IMG/VR virus record: IMGVR_UViG_3300010293_000478
Location: 1 to 53,894 of that record
Strand: one strand, 5' to 3'
Length of the DNA stretch: 53,894 nt
Source of the DNA: a virus
The notes under the pieces were generated by a model that did no database searches, was not told the DNA's origin, and worked only from the letters and a program-made list of their open reading frames with translations. Shown here piece after piece: positions 1-53,894 of this stretch. A program made the translations under genes and the position numbers. Each line of letters starts with the position of its first letter. Position 1 is the stretch's first letter.

Positions 1-743
1 CCTTCCCAAAGGTTAAAGGTGCTTGGGTATTTATTTTTAAATTGTTCGTCTATTGTCCTTAATTCTCCAAATGGCTTTTTAAAGTACCCTGTTTTTTGTA
101 ACCTTATGTAAGCATCCTCTGTTGGCATACTGAAATACAATCTTGTTCTACATAGCATATTATAAGCCATTCCTCCGCCTCCTTCAAATGTAGTTCCTAA
201 ATAATCTCTGTTTATTTCTTTATATGTTAGACCTGTTTTTTCGTATTCAGTATAAAAGTATTCCCTTAAAGGGTGTGCCTTTTCTGTATCTTCATTTTTA
301 CTAAATATCAAAATATCCTCATAATAATTAACCATTGATTTTTTAGCAAACAAACAATTTGCAAAGTCGTTTTTCTCCCAAATAGCCCGATAAGAAAACG
401 GCACATTTGATATTGTTTCGTTTATTAACTGTGTTGTAAATGGTTCTTGACTAAATAAACACATTTTGCCGTTCTTCCTTAAAATACGGTTTGCAATTTC
501 ATAAACCTTTTTAGGCTCAATAACCGAATCCCAATGATATTCATTACTCCGAGTTTTTGAACTTGTCAATGTCGCTCCTTGAAGTGTCCCATACGGCAAA
601 TCCGTCAATATCAAATCAACCGAACCGCTTTGTATCTTATCGCTTTCAATTAAACAATCACCTAAAAAAACCTGTGCATAACACTCGCTATAAGTAATGG
701 CGGGCGTAGTTGGTAAATTATCGTTTGTGCTTTCTATTGTCAT
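1..743 (-). CDS. DNA methyltransferase, class beta type, cut by the window edge
   Basis: The frame opens with ATG at 743 and stays open to base 1, giving 247 residues without a stop, so the C terminus lies outside the window. The catalytic motif IV is DLPYG at residues 48-52, a DPPY-type variant, and sits near the N terminus. A long target-recognition region follows. The last residues visible resemble the stretch that precedes the C-terminal HPTxKP and FxGxG (SAM-binding) motifs in phage amino-methyltransferases of this order; those motifs are not in view. It probably methylates an exocyclic amino group of adenine or cytosine in phage DNA, perhaps against host restriction. It is the last gene of the late operon, about 65 bases below a tail-fibre-like gene. 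Confident of the class, not of the target base. Confidence 0.85.
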   Translation of the reverse strand, partial: MTIESTNDNLPTTPAITYSECYAQVFLGDCLIESDKIQSGSVDLILTDLPYGTLQGATLTSSKTRSNEYHWDSVIEPKKVYEIANRILRKNGKMCLFSQEPFTTQLINETISNVPFSYRAIWEKNDFANCLFAKKSMVNYYEDILIFSKNEDTEKAHPLREYFYTEYEKTGLTYKEINRDYLGTTFEGGGGMAYNMLCRTRLYFSMPTEDAYIRLQKTGYFKKPFGELRTIDEQFKNKYPSTFNLWE

Positions 744-760
744 TTTCTGTATTTTTAAAG

Positions 761-788
761 TGAGTAGTTCCAAAACCGCCACTACTCA
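761..788 (-). terminator. hairpin between tail gene and methyltransferase
   Basis: An 8-bp perfect inverted repeat (TGAGTAGT and ACTACTCA) has a 12-base loop. On the minus strand it follows the end of the 808-1788 gene and is trailed by CTTTAAAAAT, a weak U-run. It may be a leaky terminator of the virion operon. A 23-codon frame crosses the hairpin, but I do not call it a gene. Confidence 0.35.
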
Positions 789-807
789 TAGCGGAAACGT
801 TTTATAC

Positions 808-1788
808 TTATATCAATGACCAATTAATTCCACCATAAACAACAAACCACTTATTTTTTTCCGGGTCGGCTTTCAATACCAACTCACTCCCAGTTTCAGA
901 GGCAGTTATACCCGTACTGATCGAACCATCAAAATCAATTACATCACTCCCTGCTCTGACAATAGTAACTGCATAGGAATTGGAAGTGATTTTACGCACA
1001 GGAATGACCACAGGACCTACGGTCGCAGCCTCTGGTAAACCTAACTCAATGTTTTCTGTGATACTACCTGCTAATATATAGTCGTTGGCTATATTTAAAA
1101 CACCATCATTATCCATGAATCCTATAACTTTTGCGGATTCCCCGGATAAGGTAATGGATGAACTTCGAGCTTCGACCATCCAACGCCACAATAAATCGAT
1201 TTGAACAGCCCGGAGAATAACCCAATCACCAATACCCGGTAACGATAGTGAGGCGGAAGCCCTACTATCAATTACAATTGCATCGGTTCCTGTTTTAGAT
1301 ACAAGCACACTATAGTTACCGGCATATTTCCTGACTAATATGGCTGCCCCGGCATTATTCTCAGCACTCGGTAAGGTCAATTCTACCACGGCACTTTCAG
1401 CCTTCGCGTAGACGGCAAAATTAGCGGTTGTAAGGGACCCACTGGCTTCAATAAAGACATAAGCCATCCACGACTCAATCTTCGGTAACAACTCCCCTAA
1501 CGGACTTACAACGAGTTTATTCTGCTGACCAACCAAAGCTGCAAACGCCTGACTAATTACTTTACCATCCTCATCAACAGAGAATAGGTCATTAACATTC
1601 AGGTTTTTTGTTTTTAAATCAACCAACTCCACCGGTGAATCGTCCGTTGGTTTAATGGTGCCATCTGACTCCTGACTCCATAATGAGGTGAATGATGTTA
1701 AAGCCTCATACAACTCAGTGAACATAGCATTTAGTTTCCCTCTGAAACTACTACCGGAATCGCCATTATTTAAAGTTTGTTGTGCCAT
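808..1788 (-). CDS. tail fibre or tail-tip appendage protein (putative)
   Basis: 326 residues. The N terminus has a GDSGSSFRGKLNAMFTELYEA pattern (positions 9-29), a short helical motif often seen at the start of phage tail appendage proteins where it docks to the tail. The rest is rich in beta-prone, Ser/Thr/Val-rich stretches with two similar segments (around 120-200 and 235-320, each with an 'AVxxxR or AIVIDS' type strand followed by a Gly/Ser turn), consistent with a repeated beta domain. It lies directly downstream of the large tail protein with 6 bases between them. Likely a virion surface component, possibly host-binding; no enzymatic motif is visible. The role rests on position and the N-terminal motif. 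Confidence 0.5.
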   Translation of the reverse strand: MAQQTLNNGDSGSSFRGKLNAMFTELYEALTSFTSLWSQESDGTIKPTDDSPVELVDLKTKNLNVNDLFSVDEDGKVISQAFAALVGQQNKLVVSPLGELLPKIESWMAYVFIEASGSLTTANFAVYAKAESAVVELTLPSAENNAGAAILVRKYAGNYSVLVSKTGTDAIVIDSRASASLSLPGIGDWVILRAVQIDLLWRWMVEARSSSITLSGESAKVIGFMDNDGVLNIANDYILAGSITENIELGLPEAATVGPVVIPVRKITSNSYAVTIVRAGSDVIDFDGSISTGITASETGSELVLKADPEKNKWFVVYGGINWSLI

Positions 1789-1794
1789 TGTTTT

Positions 1795-3714
1795 TTATAT
1801 TTCGTCCCAAATTTCAGTATCTATCCAAACCCCGTAGTCATCCCACGACCCGGTAGCCAATACCCAAGGTTTTGAGGCATATCCTATCAATTCCACCCCG
1901 TAGGAATCCTGCCTAACATCCCAACTATAACTCGCGATCAAAAAATGCTGATCTAAACCTGCCACCTCCATCTTAGTGTACGGGAATAGTATATAGTCCT
2001 CATAAGCATACAAGCGACTAAACAAAGTCCCGGAAACCCTGATTTTATTGAGGGCATAAAAGGTAATATAACGTTCCATGGTAAAGTCCGGTAATTTCAT
2101 CGGACCACCATTAGTTATGAATTTGTGATTTCTTATAACCTCGTATTCACCACTCCGTTTACATATTAGATTATTGTAGTAAATATAAGGGTCACGCGGG
2201 TTAGTTATTTCAATAGAGTCATGCCCATAATACTTCTCCAAACTGACTGACTTAGGGTTCTCGTCGTTTATACTGGTTTTCTTTTTAATATTATCGCTAT
2301 ACTCGGTTCCTGCTGAATCTTTAACAGCAATTAATTTCCAATCGGAATACTCTATATACCACAAATCATCAACAGGGTCCGGTGCCGCGGGCATCATTGA
2401 GAAAATTAATATCCCGTCGTAGTCCTTCAAATAAATAACACGTTCTATTGTTTTAGCAGAATTAAACCCAAGTATTTCCTCTGGCCAAAACACCTGCCAA
2501 TTATTAAGAAAACGAAAACCAAAATACACAGTTGCTCCCAGTCTTGTAGGATTCTCCCGGAATGAAGCTAACCGAACTTTTAAGGTCAGTTTAAAATAAC
2601 CTTTTTTGTGCGGGAAATCATTATGGAATTGAATATTAACTTGTGGTGTTCTAAAATAAGGGTTTCCAATTATTTGGTTAATATACCATGGTTTCAATAT
2701 GACCAACGAACGACTAATAACCATAGGAAAGTTATTAGGATTCCACTGACTCATTATCTCCGGGTCGAAATGAACGTACGGGGTTCTGTTTTCAAATAGG
2801 TTTTTAATTTTATCCTGTACAAAAACCAATTCTATATCCTTAGCAGGAATCTCAGCTTTCAAGTCAAGTGAGGAATTAACCTCACTATCAACACCAATTC
2901 TATGTGTTTTTTGTAAAGAAACCCCAACATGTTCAAATAATTCTCCGGTTCTCAGTATAGTGGACGCCCAAGTTACTGCCGGGTAATCCACATTCCTAAT
3001 TAGATAAGAATCTTTATAAGAACATATCTGCGCAACGTGGCTTTCTAATAAATCAGTCAAAACCTGCTGGCAATTTTTATCCCGGAACCGGTAACAATCC
3101 ACATAAGTATTAAACAAACAACCAGCATATTTATTGCCCAAATATTGAGGTCGTATTGGAATCGCATCATACCAATATTGAGAGGTCATGCCTATCTTCC
3201 ACAGAATAAAACTAATAATATCACTAATTCTATAAATACCGGTTATGTAACTATCATCGTTGTGTAAGAATTTATGATCCTTCAAGGTGCCTAAATTATC
3301 ACTAAATGAAATAGTTACAACCTGTTTTAACGCCTTGTAATGCTGCTGGTAAGTTTGAGGGGTGATATAACCAACCCCCTGTAAAATAGGGGTTTTGGAT
3401 TCTACCTTGTAAAACTTTAATAGGTATTGTTTATTGGAGGCATAACGAAGCTCATTGAACTGGTTGGTGTAGTCGCTTATGAAACTCAATTCATACATCG
3501 TGCCGGCAATTGGCCTAAATACATCACCATCAACGAAACTGTGATTAATTGTCAGGGGTTTAGTATGACCTACTAAATTAGACACAAGCCCCCCGTAACC
3601 CCTCTCAAGTATTTCCACCTGATAACGATTACCAGAGCGACTACCAAATGTTAATTGGTATTTGACCCCATAAGCGGGTAAGGCTTGTATGTTATCTAAT
3701 ATACTATAACTCAT
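1795..3714 (-). CDS. large tail-tip or baseplate-hub-like protein
   Basis: 639 residues, immediately downstream of the tape measure gene, where phages of this layout encode distal tail and tail-tip proteins. The start overlaps the tape measure stop as TAATG. The N-terminal 150 residues (YQVEILERGYGG at about 31-42; later ISFSDNLGTLKD) match my recollection of a tail protein style common in Bacteroidota phages and prophages, with strand-rich domains that pair with the tail tube end. No peptidoglycan hydrolase motif is visible. It probably forms the tail tip and links to the appendage protein encoded next. The exact structural equivalent (Dit or Tal) cannot be decided by eye. Confidence 0.6.
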   Translation of the reverse strand: MSYSILDNIQALPAYGVKYQLTFGSRSGNRYQVEILERGYGGLVSNLVGHTKPLTINHSFVDGDVFRPIAGTMYELSFISDYTNQFNELRYASNKQYLLKFYKVESKTPILQGVGYITPQTYQQHYKALKQVVTISFSDNLGTLKDHKFLHNDDSYITGIYRISDIISFILWKIGMTSQYWYDAIPIRPQYLGNKYAGCLFNTYVDCYRFRDKNCQQVLTDLLESHVAQICSYKDSYLIRNVDYPAVTWASTILRTGELFEHVGVSLQKTHRIGVDSEVNSSLDLKAEIPAKDIELVFVQDKIKNLFENRTPYVHFDPEIMSQWNPNNFPMVISRSLVILKPWYINQIIGNPYFRTPQVNIQFHNDFPHKKGYFKLTLKVRLASFRENPTRLGATVYFGFRFLNNWQVFWPEEILGFNSAKTIERVIYLKDYDGILIFSMMPAAPDPVDDLWYIEYSDWKLIAVKDSAGTEYSDNIKKKTSINDENPKSVSLEKYYGHDSIEITNPRDPYIYYNNLICKRSGEYEVIRNHKFITNGGPMKLPDFTMERYITFYALNKIRVSGTLFSRLYAYEDYILFPYTKMEVAGLDQHFLIASYSWDVRQDSYGVELIGYASKPWVLATGSWDDYGVWIDTEIWDEI

Positions 3715-6434
3715 TACTCAAACCATGATTTTTTTTGTTCAAACCTTCTATTTGTAATGTGTATAACATCCCCGGCAATTTGTCCGTAAACATTCACATC
3801 CAACTCATCCATACCAAACCCAAACATCGAAGGAGTCAGTGCCTGCGGGGCTGGTAAAACCACCTCATTACTGGTTAAACGTGCTAAATATGAATCATTC
3901 GGAAAGCCTTCCGGAATTACACCTCCTTTAAGCAGTCCGGGAATACCCATAGTTTTACCAAACATCTTCATAAATAGACTACCAAACCCGCCACCGGCTT
4001 TACCAGTAGTAGCAAAACTGGCAGGGCCAAAGCCCCCAAATGCCGCACTTAATACAGTGGATAATACTAACGCCGCTACTGCTGCTGCTATCAATTTCTT
4101 TATTAAAGCCTCCAAACCCTGCCACAGGCTTTTGAAAAAGTTTTGACCATTAAATAAAGCTGCGGTAAACGCCTCACTTAATACTTCCGATATTAAGTTG
4201 GCAATCATTTCTGCCTGATTTATAGTAGCATCAAACTTCTCATTAATTGCGTCCATTGAAGGCATTGCAATATCCTTCAAAGTACTAAACTGGGTAGTGG
4301 TGGTACCGAGTAAGGAATACGCCTCACCAGCCGCCATGCCCATTTTAGTCAGGGTTTCTACCACTTTTGGATCGACCATTATTTGCTGAGAGGCCACACC
4401 AACCAACTCAATTTCCCGCCTAACGCTTATCATACCCCTGCGGTAATAATCATAAGCAGTGCTCATTGCCGTTATTGGGGTATGCATATCATTTGTATAA
4501 GTATTCCAAAACTCCATCGACTCCATAGCCTCTCTAATTTTTTTGTTTATCTCCCCTAATTCCCGACGAGTTGCGATCAATCCCTGAGCATTCTGCAGGT
4601 CCTCCAATTGTTTTGATAGACTCTCCAAAATACCCGGAGGTTTGGCGGGAGGGGGTTCCACTATTTCTTCAAACAATTTAAACTCTACCCCGAGCAATCT
4701 CAAAGCCTCTTGCAGGTCAGCAATAAACTGCGTAGTTTCCTTACTGGATTCGCCAAACTTCTCCACTTCTATACGGGAAGTCCTGTTGGCGGTTGCTAAT
4801 TTATCCTTCAAATAATCCGACAGGGTGCTCAATTCGTTTTGTGACATCTGCCGCATAAGACGTTGCAGATTCTCCAAGTTTAGTTTCAAACCCATAGCAC
4901 TCAGACCACCCCCTGACAAATTAACCGACAATGCTTTCCAATGTAATAAGACAGAACCCATGTCCATACCTTCAATGGCATCCTTCAATCCTAACTGCTC
5001 ATTCTTAGCCTCACGAGCACGTAAGGCAAATATTGTTAAACCAGCAGAGGCCAATGATAATAAACCAATCAGTAAACCTAACGGGGTTGTCATGATTGCC
5101 GTAGAAACCCCGTGTATTGCTATTTTAATGGCTTGTAAACCCACAATAAATTTAGGAATCAAAGTGGTTATCATAAAGCCAATAGCAGTTAACAAAGGTC
5201 CAATTGCCATTACTAACCCACCTATAACTAATACCACATTCTTCCCGGCATCCGGCAATTGAGTAAACCAAATGGAAACCGCTTTCAATAAATTACTTAG
5301 TCTGAGCAGTACCGGCATCAAGTGGTGTTGGATGGATTGACCCAGTTGGATCATCGCTGCTTGTGAGTTATGCATTGCTGTATCAAATTGAGCTTCCACC
5401 GTCTCTGCGTATGCCGCGAATGCCCGGTCAGAGTCCCCGGTAACATTTTCCAACGCCGCAAATATTTTTATATTATCCGCCACATTGCTACCCATGAGGT
5501 CCAACACCCCAGCAAGTGCCCTAATATTAGGCATGACCATCGCCATTGCCTCCTCTCCATATTCTTTAGTGACCGACCGGAGTTTCATAAGACCATCCAA
5601 CAATCCCTGCTCCCTGATAATTTTACGAAGTTCTTCGCTACTGGTTCCCATTGCTGACAACGCATCCTCCGCCTGCTTAGAGGGTTTCAGTAGTGCCGAC
5701 ATAATACCCCTCAATTGAGTGGCAGCCTGAGCAGCGTCAGTACCGGTTCTGGTCATTGCTGCCGTAGTCGCTGCTACCTGATCAAACGTGATATTCATTT
5801 CAGCAGCAATTGGTAATACCTGACCCAAACTTGCTGCTAAATCCGGGGCTTCTGCCTTACCTTCCCGGACTGCTGCCACAAGAATATCAGTTGCCTTAGC
5901 GGCTGACATGTTTTGTACACCATAGGCATTAATCGCGGAGGTTACCAAGTCAGCAATAACACCGGTGTCTCCCAAACCAGCAGCAGCCGCCCGTGTTGAC
6001 ATTTTTAAAACATCCATTGCCTCCGATGCCTTAATACCAGCGGAGGTGATAAAGTATAAAGCCTCAGCCATTTCTTTAGGACCCTTACCAAGTGCCGGTG
6101 ATAATTGAAGTATTTCCTGACCCCATGCCGCTACCTGATCCTCAGCCACGCCAACAAGACCTGATATACGTGACATAGTTAAATCAAAGTCCTTACTCAT
6201 TTTGATTGCCCCACCAGCAATACCAGCCATCGGGAGCGTCACCATCAAAGTCATTTGTTTGCCGACTTTAGTTAGTGATTTTCCAATGTCCTGAATACTA
6301 CGGTCAGTTGTTTTCAGGCTGTCACTCATCTTTTCGGATGATGTTCTCATGGACCTTTCAGCCTCTTGCAATGAAGCCTGTAGCGGTGCTAAATCCGCCT
6401 GTATTCGAGCAACTAAACTACCAAGGTCAATCAT
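3714..6434 (-). CDS. tail tape measure protein, TP901 type
   Basis: 906 residues. After a coiled N terminus (residues 1-60), residues about 60-380 carry the TP901 core with signature-like segments such as AADLVTSAINAYGV-type helices, 'EAPDLAASLGQVLP' and 'TRTGTDAAQAATQLRG'. A cluster of hydrophobic segments at about 395-475 is typical of tape measure proteins that insert in the host membrane during DNA ejection. A Gly/Phe/Ala-rich stretch lies near 805-850. It sets tail length; by the usual rule of about 1.5 angstrom per residue a tail near 130-140 nm is expected (inference). The start overlaps the chaperone frameshift product by 8 bases. Confidence 0.95.
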   Translation of the reverse strand: MIDLGSLVARIQADLAPLQASLQEAERSMRTSSEKMSDSLKTTDRSIQDIGKSLTKVGKQMTLMVTLPMAGIAGGAIKMSKDFDLTMSRISGLVGVAEDQVAAWGQEILQLSPALGKGPKEMAEALYFITSAGIKASEAMDVLKMSTRAAAAGLGDTGVIADLVTSAINAYGVQNMSAAKATDILVAAVREGKAEAPDLAASLGQVLPIAAEMNITFDQVAATTAAMTRTGTDAAQAATQLRGIMSALLKPSKQAEDALSAMGTSSEELRKIIREQGLLDGLMKLRSVTKEYGEEAMAMVMPNIRALAGVLDLMGSNVADNIKIFAALENVTGDSDRAFAAYAETVEAQFDTAMHNSQAAMIQLGQSIQHHLMPVLLRLSNLLKAVSIWFTQLPDAGKNVVLVIGGLVMAIGPLLTAIGFMITTLIPKFIVGLQAIKIAIHGVSTAIMTTPLGLLIGLLSLASAGLTIFALRAREAKNEQLGLKDAIEGMDMGSVLLHWKALSVNLSGGGLSAMGLKLNLENLQRLMRQMSQNELSTLSDYLKDKLATANRTSRIEVEKFGESSKETTQFIADLQEALRLLGVEFKLFEEIVEPPPAKPPGILESLSKQLEDLQNAQGLIATRRELGEINKKIREAMESMEFWNTYTNDMHTPITAMSTAYDYYRRGMISVRREIELVGVASQQIMVDPKVVETLTKMGMAAGEAYSLLGTTTTQFSTLKDIAMPSMDAINEKFDATINQAEMIANLISEVLSEAFTAALFNGQNFFKSLWQGLEALIKKLIAAAVAALVLSTVLSAAFGGFGPASFATTGKAGGGFGSLFMKMFGKTMGIPGLLKGGVIPEGFPNDSYLARLTSNEVVLPAPQALTPSMFGFGMDELDVNVYGQIAGDVIHITNRRFEQKKSWFE

Positions 6435-7112
6435 TTATTTTTTTATCTTTTCTGCCAAACCGGCTGGCAATTAACTTTAATTGTCTTTTTTGCTCCTCAA
6501 TGCTTTGTAATTTTACGTTTTCTTTATCCCAAGGTAAAGGCAGTTGTTTTTGGGCATCACTGATTGGTCTTTTTAGCGACTTACCAGCGGCATTCCATAT
6601 ATGAACTGCCAAGTACCTGACACTTTCGTATTGTACCTTAATTTCGTTTTCTTGTTTTTTATTCCAATCCGCTAAAGCGAGGTAAAATTCCACCGGACTT
6701 AACTCATAAAACTCCTCCGGGGTTATACCAAACCTGCTCAATGCCAAACCAGCCAAGTAATCAAAATTAAGGTGTGCTACTTTTTTTCAATGAACTGCTT
6801 ATCATCTCCTGCTGTGGAATTTACTGGTAAAAGCAAATCCGCGGCGTTAAAAAATTCAGGAATCAACTTGACAAAGTCAAAATAAACCTCATCCATAGCT
6901 TCCTCAATGTTTTCAAGAGTGAACGAGCACTCAACCTTCTCAATCTGAGCACCTTTCTGCAAGGAATAAAGTAACAGGTGTTCAAACAATTCGTAGTCAT
7001 CAGCCTTCATGTTACTGACATCCCTGCCTAATGTTTCCTTTACTTTCTTCAAAGCGTAATAAGAAATACGAACCGGAACCTGTTTACCATTGATTGTTAA
7101 ATACTTCACCAT
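6427..7112 (-). CDS. tail assembly chaperone, -1 frameshift fusion (gpGT-like)
   Basis: The 111-residue upstream frame ends FIEKK-stop at 6777. Its last codons GAA AAA AAG TAG contain the heptamer A AAA AAG. A -1 slip there continues as K-V-A-H-L-N-F-D into the downstream frame, which is open to 6427, giving a fusion of about 228 residues. The downstream frame has no ATG or convincing ribosome site near its beginning, only a TTG, which supports production by frameshifting. In lambda and many long-tailed phages this pair lies between the tube protein and the tape measure and chaperones tape measure assembly. Gene order here matches exactly. The frameshift itself is inferred, not measured. Confidence 0.85.
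6777..7112 (-). CDS. tail assembly chaperone, short form (gpG-like)
   Basis: 111 residues, the unshifted product. It is small and acidic, with helical segments; it begins MVKYLTINGKQVPVRI and ends just before the slippery site. It lies 60 bases downstream of the tail tube gene and should be made in excess over the frameshift fusion, as in lambda gpG. I see no sequence motif that defines it alone; the identification rests on position, length and the overlapping -1 frame. Confidence 0.8.
   Translation of the reverse strand: MVKYLTINGKQVPVRISYYALKKVKETLGRDVSNMKADDYELFEHLLLYSLQKGAQIEKVECSFTLENIEEAMDEVYFDFVKLIPEFFNAADLLLPVNSTAGDDKQFIEKK
6780..6786 (-). other. -1 ribosomal frameshift site A AAA AAG
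   Basis: On the minus strand the codons read GAA AAA AAG TAG, so the slippery heptamer is A-AAA-AAG immediately followed by the zero-frame stop. This is among the most efficient bacterial -1 slip sequences. The -1 frame runs straight into the open frame of the second chaperone. Confidence 0.85.
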
Positions 7113-7138
7113 TTTATTAGAGTTTTTTGATTAATATA

Positions 7139-7154
7139 AAACCATGATTAGGTT
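7139..7154. repeat. 16-bp motif, copy 1, downstream of tail tube gene
   Basis: AAACCATGATTAGGTT lies in the gap after the tail tube gene. An identical 16-bp copy follows the major capsid gene at 12983-12998. The flanks are similar too (TTTGATTAA about ten bases before). AACC and GGTT can form a small hairpin. Possibly a weak terminator, processing or stability element for the two most abundant virion mRNAs; function unknown. Confidence 0.5.
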
Positions 7155-7172
7155 GTATTTTTGGGCTACTAA

Positions 7173-7610
7173 TTAACCCCCGCTGCTACCGTCGAAGTGG
7201 TTCACCTTACCGGATAATTTGATAGTCACATCACAACTGATTTTATCATTGACCTCAATTGATAATGGTAATTCAGTAACAAGACCCTCAAACTCCAGTG
7301 TGGTTTGATCCTCATCAGGTATTACGATTTTGTAATTCTGGCGGTCATTGTCTTCAAAATCCGCTTTCATTACATCGTAGGTTTCACGCGAAAAGTTCAT
7401 GGACAATACGACCGTTCCCGGGTCGCGTAATGCTCCAATAAACTCCATGTAACCATCTTCTGTGTCAAGACTGGTTACGTCGATAGTATTGCGACTCATT
7501 CCCGGACCATTGATGCTGGTTACCTCAGCAATTGGTTCCCATGCCGCCGGGGTGGAATCAGCATTCCAACGGGAAAATATAGTCCCAACACCTGCAATGG
7601 CATTCGACAT
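7173..7610 (-). CDS. major tail tube protein
   Basis: 145 residues, a usual size for a lambda gpV or TTP-type tube subunit. It opens 'MSNAIAGVGTIFSRW', has a central 'SRNTIDVTSLDTEDGYMEF' stretch (the usual 'R..IDVT..D..G..E' tube signature), and is rich in alternating beta strands. It is preceded by a strong ribosome site (AAAGGAGG, 5 bases before the ATG), fitting a very abundant protein. It lies between the tail terminator gene and the chaperone pair, the standard order in siphoviruses. Confidence 0.88.
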   Translation of the reverse strand: MSNAIAGVGTIFSRWNADSTPAAWEPIAEVTSINGPGMSRNTIDVTSLDTEDGYMEFIGALRDPGTVVLSMNFSRETYDVMKADFEDNDRQNYKIVIPDEDQTTLEFEGLVTELPLSIEVNDKISCDVTIKLSGKVNHFDGSSGG

Positions 7611-7612
7611 TT

Positions 7613-8005
7613 TTACCTCCTTTGAATTTCAAAATTAATTATAAAACGTACTCGTTGATTGTTATCCCAGTCCAGTAACGCAGGTCCACTGGACACATAG
7701 ATAATAGAATAATAAGCATCATTCCACTCCTCGCCTGCCCGGCCGTGCAACAATGCCATTACCCGGTTTACAATCTCCCATCCACCCGGGTAGGTGTTTG
7801 ATCTTACGCGCACCTGAATGGATTCGTAACGGTAAGATTCCCGACTCAATGAAAGTTGTGGCGGCATGCCCGGAGTGTCAAAAATGGTAGTACATTCATT
7901 CGGTTTGTCGGGTTCCTGTCCAATGAACAGGTTTGTCCCAAAAACGAAACCGGAACCACTTTCCGCCTCTAACATATCCTTTATGTCAACCGCTACACTA
8001 TTCAT
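7613..8005 (-). CDS. tail terminator or minor capsid-type protein
   Basis: 130 residues. The pattern 'GxNLFIGQEPDKPNECTTIFDTPG' (about 24-45) followed by 'YESIQVRVRSNTY' and 'IIYVSSGP' resembles the phage 'minor capsid protein' family that in structural work acts as the tail terminator. It sits directly upstream of the tube gene (2 bases apart), the expected place for a protein capping the tail tube at its head-proximal end. Its start overlaps the end of the neighbouring connector gene by 8 bases. Confidence 0.72.
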   Translation of the reverse strand: MNSVAVDIKDMLEAESGSGFVFGTNLFIGQEPDKPNECTTIFDTPGMPPQLSLSRESYRYESIQVRVRSNTYPGGWEIVNRVMALLHGRAGEEWNDAYYSIIYVSSGPALLDWDNNQRVRFIINFEIQRR

Positions 8006-8501
8006 TTTTCTTTTTATTTTTTAGTTTAGCCTCCTCAGCGATCACTTTAATCATAGCATCTTTATTTCGCTTTAAAGCAGCCTCCAAAAACTTAGCACCT
8101 GAATCTGGTCTACTGAATGAAGCTCCAACCATCTCATGCACATAAGCCGCATAATTAGCAGAAAACCCAAATATAACAGTAGGCTGACCTTGTTGATTTG
8201 CTACAGATTGTGCCCGAGCTTTTACCTGAGCATGAGTCTGTCCTAATTTATTGGCATTATCTCCTTTGAAAGAAACAGGCATTAAATCAGCAATTCCATT
8301 CTTCAAACTGGTTGTAAAGAAACTTGCCCGGAGGTTCCCCAAATCAACTGGTATTTTAGGGCTGGTTTTGTCCATATCACGACGTACAATAATAACAGCC
8401 CGTATCAAACCTTTACCGGTGACCAAACCAATATTAGTAACTTCTTTCTGCAAAGTTTTCATAACATCGTCGATACCATCCAATTTAACTGTACTTCTCA
8501 T
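7998..8501 (-). CDS. head-tail connector or tail completion protein, HK97 gp10-like
   Basis: 167 residues from the ATG at 8501, which has AAAGGA a few bases upstream and overlaps none of the preceding gene; a longer frame reaching 8642 would run over that gene and is not used. The sequence has 'PVDLGNLRASFF', 'FGFSANYAAYVHEM' and 'KFLEAALKRNKD', the classic triad of gp10-type neck proteins (V..G.LR.S; Y..yvE.G; P...ala). It binds between the connector and tail tube during joining. The C terminus is very basic (KLKNKKKNE). Confidence 0.82.
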   Translation of the reverse strand: MRSTVKLDGIDDVMKTLQKEVTNIGLVTGKGLIRAVIIVRRDMDKTSPKIPVDLGNLRASFFTTSLKNGIADLMPVSFKGDNANKLGQTHAQVKARAQSVANQQGQPTVIFGFSANYAAYVHEMVGASFSRPDSGAKFLEAALKRNKDAMIKVIAEEAKLKNKKKNE

Positions 8502-8502
8502 C

Positions 8503-8871
8503 TCATAGTCCTTTCTCTCCCACATAAGCTTTCCTAACGAATGCGTTAGCTCGTTTGAATAATGGTATTTTTTCATACTGCTGAATTTCAGCAGCACCCC
8601 ACTTGTAAGGGTCATTATCATGTAACTCCTGAACATAACCAAGTTTTACCATGCTCAACTCCTTCATATCAGTTGGCGTTAGTATAGTAGCACTTATGAC
8701 CATGTCCTTACCGGTTTTGTCCTTAATGACCTCCGTCTTTTCTTCCCAACGAACCCAAACCTGAACCGGGGCTGCAAATATCGCTTTACCAAACCCGTCC
8801 AAACCGAGGCGTTCCCAATAAACAGCCGGCTGTACACAAACCTTTTTTATGAATGATTCTATACCTGCCAT
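8503..8871 (-). CDS. head closure or stopper-like connector protein (putative)
   Basis: 122 residues, strand-rich with conserved-looking Trp and Lys residues ('VQVWVRWEEKTEVIKDKTGKDM' region at 37-58). Placed between the DUF4054-like adaptor and the gp10-like protein, as head-completion or stopper proteins are in siphoviruses. No catalytic motif. The stop is followed one base later by the next start. Assigned by position and size. Confidence 0.6.
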   Translation of the reverse strand: MAGIESFIKKVCVQPAVYWERLGLDGFGKAIFAAPVQVWVRWEEKTEVIKDKTGKDMVISATILTPTDMKELSMVKLGYVQELHDNDPYKWGAAEIQQYEKIPLFKRANAFVRKAYVGEKGL

Positions 8872-8872
8872 C

Positions 8873-9241
8873 TTATTCCCTTATTGCCATTAATTTAACC
8901 CTTTTACCAGCCATCGCAGCAAAGGTGCCGGTGGTATCCAAAAACAAAACCATCTGACCATACTGGGTGGATTTAAGACCCTCCCCAAACACTCCGGCAT
9001 ACTCCACATAAGCCCCACCGGCACCCTCTTTAGTAGTAAGCCTTTCCCGGGTAATACTTATCAAATGAGCAGCCAACCACTTTTCCAACTCCTTCAATAC
9101 GTCGGCACTGAGTTTACCAATCGGAACTATATTGGCATCAATTGTAATTCCTGCTGAATTGATATACCCGTTAACTACCGGGGTATCCAAAGTAACCCCG
9201 TCCATAATTGCTAATACTTCTGCTGCCGTTACTCGTGCCAT
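8873..9241 (-). CDS. head-tail adaptor protein, DUF4054-like
   Basis: 122 residues. Begins MARVTAAEVLAIMD, has a helix with 'LEKWLAAHLISITRERLTTKEGAGGAYVEY' (the middle of the usual adaptor fold: helix bundle that binds the portal) and a Gly-rich 'STQYGQMVLFLD' segment also typical of this family. It is the first connector gene after the sugar-modification cassette and one base before the next connector gene. It likely docks under the portal ring in the virion neck. Confidence 0.68.
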   Translation of the reverse strand: MARVTAAEVLAIMDGVTLDTPVVNGYINSAGITIDANIVPIGKLSADVLKELEKWLAAHLISITRERLTTKEGAGGAYVEYAGVFGEGLKSTQYGQMVLFLDTTGTFAAMAGKRVKLMAIRE

Positions 9242-9245
9242 TTCT

Positions 9246-9926
9246 TTATCTCTTATTAGTTCGACCTTTGATTAACTGATCCTCAACAATTGGTACTATT
9301 TTCTCATTCCACCGCAAGCCTAACCAATCCAACGTTTCTGCCATTTGAGCGTAATCACCCTCAATCATACGGTCAGGCCATATAACTTTTACATTTAATC
9401 CAGCTTTAATCATCTCTACCAATTGATTCTCATGCTGGTGAATCCACCACGCCCATGCTTCTCGTTCATCAACAATTCCTATTTGCTCCCGGATTTTAGA
9501 ATTTTTATAAGCCTTCATAAACCCGGTTTTCATGCAACTTTCTATTATGTCACCGCTTCGGCGCCGGACAATTAACCACTTAGCGTCCGGGTAAGCCTTG
9601 TTCATCAACGGCCATATGTGAATCAACCTGCTACTTTTCAAAAACCAATTACCCCGCACATAACCCTGTACCATCAATGACTCCTCAATATCATTTCTCC
9701 AATTGTCAGGAACAGGCATGTCATGATTGGTGGCAACTAATGGATATTGCCCGTTTGGATCGGCTTGTTGAGAAATGTAATAGTAATCCATCAACTGCCT
9801 GATTGGTTTATTCTCCATCATAACGGAACAATTACCATGCCACACCCGACAAGATTGTAATATACGGGCAACAATTGTAGTGCCTGACCGCTCAATACCT
9901 GTTAGCAGAATTGGACTTTTAATCAT
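9246..9926 (-). CDS. sulfotransferase-like protein
   Basis: 226 residues. The N-terminal GIERSGTT (10-17) after a hydrophobic strand is the phosphate-binding loop of PAPS-dependent sulfotransferases; RRRSGDIIES at 121-130 after 'WLIV' fits the second PAPS-binding motif (R..D...S). These proteins move sulfate from PAPS to a hydroxyl or amino group of a sugar, peptide or lipid. It overlaps the upstream methyltransferase by 4 bases and follows a glycosyltransferase, in the middle of the head-tail genes. I infer that it sulfates a glycan made by its neighbours on a virion protein; the host surface is an alternative target. Confidence 0.82.
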   Translation of the reverse strand: MIKSPILLTGIERSGTTIVARILQSCRVWHGNCSVMMENKPIRQLMDYYYISQQADPNGQYPLVATNHDMPVPDNWRNDIEESLMVQGYVRGNWFLKSSRLIHIWPLMNKAYPDAKWLIVRRRSGDIIESCMKTGFMKAYKNSKIREQIGIVDEREAWAWWIHQHENQLVEMIKAGLNVKVIWPDRMIEGDYAQMAETLDWLGLRWNEKIVPIVEDQLIKGRTNKR

Positions 9927-10504
9927 AACCGCCTCCCTCTTAGTAAGTAAATCACCTGTTTTCTTACGCTGGCTTGTGGTATTACATAACTTTTGTCAAT
10001 AGACAGTACTTGAGAATACCGGGCCAAAACATCATCCAAAGTAGGAAAATACCTAACATGCGTGCTTGCCGGATAATTAGGAACCGATAAAACAACCATA
10101 CTGCCGGTTTTTAAGCGTTGTAATAGCTTAATGTCGTCCGGGATATGCTCTAATACTTCCAAAAAGAGAAAGGCGTTGTAATCGCTTAAAACAAGGTTTG
10201 AGGTAAAAGCATCCCCACACTCAACTACATTGCCCACTCTTTCACGGGCTTGTTTTATAGCTTCCGGACTAAAGTCCAAACCCTGATAATGGATTCCGGG
10301 GCAAGTTCTCAATATCAATTCAGCAAACTGACCAACACCACACCCCACATCTAATACACTAAAAACTCCGGGAACCTGCATAACTAAATTACGGGCAGCA
10401 ACCCACATTGGGTAGTACAAACTCTCATAGTAGGGTTTGAAATACTCCTTACCGGCACCACCAGTTTTATAAATGGCATCGTATGTATTAGGATCCTGAC
10501 TCAT
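9923..10504 (-). CDS. SAM-dependent methyltransferase, class I
   Basis: 193 residues from ATG 10504, chosen because GTGGAG lies 5 bases upstream; this start overlaps the glycosyltransferase end by 17 bases. Motif I is DVGCGVG at about 52-58, followed by the acidic loop of motif II (GLDFSPEAIKQA) and 'FLFLEVLEHIPDD' (motif IV to post IV). This is the small-molecule or sugar methyltransferase type, not a DNA methyltransferase (no DPPY or PC motif). Sandwiched between glycosyltransferase and sulfotransferase, it probably O-methylates a sugar. Confidence 0.85.
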   Translation of the reverse strand: MSQDPNTYDAIYKTGGAGKEYFKPYYESLYYPMWVAARNLVMQVPGVFSVLDVGCGVGQFAELILRTCPGIHYQGLDFSPEAIKQARERVGNVVECGDAFTSNLVLSDYNAFLFLEVLEHIPDDIKLLQRLKTGSMVVLSVPNYPASTHVRYFPTLDDVLARYSQVLSIDKSYVIPQASVRKQVIYLLRGRRL

Positions 10505-12572
10505 ATTGCTCCACGGTTTGAATTGTTTGGTAAAACTCAAAACACTCGTCATCAACCCAACTTCTTAGTGTATTTCGTTCAGGGTCATTAGTTTCCTTAG
10601 GTATTTTGTGCGTATGTCCTGCAGACATGCCAATATTATGCTTAATGCTTACCGGAAATCCTTTCAAAAGTACCTGAACTTTATCCTCATTACCTTGCCA
10701 TAGTTTGATGTCAAAGTACAGATAATCATCAGGACATACGTTTAGATTAACATCAGAACTTACCGCTGAGCAATGAGCTGAGCAGTGTTCCAGTTGTTTG
10801 AATATATGATAATGATTCTTTAACAGGTAATAGTAACGGGTGCGACCATGACCAATTAAGGCTGGTTTACCTGATATTTCCCAAGCCTTAGTTAATTCCT
10901 CCACGTAAGTCAGCGGGTAGTAATCATCGTCTTCCATGAATATAACCAAGTCCATACCTGCCCGGAAAGCCTCATCACAACCAAGTCTATAACGTTTGGT
11001 TAAGTCCGGTTTATTAGTAAAATTAGACTCATCCTTCAAAATAAGCATATCCGGGGTGCGGGTTTGTCGGGAAAGGCGTGATAATTGAAGTTCTAAAAAA
11101 CCCCGGCGATTGGGGTCACAGGTTGGTATAATAACGGCCACTTTAGTCCGGGCAGTTAAATACCTCTTTATTTTAGCAACCAGTGGTTTATAGGGAGATT
11201 CCCGTAAGTCCAATAAACCATCCTGCTCAAACAACCAACCAACTTTATCACCTTCCCGATAATGACTTCCATGACTTTTTGGTTCACCTTTCTGCCATGC
11301 TTTTTTGCGACGATTAAAAGTCTCCAATCGTTCTACTTTGGGTTTGCAATCTCCGTAATTGACCATAACCCCAGCACCTTGTAATACCACCGGTTCAGGT
11401 ATTTTTATGAAATCCCCTTGCATACTTAATTCCGGGTGGTATTTACTAATCATTATGAACGGGGTCTTACCAATAACTCCATGATGATAATGTAAAGGCA
11501 GGGGCAACCCGGGAACTTCCCCGGTATTCTTAGCACTAAAACACTTTAATGCTATTTGATTATGTCCAGTAAACTGAGCTTCACTAATAGTCCGGAGTAG
11601 TCCGATAGGAAATACGTAATAGAGGTCAGCCGAGCTGTAGATAAACCAATCTGGTTTTTCTTTGCGCAGTGTTTTAATTATTTCCGCTTGTAGCAGCCTC
11701 AAATCAAAAGCACCACCAGTATCAACCCGGTGACTGGCTATGTTATTTTCCTGCAACCATTCCCATGTACCATCATTTGACATATTATCAATGTAGTAAA
11801 CATCAACACCCTGCTGCTTCCAATAAGAAACCATGTCAGGCAGGTATTTAATTTCGTTGAATACAGTGGCAATTGCTAATACCCGGAAAGGTTTCAATTG
11901 CAATTCCTGTAAACTCTTTTTTGGGAAGTGGTTTATAGCACTATCGGGGTTTACATTGATAATCTCTACCCCTAATTTAGCAGCCTTTTCCGCAATGTCA
12001 TCCAATCCGGTACAATGCCCGGCAAATAAGCCACGTTGAATTTGTCTTGACCCATAAGCCCGGTGCCAGTGCTGGTTGCCGGCTGAATCCAATTTCATAT
12101 CAAACCCTAACAGATAAACTTTCTTTACTCCTAAATGAATTGCCAAGTTAATAGCAGCAATTCCGCTGTTATTATTCCAACTAATTGTATTGGAATCCAA
12201 ACACAAACCATACTTAACCGGAGAACGTTTGACCTGCTTAAACCCGGGTAGTGCTTTTTTGAAACCTTTGGCGCAAGTAACTTTGATATTAGGAAATTGG
12301 TGTAGTCCCTCTTTCTCTTTGTCATAAAAACCACGGTCAGCGAAGAATGCCATATCAACCCAAGTGCCGAGTTTATATGACATATTGATACCAATTACAT
12401 GCTCCTGATGTATTTGACCCAAATACGGAGAATAGGCACTTATGTCAGATAATCCCTGCCGGACTTGTTCTACAACGCGATTAGGAATACCAAACACTTT
12501 TGCAAGTGAAGGACCCCCACCAATTATCCAGCAGGAACTATCTTCCCATAAACGTGGTATATCCCAACTCAT
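10488..12572 (-). CDS. three-domain glycosyltransferase (DUF115-like plus two GT2-like domains)
   Basis: 694 residues. Domain 1 (about 12-220) begins 'CWIIGGGPSL' and has 'VYLLGFDMK', as in the DUF115 and GT42-like nucleotide-sugar enzymes. Domain 2 (about 229-400) begins 'FRVLAIATVFNE', with 'IDNMSNDGTW' and 'SSADLYY' where GT2 enzymes bind the nucleotide sugar and metal. Domain 3 (about 475-690) begins 'VAVIIPTCDP' and carries EDDD at 547-550, the metal-binding DXD-type motif of a GT-A fold. Three catalytic-looking domains in one chain suggest assembly of a short glycan. It is the first gene of a glycosyl-methyl-sulfotransferase run inserted between the capsid and connector genes; a capsid or tail protein acceptor is likely but unproven. 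Confidence 0.85.
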   Translation of the reverse strand: MSWDIPRLWEDSSCWIIGGGPSLAKVFGIPNRVVEQVRQGLSDISAYSPYLGQIHQEHVIGINMSYKLGTWVDMAFFADRGFYDKEKEGLHQFPNIKVTCAKGFKKALPGFKQVKRSPVKYGLCLDSNTISWNNNSGIAAINLAIHLGVKKVYLLGFDMKLDSAGNQHWHRAYGSRQIQRGLFAGHCTGLDDIAEKAAKLGVEIINVNPDSAINHFPKKSLQELQLKPFRVLAIATVFNEIKYLPDMVSYWKQQGVDVYYIDNMSNDGTWEWLQENNIASHRVDTGGAFDLRLLQAEIIKTLRKEKPDWFIYSSADLYYVFPIGLLRTISEAQFTGHNQIALKCFSAKNTGEVPGLPLPLHYHHGVIGKTPFIMISKYHPELSMQGDFIKIPEPVVLQGAGVMVNYGDCKPKVERLETFNRRKKAWQKGEPKSHGSHYREGDKVGWLFEQDGLLDLRESPYKPLVAKIKRYLTARTKVAVIIPTCDPNRRGFLELQLSRLSRQTRTPDMLILKDESNFTNKPDLTKRYRLGCDEAFRAGMDLVIFMEDDDYYPLTYVEELTKAWEISGKPALIGHGRTRYYYLLKNHYHIFKQLEHCSAHCSAVSSDVNLNVCPDDYLYFDIKLWQGNEDKVQVLLKGFPVSIKHNIGMSAGHTHKIPKETNDPERNTLRSWVDDECFEFYQTIQTVEQYESGS

Positions 12573-12576
12573 GTTT

Positions 12577-12963
12577 TTATGCCTCCAGTAATGAAGTTAA
12601 CAAAGCCTCTGCCTCTGACTTACGAAGGTTCTTTTCGTTGATTTTCTTGCCATCAATGTTGATCACTGTCCACCAACCAACTGCCACCTCTTTAAGTTCG
12701 TAAAGGGGTTTTACCCTCTCCAATTGCTCTACCTTTTTGTTGGCTGCCTCAGCAATCGCCTGAACATCCAAACGAATGACTACGTCACTGAACGCCTTAG
12801 GAATGTCCGATAATTTCGACCGGAAAACCTGATTAGGTTTTATAATCCGTCCGTCAACCAAGCGCATTGACCCTCCTCCAATTTTTTGGAATCTTTCCAA
12901 TGAAGGATCAGTTTCCGGAGGTGCCGGTGGGGCTTGTTGGCTTTTATTCTTAGTTCTTTGCAT
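12577..12963 (-). CDS. conserved-looking head-region protein, function unknown
   Basis: 128 residues. Pro-rich N terminus (MQRTKNKSQQAPPAPPETD), then 'FQKIGGGSMRLVDGRIIKPNQVF', a basic strand-turn-strand segment resembling small proteins encoded just after capsid genes in other phages, and a C-terminal 'NEKNLRKSEAEALLTSLLEA' helix. It lies just after the major capsid gene and before the glycosyltransferase. It could be a minor head component or the glycan acceptor; nothing in the sequence decides. The first five residues MQRTK recur in the RecA and winged-helix proteins of this phage. Confidence 0.6.
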   Translation of the reverse strand: MQRTKNKSQQAPPAPPETDPSLERFQKIGGGSMRLVDGRIIKPNQVFRSKLSDIPKAFSDVVIRLDVQAIAEAANKKVEQLERVKPLYELKEVAVGWWTVINIDGKKINEKNLRKSEAEALLTSLLEA

Positions 12964-12982
12964 TTTTGTTTGATTAAAAATG

Positions 12983-12998
12983 AAACCATGATTAGGTT
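12983..12998. repeat. 16-bp motif, copy 2, downstream of capsid gene
   Basis: Same AAACCATGATTAGGTT as at 7139-7154, in the 48-base gap after the major capsid gene. On the minus strand it reads AACCTAATCATGGTTT with potential AACC/GGTT pairing. Confidence 0.5.
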
Positions 12999-13011
12999 TT
13001 CAAATACTTAC

Positions 13012-14097
13012 TTACGCTGAGGCGTGGACAATACCACATTTGTTATTGTCGTCAGCCCTGATCTGTGGCACCTGAATGGTGATGACCTTGTACTTATTAA
13101 TGAAAGTTCCTTCGGTCTGCCATTGGATATTTTGAATACCCATACCGCGCACAATTCTTACCACGTCGGAAGTCATCTGTACTAACAGGACATTACCAGC
13201 AGCAAGGGTATCGTTAACTACCACGGCATTGATATTGGCAATTTTTAGAATCCTTTCACGTACGGTTGTTCCGGGAGTACCGGCGTCGTAATCAACATCG
13301 AGCTTAGTTTCGTAGGCACTCGGTACATAAAGCACATAAGGCCCGTAAAAATGAGCATCAATTGCCTCCTGTTTCATCCTGACAACATCAGCCACAATCT
13401 GAGCACCGGTCAGTCCTGACCATGCCCCAGTTAATGACATGAGGTTTCTGTGAGGGAAATTCAGGTAACTGTAGATACTACCGCCACCAAAACTATAAGA
13501 GGTGTTGGTAAACAACATGTTTTCCAACTTCTCTGCTACTTTCCGGGCAGCCCTTTCAGCACTTGTGGTATCGAGAGGATTGCCAAGTGACCTGCTGGCA
13601 GCAAGTACGCGGGCATTAATCTCGTAATCCACGTGGATGATTGGGATAGGCAGGTAGGTGGTGCCAAACTCCGGACGGTCGCCCTGTCCACGAGTAACTC
13701 CATCCATACTCAACTCAGCCTCCATAGCATCGCTAACCGTATGGCTTTCCAAAACCGTAGTGCCCATAGCATTACCAAGGTTATAAACCAGTCCACGGCT
13801 GATCAAGTCCTGTACGCCATTGAGGCGGGTTTCAGCCACGCCAATAACTGCATCGTCGAGCGCTTTCCATTCATCCCTGCGGAGAACGGTGCCGGTGGAA
13901 TTGATAGCCAACGGTTGTGTAGAGTAACTTTTCGCGTTCTTCGGGTCACCTCCGGTGAATACCGTGATATACACGCGTCCGTCCTTACCAACCCACGGCC
14001 TCATCTTTCCCGGGTCCATTGATCCGTTGACCATCATCTGTTGGGCAACCTGACCCTGCGAAACTCCTTTTCCAATAAAATCCAAAACTGGGTCCAT
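13012..14097 (-). CDS. major capsid protein, HK97 fold
   Basis: 361 residues with a strong ribosome site (AAAGGAGG about 5 bases before the ATG). Central features fit encapsulin-like HK97-fold capsid proteins: 'FGTTYLPIPIIHVDYEINAR' (about 155-174), a long spine-helix region with 'AARKVAEKLENMLFTN', and a C-terminal 'INKYKVITIQVPQIRAD' strand set. It follows the decoration and scaffold-protease genes and precedes the head-tail genes, the standard order. It assembles the icosahedral shell; no separate N-terminal delta domain is obvious, consistent with the scaffold being encoded in the protease gene. Confidence 0.9.
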   Translation of the reverse strand: MDPVLDFIGKGVSQGQVAQQMMVNGSMDPGKMRPWVGKDGRVYITVFTGGDPKNAKSYSTQPLAINSTGTVLRRDEWKALDDAVIGVAETRLNGVQDLISRGLVYNLGNAMGTTVLESHTVSDAMEAELSMDGVTRGQGDRPEFGTTYLPIPIIHVDYEINARVLAASRSLGNPLDTTSAERAARKVAEKLENMLFTNTSYSFGGGSIYSYLNFPHRNLMSLTGAWSGLTGAQIVADVVRMKQEAIDAHFYGPYVLYVPSAYETKLDVDYDAGTPGTTVRERILKIANINAVVVNDTLAAGNVLLVQMTSDVVRIVRGMGIQNIQWQTEGTFINKYKVITIQVPQIRADDNNKCGIVHASA

Positions 14098-14112
14098 TTT
14101 ATCCTCCTTTCG

Positions 14113-14553
14113 TTAAATGATTCGTACTTTAATCCTGAACCCTGTCTCCGGGAATGTCCCACTTGAGCCTGACAAGTCAAGCGCTTCAAGTGCCTGAGCA
14201 ATCGGGTGGTCACTGGAACCAGCCTCTTTTAGAGTACCATCACCGGCGCAAGTAAGGAGGTCCCCTACGGAAACATCCTCGTCCTCTGCCAGCAGGGCGT
14301 AAACTTCCTCACCTCTTTGGGCGATCATTACCTGTACAGGTTCATTGGCAGAATAGGCTGTACCAATTCCACGACCCTGCAACTCGTCCTCCAACGCAAC
14401 CATCGGAATCGCGAAAGCCCCGTCAGCAGTACACTTCTGTACTTTACCATCGGAACGCAATTCCACGAAATGACCGGGAGTGATAGCGGCGTGAGCCGGA
14501 TACTCCGCAATTACGTCGAGGTACTTCTTCAACTTAATGGTGTTTTTTGCCAT
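14113..14553 (-). CDS. capsid decoration or stabilisation protein, DUF2190-like
   Basis: 146 residues. Two ATGs are adjacent; the second (14553) lies 6 bases after GGAGG and is preferred. The sequence has 'AHAAITPGHFVELRSDGKVQKC' near 20-40 and 'GDLLTCAGDGTLKEA', typical of the small all-beta proteins encoded between prohead protease and capsid that cement the shell or form head spikes. Conserved 'VMIAQRGEEVYALLA' strand in the middle. Expected on the capsid surface, so also a candidate acceptor for the sugar-modification cassette. Confidence 0.75.
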   Translation of the reverse strand: MAKNTIKLKKYLDVIAEYPAHAAITPGHFVELRSDGKVQKCTADGAFAIPMVALEDELQGRGIGTAYSANEPVQVMIAQRGEEVYALLAEDEDVSVGDLLTCAGDGTLKEAGSSDHPIAQALEALDLSGSSGTFPETGFRIKVRII

Positions 14554-14567
14554 CATTTACCTCCTTC

Positions 14568-15056
14568 TTATTGAGCTGCTACTCCCGGAGGTAGCAAAAC
14601 CTCGTCAGTACCAGCAGTGTTAACATTGAATCCCCCGGCTGATAAGGTGTAATCCCCGTCAACCTTCGTAACAGATTTTGCCAGCTTTTCCAGCATTGGC
14701 GTTCCCATGACCTCCAACTCCTCTTTCGTCCAAGCGTCAGCGGTGTTAGTCATGATAGTAGTCACCATAGCATTACGACGTGCCTGATGTAGGGTCAGAC
14801 CGGATTGAAATTGATCTTTCATCTCTGCGGGAAGCAGGTTGATAAAATCCTCCGGTGTTTTAAGGCTGTTTTTCAAGGCTTGTTGAGCCTGAGCAACGAC
14901 CTGTTCAGTGTTGACCTGTGGTTCCACGGTAACCGGTTCCAGTTTTGCCAACTGGTTATCATCCAATCCCATGAGAAACTCACGGTCTGCCTCGTCAAAA
15001 CGGGTAGCCTGATTATTAATCAAAGCATCCACGCGTGACTCTTTGCATTTCGTCAT
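14568..15056 (-). CDS. internal-start scaffold protein (nested)
   Basis: In-frame ATG at 15056 (Met309 of the protease-scaffold gene) gives 162 residues starting MTKCKESRVDALINN. AAGGAGG lies 7 bases upstream, as good as any ribosome site in the window and needless inside a coding sequence unless used. The product would be the scaffold domain alone, made in excess over the protease fusion, as with lambda Nu3. A second in-frame ATG at 15407 (Met192), 8 bases after GAGGAGG, could give a 279-residue form. Confidence 0.65.
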   Translation of the reverse strand: MTKCKESRVDALINNQATRFDEADREFLMGLDDNQLAKLEPVTVEPQVNTEQVVAQAQQALKNSLKTPEDFINLLPAEMKDQFQSGLTLHQARRNAMVTTIMTNTADAWTKEELEVMGTPMLEKLAKSVTKVDGDYTLSAGGFNVNTAGTDEVLLPPGVAAQ

Positions 15057-15980
15057 TTTTGATCCTCCTTTATTAGTTCTTACAAATGAATTAACCGCGA
15101 GGTATTCCACTTTCCGTTTTACCTTCTGTGGATCACCTACATTGGACACCGTCCCCTCCTCATATTCGTACATTTGCCGCCACAACTGGGTCTCTTGTCC
15201 CTGTTTAGCCTGCTCGTATACATAATAGTCAGGTCCGACATCCAACAGATAATGGTAAAGACCATCCCGGTCTTGCGTGTACAATTGTTTCCTAACCTCG
15301 TCAATCTGACCCATCAAAGAAACATTGTTAAGTAGGGTTAAGGCAATACCCTCCCGACGAATAACGTCAGAAATTGCCTGCAAAGTTTGGAGTTGTTGTC
15401 CTTCCATTGAAGTTTCCTCCTCTTGTTGGTGATTTACTCGTATTCCGCATCCATCATCCCACGAACAAGCCCCCTGCTCGCCGGGCAGTAAAGCAAGGTG
15501 ATCCGGTCTGTAGTTTTTGGCAACTGCTAAATACTCCTCATTGTTCCACGTGCCCTGACTTTCTTCATCATCAGAAAACACGCCCACGCTTACCTCCAAG
15601 TGACGCCCCTGCGTTATATAGGCGCTCACTGTAGGAAACTGGTTCTTTAACTTATCCTTATTCAACCACGCCTCAGCTTTCAACTTAGACCCGTCCATAT
15701 AGGTGTTGTAAATAACCCCTATGTTTTTAGGGACCTGCTGCAAACTATTGGCAGATATGAAGTTCCCGGACTCGTCAGTTGGGTGGGTCACCGTGACCGG
15801 AATACCATTCCAACTTGCTTCGTATTTACCTAACTCATCAGCAAGGTGTAGGACAGGACCCCTGCTACCGGAATGAACGCCCTCAACCATCATAACCACG
15901 GGAACAACCACGTAGTCAACCCCGTTGAGTTTCTCCACCCTGACTGAGTAATTGGTTTGTTTATTACTTTGAATTTTCAT
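14568..15980 (-). CDS. prohead protease fused to scaffold, DUF2213-like
   Basis: 470 residues. The N-terminal 1-170 region has 'VEGVHSGSRGPVLHLADELGKY', 'GIPVTVTHPTDE' and 'HLEVSVGVFSDD', the DUF2213-type capsid maturation protease with a candidate His/Ser catalytic set (H in VTHP, S in EVSVG). The remainder is charged and helical: a linker, then a scaffold-like domain from residue 309 ('EADREFLMGLDDNQLAKL', 'AQAQQALKNSLKTPEDF'). Two in-frame internal ATGs with strong ribosome sites could yield shorter scaffold proteins. This resembles lambda gpC-Nu3, where the scaffold starts inside the protease gene. It acts inside the prohead before DNA packaging. Confidence 0.8.
   Translation of the reverse strand: MKIQSNKQTNYSVRVEKLNGVDYVVVPVVMMVEGVHSGSRGPVLHLADELGKYEASWNGIPVTVTHPTDESGNFISANSLQQVPKNIGVIYNTYMDGSKLKAEAWLNKDKLKNQFPTVSAYITQGRHLEVSVGVFSDDEESQGTWNNEEYLAVAKNYRPDHLALLPGEQGACSWDDGCGIRVNHQQEEETSMEGQQLQTLQAISDVIRREGIALTLLNNVSLMGQIDEVRKQLYTQDRDGLYHYLLDVGPDYYVYEQAKQGQETQLWRQMYEYEEGTVSNVGDPQKVKRKVEYLAVNSFVRTNKGGSKMTKCKESRVDALINNQATRFDEADREFLMGLDDNQLAKLEPVTVEPQVNTEQVVAQAQQALKNSLKTPEDFINLLPAEMKDQFQSGLTLHQARRNAMVTTIMTNTADAWTKEELEVMGTPMLEKLAKSVTKVDGDYTLSAGGFNVNTAGTDEVLLPPGVAAQ
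15064..15070 (-). promoter_or_regulatory. internal ribosome binding site AAGGAGG
   Basis: Consensus Shine-Dalgarno with 7-base spacing to the in-frame ATG at 15056, inside the protease-scaffold gene. Confidence 0.65.
15416..15422 (-). promoter_or_regulatory. second internal ribosome binding site GAGGAGG
   Basis: GAGGAGG, 8 bases before the in-frame ATG at 15407, at the junction of protease domain and linker. Because GAG GAG codes Glu-Glu, chance is possible. Confidence 0.45.
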
Positions 15981-16107
15981 CCCTTTTTTTGTTTTTGATT
16001 CTTTTCATTTGAGGCTCCGGCCTGTTCTTTTTACGGACAGCCCTGATCCAATCCTCGTTGTGGTTATCATCTTCTAATTCAACTGATTTACTCCCTTGCC
16101 CTCTCAT
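15964..16107 (-). CDS. small basic protein, unknown
   Basis: 47 residues, start ATG 16107, overlapping the preceding Cys-rich gene by 20 bases and the protease start by 17. Acidic N-terminal half (VELEDDNHNED) and basic C-terminal half (MKRIKNKKRDENSK). No ribosome site of note and no recognised family. It fills a gap that would otherwise be non-coding in a tightly packed operon. Confidence 0.4.
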   Translation of the reverse strand: MRGQGSKSVELEDDNHNEDWIRAVRKKNRPEPQMKRIKNKKRDENSK

Positions 16108-16291
16108 AAACAATAGTATTTTGTTGATCATCCCTAATAGTTAAGTGCTTATCCTCCCCGGAGAGTATATCATTTGGTATATTATCCGGGTAGGCCTTAC
16201 AATAGTAGCGCTCTGTAGACTCATCTCCATCATTTTTAACACCAATGAAGAATTTACACTTTCTTTTATAACATATTGGTTCTGCCAGCAT
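16088..16291 (-). CDS. small Cys-containing protein, unknown
   Basis: 67 residues from ATG 16291 (MLAEPICYKRKCKFF). Cysteines at 7, 12 and 31 plus Tyr-rich surroundings ('STERYYCKAYPDNIPNDIL') could bind a metal, as in small phage proteins of the 'CxxxxC...C.A.P' type, but one ligand would be missing. Overlaps the end of the MuF gene by reusing no codon (stop 16296). Function unknown. Confidence 0.55.
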   Translation of the reverse strand: MLAEPICYKRKCKFFIGVKNDGDESTERYYCKAYPDNIPNDILSGEDKHLTIRDDQQNTIVYERARE

Positions 16292-16295
16292 TTTT

Positions 16296-17966
16296 TTACA
16301 AATCAATTCGTTTAGTAATCATTGATTCCACTAATTTTTCAATATTTTCCGGTAAATCCCCCTTTTTATACAGAGGACTTGTATAGGCGCAAAAAGCCTC
16401 AGCAAATGCCTCATACTGATCAGTTGAAGCATACACACTAATTTTTCTATCAAAGAAACTTGGATTTTTTTTGAGAGCATCCATACAAAAATCACGCCAT
16501 GGTTTTTTTGTGTCAAACTTCATAATCGACAAATGTACATAATGACCGAACTCATGCCGAAAAGAACCAGCATAATCGTTAGATACATTATGGGCGGTGC
16601 CAATATTTAAGGTGGGAGTTGAGCGCACCAATGGTTTGTTTCCCATAGAAATTAGGCGGGTGCGAGTATTATACTGGGCTAAAGTATTGACATTATTAAA
16701 AGTAGAACCTATTTCAAAAAGCACCCCTCCGGAGTAACCCTTTTTCATAACCATTTTTGCCAAAGTAGGGTTATTTTTATACATATGACTTAATTCCCTA
16801 CCTATAACATTAAGACGGACTATTTCCGAGTTTCCAAATTTGGAAACTTGTCGTTTAGTCATGTCACTCCTTACATTATACTTAGTTTGTAATTGGTCCA
16901 ATAACGAATCAACTGTATCCGACTCCTCCCAATCATACTGAGACGCGTCGTTCCAGTCAACCCCACCACCGGTTTTCTTTTTCTTCACCGGGGTCACATC
17001 CAATGGCAAAGCTATACACCGGCACTGAGGATGGACTGGTATTAAGTTTTTGACATCCTTCAAACTAAACTCCTTACCATGCAAACTGGCACAAACCGAA
17101 CAAACCTGACCATCCTCTACTGTGGCAAACTCAGCCTTAATCGTAACGCCTTCCAACGCCCAATTCTCATACTCCTGAACCATTCCCCGATGGTGACCAC
17201 GAATAACTTCTGTCCGCGCCAATATGGTTGCCCGACGTTTAGCCGGTATGAATCTTCCTAACGAATCGGACATGCTCAAATCACCACCGCCAATAGTTTG
17301 GTTTAACTTCCGGGCTAATAAAGCAGGACCATCACCATCCAATAAACCCTGAGCAAGTACCCGACTTATCTGCGTATCCATTTGACTGGTGATACCTTTC
17401 AATTCACTAAACACCCGGGAATAAACAACACCAGCCCTGTCCAAATGAAAAGGAGTTGCCATTACTGAATCAATACCCCCACTCTCTGTCAAATTAGGTA
17501 CATTGTAGCCAGCCTTTCCCATTTCATACCGGGCACGCTGGACACCTCTCTTGTAGGAATCCTGTAAGTATAGGTTGGTCCATGGTTCTTCTATTGCCAC
17601 CCCCCACTGTTGAGCCTGACCCACTTGTAATATGTCATTGTTAATCTGCTCCTGCAACCAATTCATGAAGGCCTCCACTTTGTCTGAGTTACGCGTAAAT
17701 GTGAATGCCCGAGGTTGTACATATAAACTCATTTTAAAGGCTTGTAACGAACTTTCGTTAGTTGCCTGCCCCTTTATACCAAAAACATCCAGATCTACTA
17801 TTACAACCTTTATTTTGCGCTGTAGAACCGAAAAACGACGCTTCATTTCATTGGCAAAGGCATTACGCAGGGAAGTAGTCCGGGTTGGATCATACTTCTC
17901 CGCCCGGTAAACCTTTAGAATACCGACCGGTTGCGTAAACTTATATGCCTTTAATACCATACTCAT
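16296..17966 (-). CDS. MuF-type minor head protein with C-terminal zinc peptidase-like domain
   Basis: 556 residues. Residues about 130-325 form the MuF head domain: 'ARTEVIRGHHRGMVQEYENW' then 'FATVEDGQVCSVCASLHG' and 'PVHPQCRCIALPL'. MuF proteins bind near the portal and may be ejected with DNA. The C-terminal region (about 380-556) carries HEFGH at 471-475, the HEXXH zinc-peptidase signature, and glutamates in 'YEAFAEAFCAY' (519 and 523) that could be the third zinc ligand. Such C-terminal enzymatic additions to MuF are known as effector or toxin payloads. The start overlaps the portal stop (TAATG). The peptidase reading is based on motif and spacing only. Confidence 0.83.
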   Translation of the reverse strand: MSMVLKAYKFTQPVGILKVYRAEKYDPTRTTSLRNAFANEMKRRFSVLQRKIKVVIVDLDVFGIKGQATNESSLQAFKMSLYVQPRAFTFTRNSDKVEAFMNWLQEQINNDILQVGQAQQWGVAIEEPWTNLYLQDSYKRGVQRARYEMGKAGYNVPNLTESGGIDSVMATPFHLDRAGVVYSRVFSELKGITSQMDTQISRVLAQGLLDGDGPALLARKLNQTIGGGDLSMSDSLGRFIPAKRRATILARTEVIRGHHRGMVQEYENWALEGVTIKAEFATVEDGQVCSVCASLHGKEFSLKDVKNLIPVHPQCRCIALPLDVTPVKKKKTGGGVDWNDASQYDWEESDTVDSLLDQLQTKYNVRSDMTKRQVSKFGNSEIVRLNVIGRELSHMYKNNPTLAKMVMKKGYSGGVLFEIGSTFNNVNTLAQYNTRTRLISMGNKPLVRSTPTLNIGTAHNVSNDYAGSFRHEFGHYVHLSIMKFDTKKPWRDFCMDALKKNPSFFDRKISVYASTDQYEAFAEAFCAYTSPLYKKGDLPENIEKLVESMITKRIDL

Positions 17967-19417
17967 TACTTAGTCCTTTTCATTGTGGCTATTTCCTGCT
18001 CATCCTCTTGTTCCTGCTCATCCTCTTGTTCCTGCCCCTCCTCTTGTTCTTCCAATCCCTCATCCTCTTGTTCCTGCTCATCCTCACCCTCTGACCAATC
18101 ATCCTTCATTGCTGCCTCCATCATAGTATTGATTAAATCAATTTCATGACGTGACATTCCTAAAAAGTACTCAAAAAATGCTTCCGGTGGTACAATTTCA
18201 GTAGCAAGGGGTTGACTTACATACTCTTTCAATGCAGTTGCCCGAATCCTTCCAGTCTCTGCCCTGTCCTTATCCTTCACGTTAGTCAGGTCTGACCATT
18301 TTAAGGCATACTCAACCTCATACGTAGTTATTGCCTTGACCAACCTCAATCTGTCAATGAAAGGATGTACAATAACAGCCTCTACCAGTTCTTCCCGGCG
18401 AGTTTGTATATAGCTATTCCATTGATCGGTGTCCTGATCACTTGACAATTCGCCACGCTCTGATCCTACTAATATTCTTTTAGGAATGCCGGTTGCTGCA
18501 GAAATCATCTGTATTTGTATCTCCACGTGGTTCAGGGGGTCGGATACCTGAGTTTCTAAACTACTAACGGTCATGCCCTGATTCATAAGAAACCGGCGTA
18601 AACCATTCTCATATTCATCCAATTGTGTACGAAACGCCTCCTCATCTGCCGGGGTCATTTGAAACTCAGGATCAACCTTAGCATCGTACCCGGGTCTTGC
18701 GCCTTTCCAAAACATCTCAGCACTGCCGCCCGTCAGCTTCTCAATATCTTCCAACCGGTTAAACACCTTTTTGAGAATTGGTGTTCCATTGATTGTATCT
18801 TTCAAACAATTGTACGCCACATGAATTACCCGGGAATAATGCACCTCTACCGTTTTGGATTCGCCCATAGTAGTAAAAGTCAAATGGTAAGTCTGTGGCA
18901 GACCATACCGGGCACTGCTGGTGTTCTTATCCCACGTAGCAATTGTGGCTGTTAGTTGGGAGAATGGTTTCACATATAGTAAGGAACTACCAATCGTTAC
19001 CGGTTTATCATAAGTATCCATCTTCGCGTCTGAAAACCCGAGGTATAGCACAGAATATTCACCAATACAGGCCAATTTATCCAACCGAATGAAATTATCT
19101 TTTAACTTGAGTTTCTTAACCAACCCTTTCCAATCCTTCTCAAACGGGGTATCCTTAACATCATCCGACTCAACAACCATTAAATCCCCTTTCCAAGTCC
19201 GCTCAACCGGTCGGTCAACAATAGCACTGGCAATATCCAAACGCTCATACTTTAACCAATAGTCATCAAACACCAAGTCTTGTTTGTAACCAAGGGTTGT
19301 ATATAAGTCACGCTTTCCATTAAACGACATTCCCATTTGTCGGGCTAATGTAGAGCGTCGTAATAGCTCACCAGCCATCATAATTGCTAACTCTTTATTT
19401 GATGTCGTTCTTTTCAT
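17966..19417 (-). CDS. portal protein, DUF1073-like
   Basis: 483 residues. 'DYWLKYERLDIASAIVDRPVERTWKGDL' (about 52-80), 'VHYSRVIHVAYNCLKD', 'GIPKRILVGSERGELSSDQD' and 'QTRREELVEAVIVHPFIDRL' match the DUF1073 and HK97-like portal pattern. It forms the dodecameric ring through which DNA passes. The last 50 residues are an acidic Glu/Gln/Asp repeat (EDEQEQEDEGLEEQEEG and so on) encoded by repeated TCATCCTCTTGTTCCTGC units at about 17995-18085 on the plus strand. Such tails often face the prohead interior. Ends ...TMKRTK. Confidence 0.9.
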   Translation of the reverse strand: MKRTTSNKELAIMMAGELLRRSTLARQMGMSFNGKRDLYTTLGYKQDLVFDDYWLKYERLDIASAIVDRPVERTWKGDLMVVESDDVKDTPFEKDWKGLVKKLKLKDNFIRLDKLACIGEYSVLYLGFSDAKMDTYDKPVTIGSSLLYVKPFSQLTATIATWDKNTSSARYGLPQTYHLTFTTMGESKTVEVHYSRVIHVAYNCLKDTINGTPILKKVFNRLEDIEKLTGGSAEMFWKGARPGYDAKVDPEFQMTPADEEAFRTQLDEYENGLRRFLMNQGMTVSSLETQVSDPLNHVEIQIQMISAATGIPKRILVGSERGELSSDQDTDQWNSYIQTRREELVEAVIVHPFIDRLRLVKAITTYEVEYALKWSDLTNVKDKDRAETGRIRATALKEYVSQPLATEIVPPEAFFEYFLGMSRHEIDLINTMMEAAMKDDWSEGEDEQEQEDEGLEEQEEGQEQEDEQEQEDEQEIATMKRTK

Positions 19418-20949
19418 TACATTACTTTTACTCGTTTCTTAGCCATCAACTTACTGAATGCTCCACCGGCACTATCAACTTGATCCTTATAAGTGGAGAA
19501 AGGGAATAATTTATGTTCATCAATAAACTCCTTATTCCATGGTGCCCGGAGCAAACTAACATTTCCATCATTGACCTGTACCGAATAAGGGTCAGCCCGG
19601 TAAACCTTATCACCAACAGGACGTTCTGCCTGCACGGTGAATCCTGCTAAATTCCGGGTAGTGGATTCTGCAGACTCTTTTCCGCCACTGCCGGGTTCCT
19701 GTTCATGCCATACCTCAACCTCACGACCATCTGCCTCAGCAGTAATACGAATTATGGACTCTCTTTCCTCTGACGACCATCTGCCGCGCTTTACATCCAT
19801 TACAATAAACCGATTGCCAGTTAATACCGCCATCTTCGTACCAACCGTGTAAGCTGGACCCCGTCCTCTGGTCTTGACTATTTCAGCAGTGCCTGCTTTA
19901 TCCCAGTACCTTACAATCCTAATGACATTAACCGGGTTAGGCATGGACTCAACTATACTAAATCGGTCAACCTTAAACATGCCTCCTGTAGGTTTGGTTG
20001 GTGATTGGCCTATTTGTCCGGCATATCCATATTGTCCTAAATCAATTTCCAATTCTTTCAGAGCAGTTAAGTTTAAACGCTCAGGGTCCAATAAACCATC
20101 CACATATTGAGCTACCAATTCCGGAGGGTTGACCCGTGATGAGTCTTCCATTATCTCACCGGGTAAACATATATGCTTAACTGCCTTACCCTTTTTCTTC
20201 AACAAATGACCGGACGGATCATCCTCGTGTAATCGTTGCATAATACCAATGGTAGGCACACTTTCCTTATCAATCTTACGAGTAGTCAGGGTTTGGTCTA
20301 ACCAACGATTAGTATTAACTAACTCTACTTCTGATACCGATTGGTGTGGGTTTAGTGGGTCATCCCACAACAATATGTGACCATGAAAACCGGTGAGAGA
20401 ACCACCCACTGATGTACTGAACCTATTGCCTCCATGCAAGACCCGGTGACGCCTTCCCGGAACTACAACTTTTTTTGTAATCCGGTAATTACTCTTAGTA
20501 TCCTTATCCTCCTTCAACTCCAACTCCGGGTAAACCATTTCAAACCTCTCACTCCTGATCAAATCCCTACTATACTCTGCTGACTCCAATGACAAGGTTG
20601 CTGAATAACTCACGGTGATAAACTTCATCCAAAACCACCGGGTCCAACACCATATCGGAAACATAACCATTACTATTGATGTTTTGGTTGTTCCGGGAGG
20701 TATATTGATTAATAGGTCGTATTCTTTGGGTAACCCTTCTGCTACTCTTTCTGCTACTTTTTGTAGTTCGTCACATAGGTATGGTATATGCCAATTTACC
20801 TTTAACTCCTCTGATGATATTTCAGGCCAAAAGAATTTGAAGAAATTAAAGAAACTTCTGTTATTTAGTGCCCGGACTATTAATAACGGGTTTTCTATTG
20901 CCTTTTGGGCAACTACCTGTTTTGCATATCTTGTCCGGGTTAATTCCAT
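19417..20949 (-). CDS. terL: terminase large subunit
   Basis: 510 residues. ATPase: Walker A 'NIPPGTTKTS' at about 82-91, Walker B 'HILLWDDP' at 191-198, coupling region around 'PTIGIMQRLHEDDPSGH'. Nuclease: 'IRIVRYWDKAGTAE' (first Asp) with later acidic residues. It cuts and translocates phage DNA into the prohead, docking on the portal encoded next (1-base overlap, TAATG). Length and motif order are standard. Confidence 0.93.
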   Translation of the reverse strand: MELTRTRYAKQVVAQKAIENPLLIVRALNNRSFFNFFKFFWPEISSEELKVNWHIPYLCDELQKVAERVAEGLPKEYDLLINIPPGTTKTSIVMVMFPIWCWTRWFWMKFITVSYSATLSLESAEYSRDLIRSERFEMVYPELELKEDKDTKSNYRITKKVVVPGRRHRVLHGGNRFSTSVGGSLTGFHGHILLWDDPLNPHQSVSEVELVNTNRWLDQTLTTRKIDKESVPTIGIMQRLHEDDPSGHLLKKKGKAVKHICLPGEIMEDSSRVNPPELVAQYVDGLLDPERLNLTALKELEIDLGQYGYAGQIGQSPTKPTGGMFKVDRFSIVESMPNPVNVIRIVRYWDKAGTAEIVKTRGRGPAYTVGTKMAVLTGNRFIVMDVKRGRWSSEERESIIRITAEADGREVEVWHEQEPGSGGKESAESTTRNLAGFTVQAERPVGDKVYRADPYSVQVNDGNVSLLRAPWNKEFIDEHKLFPFSTYKDQVDSAGGAFSKLMAKKRVKVM

Positions 20950-20954
20950 TTCCT

Positions 20955-21506
20955 TTAGTTTTGGCTTACCATTTGTTCCTTTTGGGCTTTCTTTAGGCCA
21001 AGTTTTAGTAGGGCTTGTAAGTCCTCATCTGTAAACTCTTTTTCGTTGGTCAGTTGGTCGAGGTATTGAATATCAATCTGCCCCTTTATGGTATGCTCCA
21101 CCTTTGTTATGTCTGACCATAATTCCCGTTGTCGGATGTTTAGCCACTTTAATGCTGCGTAGGAGTCAGGGGGGTAATGTTTTGTGATTGGTGTTTGAAT
21201 TACCTCTGTTCTTTTTGTTTCCTGATTGTAGGCTGTGGTAATATGGGTGTCCGGGCAACTGTAGCCTACTGCTCGTTGATATAAGGCGTAAGCCACATTA
21301 GCGTCGGCCTCTGTTCTCCCTTTTTGTAATGCTTTTAGGAACTCCGGTTGGTTTTGTTTCCAGTAGTCGATTGTGGTCTGATTTACTTCAAATACTACAG
21401 TAAGCATCTTTTCCGTGACGCCCAGTAAACTCAGTTTATAGGCTTTTTCTGCAAACTCCGGTCTGTATTTACCGGTCTTTGTTTTGAAACCTTTTTTCGT
21501 GTACAT
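20955..21506 (-). CDS. terS: terminase small subunit
   Basis: 183 residues just upstream of terL (5 bases). N-terminal helix-turn-helix-like region 'KLSLLGVTEKMLTVVFEVNQTTIDYWKQNQPEFLKAL' is the usual DNA-binding part that recognises the packaging site, followed by 'DANVAYALYQRAVGY' and 'DSYAALKWLNIRQRELWSD', both very typical of this family. First gene of the late, packaging-virion operon. Confidence 0.9.
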   Translation of the reverse strand: MYTKKGFKTKTGKYRPEFAEKAYKLSLLGVTEKMLTVVFEVNQTTIDYWKQNQPEFLKALQKGRTEADANVAYALYQRAVGYSCPDTHITTAYNQETKRTEVIQTPITKHYPPDSYAALKWLNIRQRELWSDITKVEHTIKGQIDIQYLDQLTNEKEFTDEDLQALLKLGLKKAQKEQMVSQN

Positions 21507-21516
21507 AGGGGTTTTG

Positions 21517-21553
21517 TATTAATTTTACTGCTTTAGAGACGGTAAAATTAATA
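21517..21553. repeat. 12-bp inverted repeat before the terminase operon
   Basis: TATTAATTTTAC and GTAAAATTAATA flank a 13-base spacer, perfectly complementary. It lies 11 bases before the terS start. It could be an operator, a terminator of the upstream genes or an mRNA stem limiting terS translation; no T-run follows on the minus strand. Confidence 0.55.
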
Positions 21554-21599
21554 TAAACCTTTCAGAGGTTCCAAATGAGGAAAGCAAATATATTTTTAA

Positions 21600-21911
21600 C
21601 TACTTAGGAATGACAAGGTTATTTTTCAACTCAGGGATTTTGCTGAGTATTTTCCAAATCTTTTTAGCAGCATTCTGTTTGTTTAATGCCGACACGTAAA
21701 ATGTGTCCTTTTTTTGATAGGCTTTCTGCACCTTTATGGTCTTGCCCTTTGTATTGGTCATTATGTTCCGGGAAACCAATTGATAATACAACTGGCGGAG
21801 GGTTAAGGTGTAACCATCCGCCATGTACTCCTCTAATATGGAGTTAACCAACTCCAGTTGTTTCTCGTTAGCACGGCTCATGCCTAATTTTGAGGTGTAT
21901 TCTATTCTCAT
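21600..21911 (-). CDS. unknown protein with 'TLRQLYYQLVSR' motif
   Basis: 103 residues. Residues 25-50 (DGYTLTLRQLYYQLVSRNIM) resemble the N terminus of larger phage and plasmid proteins that go on to a nuclease or toprim-like region; here the rest is a short basic tail (AAKKIWKILSKIPELKN), so it may be a shortened relative. A TATAAT-like promoter motif lies 18 bases before the ATG. Adjacent to the packaging genes but with its own promoter. Function unknown. Confidence 0.6.
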   Translation of the reverse strand: MRIEYTSKLGMSRANEKQLELVNSILEEYMADGYTLTLRQLYYQLVSRNIMTNTKGKTIKVQKAYQKKDTFYVSALNKQNAAKKIWKILSKIPELKNNLVIPK

Positions 21912-21927
21912 GTCTTTGAATTTGTCA

Positions 21928-21937
21928 TATTATACAA
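21928..21937 (-). promoter_or_regulatory. promoter motif TTGTATAATA
   Basis: Minus-strand TTGTATAATA with its TATAAT box 18 bases before the ATG at 21911. The same ten bases occur upstream of genes at 32366, 40210 and 41428 and (with one change) before the tRNA region. Identical box-to-ATG spacing here and at 32366. Confidence 0.55.
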
Positions 21938-21966
21938 ACACTAAAACACTTCCCACAAAATAAGTA

Positions 21967-22179
21967 CTAATTTTCTGCCCAAACCTCCACTACTTTGTCC
22001 TTAACTTTGTCAAAGATATGAGCCCTGAGCACTGAATCATCAATCATTTCCCGGTAACTCCGAGCCTCTTTTAAAGTCTTGACCCCTTCCATCAGAGCTG
22101 TGGTCCGGGTGTAGTCATTTAATGGGCGTGGTTGTTGTCGGAAAGCTATATACACTATGTAGCGATATTGTTTGCTCAT
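21967..22179 (-). CDS. small unknown protein
   Basis: 70 residues, MSKQYRYIVYIAFRQQPRP... ending VVEVWAEN. No recognised domain. Start overlaps the end of the nucleotidyltransferase-like gene (ATGA), so the two are translationally coupled and may act together. Confidence 0.6.
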   Translation of the reverse strand: MSKQYRYIVYIAFRQQPRPLNDYTRTTALMEGVKTLKEARSYREMIDDSVLRAHIFDKVKDKVVEVWAEN

Positions 22180-22664
22180 TTTATATGGAGTAAATCAATT
22201 AACCGGTGTATGATAGTTTGCAGGTCTTTGTAATCCTTTTGGCGGTTCATCTGACCTTTTGCTTTTATTACCCACTCAACTGTGGTGTAGTGGAATTTCT
22301 CAAACTCGTACACTACCAAACCGGGGTAGTCAGGGTTGGTGTGGGCGCAATAATCAACCGGTCCCAAATTACCAGCAGGATACTTTACCCAAACATCCAC
22401 GGAAACGCCCCTGAACTCAAATGTAAACGGCACTTCTCCGGGAGGTATGTATTTATATTCCTTCTTATTTGCCTCAGCTAAACCGCGTAGTATTGCCAGT
22501 AAACAATCATCAGGGTTTAATAATATGAGGTCAATGTCCTTTATAGTGGATTCATCCACCAGTCCCTGCACAGCCAGTGCCAAAGACCCGGTAACTATAA
22601 AACCGGAATGACGACCATTGAACAATTTCTTTAATTCCTGTAATTCGTGTTTAAACTTTGTCAT
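22176..22664 (-). CDS. nucleotidyltransferase-fold protein
   Basis: 162 residues. 'FIVTGSLALAVQG' (18-30) followed by 'TIKDIDLILLN' (40-50) is the GS...DxD motif of minimal nucleotidyltransferases; a third acidic strand is likely at 'VSVDVWVKY'. This fold includes antitoxin-associated MNT enzymes and kanamycin-type transferases; which reaction applies is unclear. The neighbour downstream overlaps by 4 bases, as a two-gene unit. Located just below the tRNA cluster, so a tRNA- or nucleotide-modifying role is conceivable but only a guess. Confidence 0.65.
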   Translation of the reverse strand: MTKFKHELQELKKLFNGRHSGFIVTGSLALAVQGLVDESTIKDIDLILLNPDDCLLAILRGLAEANKKEYKYIPPGEVPFTFEFRGVSVDVWVKYPAGNLGPVDYCAHTNPDYPGLVVYEFEKFHYTTVEWVIKAKGQMNRQKDYKDLQTIIHRLIDLLHIK

Positions 22665-22688
22665 TTGATTAATGATTTAATAAGTGTG

Positions 22689-22761
22689 TAGCGGGAGTGG
22701 GATTCGAACCCACGGCCTCCAGATTATGAATCTGGTGATCTGACCACTGATCTATCCCGCA
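22689..22761 (-). tRNA. tRNA with CAT anticodon (Met or Ile2)
   Basis: Cloverleaf on the minus strand: acceptor TGCGGGA/TCCCGCT (first pair mismatched, T-T), D stem GATC/GATC, anticodon stem CCAGA/TCTGG with loop TTCATAA, T stem GTGGG/CCCAC with loop TTCGAAT. No CCA is encoded. The anticodon stem lacks the three G-C pairs of initiators, so elongator Met or lysidine-type Ile is likelier, although the unpaired first position recalls initiators. Confidence 0.88.
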
Positions 22762-22767
22762 ATTTAA

Positions 22768-22838
22768 CGGAGGCGGAAGGAATCGAACCTTCATCCCAAT
22801 CACTTAGTGACGATTTTGGCCTACTAAACTACATCTCC
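22768..22838 (-). tRNA. tRNA-like gene, anticodon uncertain
   Basis: 71 bases. T stem GAAGG/CCTTC with TTCGATT loop is perfect; acceptor GGAGATG/CGCCTCC has one mismatch and one G-T pair. The anticodon arm pairs well only as AATCG/TGATT with an 8-base loop TCACTAAG, leaving a weak D arm. No reading gives a normal 7-base loop with five pairs. It may be a diverged tRNA, a frameshifting-type tRNA or a decoy; I do not assign an amino acid. Confidence 0.55.
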
Positions 22839-22877
22839 GAAACAACCCTACATTTTTAGTTCAAGTTGTTAGCGCTG

Positions 22878-22966
22878 TGACCGGTACAGGACTCGAACCT
22901 GTGGGGTGTCTCTAATCCGTTGACCCTACCCAATTGAAGGGGTAGTTATCGAATCAAACTCCGGTC
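22878..22966 (-). tRNA. long tRNA-like gene (class II size), anticodon uncertain
   Basis: 89 bases. Acceptor GACCGG.. pairs with CCGGTC; T stem ACAGG/CCTGT with TTCGAGT loop. The anticodon arm CTACCC/GGGTAG is perfect but leaves an 8-base loop CTTCAATT, which could present TCA or CAA. A long variable region (about 24 bases, GGGT..ACCC) would fit a Leu, Ser or Sec-type tRNA. The D arm is only GTT/AAC and the usual bases 8-9 are missing. Diverged or non-canonical. Confidence 0.5.
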
Positions 22967-22972
22967 GTAAAA

Positions 22973-23053
22973 TAGGGAGGGAAGACTGGGGGTCTTTTTA
23001 AGTGGGAAAATTGAAATTGAAACGGAACAGAGCTACAGGTAAAACCCTCCCTA
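22973..23053. repeat. 9-bp inverted repeat flanking 63 bases, upstream of the tRNAs
   Basis: TAGGGAGGG at 22973-22981 and CCCTCCCTA at 23045-23053 are exact complements. Together with the adjacent terminator-like hairpin they suggest a folded leader RNA between the promoter-like box at 23152 and the tRNA genes. No coding frame is convincing here; apart from these structures I see nothing else in 22967-23177. Confidence 0.45.
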
Positions 23054-23065
23054 AAATCTTAAAAA

Positions 23066-23101
23066 CAGGGGGCTGTGTGTTATCAAAACTTTAACCCCCT
23101 G
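23066..23101 (-). terminator. CAGGGGG/CCCCCTG hairpin followed by T-run
   Basis: On the minus strand a 7-bp GC-rich stem with a 22-base loop is followed directly by TTTTTAAG. It may terminate the replication transcript before the tRNA cluster, or attenuate tRNA transcription. Confidence 0.5.
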
Positions 23102-23151
23102 CTCAACATGGACTCACTCATAGAAAGAACGCCTTTTGCTACAATGCCCCT

Positions 23152-23161
23152 TATTATACAG
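23152..23161 (-). promoter_or_regulatory. promoter-like CTGTATAATA before the tRNA region
   Basis: TATAAT on the minus strand with TTGAGC 17 bases upstream, a sigma70-like arrangement. It lies after the end of the 23178 gene and would drive the hairpins and tRNAs. Confidence 0.45.
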
Positions 23162-23177
23162 GCCGTGACTTATTTGC

Positions 23178-23384
23178 TCAAAATTCAACAACTCTATTTA
23201 TCCAACCAATTTTTATTCGGTGACGAATCCATCCACGATTCCCCTGCAATTCCCGCCAACTAATACGACCAGCCAGATAAGTAGCATACACCTCCCACTT
23301 ATCAACGGAATTACCACTTTTATAAAGGTAAAACTCATTGCCTAAAAAAGAACGATGAAACTCGATGTATGGTATTTCACCCAT
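23178..23384 (-). CDS. small unknown protein
   Basis: 68 residues, rich in aromatic and basic residues (SWRELQGNRGWIRHRIKIGWINRVVEF at the end). No family recognised. Overlaps the preceding gene by 8 bases; last gene of the replication-recombination run before the tRNAs. Confidence 0.55.
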   Translation of the reverse strand: MGEIPYIEFHRSFLGNEFYLYKSGNSVDKWEVYATYLAGRISWRELQGNRGWIRHRIKIGWINRVVEF

Positions 23385-23859
23385 TTTTATTGCGTTTTTG
23401 TATGGTTATTTCTTTAAGCATGCAGCTATAGTAACGTAGAGCCTTAGCAGGGTTAAGACCTAATTCCCGACATAAGGCACTGAAAGATATATCATTCAAC
23501 CTATTCCTTTGAAAAATAGCTTCATGGAGTTTGTCAAAACTTTGCCGGTCAGCTTCCGTTTGGATATTACTCCTACTGACCAAACCCCTCTTAGCAAAGA
23601 AATGATCATAATAACCTACCGGGGCTTGACTATCATTAGGTTTAAAATCAACAGACTCCTGCTTAATTGGAATTGGTTTTACCTCCCTAAACTCCTCATA
23701 CACCATACTAATCGTTGTGTTATGTAATTGCTCTAATCGGGCACGTTCCATAGCTATTTCCAATAAATTTGCCACCACTTTAGAATGATCCATGAATTTA
23801 GATTGACCATCCACCACCAAGGTGTACCCCAATATCTTTAGTTTCTTCTCATTTAACAT
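23377..23859 (-). CDS. unknown protein with possible C-terminal helix-turn-helix
   Basis: 160 residues. The C-terminal third 'FQRNRLNDISFSALCRELGLNPAKALRYYSCML' reads like a helix-turn-helix (ALCRELGLNPAKALRYY), so DNA binding is possible. The N-terminal part has no recognised features. Overlaps the SbcC C-half gene by 11 bases, so it may belong to the same recombination unit. Confidence 0.55.
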   Translation of the reverse strand: MLNEKKLKILGYTLVVDGQSKFMDHSKVVANLLEIAMERARLEQLHNTTISMVYEEFREVKPIPIKQESVDFKPNDSQAPVGYYDHFFAKRGLVSRSNIQTEADRQSFDKLHEAIFQRNRLNDISFSALCRELGLNPAKALRYYSCMLKEITIQKRNKNG

Positions 23860-24460
23860 AACTCACCCCTTTACGAATGCCAATAGTGAAAGTTTTATCA
23901 GCATACATAGCAAGGTCCGGTTCATGCGTGATTATCAGGAACTGTAACCCTAATTTCTGACTCAATTCCTTGATCATCTTACTGGCCTGCTCCTGATAAT
24001 TAACTGACAAAAAGCGCAAAGGTTCATCAAGTATAATTACCGCCCGGGTTTTTGGTACTTTCATTGACCAACTTGCCACCCTCAATGCAAAGGATGCTAC
24101 ATCCACAGCCCCATAGCCGGTAGAATCCAACGGGTCCAACAACTCCCCGTTCCTTTCAAAAAATAAATCACACTCAGTCTTATTACGCCTCTCAACGAAG
24201 TCAGCCACCAACCGGTAAGCATTATCTCCAAAAACCGCTTCCAACGCAAGACTGGTCACATCGCTTATATGAAACTGTAATTGTTGTTGAGTTCGTAGAC
24301 CAACTTCCCTGACGATTTCCCGGGCTTGTTCATGACGACGTAATGACTTCTTCAACTCGATTTCCCGGGTAGTTGCTAATGCTTTACGGGACCTTATGTA
24401 CTCTAATTTACCCTTGTCTTTGTTAAGACATTCCCGCAGGGCTAATACCACATCATCCAT
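23849..24460 (-). CDS. C-terminal half of a split SbcC/Rad50-like ATPase
   Basis: 203 residues. Coiled-coil N terminus (about 1-60), then the C-lobe of an SMC-family ATPase: signature-like 'DSTGYGAVDVASFALRVA' at about 112-129, Walker B 'AVIILDEPLRFL' and the H-loop 'LIITHEPDLA'. It lacks Walker A and zinc hook, which are in the separate gene at 26190-27239. Together with the SbcD-like nuclease between them they should form a Mre11-Rad50-type complex for end processing. The Glu after Walker B Asp (DE) is present, so ATP hydrolysis is expected. Confidence 0.82.
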   Translation of the reverse strand: MDDVVLALRECLNKDKGKLEYIRSRKALATTREIELKKSLRRHEQAREIVREVGLRTQQQLQFHISDVTSLALEAVFGDNAYRLVADFVERRNKTECDLFFERNGELLDPLDSTGYGAVDVASFALRVASWSMKVPKTRAVIILDEPLRFLSVNYQEQASKMIKELSQKLGLQFLIITHEPDLAMYADKTFTIGIRKGVSYVK

Positions 24461-24707
24461 CTAACTGCTCATTTAAGTCAGTATAAGACTCTCGTAAATT
24501 CTGACCTAACTCTTTTATTTTCTTGTTAGCATCATCCAAGTCATTTTTGTATAATTCCAACAGGCTTTCAGCAGCTTTACGTGACGAACAATTGAAATCA
24601 TTTTTTAATTGAACCATCAATTGCTCTTGTTTACCGGTAGCACTTGCCAATGCTTTTTGTAAACGTTGCATGGCTTCTTTGATTGTGAATAATTCCTTAG
24701 CTTCCAT
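24453..24707 (-). CDS. coiled-coil protein, possible third piece of SbcC
   Basis: 84 residues from ATG 24707 (MEAKELFTIKEAMQRL...). Almost wholly helical with heptad-like spacing and charged faces. It lies immediately before the SbcC C-half (8-base overlap) and after a small membrane protein. It may contribute coiled coil to the split SbcC complex; this is inference from position and composition. Confidence 0.6.
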   Translation of the reverse strand: MEAKELFTIKEAMQRLQKALASATGKQEQLMVQLKNDFNCSSRKAAESLLELYKNDLDDANKKIKELGQNLRESYTDLNEQLDG

Positions 24708-24853
24708 CATCCAATATAAATTAATGTTAATATGAGTGCTATCAGTATAGCAATAGCAATAGTTCCCACCAAGAAACATATACCATAGCCGACTTGCTGC
24801 TCCTGCAGAAAATCGCGCAATAAAGGGTCTGACTGTTTATTTTCTTTTTTCAT
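24707..24853 (-). CDS. small single-pass membrane protein
   Basis: 48 residues: a polar N terminus (MKKENKQSDPLLRDFLQEQQ) and one hydrophobic helix from about 23 to 47 (ICFLVGTIAIAILIALILTL). It starts with ATGA overlap to the SbcD stop and ends with TGATG overlap to the coiled-coil gene, so it is tightly coupled. Function unknown. Confidence 0.6.
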   Translation of the reverse strand: MKKENKQSDPLLRDFLQEQQVGYGICFLVGTIAIAILIALILTLIYIG

Positions 24854-25743
24854 GATTCCAATGCTTTATATATGATTGACTTAACTTCCGGTCTGACTAC
24901 ATTGACCTCCAAAAACCTTCTTAGATTCTCCTCAAAACTCAATACTGATTCCCAATCATCGTTCAACTTAGATATGAATGCTTGTATACGGGAATCCCTT
25001 TCCTCTTTGTCAGTTATATGTTCCCTACTAACCACACCCTGCTCAATTGGTATGTAATGAGGAACCGCCGTATTAGCCTGAGCATCATACAACCAAACTG
25101 CCGGCTTATAGTCCTGCTGATCCGCTGACTGTCTCATCAAACTTCCCGGGTTTACCAGTAAACGCCCATCCAATCGCGTGACAAAAGGTTGGTGATTATC
25201 TCCGGTAAGTATAAGATCAAATTCTTTGTTACGCATTAACAATTTAAGGGCATCCGGGGTGGTCACTCCGGGAAAAGGTGAAGAAACCGACCATGTAAAA
25301 ACATGCCAAACTAATATTTCCCGGTCAGACATACCCGGCCTAATTATTTTGTAATTTGATTTTGGTTTCTCATCTCCCCAATGACCCGAACGGAGCACAT
25401 GTAAAACCCTTGCTGCCTCCAAAACAGCAATACCACTCTTACTGGACAATTCCATATTATGCTGAGGCAGGTCATGGTTGCCATAAACCGTGTAAAAATG
25501 ATCTGGTAAACATTGTATTGTTTTAGTCAGTAGAAAGGGGCTTGGTTTCCAATGATGAAATAAATCTCCGGCATGCAAAACCGGGCAATTATACGTTTGT
25601 TGAAGTCTGCTGACATACTTAACTTTCTCAAACTGTGTGTTCAAAAAATCATCAGTCCTACAAACCGGCTGATCATCTCTTAAATGCCAGTCAGCCGTTA
25701 ATATAGCATCAACTCTATTTATTTTATTGATTGTTCTTTTCAT
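24850..25743 (-). CDS. sbcD: SbcD/Mre11-like nuclease
   Basis: 297 residues. Calcineurin-type metallophosphoesterase motifs in order: 'LTADWHL' (D-H), 'LHAGDLFHHW' (GD), 'YGNHDLPQHN' (GNHD), 'LTGDNHQP' (GD.H) and 'VNPGSLMRQ'. This is the dinuclear metal nuclease that works with SbcC to trim DNA ends and hairpins. It lies between the two SbcC half-genes, which supports a complex. Confidence 0.88.
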   Translation of the reverse strand: MKRTINKINRVDAILTADWHLRDDQPVCRTDDFLNTQFEKVKYVSRLQQTYNCPVLHAGDLFHHWKPSPFLLTKTIQCLPDHFYTVYGNHDLPQHNMELSSKSGIAVLEAARVLHVLRSGHWGDEKPKSNYKIIRPGMSDREILVWHVFTWSVSSPFPGVTTPDALKLLMRNKEFDLILTGDNHQPFVTRLDGRLLVNPGSLMRQSADQQDYKPAVWLYDAQANTAVPHYIPIEQGVVSREHITDKEERDSRIQAFISKLNDDWESVLSFEENLRRFLEVNVVRPEVKSIIYKALES

Positions 25744-26014
25744 CTGTCCAATTATGTTGTGGAAATTCTATGTCGTTTTTACCAAACCAATTTTGTAATA
25801 AGTAGCGAGCATGCCAGTACGCCCCCCGTAGAGGCACATCCTTAACCCTGCTATCGGGCAAATTATTAATAAATAGTTTTGGTCGGAAATCAACAAAATT
25901 AAACAAAATAGGACCCTCAGTTTCCTGTAGTGTCAGAAAACGTCGTTTATTCCTGTTCAGACCATGACTCAGGACATAACGACCACACCTACTACGAACC
26001 TCAACCATACTCAT
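25724..26014 (-). CDS. unknown protein
   Basis: 96 residues from ATG 26014 (MSMVEVRSRCGRYVLSHG). Basic, with 'PILFNFVDFRPKLFINNLPDSR' and 'HARYLLQNWFGKNDIEFPQH'. No family recognised. Overlaps SbcD start by 20 bases and the small upstream frame by ATGA. Lies within the SbcCD set. Confidence 0.55.
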   Translation of the reverse strand: MSMVEVRSRCGRYVLSHGLNRNKRRFLTLQETEGPILFNFVDFRPKLFINNLPDSRVKDVPLRGAYWHARYLLQNWFGKNDIEFPQHNWTDEKNNQ

Positions 26015-26178
26015 AGTTGAACCTCCCAATACTTGTAAAACAATTCAAAATAAATCCTTTTTTGGATTATGGAGAAACCGAAACCTAATAGAGAGCAATC
26101 CCAGTGACCCCGGTCGATCATACCCACAGAAAAACCAATTACATTCTTTGAGAAGAAAAGATTTAGGAACCCAAACAT
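26011..26178 (-). CDS. small hydrophobic protein
   Basis: 55 residues (MFGFLNLFFSKNVIG...WEVQL), aromatic-rich, stop overlapping the next start as ATGA. Two hydrophobic segments (2-20 and 30-50). Fills the space between SbcC N-half and the next gene. No ribosome site is obvious; coding is supported by the overlap alone. Confidence 0.45.
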   Translation of the reverse strand: MFGFLNLFFSKNVIGFSVGMIDRGHWDCSLLGFGFSIIQKRIYFELFYKYWEVQL

Positions 26179-26189
26179 ATGTTTAATTT

Positions 26190-27239
26190 TTAATGATTAC
26201 ATAGTGGACATTGTTCCGGGAAATTATCGTGATAAATTTTTTCAAATCTTGCCAACTCCCGCTCATCTCTCACCTGATCTCGTAATACATCATCCATACG
26301 GGTCAATATAGCTGACAAATTAGAAAAGTCTTTTTGTAAAGAATCCCGGGTTTGTGCAAAAAGAACATAGGTCTCATAATCAACCATCAATTTATCCAAT
26401 TTTGACTGACTTGCTAAAATCAAATCCAATTCTACAAGACCATCCATCACAACCGTAAGTTTGTCAATATCCTGTTGAATTTGCCGCCTCTTATTATACC
26501 AATCCTCAATACTTTCAATTAAATTAATAATGGATTGTATTTGATCCCTATTGACAAGCTCCTTATCCAACTCAGTCAATTGATTTAAGATTGAAACTAA
26601 TTTAGAATTGGTCTTGCCTAATCTTTTAAAATCACCAACCATCATTTCCAATACTTCTAACTCAGCCTCAAACTTAGGTAAATGATCATAGGCGTTCATT
26701 GATTCACCTAACTGCTCAATTTCCCGGGTGGTATTCTCCAATTCCCGACCAACCGATAGTATACGACTATTCAAATTAGACAATGCGGCGTTAATTTGAC
26801 CAATATTAGCGATAGCGTTAAAATGGTTTGCCACTTCACCGGGGCTGTTTGATAATAAAAAACTCTGATCCCCCTGAAATTGATAATTGACCGGACTCAT
26901 ATTCAAAGCCCTGACCACCTCCTCGGGAACCTCAGTTTTGAATGCCGTAAAATCAACAACCTCCTCCTCTGACGCCTCCCGGAGAACATAAGAATTAACA
27001 TCACCCTTATTACGACTAATATGATAATCATCAAACTCAACCCCTACATGAGTGTTACCACCCCAGTGACTGCGAAATGCCTCACCACCAGGCCTGTTTA
27101 ATACCAACCACTTCAATGCCCTAATGATTGCCGACTTACCGGAATCAGAATTGCCAACAATAATATTAACGCCGGGGTGCAACTCCAACTCTGTGGATTT
27201 ATGACTTTGAAAATTTTTTATTGAAATGAACCTTATCAT
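26190..27239 (-). CDS. N-terminal half of split SbcC/Rad50-like ATPase with zinc hook
   Basis: 349 residues. 'MIRFISIKNFQSHKSTELEL' then Walker A 'GNSDSGKSAIIRAL' (about 28-41) and Q-loop 'NYQFQGDQSFLLS' are diagnostic of the Rad50/SbcC N lobe. A long coiled coil (about 160-335) ends in 'EQCPLCNH', a CXXC zinc hook, and the protein stops there. The C-terminal ATPase lobe is encoded separately 1.7 kb downstream. The chain is thus split precisely at the hook. No frameshift links the two; each has its own start. Confidence 0.85.
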   Translation of the reverse strand: MIRFISIKNFQSHKSTELELHPGVNIIVGNSDSGKSAIIRALKWLVLNRPGGEAFRSHWGGNTHVGVEFDDYHISRNKGDVNSYVLREASEEEVVDFTAFKTEVPEEVVRALNMSPVNYQFQGDQSFLLSNSPGEVANHFNAIANIGQINAALSNLNSRILSVGRELENTTREIEQLGESMNAYDHLPKFEAELEVLEMMVGDFKRLGKTNSKLVSILNQLTELDKELVNRDQIQSIINLIESIEDWYNKRRQIQQDIDKLTVVMDGLVELDLILASQSKLDKLMVDYETYVLFAQTRDSLQKDFSNLSAILTRMDDVLRDQVRDERELARFEKIYHDNFPEQCPLCNH

Positions 27240-27315
27240 TTTTTCGCGTTTTAAAGACTTGTAAGAGCTTTTAATAAAAAACCATATATGGATACCATTT
27301 TAAAAAGAAATGCCA

Positions 27316-27852
27316 TTACAACTGAGCTTTTCGCTGAATTTTATAATATTTGAGGGTTTGAGACTGCTCCATTGCCACCAAGTAAATTGCTAACGCATCA
27401 GCAACCGCCTCGTCCCGGAACTTAACCCCAGTCCATGGTACTTTTAATTTCCTACCAACCGCCTCAATCATCTCTGCCTTAGTACATGACCGGGTTCCTA
27501 CTACAATTTTTTTGGAGTCATCCTCTGAATACATTTCCACCGGTAATTGAAGACATTGAGTCATGGTCACGACTATTCCCATCACAATACCAATCATCAC
27601 AGCTGCTTGAGCGTTTTGGCTACCGTGGGGTATTTCGCTAACCACGTAATCCACATCATACTGCTTAATTATGCCCAACAACTCCCTGACAATATCGGCG
27701 GTTCTCTCTGCCCGGTCATCTGACTTGCGTATTCTTTTCTTCTTTGCTGAGGGTTTAGTAACAATTACCCCAGTGGCGTATACTCGACCACTGACAGCCA
27801 CCACAGCCCATCCCCATGCAGTAAAACTGGGGTCATTAGTTAGTACCCTCAT
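27316..27852 (-). CDS. RuvC-like Holliday junction resolvase
   Basis: 178 residues. RNase H-fold pattern: 'LTNDPSFTAWGWAVV' (first Asp), 'YVVSEIPHGSQNAQA' (Glu) and 'FRDEAVADALAIYLVAM' (final acidic pair), as in RuvC. It resolves four-way junctions formed by RecA and replication. It follows recA with a 4-base overlap. Confidence 0.8.
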   Translation of the reverse strand: MRVLTNDPSFTAWGWAVVAVSGRVYATGVIVTKPSAKKKRIRKSDDRAERTADIVRELLGIIKQYDVDYVVSEIPHGSQNAQAAVMIGIVMGIVVTMTQCLQLPVEMYSEDDSKKIVVGTRSCTKAEMIEAVGRKLKVPWTGVKFRDEAVADALAIYLVAMEQSQTLKYYKIQRKAQL

Positions 27853-28889
27853 CTCAGCTTGTTTTTACGGGAATCCTTTTGAAATTTTGACTCAATTTCC
27901 TCCCATAGATCAATCACCTCATCCTTCAACTGACGCTCGTAACCATCCTCCTCAATCATTGCTATTGAATCCTCCATTGATACTGCCAGTTTCTGACCAC
28001 CTAAACTATAAGTAGTGTTTTTGGTGAAATCCTTAATAAATTGAAGGTTCTGCCGAATGTCGTCAATACCATAGTCAAATAATATGGTCAACGGTGCTGT
28101 ACGATAGGGTTTCCAAACACTTGACTTAAATACCTCAACCTGAGTCTCAACTCCAATAACACGCGTGACTTCTTTCCCTGCTACGGAGGCCTTTGTTTTT
28201 ATCTTTTGAGGACTTGAGGTTCTCAGTCGCAAACTGGCATAAAACCCAATTGACTCACCACCCGGACTTCTCCACCTCTGACCATAAGGACCAGCATCAA
28301 TGTTTTCCCGGACCTGATTGGATGCTACCATCAAATAGTTTTTTGCCGTAAGAACCCTGCAAGTCCTGCGCAATTCTTCACTAAACTCTTTCGCCCGACG
28401 CATTCCCATTTTATCGCCTTTATCACTTTCCATCTCCATGTCAGTGGATAATGCTGCAAGGCTGTCAGCAAACACACCATGTATCTTTTTAGAACTTGTC
28501 GGTTTCCAATCTCTGACCATTTGAAACACCTCCGGCACCGTGTCAGGGGTCCCGTAAGCAATATCATCAGTATCCAAATCAAACATACGGGCAAACTGCC
28601 TGTTCAAACGAGCCTCCGGGTCATGAAACTGAATTTCACCACCTTGTCGTTGAACCGCTCCTGCTATTTCACACAAAAGCACTGTTTTACCGGAACTGCT
28701 CGGTCCGAAAACCTCAACTAAAATACCACCGGGAATACCTCCACCCCTTTTACGACCTCCACTTATAGCAAGGTCAAGTAAGGTGCTGCCTGTGGAAATC
28801 ATTATTTCAGAATTTCCGTCGTATGGTTTCTTTTTTTCCGCTACCCGGCGTTTTATCTCCAATTTTGGAGTCTTAGTCCTTTGCATCAT
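27849..28889 (-). CDS. recA: RecA-like recombinase
   Basis: 346 residues. 'IPGGILVEVFGPSSSGKTVLL' holds Walker A (62-69); 'GVFADSLAALST' is the Walker B strand, and 'YLMVASNQVRENI' the L2-adjacent strand. Closer to phage RecA/UvsX forms than to bacterial RecA in length and N terminus. Adjacent to RuvC, gp32-like SSB and a possible UvsY-like mediator. Two adjacent ATGs occur; MQRTK is shared with two other proteins. Confidence 0.87.
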   Translation of the reverse strand: MMQRTKTPKLEIKRRVAEKKKPYDGNSEIMISTGSTLLDLAISGGRKRGGGIPGGILVEVFGPSSSGKTVLLCEIAGAVQRQGGEIQFHDPEARLNRQFARMFDLDTDDIAYGTPDTVPEVFQMVRDWKPTSSKKIHGVFADSLAALSTDMEMESDKGDKMGMRRAKEFSEELRRTCRVLTAKNYLMVASNQVRENIDAGPYGQRWRSPGGESIGFYASLRLRTSSPQKIKTKASVAGKEVTRVIGVETQVEVFKSSVWKPYRTAPLTILFDYGIDDIRQNLQFIKDFTKNTTYSLGGQKLAVSMEDSIAMIEEDGYERQLKDEVIDLWEEIESKFQKDSRKNKLR

Positions 28890-29185
28890 AGTAAACTATT
28901 TTCAACGCATTTTTGTAAAACAACTTTTCTCGTTATGGTGTCATCTTTTGGCCACCACCAGCCCTCATCCAAAACATGCTCGGGTTTCTGAGTTTTTAAT
29001 TCAGGCAACTCTTCAATCATCTGCTCAACCCTTGCCATGTAGAACCCTTCCCAATGATACCCCAAACTTTCACAAGTGTGTAAAAGTACATGACATAACC
29101 CTGCCCACGATCTACCACCATCGTATAGTTGGGTGGCTTTTTTATAAACTAAATAACGTTGGTATTGGTTTTTTAGTGATTTCAT
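28886..29185 (-). CDS. unknown protein
   Basis: 99 residues from ATG 29185 (MKSLKNQYQRYLVYKKATQLYDGGRSW). Central 'GLCHVLLHTCESLGYHWEG' looks like a conserved helical segment with His/Cys residues; acidic 'DEGWWWPKDD' near the end. No family recognised. Ends in ATGATG overlap with recA, after a strong terminator-like hairpin. Confidence 0.55.
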   Translation of the reverse strand: MKSLKNQYQRYLVYKKATQLYDGGRSWAGLCHVLLHTCESLGYHWEGFYMARVEQMIEELPELKTQKPEHVLDEGWWWPKDDTITRKVVLQKCVENSLL

Positions 29186-29208
29186 GACTTTTCTTTTTAA
29201 AACAAAAA

Positions 29209-29243
29209 GGGGTGGTTTAAAAATCAATCTAAAAAACCACCCC
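29209..29243 (-). terminator. strong intrinsic terminator after the SSB gene
   Basis: GGGGTGGTTT and AAACCACCCC form a 10-bp stem followed by TTTTT on the minus strand. It lies 16 bases after the SSB stop and before the 29185 start, so it should cut or reduce transcription between SSB and recA. Confidence 0.78.
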
Positions 29244-29259
29244 CGAACTAAAACAACGC

Positions 29260-30486
29260 CTACTTACCCAAACGGGCTTGTTCGTCTAAACAATCCTCCC
29301 AAACATCACAGGAATCACAATCTTTGTGTTTTTCGCAGTCATGCCCAAACTTATGACCAAAGGGGCATTTGTTAGCATCACCGGTTGATTTACCTTTCTT
29401 TATCGGAGGTGCCGCATCCTCGTCCTCATCATCCTCAACCGGAGCTGGTCTTCTGCGAATCGGGGCATCTGCTGACTTTTTACTCGGTTTTGAAGGGGGA
29501 GGTGTGTCATCCTCATCCTCATCATCCTCATCCTCAACCGGGGCTGGTTTTCTACGGATAGGTGCCGGAGGGTCTTTTTTATTAGAACGGTTGACCGGAG
29601 GCGCTTCATCCTCATCCTCATCACCCTCATCCTCATCATCCTCATCCTCAACCGGGGCTGGTTTTCTCTGACCACCAGCATCTTTTCTTTTACGGAAATT
29701 AACCACCGGTTCCTCCTCAATGGAATCGTCTTCAGTCGCTGCAGTATCAGGAGCATCCAATTCCAAAAACAATGCTTCCAATTCTTTGTACGACTTGATG
29801 GTCAACATCTCGTCCAAATTAGGAATATGTTTCAAAATGGAGTCATCAAACTGCTCCGGACGTTCTTCAAAGTCAATCCGGGTTGCCTCTGAAAATTTGT
29901 TCTTACCAATGGCTTGTTCCTCAAACCGGACTTTCAAAGTATAACCGTCCTCATGGTCGGGAAAATTGTTGAATTGTGGATTTTCCTCCAATTCTTCATT
30001 CAGTAATTTTTGAAAAAGGTAGTGGGAAATATCCCAAACCATTATCTTCTCGCCATCCTTTTTAGTCTTGACCATTATGGCATAAAGATTACGCTGACTG
30101 GGGCGTAACGGGTCAGTGACTTCCTTTGAAGCGCCTTCCTTAATCATTTTTTCCCGGGCCTCACAAATTGGACAACGTTTGCCAAAGCTACGAGGACACA
30201 CCACCGTATCATTTGCGGCACCAATATTCCGGTGAGTTTTGAATGGTAATTTATACCACAATTCTCCGGGGATAGCAATCTGCCAGTCGTCATCACGGTC
30301 AGGGTGTTTATCCATGGTCACCAAGTACGGGAGGATATCAATATGAACCCGTCCGGGTTCCTCTTTGAAAACATTTACACCACTTGGTAATTTCAGGTAG
30401 CCATAGTTAGACCCCTGACTTTTCTGACGATTTGTGTCCTTTCCCACCTTATCGCCGAACCTACTCTTTTTTTGAATTTTCTTCAT
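29260..30486 (-). CDS. gp32-like single-stranded DNA-binding protein with acidic repeats and second Cys cluster
   Basis: 408 residues. The core (about 25-235) has a zinc site H85, C97, C105, C108, the same order and nearly the same spacing as T4 gp32 (H-C-C-C). After it come three repeats of the type 'RKPAPVEDEDDEDE' plus Pro-rich linkers (about 265-375), a long acidic tail like those that recruit partner proteins. Unusually the chain does not end in the acidic tail but in a second Cys/His cluster (KCPFGHKFGHDCEKHKDC, then C..C...C) that could bind zinc. Protects ssDNA and coordinates replication with RecA and mediator. A small membrane-protein frame overlaps its start. Confidence 0.85.
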   Translation of the reverse strand: MKKIQKKSRFGDKVGKDTNRQKSQGSNYGYLKLPSGVNVFKEEPGRVHIDILPYLVTMDKHPDRDDDWQIAIPGELWYKLPFKTHRNIGAANDTVVCPRSFGKRCPICEAREKMIKEGASKEVTDPLRPSQRNLYAIMVKTKKDGEKIMVWDISHYLFQKLLNEELEENPQFNNFPDHEDGYTLKVRFEEQAIGKNKFSEATRIDFEERPEQFDDSILKHIPNLDEMLTIKSYKELEALFLELDAPDTAATEDDSIEEEPVVNFRKRKDAGGQRKPAPVEDEDDEDEGDEDEDEAPPVNRSNKKDPPAPIRRKPAPVEDEDDEDEDDTPPPSKPSKKSADAPIRRRPAPVEDDEDEDAAPPIKKGKSTGDANKCPFGHKFGHDCEKHKDCDSCDVWEDCLDEQARLGK

Positions 30487-30625
30487 TTGATTTTTGAATT
30501 TTAGTTTTTCTGTTAAAAGTATCCATCCACGCCGCCATCTGCATGGAAGAAAGTAAGTATGTTAAGAACATGAGTATTGGTATACCCAGTAGAATACCAA
30601 TCACATATTTCAGTATAATAATCAT
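30461..30625 (-). CDS. small single-pass membrane protein
   Basis: 54 residues with a hydrophobic N-terminal helix (MIIILKYVIGILLGIPILMFLTY, about 2-24) and a charged tail. AGGAGG lies 6 bases before the ATG, and the start overlaps the upstream stop (ATGA), both good signs of translation. Its end overlaps the SSB start by 26 bases. Function unknown. Confidence 0.6.
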   Translation of the reverse strand: MIIILKYVIGILLGIPILMFLTYLLSSMQMAAWMDTFNRKTKIQKSNEENSKKE

Positions 30626-31101
30626 CTGCCCCTCCTCATAGCCTTGCCTACAGCCTCATTTGCCCGCCTTTGGGCGGCCTCGCGAACCTCTGCCAAATCG
30701 TGTGGTATTTTAGGTCCGGCAAAGTATTGTTGTCCGTGAAGTCTGACCAAATTCTCCAATGCTGACTTCCGATGTTGGATTGCCTCAATAGCCACCTGTA
30801 ATAAATTGACCTGATACGTAGCATCCACAAATCTGCTGTAAGCAGTTTTATAATCATCCTGTTGCTGAATCATAGCAAACAATGCAGCCTCAGTTACCTT
30901 ATTAAGTCCATAGGATTCCGGATTGTTGCGAATTGCCAAATCCAACTCAGCTTTCACCAAGTTTAAATTCTCCTTTGCTAAATCCAATTCCTGACGGGCT
31001 TCGGCACTTTTCATGCCATAACGCATCATCAATGAGGGTTGTTCCAACCACTCCAAGTCAAGGTTTGATTCATCAATTCTTAAATCTGCTTCGTAATTCA
31101 T
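30622..31101 (-). CDS. coiled-coil recombination protein, possibly UvsY-like mediator
   Basis: 159 residues. 'DLEWLEQPSLMMRYGMKSAEARQELD' followed by helical 'NLVKAELDLAIRNNP' and 'KVTEAALFAMIQQQDDY' is a pattern I associate with a conserved protein found next to SSB and clamp-loader genes in many phages, sometimes labelled a recombination mediator. It would load RecA on SSB-coated DNA. Placed immediately before the SSB gene and after the clamp loader. The UvsY link is a family guess. Confidence 0.6.
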   Translation of the reverse strand: MNYEADLRIDESNLDLEWLEQPSLMMRYGMKSAEARQELDLAKENLNLVKAELDLAIRNNPESYGLNKVTEAALFAMIQQQDDYKTAYSRFVDATYQVNLLQVAIEAIQHRKSALENLVRLHGQQYFAGPKIPHDLAEVREAAQRRANEAVGKAMRRGR

Positions 31102-31107
31102 TTTTGA

Positions 31108-32028
31108 TTAATTTGAATTAACAACACTATAACAGGCATAAACCAGTCCGGGAAACCCTATATTAAAGAATGGTTCGTAAAAACATTCTATAACATAAGC
31201 CGCCTGATTACTCGACTGCTTTAATAACACACTCTGCGCATAACCAAGCACATGGCGGCGTACGCCCTCAGCGTCCTGATCCTTCAATCCATTTAGTATT
31301 GCGGAAACCCTTTTCCAATCTGACCCACTTATCAATGCCCGGCATAATTCAATGGATTGACTTTGTTCCTCTGCTGCTCTTTGGGCTGTAGCTAAACGTT
31401 GAGGGGTATCCACCCTCAACACCTGATCAAGTATTTGTAAGGCATTACGGGGGTGTCCGAGCGAGTCCTGTATAATTTGCTCGTATATGACCTTTGCCAA
31501 ACTATCCTCCTCAGCTTTTACCACCTTCCGCAAAAGTAACATCATCTCTGAATCTGTTAATAACTTAACCATGAAGGTGCTACAACGTCCTTTTATTGTA
31601 GGTAATAATTTTTGAGGATCAGTAGTACATAGAATAAAGTATACATGTTTTGGAGTATCCTCCAATGTTTTCAACAAGGCGTTTTGAGCATCATTAGTCA
31701 TCTTATGACACTCATCAATTATCCAAACACTGGCAGAACCTTCCACCGGTTTGTAGGTGACCTGCTTCCGTATATCTCGAACGGTGTCGATACCCCGGAA
31801 ATCTGCAGAATCCACCTCACGTATATCCAAACCAACTGCCCCGATTTCCTCAGCGATAATACGGGCAATTGTAGTCTTACCACATCCAGTTGGCCCGGTC
31901 AATAGTATAGAGTGCGGGAATTTCTCCCGTTGATTAGGCACTAACATAGCCTCCAATACGGAAACCAATTCGGTATTACCAAACAACCCACTCAAGGAAT
32001 CCGGTCGATATTTAAGGTACAAACTCAT
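31108..32028 (-). CDS. clamp loader AAA+ subunit
   Basis: 306 residues. Starts 'YLKYRPDSLSGLFGN' as DnaX/RFC proteins do, Walker A 'GPTGCGKTT' (about 46-54), Walker B 'WIIDECHKM' with the DEAx type, sensor 1 'YFILCTTD' and arginine finger motif 'IKGRCSTF' (SRC-like). It opens the sliding clamp encoded at 35016-36035 and loads it at primer ends. Confidence 0.9.
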   Translation of the reverse strand: MSLYLKYRPDSLSGLFGNTELVSVLEAMLVPNQREKFPHSILLTGPTGCGKTTIARIIAEEIGAVGLDIREVDSADFRGIDTVRDIRKQVTYKPVEGSASVWIIDECHKMTNDAQNALLKTLEDTPKHVYFILCTTDPQKLLPTIKGRCSTFMVKLLTDSEMMLLLRKVVKAEEDSLAKVIYEQIIQDSLGHPRNALQILDQVLRVDTPQRLATAQRAAEEQSQSIELCRALISGSDWKRVSAILNGLKDQDAEGVRRHVLGYAQSVLLKQSSNQAAYVIECFYEPFFNIGFPGLVYACYSVVNSN

Positions 32029-32366
32029 GCCTTACTCCTTTCAATCAACGAAATAATACTCATAACACCACTTGGTATTGTATTCATTCGTTTAATTTTA
32101 TGCAACCAAGCATTGTTTACCAAAATAACAGCCGCCAAAAACTCAGCCGGGTCCTCATAGGCTAACAATGATTTTGCAATAAGTTCCGGCATAGCGTTTG
32201 AGTCTTCAAATAGCAAATCCAATTGCGCCTCATTATCATCTATCCATGAATCTGGTAATCCAAGGTTATTGGTAATCGATGTAGAATTTTTATTCTCCTC
32301 AAATAGAGTTAACAAACTTTTCCTGACTACCCGGAATGCATCTAAAGTTACTTCATCGGTTTGCAT
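32025..32366 (-). CDS. unknown protein, possible second clamp loader subunit
   Basis: 113 residues, acidic, helical. It overlaps the clamp loader start by 4 bases, which recalls the gp62 partner gene in T4-like phages, but the sequence shows no recognisable motif. A promoter-like TTGTATAATA lies 17 bases upstream. Confidence 0.55.
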   Translation of the reverse strand: MQTDEVTLDAFRVVRKSLLTLFEENKNSTSITNNLGLPDSWIDDNEAQLDLLFEDSNAMPELIAKSLLAYEDPAEFLAAVILVNNAWLHKIKRMNTIPSGVMSIISLIERSKA

Positions 32367-32382
32367 TGAATAATTTTTGCTA

Positions 32383-32392
32383 TATTATACAA
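32383..32392 (-). promoter_or_regulatory. promoter motif TTGTATAATA
   Basis: Exact ten-base match to the motif at 21928; TATAAT box 18 bases before the ATG at 32366. It would start a transcript for clamp loader, mediator and SSB. Confidence 0.55.
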
Positions 32393-32408
32393 TATTATTA
32401 AGGTTGTT

Positions 32409-33806
32409 TTAAATTTTATAAAAACTTAAATCTGCCCAACTGGCATCAATCTCACCTAAATCAACCTCCACATCCATAGGCACGATAATCCACCGCCAAT
32501 GCTCAACTAATTCCTGAGTCATGACCTGTTTTATCAATTTAGAAACCCGGACCAATTCCGGAGGGTATATATCAAACACAATAGCATCATGAATCTGACC
32601 AATTATTTTGGATTGTAAATTTTGTAAAGAAAATAAATAATCCAACCGAATCAATGCCCACAATAAACAATGAAATGCCACGCCCTGCACCGGGTAATTA
32701 ATTATGTTGTTTGGTCTTAAAACCCCGGAACATCGGAAACCAGTGAACATATCAAAATAACCCTTTTTCTTATACTCGGCAATCCATTGCTCTTTCCATT
32801 TGGAATAAATAGGAAACCTTTTTGTCCAAAAATCATCCTCAATCACCCGAACATGCTCAATATAGTCATCCAAATTTTTAAAACCATTTGAGAGCATCAA
32901 ATCTCCCAGTGCGAAACCATCCTCAAGTGGTAAACCTTGTCCTTTTCTCCAATTACCATGGTCAGGGAGTTTCCCCCAAACAATGGCTAAATTAATAGCA
33001 CTATTCTTGTAGTAATCACCATAAAATTGAGGGAAAACAAATGAATTTTTTGCTGCTGATCTTAAAGTAGAATGAGCCGGATTGCTTTTAGTAAAATTAG
33101 ATAAACCAAATAATTGAACCGCCATATCACCATGCATGTCCGTAGTAGGATCTTTTATGTAACGTAGCATGGTTGGGTCCTTATGATAACACGCTGCTAT
33201 CCTGACCTCAATACCTTTAAAATCGACTTCCATTAATTGATGACCTACGCGTGGAAATAAAGCCCGGCGTGTTAATAACATAGCCTCTTTATCTCTTTTA
33301 GGTATGTTTTGAAAGTTAGGTGAGTCACTACTGGAACGAAAGGTCTTGACCAAATGTAAATTGTAAAACGGGTGTATAAACCCATCCACCTGCTCACGCA
33401 TAAACGCCCCCAAATAAGTATCACGAACTTTCTTTAATTTCCTTATTTGAAGCAAATCAACTAACTCCGGAATGTCCAATTGAAGTAAGGCATCCTCATC
33501 AGTGCTACCTTTACCACTCTCCGTTAGGGTGGTTGGTTTGATTTTCTTTTTATCATATAGAAATGTAGCAAGCTGGTCGTTACTATTGATATTGACCCGT
33601 CCTCCAAAACTATTATACCAGTGGCGATAAAATGAAGTTTCAAAAAACCGCTTTTCCAGTAAAGCTATTTTCCGGGTCAAATGATCATGCTTACTTTGGC
33701 AATATTCCATGTCGACCCGGATACCCTGACGCTCTGCCCTTGCCAATGCCAAAGCTCCGTCATGAAGTAATCTATAAGCCTCCCGTCGTGTTGGTTTTAT
33801 AAGCAT
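32409..33806 (-). CDS. DNA polymerase, family A (polymerase domain)
   Basis: 465 residues: thumb, palm and fingers only. Motif A 'MEVDFKGIEVRIAA' (Asp plus the Glu-Val-Arg), fingers motif 'RSAAKNSFVFPQFYGDYY' and motif C 'QIHDAIVFDI' are present. Motif C has Ala where cellular enzymes have the second acidic residue (HDE), as in some other phage polymerases. The 3'-5' exonuclease is in the adjacent upstream gene (1 base gap), so the holoenzyme is two-part. Confidence 0.9.
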   Translation of the reverse strand: MLIKPTRREAYRLLHDGALALARAERQGIRVDMEYCQSKHDHLTRKIALLEKRFFETSFYRHWYNSFGGRVNINSNDQLATFLYDKKKIKPTTLTESGKGSTDEDALLQLDIPELVDLLQIRKLKKVRDTYLGAFMREQVDGFIHPFYNLHLVKTFRSSSDSPNFQNIPKRDKEAMLLTRRALFPRVGHQLMEVDFKGIEVRIAACYHKDPTMLRYIKDPTTDMHGDMAVQLFGLSNFTKSNPAHSTLRSAAKNSFVFPQFYGDYYKNSAINLAIVWGKLPDHGNWRKGQGLPLEDGFALGDLMLSNGFKNLDDYIEHVRVIEDDFWTKRFPIYSKWKEQWIAEYKKKGYFDMFTGFRCSGVLRPNNIINYPVQGVAFHCLLWALIRLDYLFSLQNLQSKIIGQIHDAIVFDIYPPELVRVSKLIKQVMTQELVEHWRWIIVPMDVEVDLGEIDASWADLSFYKI

Positions 33807-33807
33807 A

Positions 33808-35013
33808 TCAAAAAGGTAAAAAATCGTAATCTAATTCCTCAATCTGTTGTTCAGCAATCCTGTAGGTATATATAGCGTCCGAGGCACAATACTTCATTAA
33901 TCTTTGTAAACCATCCTCACTTTTAGTCAACTCCATGATATTATTAAATGAATTGGTATCCGGTGCCTGCAAGTAACGGGCAATCTCTGACGAATAATCA
34001 ACAATCCCGAGCCGAACATACGCTTGAAACTTTAATCCGGTAACGCCATCTCTATTGTCAAGTAAATGAGACGCCAGCATAGTGTCAAATGCCCATGACT
34101 CGACCGGCTGGCGCAACACCACATTGGACCAATGGTCCTCATACTTCATGTTTTGTGCAATCTTATATACGCCCGGGTTTGCTAATAAATCCAAAAAAGG
34201 TTTTCTACCTTCTTTAGTTACTGGCATCTTAAATACATAGCAATGAGTAGATGATGTCGCCACAGCCACGCAAACAACACGATGACCAATAGCATGAGGT
34301 TTCAAACCAGTGGTTTCATAATCAAACGCTATTGTAGACCCGGTTGGTATTGTATATAAAGGGGTTAGGTCTTCCAAAACCTGCATCGTAAAGTTTGGTT
34401 GGCGTTTCCATGGTTCTTTTAATTGATCAACCGCCTTCTTTATGTCTTGTTTAAAAAACAATTCATAGTCGGAACCCTTGGATAAAACAAGACCCGGTGC
34501 AAATGTAGGAGCAACGTAACATTTCAAATCCTGATCCGGAATGACAAAACCACGCCACTTATCTATTTTATCCATATCCTTAGAAAAACGTTGACCAATC
34601 AAAGAAATGACCGCAGGCATTCCCAGCAGTATTATCAATTTTGGTTGGTACTCTTTGATGTGAGAAAATACAATACGCCTGCAGCAATTCAATTCATGAG
34701 GTGAGGGTAAACGACCTCCCGGGTAGCAATTAATTGCGTTGATACTAATACAATCGTTATGTAAATCAATGCCCGCTGACTCCAAACTCTCCTCCAGTAA
34801 TTGCCCTGACCGGTCTTGCCAATGTTTTCCACGCGAATCATCGGCCTCGGTTGGCGCCTCCCCTATTAGCATTACATGTTTCTTAAAACCACCGGTTGGT
34901 TTCATTTTAGCGGTATGAACATCTCTATACAAACCACAGGCAAAACAAGTCAGGGACTTACCACCAACCCGGTGCAAAGATTCAGTTTCCTTTTTACTAA
35001 AAAACCCTTGCAT
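33808..35013 (-). CDS. family 4 uracil-DNA glycosylase fused to 3'-5' exonuclease
   Basis: 401 residues from ATG 35013 (MQGFFSKKETES). N-terminal 1-200: 'CFACGLYR', 'VMLIGEAPTEADDSRGKHW' and 'INCYPGGRLPSPHELNCC' fit the iron-sulfur type family 4 UDG, with cysteines to hold a cluster. C-terminal 215-400: 'IAFDYETTGLKPH', 'IAQNMKYED' and 'YCASDAIYTYRI' are the three exonuclease motifs of DEDD proofreading domains. In phage SPO1 a similar UDG domain is on the polymerase chain; here UDG-exo and polymerase are neighbours. It suggests proofreading coupled to uracil removal or binding. Confidence 0.86.
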   Translation of the reverse strand: MQGFFSKKETESLHRVGGKSLTCFACGLYRDVHTAKMKPTGGFKKHVMLIGEAPTEADDSRGKHWQDRSGQLLEESLESAGIDLHNDCISINAINCYPGGRLPSPHELNCCRRIVFSHIKEYQPKLIILLGMPAVISLIGQRFSKDMDKIDKWRGFVIPDQDLKCYVAPTFAPGLVLSKGSDYELFFKQDIKKAVDQLKEPWKRQPNFTMQVLEDLTPLYTIPTGSTIAFDYETTGLKPHAIGHRVVCVAVATSSTHCYVFKMPVTKEGRKPFLDLLANPGVYKIAQNMKYEDHWSNVVLRQPVESWAFDTMLASHLLDNRDGVTGLKFQAYVRLGIVDYSSEIARYLQAPDTNSFNNIMELTKSEDGLQRLMKYCASDAIYTYRIAEQQIEELDYDFLPF

Positions 35014-35015
35014 AC

Positions 35016-36035
35016 TTAGGATGCTCTTAATATCGCAATATAGACCCAATTTTCACCTTCAAATTTAATACGAGAATCCCCTACTACAGCCTCCAACGTT
35101 TCTTTTAGAACCTCGATAAAAAGATAGGGGGTTATGGAGAAAGAAAGGGGGTTGCCGGAAAACTTCATGTTAGCATCCTCCTCAAACCAACCGGTTTCTG
35201 ACTCAGCCCGTATATTAATGCGATTGTTTGCCACGCTCACCACCACGCTCTCATCCAAGAAATGATCCCTTTTACCCATAACAGCCGCCCTCTCAAGTAT
35301 TTCCAATATGGTTTGTGGGAATTTGATTTCCGCTCCTGACACCTCAAGTAAACGGGCTATGTCCGGGAAAGACTCCTGCAAAACCCGGGAACTTATTTGA
35401 GTACCAAATTCGTTCCGGAAATGAATCCAATTATCAGCAACGGAGACCTCTGTAGGGTTGTAACGCATAATAACTGCTAAATTGGTAGCTGGTATTAAAA
35501 CCGGTTCTTCCAATTCCACCGGATCGTCAAAATAGGCAACGCCCAGTCGAAAACCATCAGAGGCGGTACAGCCACTCTGCTCAAATTTAACAGCAGTTAA
35601 TACCGGACGAGACATATCCCTCGACGCGGCACCAATAACCTTTTGTACAATGGCGTTAAAGCTCGTAGGCAAGGTAATCCAATCTTCTGCCTGACCAACC
35701 TCCTCCAACGGAAGTGTAATTTTAGCCTGTAGCGCAAAACCCGCCCGGGAACGACCGGCAGTCAATACAATTTCACTCTCTGTGACTTCCAAATCAACTT
35801 CATCCTTTTTCATTTTACTGAGCATTTTATACATCTGCTCAGCTTTGATTGCGCCCTCAAACGTCAGACCGGTCACCGGGTGACTTATGCTCAAGTCATC
35901 ATTGTAAGTCACCACACAACCATCCTTGAAAATAAAAGAATCTGTCTGCTCGATTATGTCCTTACTACCGAGTGCTGGTTTTACAATTTCCAACGCCTCC
36001 AACAAATCATTTTTTTTGATCACAACTTTTTTCAT
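35016..36035 (-). CDS. DNA sliding clamp, DnaN-like
   Basis: 339 residues, close to the bacterial beta clamp length but without easily seen repeats. 'SRPVLTAVKFEQSGCTASDGFRLGVAYF' (about 140-167) matches 'RPVL.GV....T.DG.RL', the best-conserved clamp stretch. Ends 2 bases before the UDG-exo start. Tethers polymerase to DNA. Confidence 0.85.
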   Translation of the reverse strand: MKKVVIKKNDLLEALEIVKPALGSKDIIEQTDSFIFKDGCVVTYNDDLSISHPVTGLTFEGAIKAEQMYKMLSKMKKDEVDLEVTESEIVLTAGRSRAGFALQAKITLPLEEVGQAEDWITLPTSFNAIVQKVIGAASRDMSRPVLTAVKFEQSGCTASDGFRLGVAYFDDPVELEEPVLIPATNLAVIMRYNPTEVSVADNWIHFRNEFGTQISSRVLQESFPDIARLLEVSGAEIKFPQTILEILERAAVMGKRDHFLDESVVVSVANNRINIRAESETGWFEEDANMKFSGNPLSFSITPYLFIEVLKETLEAVVGDSRIKFEGENWVYIAILRAS

Positions 36036-36210
36036 CTCTTTGCTTTTTACGGGAAACCCTCCCTATTTTAACATACTGAATTAATTCCTCATCTGTAACT
36101 TTTTGCTCCTTTATAAAATGATAACTAACCAAACGAGTATTAGCCCTCTTTTTTGTTAAGGAACGTCCTAATGTTTCATCAACCAACCACGTAGCAAAAT
36201 ACACTTTCAT
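36007..36210 (-). CDS. short protein resembling the N terminus of the adjacent DpdA-like protein
   Basis: 67 residues, [14 protein letters not shown]...RLVSYHFIKEQ...LIQYVKIG. It lines up with the first 50 residues of the DpdA-like protein just upstream (MKVWFAG...RLYSYHYVH...LIQYCM): matching M-K-V-aromatic-F-A, R-L-x-S-Y-H and L-I-Q-Y. It may be a duplicated N-terminal subdomain or a remnant. Overlaps the clamp start by 29 bases. Confidence 0.6.
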   Translation of the reverse strand: MKVYFATWLVDETLGRSLTKKRANTRLVSYHFIKEQKVTDEELIQYVKIGRVSRKKQRDEKSCDQKK

Positions 36211-37247
36211 TCAAAAAACCCTTTCATTACTTTTTTAGTATGAAATGCCCACGGCCACTCCGGCATGTTTTGTTCCAAATCCAGAAAGTAAATTATGTTA
36301 AGCTCATCACGTTGAACATAGTTGTTGGACAATCCGGGCTCCTCAATGATTTCCAATAAACGGGTTTTAATGCTTTTATCTACTGGTTTCTTCTCTGCCC
36401 ATTTTTCCCCCGGCTTTAGTTCATCATAAGTTATTGGACGTTTTTCAAATCGGGACTTACCAAGCACAAAACCCTTCTCATGGATGTAATTCATAAAAAT
36501 AGACTTTTCTACGGGAGTCAAAGTCGTTATGTGCTTACCGGCATCCTTCTGATTAGGACTGCGATTGGAAACCGCTATTTTCCACGAATTTTCATCGTAA
36601 ACCCACTCTCCACCCTTATAACGAGGAATCATAATAGACCCCAACCTCCCCGTAAGCACCCAGCTTGTTGAGTCAACAGAGTACCACGGGTAGCGTAGCA
36701 TCAGTGGTAAACTGGTCATGCCAAATGCATGTACTTTAACTTTTGGCAAACCAGTCGAATCAACTAAATAATTGGACCAAATTCTATCCAGATACAAAAC
36801 CAAGTCGGAGGTTTTTACCAAACCCCCTAAACATATGTAATCATATTTTTCCAACAAAGGAACCAAAAACTCATCAGGGTCACTTCCATGATGGAAAACA
36901 GGCAAAGGTTTCAAACCAGCCGCTTCCATTTTCTTCAAATTACGGGCACTGGCAATAGGATTACCAATGACATCCAGATTAGCATAAACAGTAAGTAAAT
37001 GCTCATGCTCTTTTATGAAGGCTATATAAGCATCAATATCAATGGAAAGACCCTGTGACTTTGCCGAAAACGCACCGGAATCCAAAAACAAATCAATTTT
37101 ATTAGTCATACAATACTGAATTAAAGTGCCCACATTAAAAAAATCAATATGAACATAATGATATGAATATAAACGACCCACACCGTATGAATGCAATACA
37201 TGCTCCCGTGATAAAGTACCAGTATTACCAGCAAACCACACTTTCAT
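36207..37247 (-). CDS. dpdA: DpdA-like DNA 7-deazaguanine transglycosylase
   Basis: 346 residues. TGT-like TIM-barrel pattern: '[14 protein letters not shown]' (about 52-65), '[10 protein letters not shown]', '[12 protein letters not shown]', 'YICLGGLVK' and '[25 protein letters not shown]'. It is the phage DpdA type, which exchanges guanine in DNA for a 7-deazaguanine base made by FolE-QueD-QueE-QueC, all encoded just upstream. Overlaps FolE by 4 bases. A phage with this set normally carries modified DNA that resists many restriction enzymes; the exact base is not deducible by eye. Confidence 0.84.
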
Positions 37248-37825
37248 CGCAACAAACTCATTAATTCCTGCCGAGCCTGCGACTCCGTCATAAACACCCC
37301 TCTCATACTGCTGGTGCTCATAACTGAGTTTTGTTTACCCACCCCACGCATCCGCATGCACATATGGGTAGCCTCAATTATACAGGCAGCCCCCTTTGGT
37401 TTTAGGTACTCCATAAGGGAATCAGTCACCTGATCTCCAATCCGCTCCTGAATTTGTAAACGCCGGGCAAATATATCAACCAACCGGGCAAGTTTGGAAA
37501 TACCTATAACCTTTCCGTCAGGTATATACGCTACATGAGCCTTGCCAAAGAATGGTAACATATGGTGCTCGCACATGGAATACAATTCAATATCCTTCAA
37601 TAGTACAATCTGGTCATACCCACCGGAATCAAACACAGTCAAAACATCCTCCGGTTTCTGCGAATAACCCCGGTAAAGTTCAGACCATGACTTAACCACC
37701 CTTTTAGGAGTATCCAATAAACCCTCCCGGTTAGGATCCTCCCCGATAGCAACCAGTATAACCTCAATATTGGTTTTTAACAATTTAAAATCGTCAACAA
37801 ATAACAATGAACTATCTTCTTTCAT
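37244..37825 (-). CDS. folE: GTP cyclohydrolase I
   Basis: 193 residues from ATG 37825, which overlaps the QueC stop (ATGA). '[39 protein letters not shown]' (Cys and His zinc ligands), '[20 protein letters not shown]' and '[10 protein letters not shown]' are hallmark motifs. Converts GTP to dihydroneopterin triphosphate, the first step of preQ0 synthesis. Confidence 0.95.
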
Positions 37826-38487
37826 ACTCCTAACTCCTTTCGTAGTAAACAATTATCACACCTACCACAAGGTGGTGTGAAGTAACAACTGTACGTTTTG
37901 TTGTAATCCACACCCATTTCCCGCCCACAAACAATCACATCTGTTTTATCCCAGCGCAATTCGTAAAACGGAGCCCTGACCCGGACTTGATGAGAATATC
38001 CGAGTTGACTAATTAAGTTAATAATGTCAACAAATTGGGGTGAATTATCACCCGTAAGCAATTTATAAGACCGACGGTTCATCCATTCCGCCTCACCATA
38101 TAAATAACCAAGCAACAACTCATCTATTTTATTGGCAGAACAGTAAGCAAGGGCGTATGTTAACATAATTGAATTGCGCCCCTCTACAAAGAAATCAGCA
38201 TACCGCAATTTATCCCAATCAGCCAACGGATTTACCTCATTTGGTACATAGTTTGATTGGAATAATCCCGGACGAGCCTGCCAGTCATGTATTGGTATTT
38301 TTATCACCACAAGTGGGGGTAGGCTTAACTTAGTTATATGATGATTTAACAATTCGATCTGCTTTTCAAAAACAAGCTGACCATAATCAACCGTAATTAC
38401 GGTTGGTGATAAACCCTTGTATTTGTAAAGCAAAGTGGTGGAGTCTAATCCACCTGTTGCCATTATGGCTGTTTTAGGTTTATGCAT
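37822..38487 (-). CDS. queC: 7-cyano-7-deazaguanine synthase
   Basis: 221 residues. P-loop '[14 protein letters not shown]' near the N terminus, '[18 protein letters not shown]', and the C-terminal zinc site '[17 protein letters not shown]' (four Cys). Makes preQ0 from 7-carboxy-7-deazaguanine with ATP and ammonia. It overlaps the second QueC-like gene by 25 bases. Confidence 0.9.
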
Positions 38488-39155
38488 TTTTGTATGTCAT
38501 TAATTTCAAAACCTCGATTTTTAGTAACACTTTCTTCAAGAAAAGCAAGCAGATGATCTACAGGGTTATTAAGCCAATGACCAGACGTATCAATGCCATT
38601 AAGCTCCAAAGCCACATATTTACGTAAACAAGACCGACAAATACCACAAGGCTTATGCAACCCCTCATAACAACTAAACGAGTTAGTCAGTAGATAAGAC
38701 GCAGGGTGGTCTTTCTCAAGGTATAAAGCAACTAATTCTGTCTTAGTTAAATGCTTGAAAGGCAGATCAATAACAAAAGGACCTTGAATCAATACTTTTT
38801 GAGTATCGGTAGAAAAGTAATTCAAAACACCCTCTACCTGACTTTTAAACACATAGTCCTTATCTTTAGTCGTATCACCTAATGTAAAACCAAATATGAT
38901 ATGATTAGCGTAATTGGCGGCAACTAATGCCAAAAAATGATTACGAAAAGGTATTATGTTATTTTTCAACGAAAAAGCAGCTAAAGGCATACCCACCTTA
39001 ATAACTCCGGGAAAGTAATTATCTATTACTGACTGCTCCATTCGATTTTCAGCAGTGCCCATGTCTACGAATAAACACCTCTCATTCGGAATTTGTAGAA
39101 TAGATTTAATTAAGTAAGAATCCAAACCCCCACTAAACATCAATAAGTTGGCCAT
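38463..39155 (-). CDS. second QueC-like protein
   Basis: 230 residues. 'FSGGLDSYLIKSIL' (PP-loop) and C-terminal 'CYEGLHKPCGICRSCLRK' (four-Cys zinc site) retain the QueC layout, but the middle differs strongly from the adjacent QueC (IIPFRNHFLALVAANYANH in place of the usual stretch). Two QueC-type enzymes in series suggest that one does a further or alternative ATP-dependent step on the deazaguanine side chain. Which product forms cannot be told. Confidence 0.78.
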   Translation of the reverse strand: MANLLMFSGGLDSYLIKSILQIPNERCLFVDMGTAENRMEQSVIDNYFPGVIKVGMPLAAFSLKNNIIPFRNHFLALVAANYANHIIFGFTLGDTTKDKDYVFKSQVEGVLNYFSTDTQKVLIQGPFVIDLPFKHLTKTELVALYLEKDHPASYLLTNSFSCYEGLHKPCGICRSCLRKYVALELNGIDTSGHWLNNPVDHLLAFLEESVTKNRGFEINDIQKCINLKQP

Positions 39156-39388
39156 CTCACTCCTCCTACATTTTTATCATCTATATAAGCATCAGCTCTC
39201 AATTTATCCATAACAAGTGCATGATATTTTATGCCCAGCTCAAATAACTCACTTTCAGTCTGCTTGCGAGTAGCAGATGATCTTGCAGTATAGATAACTA
39301 TAAAATTATTAGGATCCTCGTACAATTGACTAACTATATTTGGATTAATATTAGCAGTTCCATCAAAATCAATTGCTATAACACGCAT
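39140..39388 (-). CDS. small HAD-type phosphatase
   Basis: 82 residues. 'AIDFDGTANINP' carries the DxDGT nucleophile motif; 'VIYTARSSATRKQTE' is motif II (T/S) and 'DKLRADAYIDDKNVGG' supplies motif III Lys and motif IV Asp pair. Compact, without cap. Overlaps the second QueC gene and so probably acts in deazaguanine or precursor metabolism, perhaps removing a phosphate. Confidence 0.75.
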   Translation of the reverse strand: MRVIAIDFDGTANINPNIVSQLYEDPNNFIVIYTARSSATRKQTESELFELGIKYHALVMDKLRADAYIDDKNVGGVRWPTY

Positions 39389-39430
39389 CTATCACTTTTA
39401 TAAGATTAATAACTTTATTTTAAAAAAATG

Positions 39431-39463
39431 CCGGGATGCTCCCAAAAATAGGCGCAATCCCGG
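39431..39463 (-). terminator. intrinsic terminator after the acidic protein gene
   Basis: CCGGGAT/ATCCCGG, 7 bp, with loop, followed on the minus strand by CATTTTTTT. Located between 39482 and the HAD gene start, so the downstream deazaguanine genes must be read through or promoted elsewhere. Confidence 0.7.
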
Positions 39464-39481
39464 AATAATCTCATAAACATA

Positions 39482-40210
39482 TTACTTCAACTTCGGGTCG
39501 TTTTCACCCATAGGTCCATAATGTTTCTCGTACAGTTTGAAACGGTTTATAGACCAACTCTCTGATTTGTCAAAGGTCTTCATCAAAGCAGCCACTAAAT
39601 CAACTGATTTCATCTTCTTTTTGATGCAATCGCGAATGAAAGCTGTTTGATTAGGTTGGTCATCTTTCTTCTTTTCAGCCGGGAGTTTAGTCTCCGTTTT
39701 TGGTTTCTCACTCCCCTTAACAGGTTCCGGGGCAACAACCACTCCCAAACATTCAAACATCTTCGTGGTCAAAACTGACACCTCAAAAATGGTCTTGACC
39801 TTGTTTTTGATTGCTTTGAACGAAACATCCTCAGCAACCATGGCTTTCAGTGCCTTAATAGCCTTGTCCGGTTTCTGCCCGGCTGCTGCCTCAATTTTGG
39901 CAATCAATTCGGCTTTAGGATCCTCGTCAGCCTCATCCTCGTCGGCATCCTCGTCAGCCTCATCCTCGTCAGCCTCATCCTCGTCGGTATCCTCGTCAGC
40001 CGCAAAAGGCCACAATTCCAACTCTTCCATGAACTGCCTGACATTATCAGCAATCTCCGGAATGTCGGACTCTTCCAACAAGTCGACCGCTTCCTTAACT
40101 TTCGCTTTCAGAGCATCCTCTTTTACACCAACTACTTTGAGTTTCGGGTCCAGTCCCAATACTTCGTTCAGGCTTTTAGCCACAATTTGCAATTTTTCCA
40201 AAGTTTTCAT
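39482..40210 (-). CDS. acidic-repeat protein, unknown
   Basis: 242 residues. Middle part is an Asp/Glu/Ala repeat (DEDEADEDEADEDADEDEAD, about 77-97) flanked by helical Lys/Glu-rich regions; the N-terminal 70 residues look globular and helical, and the C-terminal 60 (TAFIRDCIKKKMKSVDLVAALMKTFDKSESWSI region) may be a small helical or winged domain. Like the SSB and portal tails it is very acidic, possibly a DNA mimic or interaction platform. Own promoter and terminator flank it, so it is transcribed as a single gene. Confidence 0.7.
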   Translation of the reverse strand: MKTLEKLQIVAKSLNEVLGLDPKLKVVGVKEDALKAKVKEAVDLLEESDIPEIADNVRQFMEELELWPFAADEDTDEDEADEDEADEDADEDEADEDPKAELIAKIEAAAGQKPDKAIKALKAMVAEDVSFKAIKNKVKTIFEVSVLTTKMFECLGVVVAPEPVKGSEKPKTETKLPAEKKKDDQPNQTAFIRDCIKKKMKSVDLVAALMKTFDKSESWSINRFKLYEKHYGPMGENDPKLK

Positions 40211-40259
40211 TTTTTGTGATTTTTAATGATTAATTAGATATTGAAATCTTTTGTTGTCA

Positions 40260-40269
40260 TATTATACAA
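40260..40269 (-). promoter_or_regulatory. promoter motif TTGTATAATA
   Basis: TATAAT box 51 bases before the ATG at 40210, with TTTAGC 17 bases further up. A 5-prime leader of about 40 bases is expected. Confidence 0.55.
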
Positions 40270-40317
40270 CAACTAATCCTTTTGCTAAAAAATTTGTAGA
40301 AAATTTTACTACCTTTT

Positions 40318-41076
40318 TCACACACCCGTCAGCTTGTCCCACAAAACCACGTGCTCCCGAGTACTATACCGAACATTGTACTTCAATGCCATCTGCACCA
40401 CTGCCGGGCGGTTTATCTCTAATTCAGCCAACGAACCGCCGAGGGGCATTAAAACAATCTGCTGCTTCTTAACCAAACCGGGTTTAAGGAAATCCACCTC
40501 AATTTCTTCCCACTCCGATTCATCGGACACCACAAACTTGAACCAGCTATTCGGCAATAAACTGAGACCTTTGATTATCGCCGGTCTGTATTGGCGGTGG
40601 CGTGGGTTACCGGCATTGCTCAGTTTAGGGCTATTATTCCAACAATCCACCATTTTAGAAAACAACCGGTTTGGGAGTAGGGTACATTCGTTTTCGACCT
40701 CTATATAAGGTTTGAAGGCATACCGCTCCATAAACGCCTGTAAAAAGACTAACAAAGCATTCTGCTGGTTTAAGGGACTACCTCCAGTAAACACTAAACG
40801 TTGACCATCATGCAAACGCTCCGGCAAACCAACCGAATCCATTAATGAAAGCAATTCAGTAATGGTGTACGGGTTGCCATACTTCCAAACCTGCTGCGTA
40901 TCGCACCACCGGCAATTTAGGGTACATTCCTGTAAACGTAAGAATGCTGCAGGAAATCCCACAAAGTTTTCACCCTGAATGGTGTCACAGAAAAATTCAG
41001 ACACCCGCAAAAAAACACCATCCGGGTCAGGAACCCGGACTTTTGGGTGACTCTTAATGATAGTCGTTGGAAACAT
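40318..41076 (-). CDS. queE: 7-carboxy-7-deazaguanine synthase, radical SAM
   Basis: 252 residues from ATG 41076. 'CTLNCRWCDT' is the CX3CX2C cluster motif; 'TIQGENFVGFPAAFLRLQEC' is the usual QueE lead-in, 'LVFTGGSPLNQQNAL' the GGxP-type SAM strand. Converts 6-carboxytetrahydropterin to 7-carboxy-7-deazaguanine. Overlaps QueD by 23 bases. A longer frame upstream is only the shadow of queD. Confidence 0.9.
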   Translation of the reverse strand: MFPTTIIKSHPKVRVPDPDGVFLRVSEFFCDTIQGENFVGFPAAFLRLQECTLNCRWCDTQQVWKYGNPYTITELLSLMDSVGLPERLHDGQRLVFTGGSPLNQQNALLVFLQAFMERYAFKPYIEVENECTLLPNRLFSKMVDCWNNSPKLSNAGNPRHRQYRPAIIKGLSLLPNSWFKFVVSDESEWEEIEVDFLKPGLVKKQQIVLMPLGGSLAELEINRPAVVQMALKYNVRYSTREHVVLWDKLTGV

Positions 41077-41428
41077 ACTCACAACTTGTTTTAGGGGTTT
41101 CCGACATTTCAATTGAATAAAGGTCCGGGAAGAATGGTTTGAACAATGAGTATATTCTTTCACTCATAAGCTCAACCGTAGGATTTATGTCCGGGAAAAC
41201 CTCATTAAGGTGCCTGTGATCTAAAACATCATCAACAAACGCCTTAATTGGTTTCAATTCATTGTAATCCCTGACAAAACCAACATCATCCAGTTGAAAG
41301 CCTTGCAGGGTCACCTTCAATACATAATTATGCCCATGCAGGCGACCACACGGGTGTCCATCTGCCAAACCAGTCAGTACGTGACTGGCGCTGAAATGGA
41401 ACTCTTTACTAATTCTCCAACGTTTCAT
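41054..41428 (-). CDS. queD: 6-carboxytetrahydropterin synthase
   Basis: 124 residues. 'KEFHFSASHVLTG' and 'GRLHGHNYVLKVTL' supply the three zinc histidines; 'PCGRLHGH' includes the catalytic Cys; 'LDHRHLNEVFPDINPTVELMSE' is the typical central helix region. Second step of preQ0 synthesis. It has its own promoter box and a leader of about 100 bases with a multibranched, terminator-like fold. Confidence 0.93.
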   Translation of the reverse strand: MKRWRISKEFHFSASHVLTGLADGHPCGRLHGHNYVLKVTLQGFQLDDVGFVRDYNELKPIKAFVDDVLDHRHLNEVFPDINPTVELMSERIYSLFKPFFPDLYSIEMSETPKTSCEYVSNDYH

Positions 41429-41457
41429 GTTTTATTATTAAAATGTTTCAGTAAAAA

Positions 41458-41512
41458 ACCGGGGGTGTGTTAGGGTCCTCACCCCACCGGATTAAAAACC
41501 CGGACCCCCGGT
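41458..41512 (-). promoter_or_regulatory. structured leader before queD (candidate riboswitch or attenuator)
   Basis: Minus strand: a 9-bp closing stem ACCGGGGGT/ACCCCCGGT encloses two inner hairpins (CCGG..CCGG and GGG..CCC around TGAGGA), a three-way junction; it is followed by TTTTTT. It lies 30 bases before queD and about 20 bases after the promoter box. The U-run after the closing stem suggests transcription attenuation, plausibly sensing a pathway metabolite. It does not match the preQ1-I, II or THF riboswitch consensus as I remember them. Confidence 0.55.
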
Positions 41513-41531
41513 ATAACCAACTCAACCGCAT

Positions 41532-41541
41532 TATTATACAA
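41532..41541 (-). promoter_or_regulatory. promoter motif TTGTATAATA
   Basis: TATAAT box 105 bases before the queD ATG, directly upstream of the structured leader. Confidence 0.55.
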
Positions 41542-41557
41542 CCATTAATGATTTTCA

Positions 41558-43132
41558 TTAAAAAAAACTTTGTAAATAAGGTTTACCACGTCGTAAATTA
41601 TGCAGAACCCATACGGCATTCATTGGATTGGATTCACCTTCCCTGATAACCAACTCGTTGATTCTCATTATACCGAGTTTCTTTTCCCTGCCCTGTGGGT
41701 CCTGATTCAGTCCAAACATTGCTGTAGCATGAGCGTATTTTCGTTTGTCTTCTGAAAAATTAGACATTTTTAACCACTCCCGATCATAGGCATTAGCATC
41801 CGCCTGAGTAGCTGTAATCAATAAACAATGACGTTCCTGAGTCAAATTACGTAAGGCCTTCCATATCTCATTCTGCTGATGTCTAAACTCAACCCTACTC
41901 TCTGCAACTAACAAATCAGCATAGTCCACAATGATTACGTCGGGAATAAACCCGGATTGTTTCTCCCAAACACTCAGCAACGCCTTCATATTACTTACAG
42001 ACAAAGTACCATTAGCGTGTGTTGATAAAAGGAAATTTCGTTTTTTATCCACAAAAAACTCCTTTACCAATCGGGACGCCTCTCCCGCCATCAACGGATT
42101 GGTTTGTGGTACCTGACTCAACCAAACAGCCCCCCACGCTTTAGTCTGATATTCCTTACAATTAAAACATGGTTTATATTGTGGATTGGTCTGAACCGCC
42201 TCTAATAATTTTTCGTAAGTCATTTTTTGACGTAGATAATTGGGCGACAGGCTGGCAAATGGACCAAACCGACCCTCCCGGACTGGTCTATCACAATTAT
42301 CCAATTGGTTCCAAACACAATCCCGTATCGGTTCATAATGAGCTTGTGTATACTTCTCCCGATCAGACCTCCCGGCTAAATACATGGCAATGCGTCGTAA
42401 TTGGTCACCTTCTGTCATGTCACCGGCTTGAAAAAATACCACTTTCCTACCCTGACTAATCGCCCTAATAGCAAACTCAAGTAACCAAAAGGTCTTGCCT
42501 CTTTTCTCAATTGCCATCAACGCTACAAACTTACCACGAGTTAATTGATGATTCCAAAATTCACCAAGTGCCTTTGGGAATCGCACTAAAGGTTCACCAG
42601 CCTCCTCAAAAGCCCGCTCAACCCTTTCAATAACTTCCGGGTCTGCCATATTCAGAGCCATGCCAGTTTGAGTAGCTAATAGTTTATAACTACTGGCAAT
42701 CTGCTCAGCCTTAATGACTCGTTGTTGTTCGGTTAGAGTAGCATCCAATAAAGTGGATTGAATTTGTTCCGTGAATAAGACTAAATGACGTTCATTAAAG
42801 TACGTCATTGCTGACTCGGTTAGGTAAGGCAGATTTAACCCCTCCTCTAAAAACTCATCACTCAATTCCGGAAGTAGGTCCTCCTCAATCTCCTCTGCTA
42901 ACTCCTTCGGTAACCCGTTCCTGAGTTCGTTGAAGAATATTGACTCAATGTCTTTTCCCGGAGCTTTATCAAACCGGTCGTAATAAGACAAGCACCACAC
43001 CGCCAAACGTTTTGCTACCTTACTTTCCAGTAGGCGAGTATTCCATAAGGGTTTGACCAACTTAATGAAATCGGTGGATACTATCATACCAATAACAATC
43101 CGCCTCTCTATATAACTATTATCAACTGCCAT
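41558..43132 (-). CDS. replicative DNA helicase, DnaB-like
   Basis: 524 residues from ATG 43132, chosen because GGAG lies 6 bases before it; an ATG 12 bases upstream lacks one. N-terminal helical domain (1-160), then RecA-like motor: Walker A 'MAIEKRGKTFWLLEFA', 'VVFFQAGDMTEGDQLRRI' (motif H1a), Walker B 'PDVIIVDYADLL', 'LLITATQADANA' (H3) and 'WVLHNLRRGK' (H4 Arg finger). An insert with 'CFNCKEY' lies between Walker A and B and may bind metal. Unwinds DNA at the phage fork together with the primase. Confidence 0.87.
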   Translation of the reverse strand: MAVDNSYIERRIVIGMIVSTDFIKLVKPLWNTRLLESKVAKRLAVWCLSYYDRFDKAPGKDIESIFFNELRNGLPKELAEEIEEDLLPELSDEFLEEGLNLPYLTESAMTYFNERHLVLFTEQIQSTLLDATLTEQQRVIKAEQIASSYKLLATQTGMALNMADPEVIERVERAFEEAGEPLVRFPKALGEFWNHQLTRGKFVALMAIEKRGKTFWLLEFAIRAISQGRKVVFFQAGDMTEGDQLRRIAMYLAGRSDREKYTQAHYEPIRDCVWNQLDNCDRPVREGRFGPFASLSPNYLRQKMTYEKLLEAVQTNPQYKPCFNCKEYQTKAWGAVWLSQVPQTNPLMAGEASRLVKEFFVDKKRNFLLSTHANGTLSVSNMKALLSVWEKQSGFIPDVIIVDYADLLVAESRVEFRHQQNEIWKALRNLTQERHCLLITATQADANAYDREWLKMSNFSEDKRKYAHATAMFGLNQDPQGREKKLGIMRINELVIREGESNPMNAVWVLHNLRRGKPYLQSFF

Positions 43133-44357
43133 AAGGTTCTCCATCCATTATCTCAAAACCACAGGCAACGCATTGCTGCCTGTAAAACTTTTGAAAAAGT
43201 ACGTTTGGGAAAGAATATGCCCGGGCAGTTAAATCGTTAATCCAATCCTGCTCCGACAACCAATCTAAATAATCCATGATCAGTATATCCACCGAAGGGA
43301 TTCCCGGTTGGTTCTTAGCAATTGGTTTTTGATTATCCGAACAATATTGTAGTAAATCCAATAAAGCTAATAATACAGCCCGGTGCTCTTTTACTGGGAG
43401 TCTTGTGTCTTGTATAGCCTTACCATACAACTCCTCCTTAAACCACTTCAATCGTTCCCGACCTACTGACTTAAATACTCGTAGTAAATAGGTTGTAATT
43501 ATTACATCATTATCCTCATTAATTTCTACAACAACATCCGCCTTATGCTTCACCGGGGCAGGGTTTTCATCCAACCAACGTTTACCCTTCAACCAATTCA
43601 CAGCAAGTGGTACTAAAGTGGGGTCCTGCCATTGGTTTGATTGTTTTTGGTCCTTCAAAGCATGCCGAATTTTAGTCCATAATTCCCTACGATAAACTGG
43701 TTTAGTTTTGGTCCAAAGTATATTCCATTCTTTTTCCGTATCAAATTGGCGTTGTTTTCGTGGGTATAGTTTCCAAAATAATTGAAAGGCTGGTATTGTT
43801 TCATCAACCGGGTCGACCAATTTATTAGTATTGGATTGAGTTAACAAATCACAATTTTCTTTTTTTGTTATATTTTTTTCTTTTTTAATATTTTTATTTA
43901 ATATTATTAGGGGCTGATTTCCATAGCATGGTTCCCATATCATGGAAGCCATATTATGGTTTCCATATTGTGGTTGAGTTTCAGGGAGTTCCAAGTCGTA
44001 GTGCTCAATTCCGGGAAAACTAATTGGTTTGAAATTGTTTGGAATGTCAGTATAAGCCCACAACGTTCCAGTGAATTGTTTTGAGTTTTTGTCTTTATAT
44101 CGAATCCTCATTAAGTAACCCAGTTCTTCCAATTCTTTTAGTGACTGGTCAACTGAATTTATTCCTTCTTTCATGCTCAGCCTTAAAGTGGACTTGTAGG
44201 ATGTCCAACCTTCCCGGTTTGATAACAATATGATTAAAACCACCTTAGCTTTACTACTTATAGCGGGGTTTCTTATTAAATCGTTTGGAACCTGTGTAAA
44301 ATCTCCGGTTGGAGAAAGGTTAATACTGTCAGGTAATCGGGTTTTGGTTCTCTGCAT
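43122..44357 (-). CDS. winged-helix replication protein (initiator or helicase loader)
   Basis: 411 residues from ATG 44357, selected because MQRTK matches the starts of two other proteins in this genome. Residues about 15-100: 'DFTQVPNDLIRNPAISSKAKVVLIILLSNREGW' and 'GINSVDQSLKELEELGYL' are the HTH_36-type winged helix of replisome organisers. A Lys/Asn-rich linker (around 150-180) follows and the C-terminal 'YPRKQRQFDTEKEWNILW' to 'PNVLFQKFYRQQCVACGF' region may bind helicase. Lies immediately upstream of the helicase. DNA-binding plus loading is inferred. Confidence 0.75.
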   Translation of the reverse strand: MQRTKTRLPDSINLSPTGDFTQVPNDLIRNPAISSKAKVVLIILLSNREGWTSYKSTLRLSMKEGINSVDQSLKELEELGYLMRIRYKDKNSKQFTGTLWAYTDIPNNFKPISFPGIEHYDLELPETQPQYGNHNMASMIWEPCYGNQPLIILNKNIKKEKNITKKENCDLLTQSNTNKLVDPVDETIPAFQLFWKLYPRKQRQFDTEKEWNILWTKTKPVYRRELWTKIRHALKDQKQSNQWQDPTLVPLAVNWLKGKRWLDENPAPVKHKADVVVEINEDNDVIITTYLLRVFKSVGRERLKWFKEELYGKAIQDTRLPVKEHRAVLLALLDLLQYCSDNQKPIAKNQPGIPSVDILIMDYLDWLSEQDWINDLTARAYSFPNVLFQKFYRQQCVACGFEIMDGEPYGS

Positions 44358-44390
44358 GGTGGTGAGGTTTGGTTTTAATTTACAGACCAT

Positions 44391-44699
44391 TTATATATTA
44401 CAATAGGAACACCGGTTCTTTAAATTTTTAATGTTGGACTTAATTGGTAGAGGATAAACTGGCAAAATAGTACAATCACAATCCAATGGACTTTTGTGGG
44501 TCATCCCTCTGGAAATCATTTCCTTAGCAAGTAAATCATGTCGTTGTTTTATTTGATTTGGGTTTACTAATCCTTTCTTGATATAACCACTTATAGAGAT
44601 ACCTTTCTTAATGGTTCCTATAAACATATGCATTTCTACGTGCTCACCTAATAAATGACGGTCACATAATAAAGTCGGATCAATACCCCACATCCTCAT
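44391..44699 (-). CDS. pyrimidine-dimer DNA glycosylase-like protein
   Basis: 102 residues. 'MRMWGIDPTLLCDRHLLGEHVEMHMFIGTIKKG' with 'RHDLLAKEMISRGMTHKSPL' is a pattern I know from proteins annotated as pyrimidine dimer glycosylase (DenV-like fold, PF03013 type). Conserved His, Glu and Arg residues are present. It ends with a short Cys-rich tail. Likely repairs UV dimers in phage DNA. Certainty is limited because the T4 enzyme itself is quite different. Confidence 0.65.
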   Translation of the reverse strand: MRMWGIDPTLLCDRHLLGEHVEMHMFIGTIKKGISISGYIKKGLVNPNQIKQRHDLLAKEMISRGMTHKSPLDCDCTILPVYPLPIKSNIKNLKNRCSYCNI

Positions 44700-45610
44700 A
44701 GTATACTTTTTACAAGGTAATCGGCATCATCCTGTGACATGGCACCGGGGTCACCTTTTATGGTAATTCTCCATGATTTCACCCCCCTGAATCGTAATTC
44801 TTTTACTAATTCATTAGCCTTTCTAATAGCTTGTGGTTCATCGTCGAATAGCACCGGGGCTTTGTTGAAATGCCGCTTAATTTCCCGGACTTGCCGCGGG
44901 GTAAACTCGATACCAAAAGTGGCGGCGGCAATTGGTCCTAATCGCCAAACGTCGGTAATACCCTCAACTATAAGACCAACCCCTCTCCACTGAGTTTGAT
45001 CTCCATATAGTATATGTTTATGGTGGATTATCTCCCGGCTCTTTGGGCATGCCAGATACTTTAATAAGTGGCTGTCAGTAATATCCCTGCCCTGAAAACT
45101 TACATCCTGACCATTCCACTGAATCGGGGCTATTATTCTACGGGCATATGATATAGTACGACCTTCACCATCATCTAACATTGCCACGGGTCCGGCACCA
45201 ATCAAATTCCACTTATTAATAATCTTGTCAGGATCAAAATTGCGCTTTCTTAGGTAGTTTTTATGACTTTCAGTAATTCCCATCAACCCGGATGGTAATT
45301 TATAGGGAGTTTTGCCGATTACATCGGTTGTAATTGACTCTTTTATTAATCTGACCCCACCATATTCCCCGACCATTAAACGGGCGTCACGCTCGCTTAT
45401 TTTAAGCACTGAGGCTATCGCCTTAATTGGTGGTTTCCAACCACACCTCCAGCAATAGAATTGGGCACCATCAAATGTAGCTCCTAAATGAAAACCGGGG
45501 TTACCGGTACAAAAAGGACATGGGGTATTCACCCAGCCCGGACGGCAATGTTTATGCCCTTCGGTTAAGTGAATGACCCCGTTATCCTGATATAAGCTCA
45601 AAACATCCAC
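44696..45610 (-). CDS. DNA primase, DnaG-like
   Basis: 304 residues. N-terminal zinc finger C31, C34, C53, C56 ('PCPFC', 'CWRCG'), then toprim catalytic part with 'LIVEGITDVWRLG' (motif with Glu) and 'APVLFDDEPQAI' (DxD-type). Short compared with bacterial DnaG, without helicase-binding C-terminal domain. Synthesises primers next to the helicase genes. 4-base overlap with the glycosylase-like gene. Confidence 0.88.
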   Translation of the reverse strand: MDVLSLYQDNGVIHLTEGHKHCRPGWVNTPCPFCTGNPGFHLGATFDGAQFYCWRCGWKPPIKAIASVLKISERDARLMVGEYGGVRLIKESITTDVIGKTPYKLPSGLMGITESHKNYLRKRNFDPDKIINKWNLIGAGPVAMLDDGEGRTISYARRIIAPIQWNGQDVSFQGRDITDSHLLKYLACPKSREIIHHKHILYGDQTQWRGVGLIVEGITDVWRLGPIAAATFGIEFTPRQVREIKRHFNKAPVLFDDEPQAIRKANELVKELRFRGVKSWRITIKGDPGAMSQDDADYLVKSIL

Positions 45611-45616
45611 GACTTA

Positions 45617-46099
45617 TTATACAGAGAAATCAGTCTTTGCCAAAATTGCTGGCATGTTTTGCATAGTTGTCCAAATACTCTTCCACTGCCAGCCCCGGTT
45701 TCTTAATTCCCGGGTCAGGGCACCCCTTGCCATTTTAGGAGCAATGCTTTCCAATTCTTCAAAATTTTCCAGGATGATACGTACCAATTCCTGACACTCA
45801 GCAGGCCATGACTTGACCTCGTCCTGAAAGGTTTGGATTTTATCCTCGTAATTTTCCACTGACATTGCTGCATCTTTCAAGCTGGTGCTCTTGTGCTTCA
45901 TTTCTTGCTTGCAGTAGTTAGTCAAGTGGTTTTGCATACAACGATAAATAAAAGTGGTTGATTTCACCCCTTTTGAGGGGTCAAACCGACTCATGGCCTC
46001 AGTGTAAGCCAGCCCGGCCTCACTAATTAGCATTTCTACATCAATTCCGGTGGTTTTGTTGAATGACCACGCTACCTGATAAATAAGATTGAGTTCCAT
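45617..46099 (-). CDS. sigma factor-like protein (region 2 plus C-terminal HTH)
   Basis: 160 residues. 'DVEMLISEAGLAYTEAMSRFDPSKGVKSTTFIYRCMQNHLTNYCK' (20-64) is sigma70 region 2-like: the 'FD...G..F.T....ri...l' pattern for -10 binding and core contact. C-terminal 'GALTRELRNRGWQWKSIWTTMQNM' could be region 4-like HTH but is short. It may redirect host RNA polymerase to phage promoters. A hammerhead ribozyme stands 24 bases before the start, so its mRNA would be cut to a short leader. Confidence 0.68.
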   Translation of the reverse strand: MELNLIYQVAWSFNKTTGIDVEMLISEAGLAYTEAMSRFDPSKGVKSTTFIYRCMQNHLTNYCKQEMKHKSTSLKDAAMSVENYEDKIQTFQDEVKSWPAECQELVRIILENFEELESIAPKMARGALTRELRNRGWQWKSIWTTMQNMPAILAKTDFSV

Positions 46100-46117
46100 G
46101 GTATTTGTTTTAGATTT

Positions 46118-46174
46118 AACACTGACCCGGTTTCCCGGGTTTCGTCTTAATTTTCAAAGACTCATCAGAGTGTT
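46118..46174 (-). ncRNA. type I hammerhead ribozyme, copy A
   Basis: 57 nt on the minus strand: stem I AACACT/AGTGTT, core CTGATGA, stem II GTCTT/AAGAC with loop TGAAAATT, GAAA, stem III CCCGG/CCGGG with GAAA loop, then TC. All conserved core bases are present (C3 to A9, G12-A14, A15.1-U16.1 pair, C17). Predicted cleavage lies between 46124 and 46123, leaving a 24-base leader before the sigma-like gene. Starts right after the stop of the SNF2 helicase gene. Confidence 0.93.
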
Positions 46175-48223
46175 TTATTTATAGGAATCTAAAAGATCAG
46201 CGAGCAGTGATTGGTTCTGTTTGTCGTGCCCATCCAAAACCTGTCCTAAAACTACGCGTTTTTTATCTAACAATTCCGCTATTTTCTGCTCAATAGTACC
46301 CTCTGCCAATAGATAGTGGATTGTTACTGCGTTCTTCTGACCTATACGGTGGCAGCGATCTTCTGCCTGAACCAAGTCACCGGGGGTCCATGGTAATTCT
46401 AATATCGCCACGTTGCTGGCTGCGGTCAGGGTTATACCAACCCCGGCGGCTTTTATATTACCCACAAACAATTTAATATTTGGGTCTTTTTGGAACTTAT
46501 CCACAGCCGCCTGTCGGTCGCTAACCGGGGTCGAACCATCTATTTTAACAGCGGTTGGAAATTGTTTCATTAGTGCCTCAATTACAAATTTATGAGTGGC
46601 AAATATGACCAATTTTTCGTCAGTTTCTAAAAAATCCTCAATCCAACTAATAGCCTGTTTTAACTTACCGGCTACTGCTAATTGTTTTAGACCTTCGATT
46701 TCAGCAAGGGTTTGGGCATTGCTGGCTTTTTCTGCAGCAGAATTACCTTTAGTGCTTCTCACATATTGAATAAAGTCCGCTGAGGCCTTTTCATATTCTC
46801 GACGATTATCCAACTCTACCGGAATGTAATTCCAAACTTTGTCAGGGAGTTCAGTGAGCACGTCCTTCTTTAAACGGCGTATCATTATGGAGTCAGTCAA
46901 TTTTTTATGTAGTTCCTGAGTATTAGAACTTCCGTTAAAATTCCAACCATACCCGTTGTTAATTGGGTTGCAATAACGTTGAGCAAACTGCCAGAATGAA
47001 TTGAACAAGGTGGGGTTGATAATACTGATGGCATTAAACATCTCCACCGGTCTGTTTACAATCGGGGTCCCTGACAAGGCTATAAAATGAGGGATGTTTT
47101 TTGCTAACTTCTTAATAGCCTTAGTCCGGTCAGCATTGTTGTTTTTATAATAATGACACTCGTCTGTTATCACCACTTTAGGCATGACCCTTTTTAAAGA
47201 ATCAACCCATGAGGCAAGCGTATCGTAATTAATAATAACAATGTCCTCAATGATTGGTTGAGGAGTACGTCCGGAAAGGATTTGAACTTTAGTGCCCGGC
47301 ATCCACTTACCCACCTCATTTTTCCACGCTGATTTTACGCTGGCTGGTGTTATAATTACTACCGGTCTTAAAGTGGGGTTAGCGGCTAACCAAGTTAAGG
47401 CCTGAGCAGTTTTACCCAATCCCATCTCATCAGCAAGTAATGCCCTACCTTGTTGTTTCTGAATGAACTCAACCCCTTTTATTTGATAGGGTTTCAAAGA
47501 AAGTCCGTTATTGATAGAAAGTTCCTTAATTTCCGGGACTTCTGTAGGTAGTGGTTTTGGTAAGGCTTGTTCTACGTCAGGACGCAGAGTAAAACCAAAC
47601 CCTTTCAAGGCATCCACGTTTTCCTGAGTTAACGGGGCTGTCCAATATTTTACCTCACCCTCAGCATGAAAACGCCGACCTGATAAGGTTTTGACCTGCT
47701 CAACCACTTTATAATCAAAAGGGAATGTGATTTTCACACCATACTCCCCGGTGGCTTTATAAGTAGCTAAAGTCACATATTTTTCCGGTAATTTTTCAAC
47801 GAAAACCGGTTGAACAGGCGCTATCTGTTTAGCGGGATTCATTGGGTGATTGTCAGGTACGAACAATTCGCCTTCGGTGGGGGTGTTACTTTTTACAACT
47901 GATTTTGGAACCCATTGGTCAATCTTTACGTCAGTGATTTTGACTTTCAGACTTTCCAACAAGGCCTCCGAATAACCACCAATCTTATCCCAATCCCAAT
48001 AGTGGGAACCACATTCAGGACCAATACCGAGCACCACGCTTACTGGGTGGGTCAATTGCCTGCCACAAATACAACATATGTTCATTTTCTGACTCTCCAA
48101 AGTACCATGACCATAAAGATACAAGGCTTTGTGGGTCTCCTTCAAAATAATGGCTTTCACTACTACGGGTATTTTATTTTCCCGGGCAAAAACCTTTCGC
48201 AAAACAAATACTTTTGCTTCCAT
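46175..48223 (-). CDS. SNF2-family helicase with zinc finger and HARP-like domain (SMARCAL1-like)
   Basis: 682 residues. N-terminal zinc finger (CCICGRQLTH... GPECG, Cys 50-71), a HARP-like region (about 148-215, 'VKITFPFDYKVVEQVKTLSGRRFHAE'), then the SNF2 motor: 'LADEMGLGKT' (265-272), 'VVITDECHYYK', 'ALSGTPIVNRP', 'IFATHKFVIEAL' and 'EDRCHRIGQKN'. SMARCAL1-type enzymes anneal or remodel stalled forks. It lies between two hammerhead copies, so its mRNA may be cut on both sides. Confidence 0.88.
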   Translation of the reverse strand: MEAKVFVLRKVFARENKIPVVVKAIILKETHKALYLYGHGTLESQKMNICCICGRQLTHPVSVVLGIGPECGSHYWDWDKIGGYSEALLESLKVKITDVKIDQWVPKSVVKSNTPTEGELFVPDNHPMNPAKQIAPVQPVFVEKLPEKYVTLATYKATGEYGVKITFPFDYKVVEQVKTLSGRRFHAEGEVKYWTAPLTQENVDALKGFGFTLRPDVEQALPKPLPTEVPEIKELSINNGLSLKPYQIKGVEFIQKQQGRALLADEMGLGKTAQALTWLAANPTLRPVVIITPASVKSAWKNEVGKWMPGTKVQILSGRTPQPIIEDIVIINYDTLASWVDSLKRVMPKVVITDECHYYKNNNADRTKAIKKLAKNIPHFIALSGTPIVNRPVEMFNAISIINPTLFNSFWQFAQRYCNPINNGYGWNFNGSSNTQELHKKLTDSIMIRRLKKDVLTELPDKVWNYIPVELDNRREYEKASADFIQYVRSTKGNSAAEKASNAQTLAEIEGLKQLAVAGKLKQAISWIEDFLETDEKLVIFATHKFVIEALMKQFPTAVKIDGSTPVSDRQAAVDKFQKDPNIKLFVGNIKAAGVGITLTAASNVAILELPWTPGDLVQAEDRCHRIGQKNAVTIHYLLAEGTIEQKIAELLDKKRVVLGQVLDGHDKQNQSLLADLLDSYK

Positions 48224-48265
48224 TGTTTCAAATTTTATGAGGTAGTTAATTTATACCTCTGGTTT

Positions 48266-48322
48266 AACACTGACCCGGTTTCCCGGGTTTCGTCTTAATT
48301 TTCAAAGACTCATCAGAGTGTT
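48266..48322 (-). ncRNA. type I hammerhead ribozyme, copy B
   Basis: 57 nt, identical to copy A (stem I AACACT/AGTGTT, core CTGATGA..GAAA, stems II and III as in A). Predicted cleavage between 48272 and 48271, 48 bases before the SNF2 gene start. Begins one base after the stop of the 48324 gene. Confidence 0.93.
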
Positions 48323-48323
48323 T

Positions 48324-48560
48324 TTAAGTTCTTAAATTTAGGAGGACCACCTGCTCCTTATTTGACCACATTCTTACTTTACTCAGCAACTCGTCACAAG
48401 TTTCGGGAAACTGTTTTATTATGTCACTTGCTGATAAATAGGGGTGGCTTATAAAGTGGCATTGCACCTCATCACGAGATCCATTTTTGGTTTTTCTCCG
48501 AGTGGTTATCAAGGCTATGGAATAGCCCTCTGTAGTTTTGATAAACGTTTTTATTTTCAT
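48324..48560 (-). CDS. unknown small protein
   Basis: 78 residues; 'ALITTRRKTKNGSRDEVQCHFISHPYLSASDIIKQF' looks like a small mixed alpha-beta domain. No family recognised. The leader CAAATACCATG is the same as that of the sigma-like gene. Ends at the hammerhead copy B. Confidence 0.55.
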   Translation of the reverse strand: MKIKTFIKTTEGYSIALITTRRKTKNGSRDEVQCHFISHPYLSASDIIKQFPETCDELLSKVRMWSNKEQVVLLNLRT

Positions 48561-48663
48561 GGTATTTGCCCGTGTAGCCGATAGCGCAGCTTGTTGGTTA
48601 ATTATTTGTAATCATTCATATGCCATTCGGTCAGGTGTATTTCAATTCTCACCTTAGTTTCTG

Positions 48664-48924
48664 CTACCATGATTCGCCAATGTATTTAAGTTCATAATGT
48701 TTAATCAAAAAATCAATGTTCTCTCTTTTCCACTTGTCCATTGACTTGCGACTATAAGGGTGTCCATCACCCTCATACCTGATTAGTGTGGCTTCGACTG
48801 TTTTAGGCATCACCTTTCTAACAGTTATTTGAATTGATTGTGGTGGCAATGGATTTTCCATTTCGTAGGTATAGTCATTGTAGTAGATGCCTACTTTCAA
48901 ATCTATTGCTATTACTGTTTCCAT
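48664..48924 (-). CDS. unknown small protein
   Basis: 86 residues. 'DLKVGIYYNDYTYEMENPLPPQSIQITV' is strand-rich; 'MDKWKRENIDFLIKHYELKYIGESW' is helical. No family recognised. The 100 bases after it (to 48560) hold no good gene; a 22-codon frame overlapping its end is too short to support. Confidence 0.55.
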   Translation of the reverse strand: METVIAIDLKVGIYYNDYTYEMENPLPPQSIQITVRKVMPKTVEATLIRYEGDGHPYSRKSMDKWKRENIDFLIKHYELKYIGESW

Positions 48925-48948
48925 TTTGGTTGTTTTTAAGTGTGTTAA

Positions 48949-49110
48949 TTAATTTTTAATGATTGCTTTGATTTTGAGGTGCTTTAAAACCTCTTGTAAT
49001 TCAGCATTGGTGTACTTTTCAGCCACTTCCTTGCTGACGTTATTATGACAGACAGCTATATGAACCGCCCTTGCCTTCGTGATTGATGTTCTCCGTGGTT
49101 TCATGGTCAT
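48949..49110 (-). CDS. unknown small basic protein
   Basis: 53 residues from ATG 49110, which overlaps the stop of the upstream gene as TAATG. 'SKEVAEKYTNAELQEVLKHLKIKAI' is helical and could form a small DNA- or protein-binding domain. No family recognised. Confidence 0.5.
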   Translation of the reverse strand: MTMKPRRTSITKARAVHIAVCHNNVSKEVAEKYTNAELQEVLKHLKIKAIIKN

Positions 49111-49601
49111 TAAATTTGCGATCTGACACCATTCCAATACATTTGGACATCATTTACATCACATAGAACTCGATCAGTTGCCCAACTTTCAAACGGGGCG
49201 GTTTCCCAATCCTCCGGGATTTCCTCCTCAAAAACTAACCGACCCCTGCTCGCTATTTTGAGCATGACCAATTCCTTTTCTTTCTCAGTTAATTCATAAT
49301 CCTCAAGTATAGAGGAGTCCGAAGCCCAACCACCTCCTGATAAAATTTTACCAACAAATTCTTCAACTCTTTCAAGATTAAAAGAACAAGCATCACCTGC
49401 CTCAACCACTGGAGCTGTGTATAGGGTGGTGTCAGATTCCTCCTCATAAAAGGATTTTAACAATACCTCTTTAGGAGTGTCAGGATCAGTACCTGATGTA
49501 ATAACAATTAAGTTAGATAAGGAGCTGTTGTGTGCCCGGGCAATTTCAGCTTCTGCCAAAATCTGCTCAAGTCTTTCAATAGAAATCTCAATACGATTCA
49601 T
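49110..49601 (-). CDS. unknown acidic protein
   Basis: 163 residues, strongly acidic with helical start 'ISIERLEQILAEAEIARAHN' and later 'VEEFVGKILSGGGW', 'EEIPEDWETAPFESW'. No recognised motif. Its 27-base leader after the predicted hammerhead cut is nearly identical to those of the genes at 49987 and 50321. Confidence 0.6.
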   Translation of the reverse strand: MNRIEISIERLEQILAEAEIARAHNSSLSNLIVITSGTDPDTPKEVLLKSFYEEESDTTLYTAPVVEAGDACSFNLERVEEFVGKILSGGGWASDSSILEDYELTEKEKELVMLKIASRGRLVFEEEIPEDWETAPFESWATDRVLCDVNDVQMYWNGVRSQI

Positions 49602-49622
49602 GACTTTTAATTTTTAGGATTT

Positions 49623-49679
49623 AACACTGACCCGGTTTCCCGGGTTTCGTCTTAATTTTCAAAGACTCATCAGAGTGTC
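49623..49679 (-). ncRNA. type I hammerhead ribozyme, copy C
   Basis: 57 nt, as copy A except that the first stem I base is G (GACACT/AGTGTT, a G-U pair). Predicted cleavage between 49629 and 49628, 27 bases before the 49601 start. The upstream gene's stop codon is the TGA inside CTGATGA. Confidence 0.93.
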
Positions 49680-49987
49680 TGATTATACGTGTGAGTATAT
49701 AAACCTTCCACGTACATAGTTATGCTCTTTCTTTTGTTTCTTACAGCCCATTGTAGGTGTTGGAGGGCTTTGTAAACTCTACCGGCGTATTCTGCCTTTT
49801 TTGTTTCTGGATTAACCCAAACAATATCCCCTCCATTCATTTGATGAATCCTATTCAAACCCAATGTATATCCTTCATTGAGTTTTTTAAGCACCTTCTG
49901 TTGTGGTTGAGTTAGTTTTTTATCGGCCTTTAATTCATTGGCGATTGAAATAAATTCGTTTAGGCTAATTCGGTCCTCTTTTTTCAT
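49670..49987 (-). CDS. unknown basic protein
   Basis: 105 residues. 'LTQPQQKVLKKLNEGYTLGLNRIHQMNGGDIVWVN' (39-73) suggests a small winged-helix-like or strand-helix domain. Its stop codon lies inside the catalytic core of hammerhead C, so cleavage removes little of the coding mRNA. No family recognised. Confidence 0.6.
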   Translation of the reverse strand: MKKEDRISLNEFISIANELKADKKLTQPQQKVLKKLNEGYTLGLNRIHQMNGGDIVWVNPETKKAEYAGRVYKALQHLQWAVRNKRKSITMYVEGLYTHTYNQTL

Positions 49988-50008
49988 GACTTTTAATTTT
50001 TAAGATTT

Positions 50009-50063
50009 AACACTGACCAGCCGGTCAGGCTGGTTTCGCCTCATAAAGGCTCATCAGAGTGTT
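50009..50063 (-). ncRNA. type I hammerhead ribozyme, copy D (diverged stems)
   Basis: 55 nt. Core identical (CTGATGA, GAAA, TC) and stem I AACACT/AGTGTT kept, but stem II is GCCT/AGGC with loop TTATG and stem III is CCAGCC/GGCTGG with a 5-base loop. The stems changed together while staying paired. Predicted cleavage between 50015 and 50014, 27 bases before the 49987 start. Confidence 0.93.
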
Positions 50064-50078
50064 TTTAAAAAACGCAGA

Positions 50079-50321
50079 TTAATATTGTACGAAAATCAAA
50101 CGTTCCAGATATGGTGAACCGTTCGGTTTGAGCTGCTTGACCCACATATGGTTTGAGCCAAAACCCCAGATAAAATATTCTGCGCGCGCACATCCAAACT
50201 CACGTCTTAACTCTGTTTCATTGTTTGCCGATTGAATACTGTTCAATATGTACGCAAACTCAATCAACAACATTTGTTTTTCAGGGATGATTCTCAAATT
50301 ACTTTCAATTGTACATTTCAT
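50079..50321 (-). CDS. unknown small protein
   Basis: 80 residues; 'RIIPEKQMLLIEFAYILNSIQSANNETELRREFGCARAEYFIWGFGSNHMW' is helical then aromatic-rich. First gene after the structured RNA; its leader has the same 27 bases as the two genes after it but no ribozyme. No family recognised. Confidence 0.55.
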   Translation of the reverse strand: MKCTIESNLRIIPEKQMLLIEFAYILNSIQSANNETELRREFGCARAEYFIWGFGSNHMWVKQLKPNGSPYLERLIFVQY

Positions 50322-50348
50322 GACTTTTAATTTTTAGGATTTAACACT
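50322..50348 (-). other. ribozyme-less copy of the post-cleavage leader
   Basis: AGTGTTAAATCCTAAAAATT and following bases up to the ATG at 50321 equal the 3-prime cleavage product leader of hammerhead C. Upstream of AGTGTT there is only TTTTTTAAAA, no core. Either the ribozyme was lost here or the leader is the older unit. Confidence 0.6.
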
Positions 50349-50360
50349 TTTTAAAAAACA

Positions 50361-50666
50361 TCGTACTGTTCCGGGACTCGAACCCGGATGTCTGCCTGTA
50401 CAGTTTTGAGCTTAACTCAAAAATTCCGCATTCGTTCAAGACGACCGCGCAACGCCTCCCTTCTCCTGTATTTAGTCTATTCTCCCCTGACGGGTGTCAT
50501 TAACTTCAAAGGTCCCGGCATATTGCCCTTATTGGAATCCCGCTCAGTAACGTGGATATGAAGGAAACCAATCCCCCCACCCCAGTGTTTTCAGGCAACT
50601 GGGATCCTGCTGAGCCACCACCGATTTCGGACGAACCTACCCTTGCGCTCTACAACCTTAGTACGA
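50361..50666 (-). ncRNA. structured RNA with tRNA-like T arm and closing stem, class unknown
   Basis: The 5-prime TCGTACT at 50666 pairs exactly with AGTACGA at 50361-50367; next GTT and AAC extend it after a three-base bulge. Directly inside the 3-prime side lies a T arm (CCGGG-TTCGAGT-CCCGG). Between the ends many small hairpins are possible (CCCAGT/ACTGGG, GGCA/TGCC, TGAC/GTCA, TCGT/ACGA, TTTTGAG/CTCAAAA). Size and end architecture recall tmRNA, but I see no tag frame ending in Ala-Ala, nor the G-U alanine signal. The 3-prime end is followed by TGTTTTTT. The remaining part of 50667-50899 holds a terminator-like hairpin and A+T-rich, probably promoter, sequence. Confidence 0.55.
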
Positions 50667-50850
50667 CTTTCTCCACAATCTCTCAGGGTTTCAAAAACCC
50701 CCTTTTTATACTAACCCTGTGGCTCTCAAGGGATTACCTACTTTTCAGTGCTTTCAAAGAACGACTTCCATGCCATAAAGATACGGCAATAAATAAAGGA
50801 TCCTAATATTTTTTGTAAAAATTTCCTAATTTATAATGATTATAAATAAT

Positions 50851-50871
50851 ACTACTTGAGAACCAAGTAGT
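50851..50871 (-). terminator. 8-bp hairpin after the lysis genes
   Basis: ACTACTTG/CAAGTAGT with a 5-base loop, followed on the minus strand by ATTATTTATAAT. About 30 bases below the stop of the spanin-like gene; likely terminator of the lysis transcript. Confidence 0.5.
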
Positions 50872-50899
50872 TAGCTGAAAAAGGGAATGAAAAATATTT

Positions 50900-51475
50900 T
50901 TAGTATGTCCACACTTGGTACCCTACCTGAAAAAGGTGAGTTTCTCCGGTACCATAACCATACCTAAATGACCATTTCCTATACTTAATTGAGGTCTGTA
51001 GTCCGGAGCTGGTAAAACTTGCAGAATTGATATGAAAGAACCCAATATCCTGACTAATCACTTTATCCTTTGTCGGGTAAATGTAATTAGTTGTAATGAC
51101 TGTAGTAGGCTTCCTAATGGCAAAGGATGGAATAATGCTATCATACCTGTTACGGCTCAAGTAAAGGTCTATACTGGCGTATAATAAAGAATCGTCACGT
51201 AACACCAATCCTTTATATGTGACTGTAGCAAGGTAATCCCTAATAATTGCAGCAGAATCAACTTCCCGGGTTATTGTGTCATAAATAACCTGTATTGAAT
51301 CTTTTGTACTTGCAATTACCGGGGGTGCCGGTTTTGGTATGGAATCTCCCGGAATAATAATAGTGATAGGTTCTGTTATAGGTTCCGGGCAGGGTTTTCT
51401 TCTGCATTGCTCAGTGGCAATGATGAATGTCAAAACCGCTATTATTATCAAACAAATGTTTAGCAAGGTTTTCAT
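50900..51475 (-). CDS. membrane-anchored spanin-like protein
   Basis: 191 residues. N-terminal hydrophobic helix (5-20, LNICLIIIAVLTFIIA) followed by Cys23, then a Pro-rich stretch and a long strand-rich periplasmic part (ISIDL, TTVITTNYIYPT). In the lysis module, directly after the endolysin, such a protein is often the inner-membrane spanin or an equivalent that disrupts the outer membrane. The role is inferred from place and topology. Phages of Gram-negative hosts need it, which fits the host inference. Confidence 0.55.
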   Translation of the reverse strand: MKTLLNICLIIIAVLTFIIATEQCRRKPCPEPITEPITIIIPGDSIPKPAPPVIASTKDSIQVIYDTITREVDSAAIIRDYLATVTYKGLVLRDDSLLYASIDLYLSRNRYDSIIPSFAIRKPTTVITTNYIYPTKDKVISQDIGFFHINSASFTSSGLQTSIKYRKWSFRYGYGTGETHLFQVGYQVWTY

Positions 51476-51490
51476 TGTAACCCCTCCTTA

Positions 51491-51862
51491 TTAGTAAGTC
51501 CATATTACTTGTCCGGGTTTATCAGGGTCGTCATCCGCGTGGATAAACGTTTGGGCAATACCAATACGGGTAAATCCTACGGCAATCAGTGCTTGCACAA
51601 TTATCCATTTCTCTCCGGAACTGATTGCTTTTATATCCATCGCCCGGCATTTCTTTGTCGGCGTAAAAACATGACTACTTGTTCCCGGACGGCCTTGTTT
51701 CTTTTCGTGCTCCGGGGTTCGAGCTGCTGAGGTTGGGATGAATGGTATTCCGGCGACTTCCCGGGCAGCATTAAACTTTCTTAATGTTTCCGAATGGATG
51801 TCATCCTTACGACAAGGGGGTGTGGTTTTGTCAAAATCTGACTGTGAAAAATAGTCCTTCAT
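51491..51862 (-). CDS. endolysin, M15-type peptidase
   Basis: 123 residues. Zinc ligands in the M15 arrangement: 'TSSHVFTPTKKCRAMDI' (H64, D76) and 'TFIHADDD' (H108, D110 in the catalytic position), preceded by 'AARTPEHEKKQG' as in DD- or LD-endopeptidases (L-alanoyl-D-glutamate). Cuts peptidoglycan peptides for host lysis. No export signal, so it depends on the holin encoded next to it (4-base overlap). Confidence 0.85.
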   Translation of the reverse strand: MKDYFSQSDFDKTTPPCRKDDIHSETLRKFNAAREVAGIPFIPTSAARTPEHEKKQGRPGTSSHVFTPTKKCRAMDIKAISSGEKWIIVQALIAVGFTRIGIAQTFIHADDDPDKPGQVIWTY

Positions 51863-52356
51863 TGTTCGGTGTTTTTGGTTTCTTCAATGTCGAATTGTTT
51901 ATTAGCCTTTTTTTGAAAAATGGCTACGATTTTGTTGAAAATCGGGTTGTCGGTTATTTTACTGACATTGCTGGCAATGCTTGTCAGCTCAACAAGACAC
52001 ACCAACACCGCGGCAAGGTTTGTGATACTAAAAGTATTGATTGATTCGCTGGTGATTGGTGTTATTTTTAGTATGTAAAGATCGAAAGAGTAAAAGACTA
52101 TCAAAATTAAAACATAGAAAAACATTTTTTCCAATGTCTTTTTAAGTTTTGAACTCTCAATCACCTTTATTTTAGTCACGAAACCGCCCGGTTTCTGCTT
52201 CATTTGATAGTAAATGCTGGTGAGAGCATCAACTAATAACAATACAAGCACTACATGAATGATGCTTAACAAGGGCGCTAAAAACGCTACAACAATGGCA
52301 AATGTTTTGCTCCAACCGCTCAGGTTTTGGATGTTTGTCAGTAATCTAATCAACAT
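51859..52356 (-). CDS. holin
   Basis: 165 residues with three hydrophobic spans: about 18-48, 79-97 and 110-130, and a charged, polar C terminus (KKANKQFDIEETKNTEQ). 'LLLVDALTSIYYQMKQK' followed by 'SSKLKKTLEKM' is the pattern of the TcdE-like holin family 4. Forms holes in the inner membrane that release the endolysin. Adjacent to endolysin and spanin-like genes. Confidence 0.78.
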   Translation of the reverse strand: MLIRLLTNIQNLSGWSKTFAIVVAFLAPLLSIIHVVLVLLLVDALTSIYYQMKQKPGGFVTKIKVIESSKLKKTLEKMFFYVLILIVFYSFDLYILKITPITSESINTFSITNLAAVLVCLVELTSIASNVSKITDNPIFNKIVAIFQKKANKQFDIEETKNTEQ

Positions 52357-52363
52357 AACTCTA

Positions 52364-52828
52364 CTATTTTAGGTTAAAAACTAAATAAGACGTAGTTATA
52401 AACAGGACAAATTTTAACATGAAATAAGCCCAGTTTTTAAGTTTCAGAGTATCTGTTTTTGCGACGGACCCTCTATACCAAAAGGACTTGCCGGCAAACC
52501 AATTCCAACAAGCATCAAACCACAGCCAGCGTAATGACATAGCCCATATTGGGAGTAAAACCAATAACAACCAATCAACCCCAAACATAGCATAAGTTAA
52601 GGCAACAACGACCATGCCCTTAATAAAGGCATCGAGGGCATGCCATTTTTGGCTGTAACTCTTTGCCAAACGGGTGAACCTTTCCCGGGATTCGTCGCTA
52701 ATATCAGAGCGCATGGAATTAGCGTAATAGCTGCGTTCTTTTAGAACCCACACATCATGTAGGGCGTCTGCCGCAAAATAAAGCAGCAGAAACCCAAACA
52801 ACAATAATAAAATCGTTAGTGGTATCAT
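52364..52828 (-). CDS. multi-pass membrane protein, unknown
   Basis: 154 residues with hydrophobic spans at about 2-22, 70-95 (two close spans) and 133-153. Position before the holin suggests a lysis or membrane function such as an antiholin, but there is no recognised family. 8 bases separate it from the holin. Confidence 0.6.
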   Translation of the reverse strand: MIPLTILLLLFGFLLLYFAADALHDVWVLKERSYYANSMRSDISDESRERFTRLAKSYSQKWHALDAFIKGMVVVALTYAMFGVDWLLLVLLPIWAMSLRWLWFDACWNWFAGKSFWYRGSVAKTDTLKLKNWAYFMLKFVLFITTSYLVFNLK

Positions 52829-53346
52829 TCTTTTGATTTGTTAAATTCTTCAATTAGAACCTCTCTAACCATAAACTCAATGGCGGTCATAGCGGTATCG
52901 GAAATATCCGCAGGCAGGTCTTCAAAATCGACCATGAAAACCGGGATTTCCTCCTCATAGTCTTCGTTCAGGAATTTGTCGTACTCTTCCATTTTCTCTT
53001 TGTATTCGGTAAGAGTTTCAGCAAACTTTTTGTCGAGGGTTTCTTTCTTTTTGATGAACTCCGGCGCGCTCACATCCACGTCATACATTTCAGCCGGCTG
53101 TCCGCCGGGACCGGAAACATGTTTTGTTTTGCCTTTGGAAAGCTCTTCGTAAAGTTTTTGGATTTCCTTTTGATACTCCTCGTACTTTTTGTGGGTTTCC
53201 GGCATTACCTTATCAAACATAAGTGTTTCGGCAATGCTTTGGAATTTACGCCTGTTTTTCTCTTTTGCGTAAGAAACACGGACGTTTCTAATGTCCATTG
53301 GCCTGCTCAATTGGTTGGCCTTAATGATTACTTCTTTTCTTTTCAT
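52825..53346 (-). CDS. charged coiled-coil protein, unknown
   Basis: 173 residues, Lys/Glu-rich; 'ETHKKYEEYQKEIQKLYEELSK' and 'FAETLTEYKEKMEEYDKFL' are coiled-coil-like; acidic C-terminal end with 'VFMVDFEDLPADISDTAMTAIEF'. It may be a virion or morphogenesis factor, as such proteins often lie before lysis genes in this phage type. Not identified. Confidence 0.6.
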   Translation of the reverse strand: MKRKEVIIKANQLSRPMDIRNVRVSYAKEKNRRKFQSIAETLMFDKVMPETHKKYEEYQKEIQKLYEELSKGKTKHVSGPGGQPAEMYDVDVSAPEFIKKKETLDKKFAETLTEYKEKMEEYDKFLNEDYEEEIPVFMVDFEDLPADISDTAMTAIEFMVREVLIEEFNKSKE

Positions 53347-53367
53347 TTGATTGTTTTGATTAAAGGT

Positions 53368-53739
53368 TTATAAATCATCCTCTGCGTCTGCAAAGAAATT
53401 GGTTTCAACTGTAGTGTTTTCCTGAGTAGTAATGAACTTGCCTTCATTTTCAGGGTCAGGAATCGTAACATGATTTACCTGTTCGACCGGTGCGGGGATC
53501 TTTATTTTCTCGTATAGTTCCTCGCGAGTAAGGTCAATTCCCTCTACCCACACTTCTTTTACTTCAAGGGTGTGGGATTCCCATTCGGGGGAACCTTTTA
53601 CGCTTTCATAGTGTTCCTTATTGAGGAATAACCCGATTGTTAGGTGGGTTCTGTTGGAAAACTTATCCTCGTAGCGTTTTAAGATTGTCCAGTAATTGGC
53701 CGGAAAACCTTTGTGTAATTTTTGTTTGATTAATGCCAT
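53368..53739 (-). CDS. unknown small protein, possibly virion-associated
   Basis: 123 residues, 'QKLHKGFPANYWTILKRYEDKFSNRTHLTIGLFLN' suggests a short beta-sheet domain of the type found in tail or fibre accessory proteins; acidic C terminus. It begins where the previous gene ends (TAATG). Confidence 0.55.
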   Translation of the reverse strand: MALIKQKLHKGFPANYWTILKRYEDKFSNRTHLTIGLFLNKEHYESVKGSPEWESHTLEVKEVWVEGIDLTREELYEKIKIPAPVEQVNHVTIPDPENEGKFITTQENTTVETNFFADAEDDL

Positions 53740-53894
53740 TAATTTACCCTTTCAAGTTTAATGTTTGAATGTATTGTTTTCAGGCTGTTGCCTGAGTTTG
53801 CCCATCGTGCGTTTATTACTAAAGTGTTTGATTGAGTTGTGTCGATGTCAACTTCGCTTGTTAGTGTTAGGGGGATCATAATGGGATAACCCGA
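53739..53894 (-). CDS. C-terminal end of a gene cut by the window edge
   Basis: An open frame runs from the right edge to TAA at 53739-53741, giving 51 residues (SGYPIMIPLTLTSEVDI...SNIKLERVN). The stop overlaps the next start as TAATG. Strand-rich, Ser/Thr/Asn-rich, as in tail or fibre proteins; not enough sequence to identify. Confidence 0.7.
   Translation of the reverse strand, partial: SGYPIMIPLTLTSEVDIDTTQSNTLVINARWANSGNSLKTIHSNIKLERVN

Follow-up and report, generated by a model that had tools for sequence, protein, structure and literature searches.

Four type I hammerhead ribozymes predicted to cut between co-directional genes of a phage

The systems closest to the locus analysed here are the clustered hammerhead ribozymes described by Perreault et al. 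in 2011 (PMC3088659). According to the text of that paper these flank single genes or short blocks of genes in phage or prophage DNA, and it was proposed that they process long phage transcripts. Cleavage was seen with three arrays in vitro, and with one in E. coli. A review of 2017 repeated the association of hammerheads with phages, and treated their role as an open question (PMC6155905). That an array may divide a polycistronic phage mRNA is therefore not a new idea, and what a preliminary description of the present DNA took for a distinctive RNA-processing scheme had, in outline, already been described (PMC3088659). The main text of the 2011 paper mentions neither the abutment of stop codons nor the 29-nt module discussed below; the module may be contained in its Dataset S1. 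The present array resembles the published clusters, as they are presented there, in that at least two hammerheads of the same orientation flank genes, the shared transcript being deduced here from gene order. Those clusters are mainly in prophages, whereas the proteins scanned from this phage include none recognised as an integrase. In the haloviruses HF1 and HF2 a variant of the phage hammerhead (HHphage) is likewise located shortly before a phage helicase gene, and the paper states that a 5′ end was mapped no more than 3 nt from the cut (PMC3088659). As far as the text describes it, the halovirus element differs from the present copies in that its core is a variant, it belongs to archaeal viruses, it lies 13 nt before the start codon and it is not part of a consensus type I array.

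The DNA analysed (the window) is the 53,894-nt virus record IMGVR_UViG_3300010293_000478. It contains four type I hammerheads, located at 46118–46174 (copy 1), 48266–48322 (copy 2), 49623–49679 (copy 3) and 50009–50063 (copy 4). All four are on the minus strand, the same strand that encodes the neighbouring genes. The preliminary description had placed four complete type I hammerheads at exactly these coordinates on the coding strand, and both a sequence descriptor and an independent covariance model confirm this. Each copy comprises CUGAUGA, stem II, GAAA, the A15.1–U16.1 pair and GUC, so that the hammerhead core (CUGANGA, GAAA, A15.1–U16.1 and H17) is complete in 4/4 copies. Stems II and III are closed by loops and both ends of the element lie in stem I, as in the type I form. 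Stem I is open and has 6 bp, with AACACU or GACACU paired to AGUGUU. In the sense of the transcript copies 1–3 read AACACU, CUGAUGA, GUCUUUGAAAAUUAAGAC, GAAA, CCCGGGAAACCGGGUC and AGUGUU. These three copies differ at one base only across 57 nt; the sequence of copy 2 is that of copy 1, and copy 3 starts with GACACU. Copy 4 reads AACACU, CUGAUGA, GCCUUUAUGAGGC, GAAA, CCAGCCUGACCGGCUGGUC and AGUGUU, where stems II and III are unlike those of copies 1–3 and their pairing is kept. A strict type I descriptor has four matches in the window, all of them these copies, compared with a mean of 0.01 in windows randomized by a first-order Markov process. A looser hammerhead descriptor found nothing in ∼0.8 Mb of control sequence.

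The preliminary description had also proposed a search with the Rfam hammerhead models. None of the hammerhead families of Rfam 15 (RF00163, RF00008, RF03152 and others) matches the window copies at its gathering score, but a covariance model (R3), for which the training set was 13 hammerheads of other phages and excluded the window, recovers all four. R3 finds exactly these copies, with 50.8–55.6 bits and E-values of 2e-13 to 7e-15, and its next-best match in the window has 14.4 bits (E = 0.055). A weak match to R1 and R3 at 22479–22519 (E = 0.055–0.065) lies inside an ORF and has no GAAA, and was rejected as a hammerhead. The RAGATH-1-hammerhead of Rfam (RF03152) is close to the window copies in having a type I-like order, an open stem I and, in its consensus, an A-rich stretch just 5′ of it, but they score 24–26 bits with this model, whose gathering score is 56. 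A further 28 loci with the element likewise had no Rfam 15 match at gathering scores, and relaxed thresholds gave no usable assignment either. The Rfam 15 gathering scores miss this form of the hammerhead, and so routine annotation based upon those scores omits these ribozymes.

The base pairing of the stems is supported by covariation. Among the 13 sequences from outside the window 92% of the pair cells are standard, and nine of the 15 pairs are changed on both sides. When the partners are slid by 1–3 columns pairing in these sequences falls to 31–39%. On four of five covariation measures none of 500 shuffles was as good as these sequences, while the fifth, the number of pair types, was unexceptional (107/500 shuffles). 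The picture is the same with the window copies included. Compensatory changes occur in all three helices, with a deviating register of stem II in three sequences (L009, L011 and L014). On the strength of the independent model, the covariation and the recurrence in other phages described next, it is well supported that the window elements are type I hammerheads on the sense strand, placed so that they would cut between co-directional genes.

Three of the four window copies have in common a 29-nt module of the core plus stem-loop II, CTGANGAGTCTTKGAARATTAAGACGAAA. A scan for the specific stem I pattern found 13 viral stretches, including arrays of four (G003), three (G013), two (G007) and two (G014) copies; the CACT/AGTG pattern of stem I had no match in the genome collection. 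For the core plus stem II module the count in bacterial genomes was 49, mostly Clostridia, and the scan of viral sequences gave 115 stretches. The 162 distinct phage and bacterial contexts of the module comprise 141 of type I, 12 of type III and nine with no type call; related sequences are included, so that these are counts of sequences and not of independent events. Stems I and III vary freely across the contexts, and the module is invariant, being fixed by the search. In a hammerhead, stem-loop II may make a tertiary contact with the stem I side. The loop II sequence, fixed in the same way by the search pattern, recurs in type I and type III forms, and loop II of copy 4 differs from it. Two records have four copies and most have one to three, placing the window at the upper end. 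When 41 records were searched whole, nine had two or three ribozymes, and most phages had one. The first pattern scan also returned nine loci (L005, L006, L008, L010, L012, L013 and L016–L018) that are one recurrent element, the stems of which give no support to a type I fold at its GTC; these were set aside. A similarity search of phage records found the element in four crAss-like genomes, with type I-like matches in cr272_1, cr131_1 and cr273_1 and a copy in cr53_1 that folds as type III, and also in Agathobaculum phages and human faecal phages. This form of the hammerhead is thus widespread in phages, including crAss-like phages of the gut. In four phages a tRNA-Arg ends 7–10 nt before the core. 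The HDV-like theta ribozymes (PMC10879173) are also self-cleaving RNAs of gut phages found beside tRNA genes, but they are a different class, and apart from these four no hammerhead module of the survey lies after a tRNA.

The large genes of the phage are all on the minus strand. They include genes for tail, head, terminase, DNA polymerase, clamp loader, recombinase and queuosine-type functions, together with a replicative helicase, a primase, a sigma-70 region 2 protein and an SNF2-like helicase. The closest named terminases are those of phages of Croceibacter and Cellulophaga and of a sewage phage (37–39% identity). From these terminases and the A-rich leaders of the array, the host is likely to belong to the Bacteroidota. 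Following the direction of transcription, copy 4 is preceded by a gene of 80 aa (50079–50321) and followed by one of 105 aa (49670–49987). Copy 3 lies between the latter and a gene of 163 aa (49110–49601). Copy 2 lies between a small gene of 78 aa (48324–48560) and the SNF2-family helicase gene (682 aa, 46175–48223), and copy 1 between the helicase gene and the gene of the sigma-70 region 2 protein (160 aa, 45617–46099). The genes of 80, 105, 163 and 78 aa have no family match. All of these genes are on the minus strand.

On this strand the predicted cuts are at 46124/46123, 48272/48271, 49629/49628 and 50015/50014, from which the distances to the ATG are 24, 48, 27 and 27 nt for copies 1, 2, 3 and 4 respectively. 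Recomputation gave the same cut positions and downstream leaders of 24–48 nt as the preliminary description. The helicase gene terminates with a UAA that immediately adjoins stem I of copy 1, and the stop codon of the 78-aa gene adjoins copy 2. In copy 3 the catalytic CUGAUGA itself supplies the UGA at which the 105-aa gene stops. Placement of the ribozymes in the gaps between genes, as claimed in the preliminary description, is thus not exact for copy 3.

No excess of sigma-70-like sites was found in the array region (16, compared with 16.2 expected), and there is no TTTG-TAnnTTTG site of the Bacteroidota type on the minus strand within the array. Terminator-like sites number 13 where 6.6 are expected, and those on the minus strand are located either within genes or on the upstream side of the array. 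It is therefore plausible, given the gene order, that the genes of the array share a single transcript. The promoter-like sites bear upon the proposal that each repeat is a cassette with a promoter or leader, perhaps one serving the sigma factor of the phage itself, and resembles a hammerhead incidentally. The copies are indeed upstream of genes, the leader repeat extends beyond the ribozyme for three genes, and a sigma-like gene is nearby. However, the promoter-like sites are not in excess, the TTTG-TAnnTTTG site is missing from the minus strand of the array, the core of the hammerhead is preserved and its stems show covariation, making this explanation highly improbable.

The junctions in the window follow an anatomy that recurs elsewhere. 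Placement was measured on the best 140 type I contexts carrying the 29-nt module. The distance from the end of the nearest upstream stop codon to stem I has a median of 0 nt (interquartile range −3 to +1); at random positions the median is −34. The stop codon abuts stem I in 82/140 contexts, where it is nearly always UAA, and is at or near the core in 13. An ATG, counted only if it opens at least 40 codons, is found 15–75 nt after the cut in 75% of contexts, where random positions give 25% and the opposite strand gives 11%. The median distance from cut to next ATG is 38 nt. An SD-like motif is present between the cut and the ATG in 66 of 113 leaders. There is an A at C3-7 in 97% of contexts, and in 45/45 of those where no stop codon abuts; judging from the latter, it is probably the RNA itself that requires the A-rich flank, which stop codons exploit. 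The order of stop codon at stem I, cut, initiation signal and start codon spans crAss-like, Clostridia-associated and environmental phages, and its recurrence in ∼140 contexts makes the question of the role of the ribozyme directly testable.

The complete cores, the covarying stems, the sense orientation and the stop-to-leader placement, both here and in many unrelated phages, suggest that the four copies are cis-acting type I hammerheads that provide cleavage punctuation between the cistrons of a phage transcript. We assign this reading a probability of about 0.8. Each ribozyme would fold during or soon after transcription and cut after GUC. The upstream mRNA would then end in a 2′,3′-cyclic phosphate behind the folded ribozyme, whose stems II and III would cap the 3′ end. 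The downstream mRNA would begin with a 5′-hydroxyl on an AGUGUU leader of 24–48 nt that retains the translation-initiation signal. A 5′-hydroxyl end is a poor substrate for decay stimulated by a 5′-monophosphate, and the most likely benefit would thus be that each cistron acquires its own stability and translation.

A ribosome that terminates at a stop codon touching the ribozyme, or within it, might briefly disrupt the ribozyme fold, in which case RNA that is untranslated or newly made may be cleaved preferentially. A stronger form of this, in which stop codon and ribozyme are a single unit (with UAA at stem I or UGA in the core) and termination gates self-cleavage widely among phages, is suggested by the junction sequences but must be considered doubtful. 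If true, the translation of one gene would decide whether the next becomes an independent mRNA with a 5′-hydroxyl end.

Thermodynamic folding, by a program that ignores the tertiary contacts of the hammerhead, gives the hammerhead fold as the energy minimum for copy 1 and 1.3 kcal/mol above the minimum for copy 4, and gives copies 2 and 3 (48266 and 49623) a minimum-energy fold that departs from the hammerhead by 2.7–3.6 kcal/mol. These predicted folds of copies 2, 3 and 4 count against cleavage punctuation; taken alone, thermodynamic folding is ambiguous.

Cleavage at all four sites would release segments of 386, 1357 and 2148 nt, and in another reading these become ligated into circular or rearranged mRNAs. 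A segment between two ribozymes would carry 5′-hydroxyl and 2′,3′-cyclic-phosphate ends with matching strands of stem I, and the stem I sequences are common to all four copies, so that the ends are interchangeable. However, unlike stem I sequences occur together in other arrays (L036, L037, L057 and L170), the proteins scanned include none recognised as an RNA ligase, and Perreault et al. report that their search for spliced or circular products was negative (PMC3088659). Ligation is accordingly given a very small chance.

The junction between the helicase and sigma-like genes is 75 nt long, of which 57 nt are ribozyme. Three relatives with the same gene order have stop-to-start distances of 4, 10 and 13 nt (L019, L024 and L021 respectively) and no ribozyme. 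Copy 1 has therefore probably been gained in the lineage of this phage, and the assumption of an ancestral ribozyme at the junction was rejected on the strength of these relatives. A ribozyme just before the sigma-like gene, to which the preliminary description had drawn attention, is present in this phage but not conserved. As judged from the gene orders compared, the ribozyme is not essential to the helicase–sigma operon, since these relatives do without it. A recognisable copy was found in none of ten records of helicase relatives and in one of 44 records of terminase relatives, many of the records being fragments.

Such patchiness, the relatives with an empty junction and the near-identical copies within one genome would be expected of small mobile or selfish self-cleaving cassettes that copy themselves between junctions and are tolerated since a cut at such a site does little harm, with no regulatory benefit to the phage. 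Hammerheads are found in retrotransposons and retrozymes elsewhere (PMC7761336). Yet the copies have a precise stop-to-start fit and a single orientation, their stems covary over deep divergence and no mobility gene was seen beside them; we regard selfish insertion as unlikely.

One leader counts against cleavage punctuation. The gene at 50079–50321, which precedes copy 4, shares the leader AGUGUUAAAUCC...AUG with the ribozyme-bearing genes but lacks the ribozyme. The leader of this gene (AGTGTTAAATCCTAAAAATTAAAAGTCATG, 50319–50348, minus strand) has no hammerhead and is the same as that following copy 3. Here TTTTTTAAAA joined to AGTGTT corresponds to the flanks of copy 4 minus the ribozyme. 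As speculation, processing at a tRNA-like 3′ end might replace the ribozyme at this gene. The noncoding region 50350–50900 was tried as a tRNA, an intron-split tRNA and a tmRNA with no assignment, and its fold is no better than those of shuffled sequences (z = 0.13). A T-arm-like hairpin (CCGGGTTCGAGTCCCGG) lies 5′ of the gene at the end of this noncoding stretch of ∼550 nt.

The hammerhead module, comprising the 29-nt core plus stem II, crosses permutations, because an identical module is also present in type III hammerheads, in which stem III is open. These include the survey loci L147, L150, L179, L181, L186 and L242 among others, and the crAss-like phage cr53_1 is one of the carriers. At four further loci (L177, L224, L246 and L257) the module lies downstream of a tRNA-Arg (ACG) gene, with 7–10 nt separating the end of the gene from C3 of the core, and three of these (L224, L246 and L257) have the type I fold. 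The sequence arrangement is as if the ribozyme trimmed the RNA 3′ of the phage tRNA, a putative role. In Parablautia muri (L283) two self-cleaving classes adjoin, with a Pistol ribozyme at 6368–6436 (Rfam match above the gathering score) followed ∼300 nt downstream by a hammerhead module at 6733–6761.

Within the window, the only leader lacking a ribozyme is directly preceded by a gene-free stretch of ∼550 nt on the coding (minus) strand (50350–50900). This ends with a T-arm-like hairpin, CCGGGTTCGAGTCCCGG, at about 50371–50387 (minus strand). Neither a tRNA nor a tmRNA was found in the stretch, and its folding energy was not superior to that of shuffled sequences.

The remaining features are all on the minus strand. 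A second tRNA-like gene (22768–22838) adjoins tRNA-Met; it is matched by Rfam (39 bits) but was not detected by ARAGORN. The DNA polymerase is split between two adjoining ORFs (32409–35049) that cover consecutive portions of a single family, phrog_17. Queuosine-type genes (36207–41163) comprise tRNA-ribosyltransferase-like, GTP cyclohydrolase I and QueE-like genes together with two consecutive QueC-like genes, and this gene content suggests 7-deazaguanine modification of the phage DNA.
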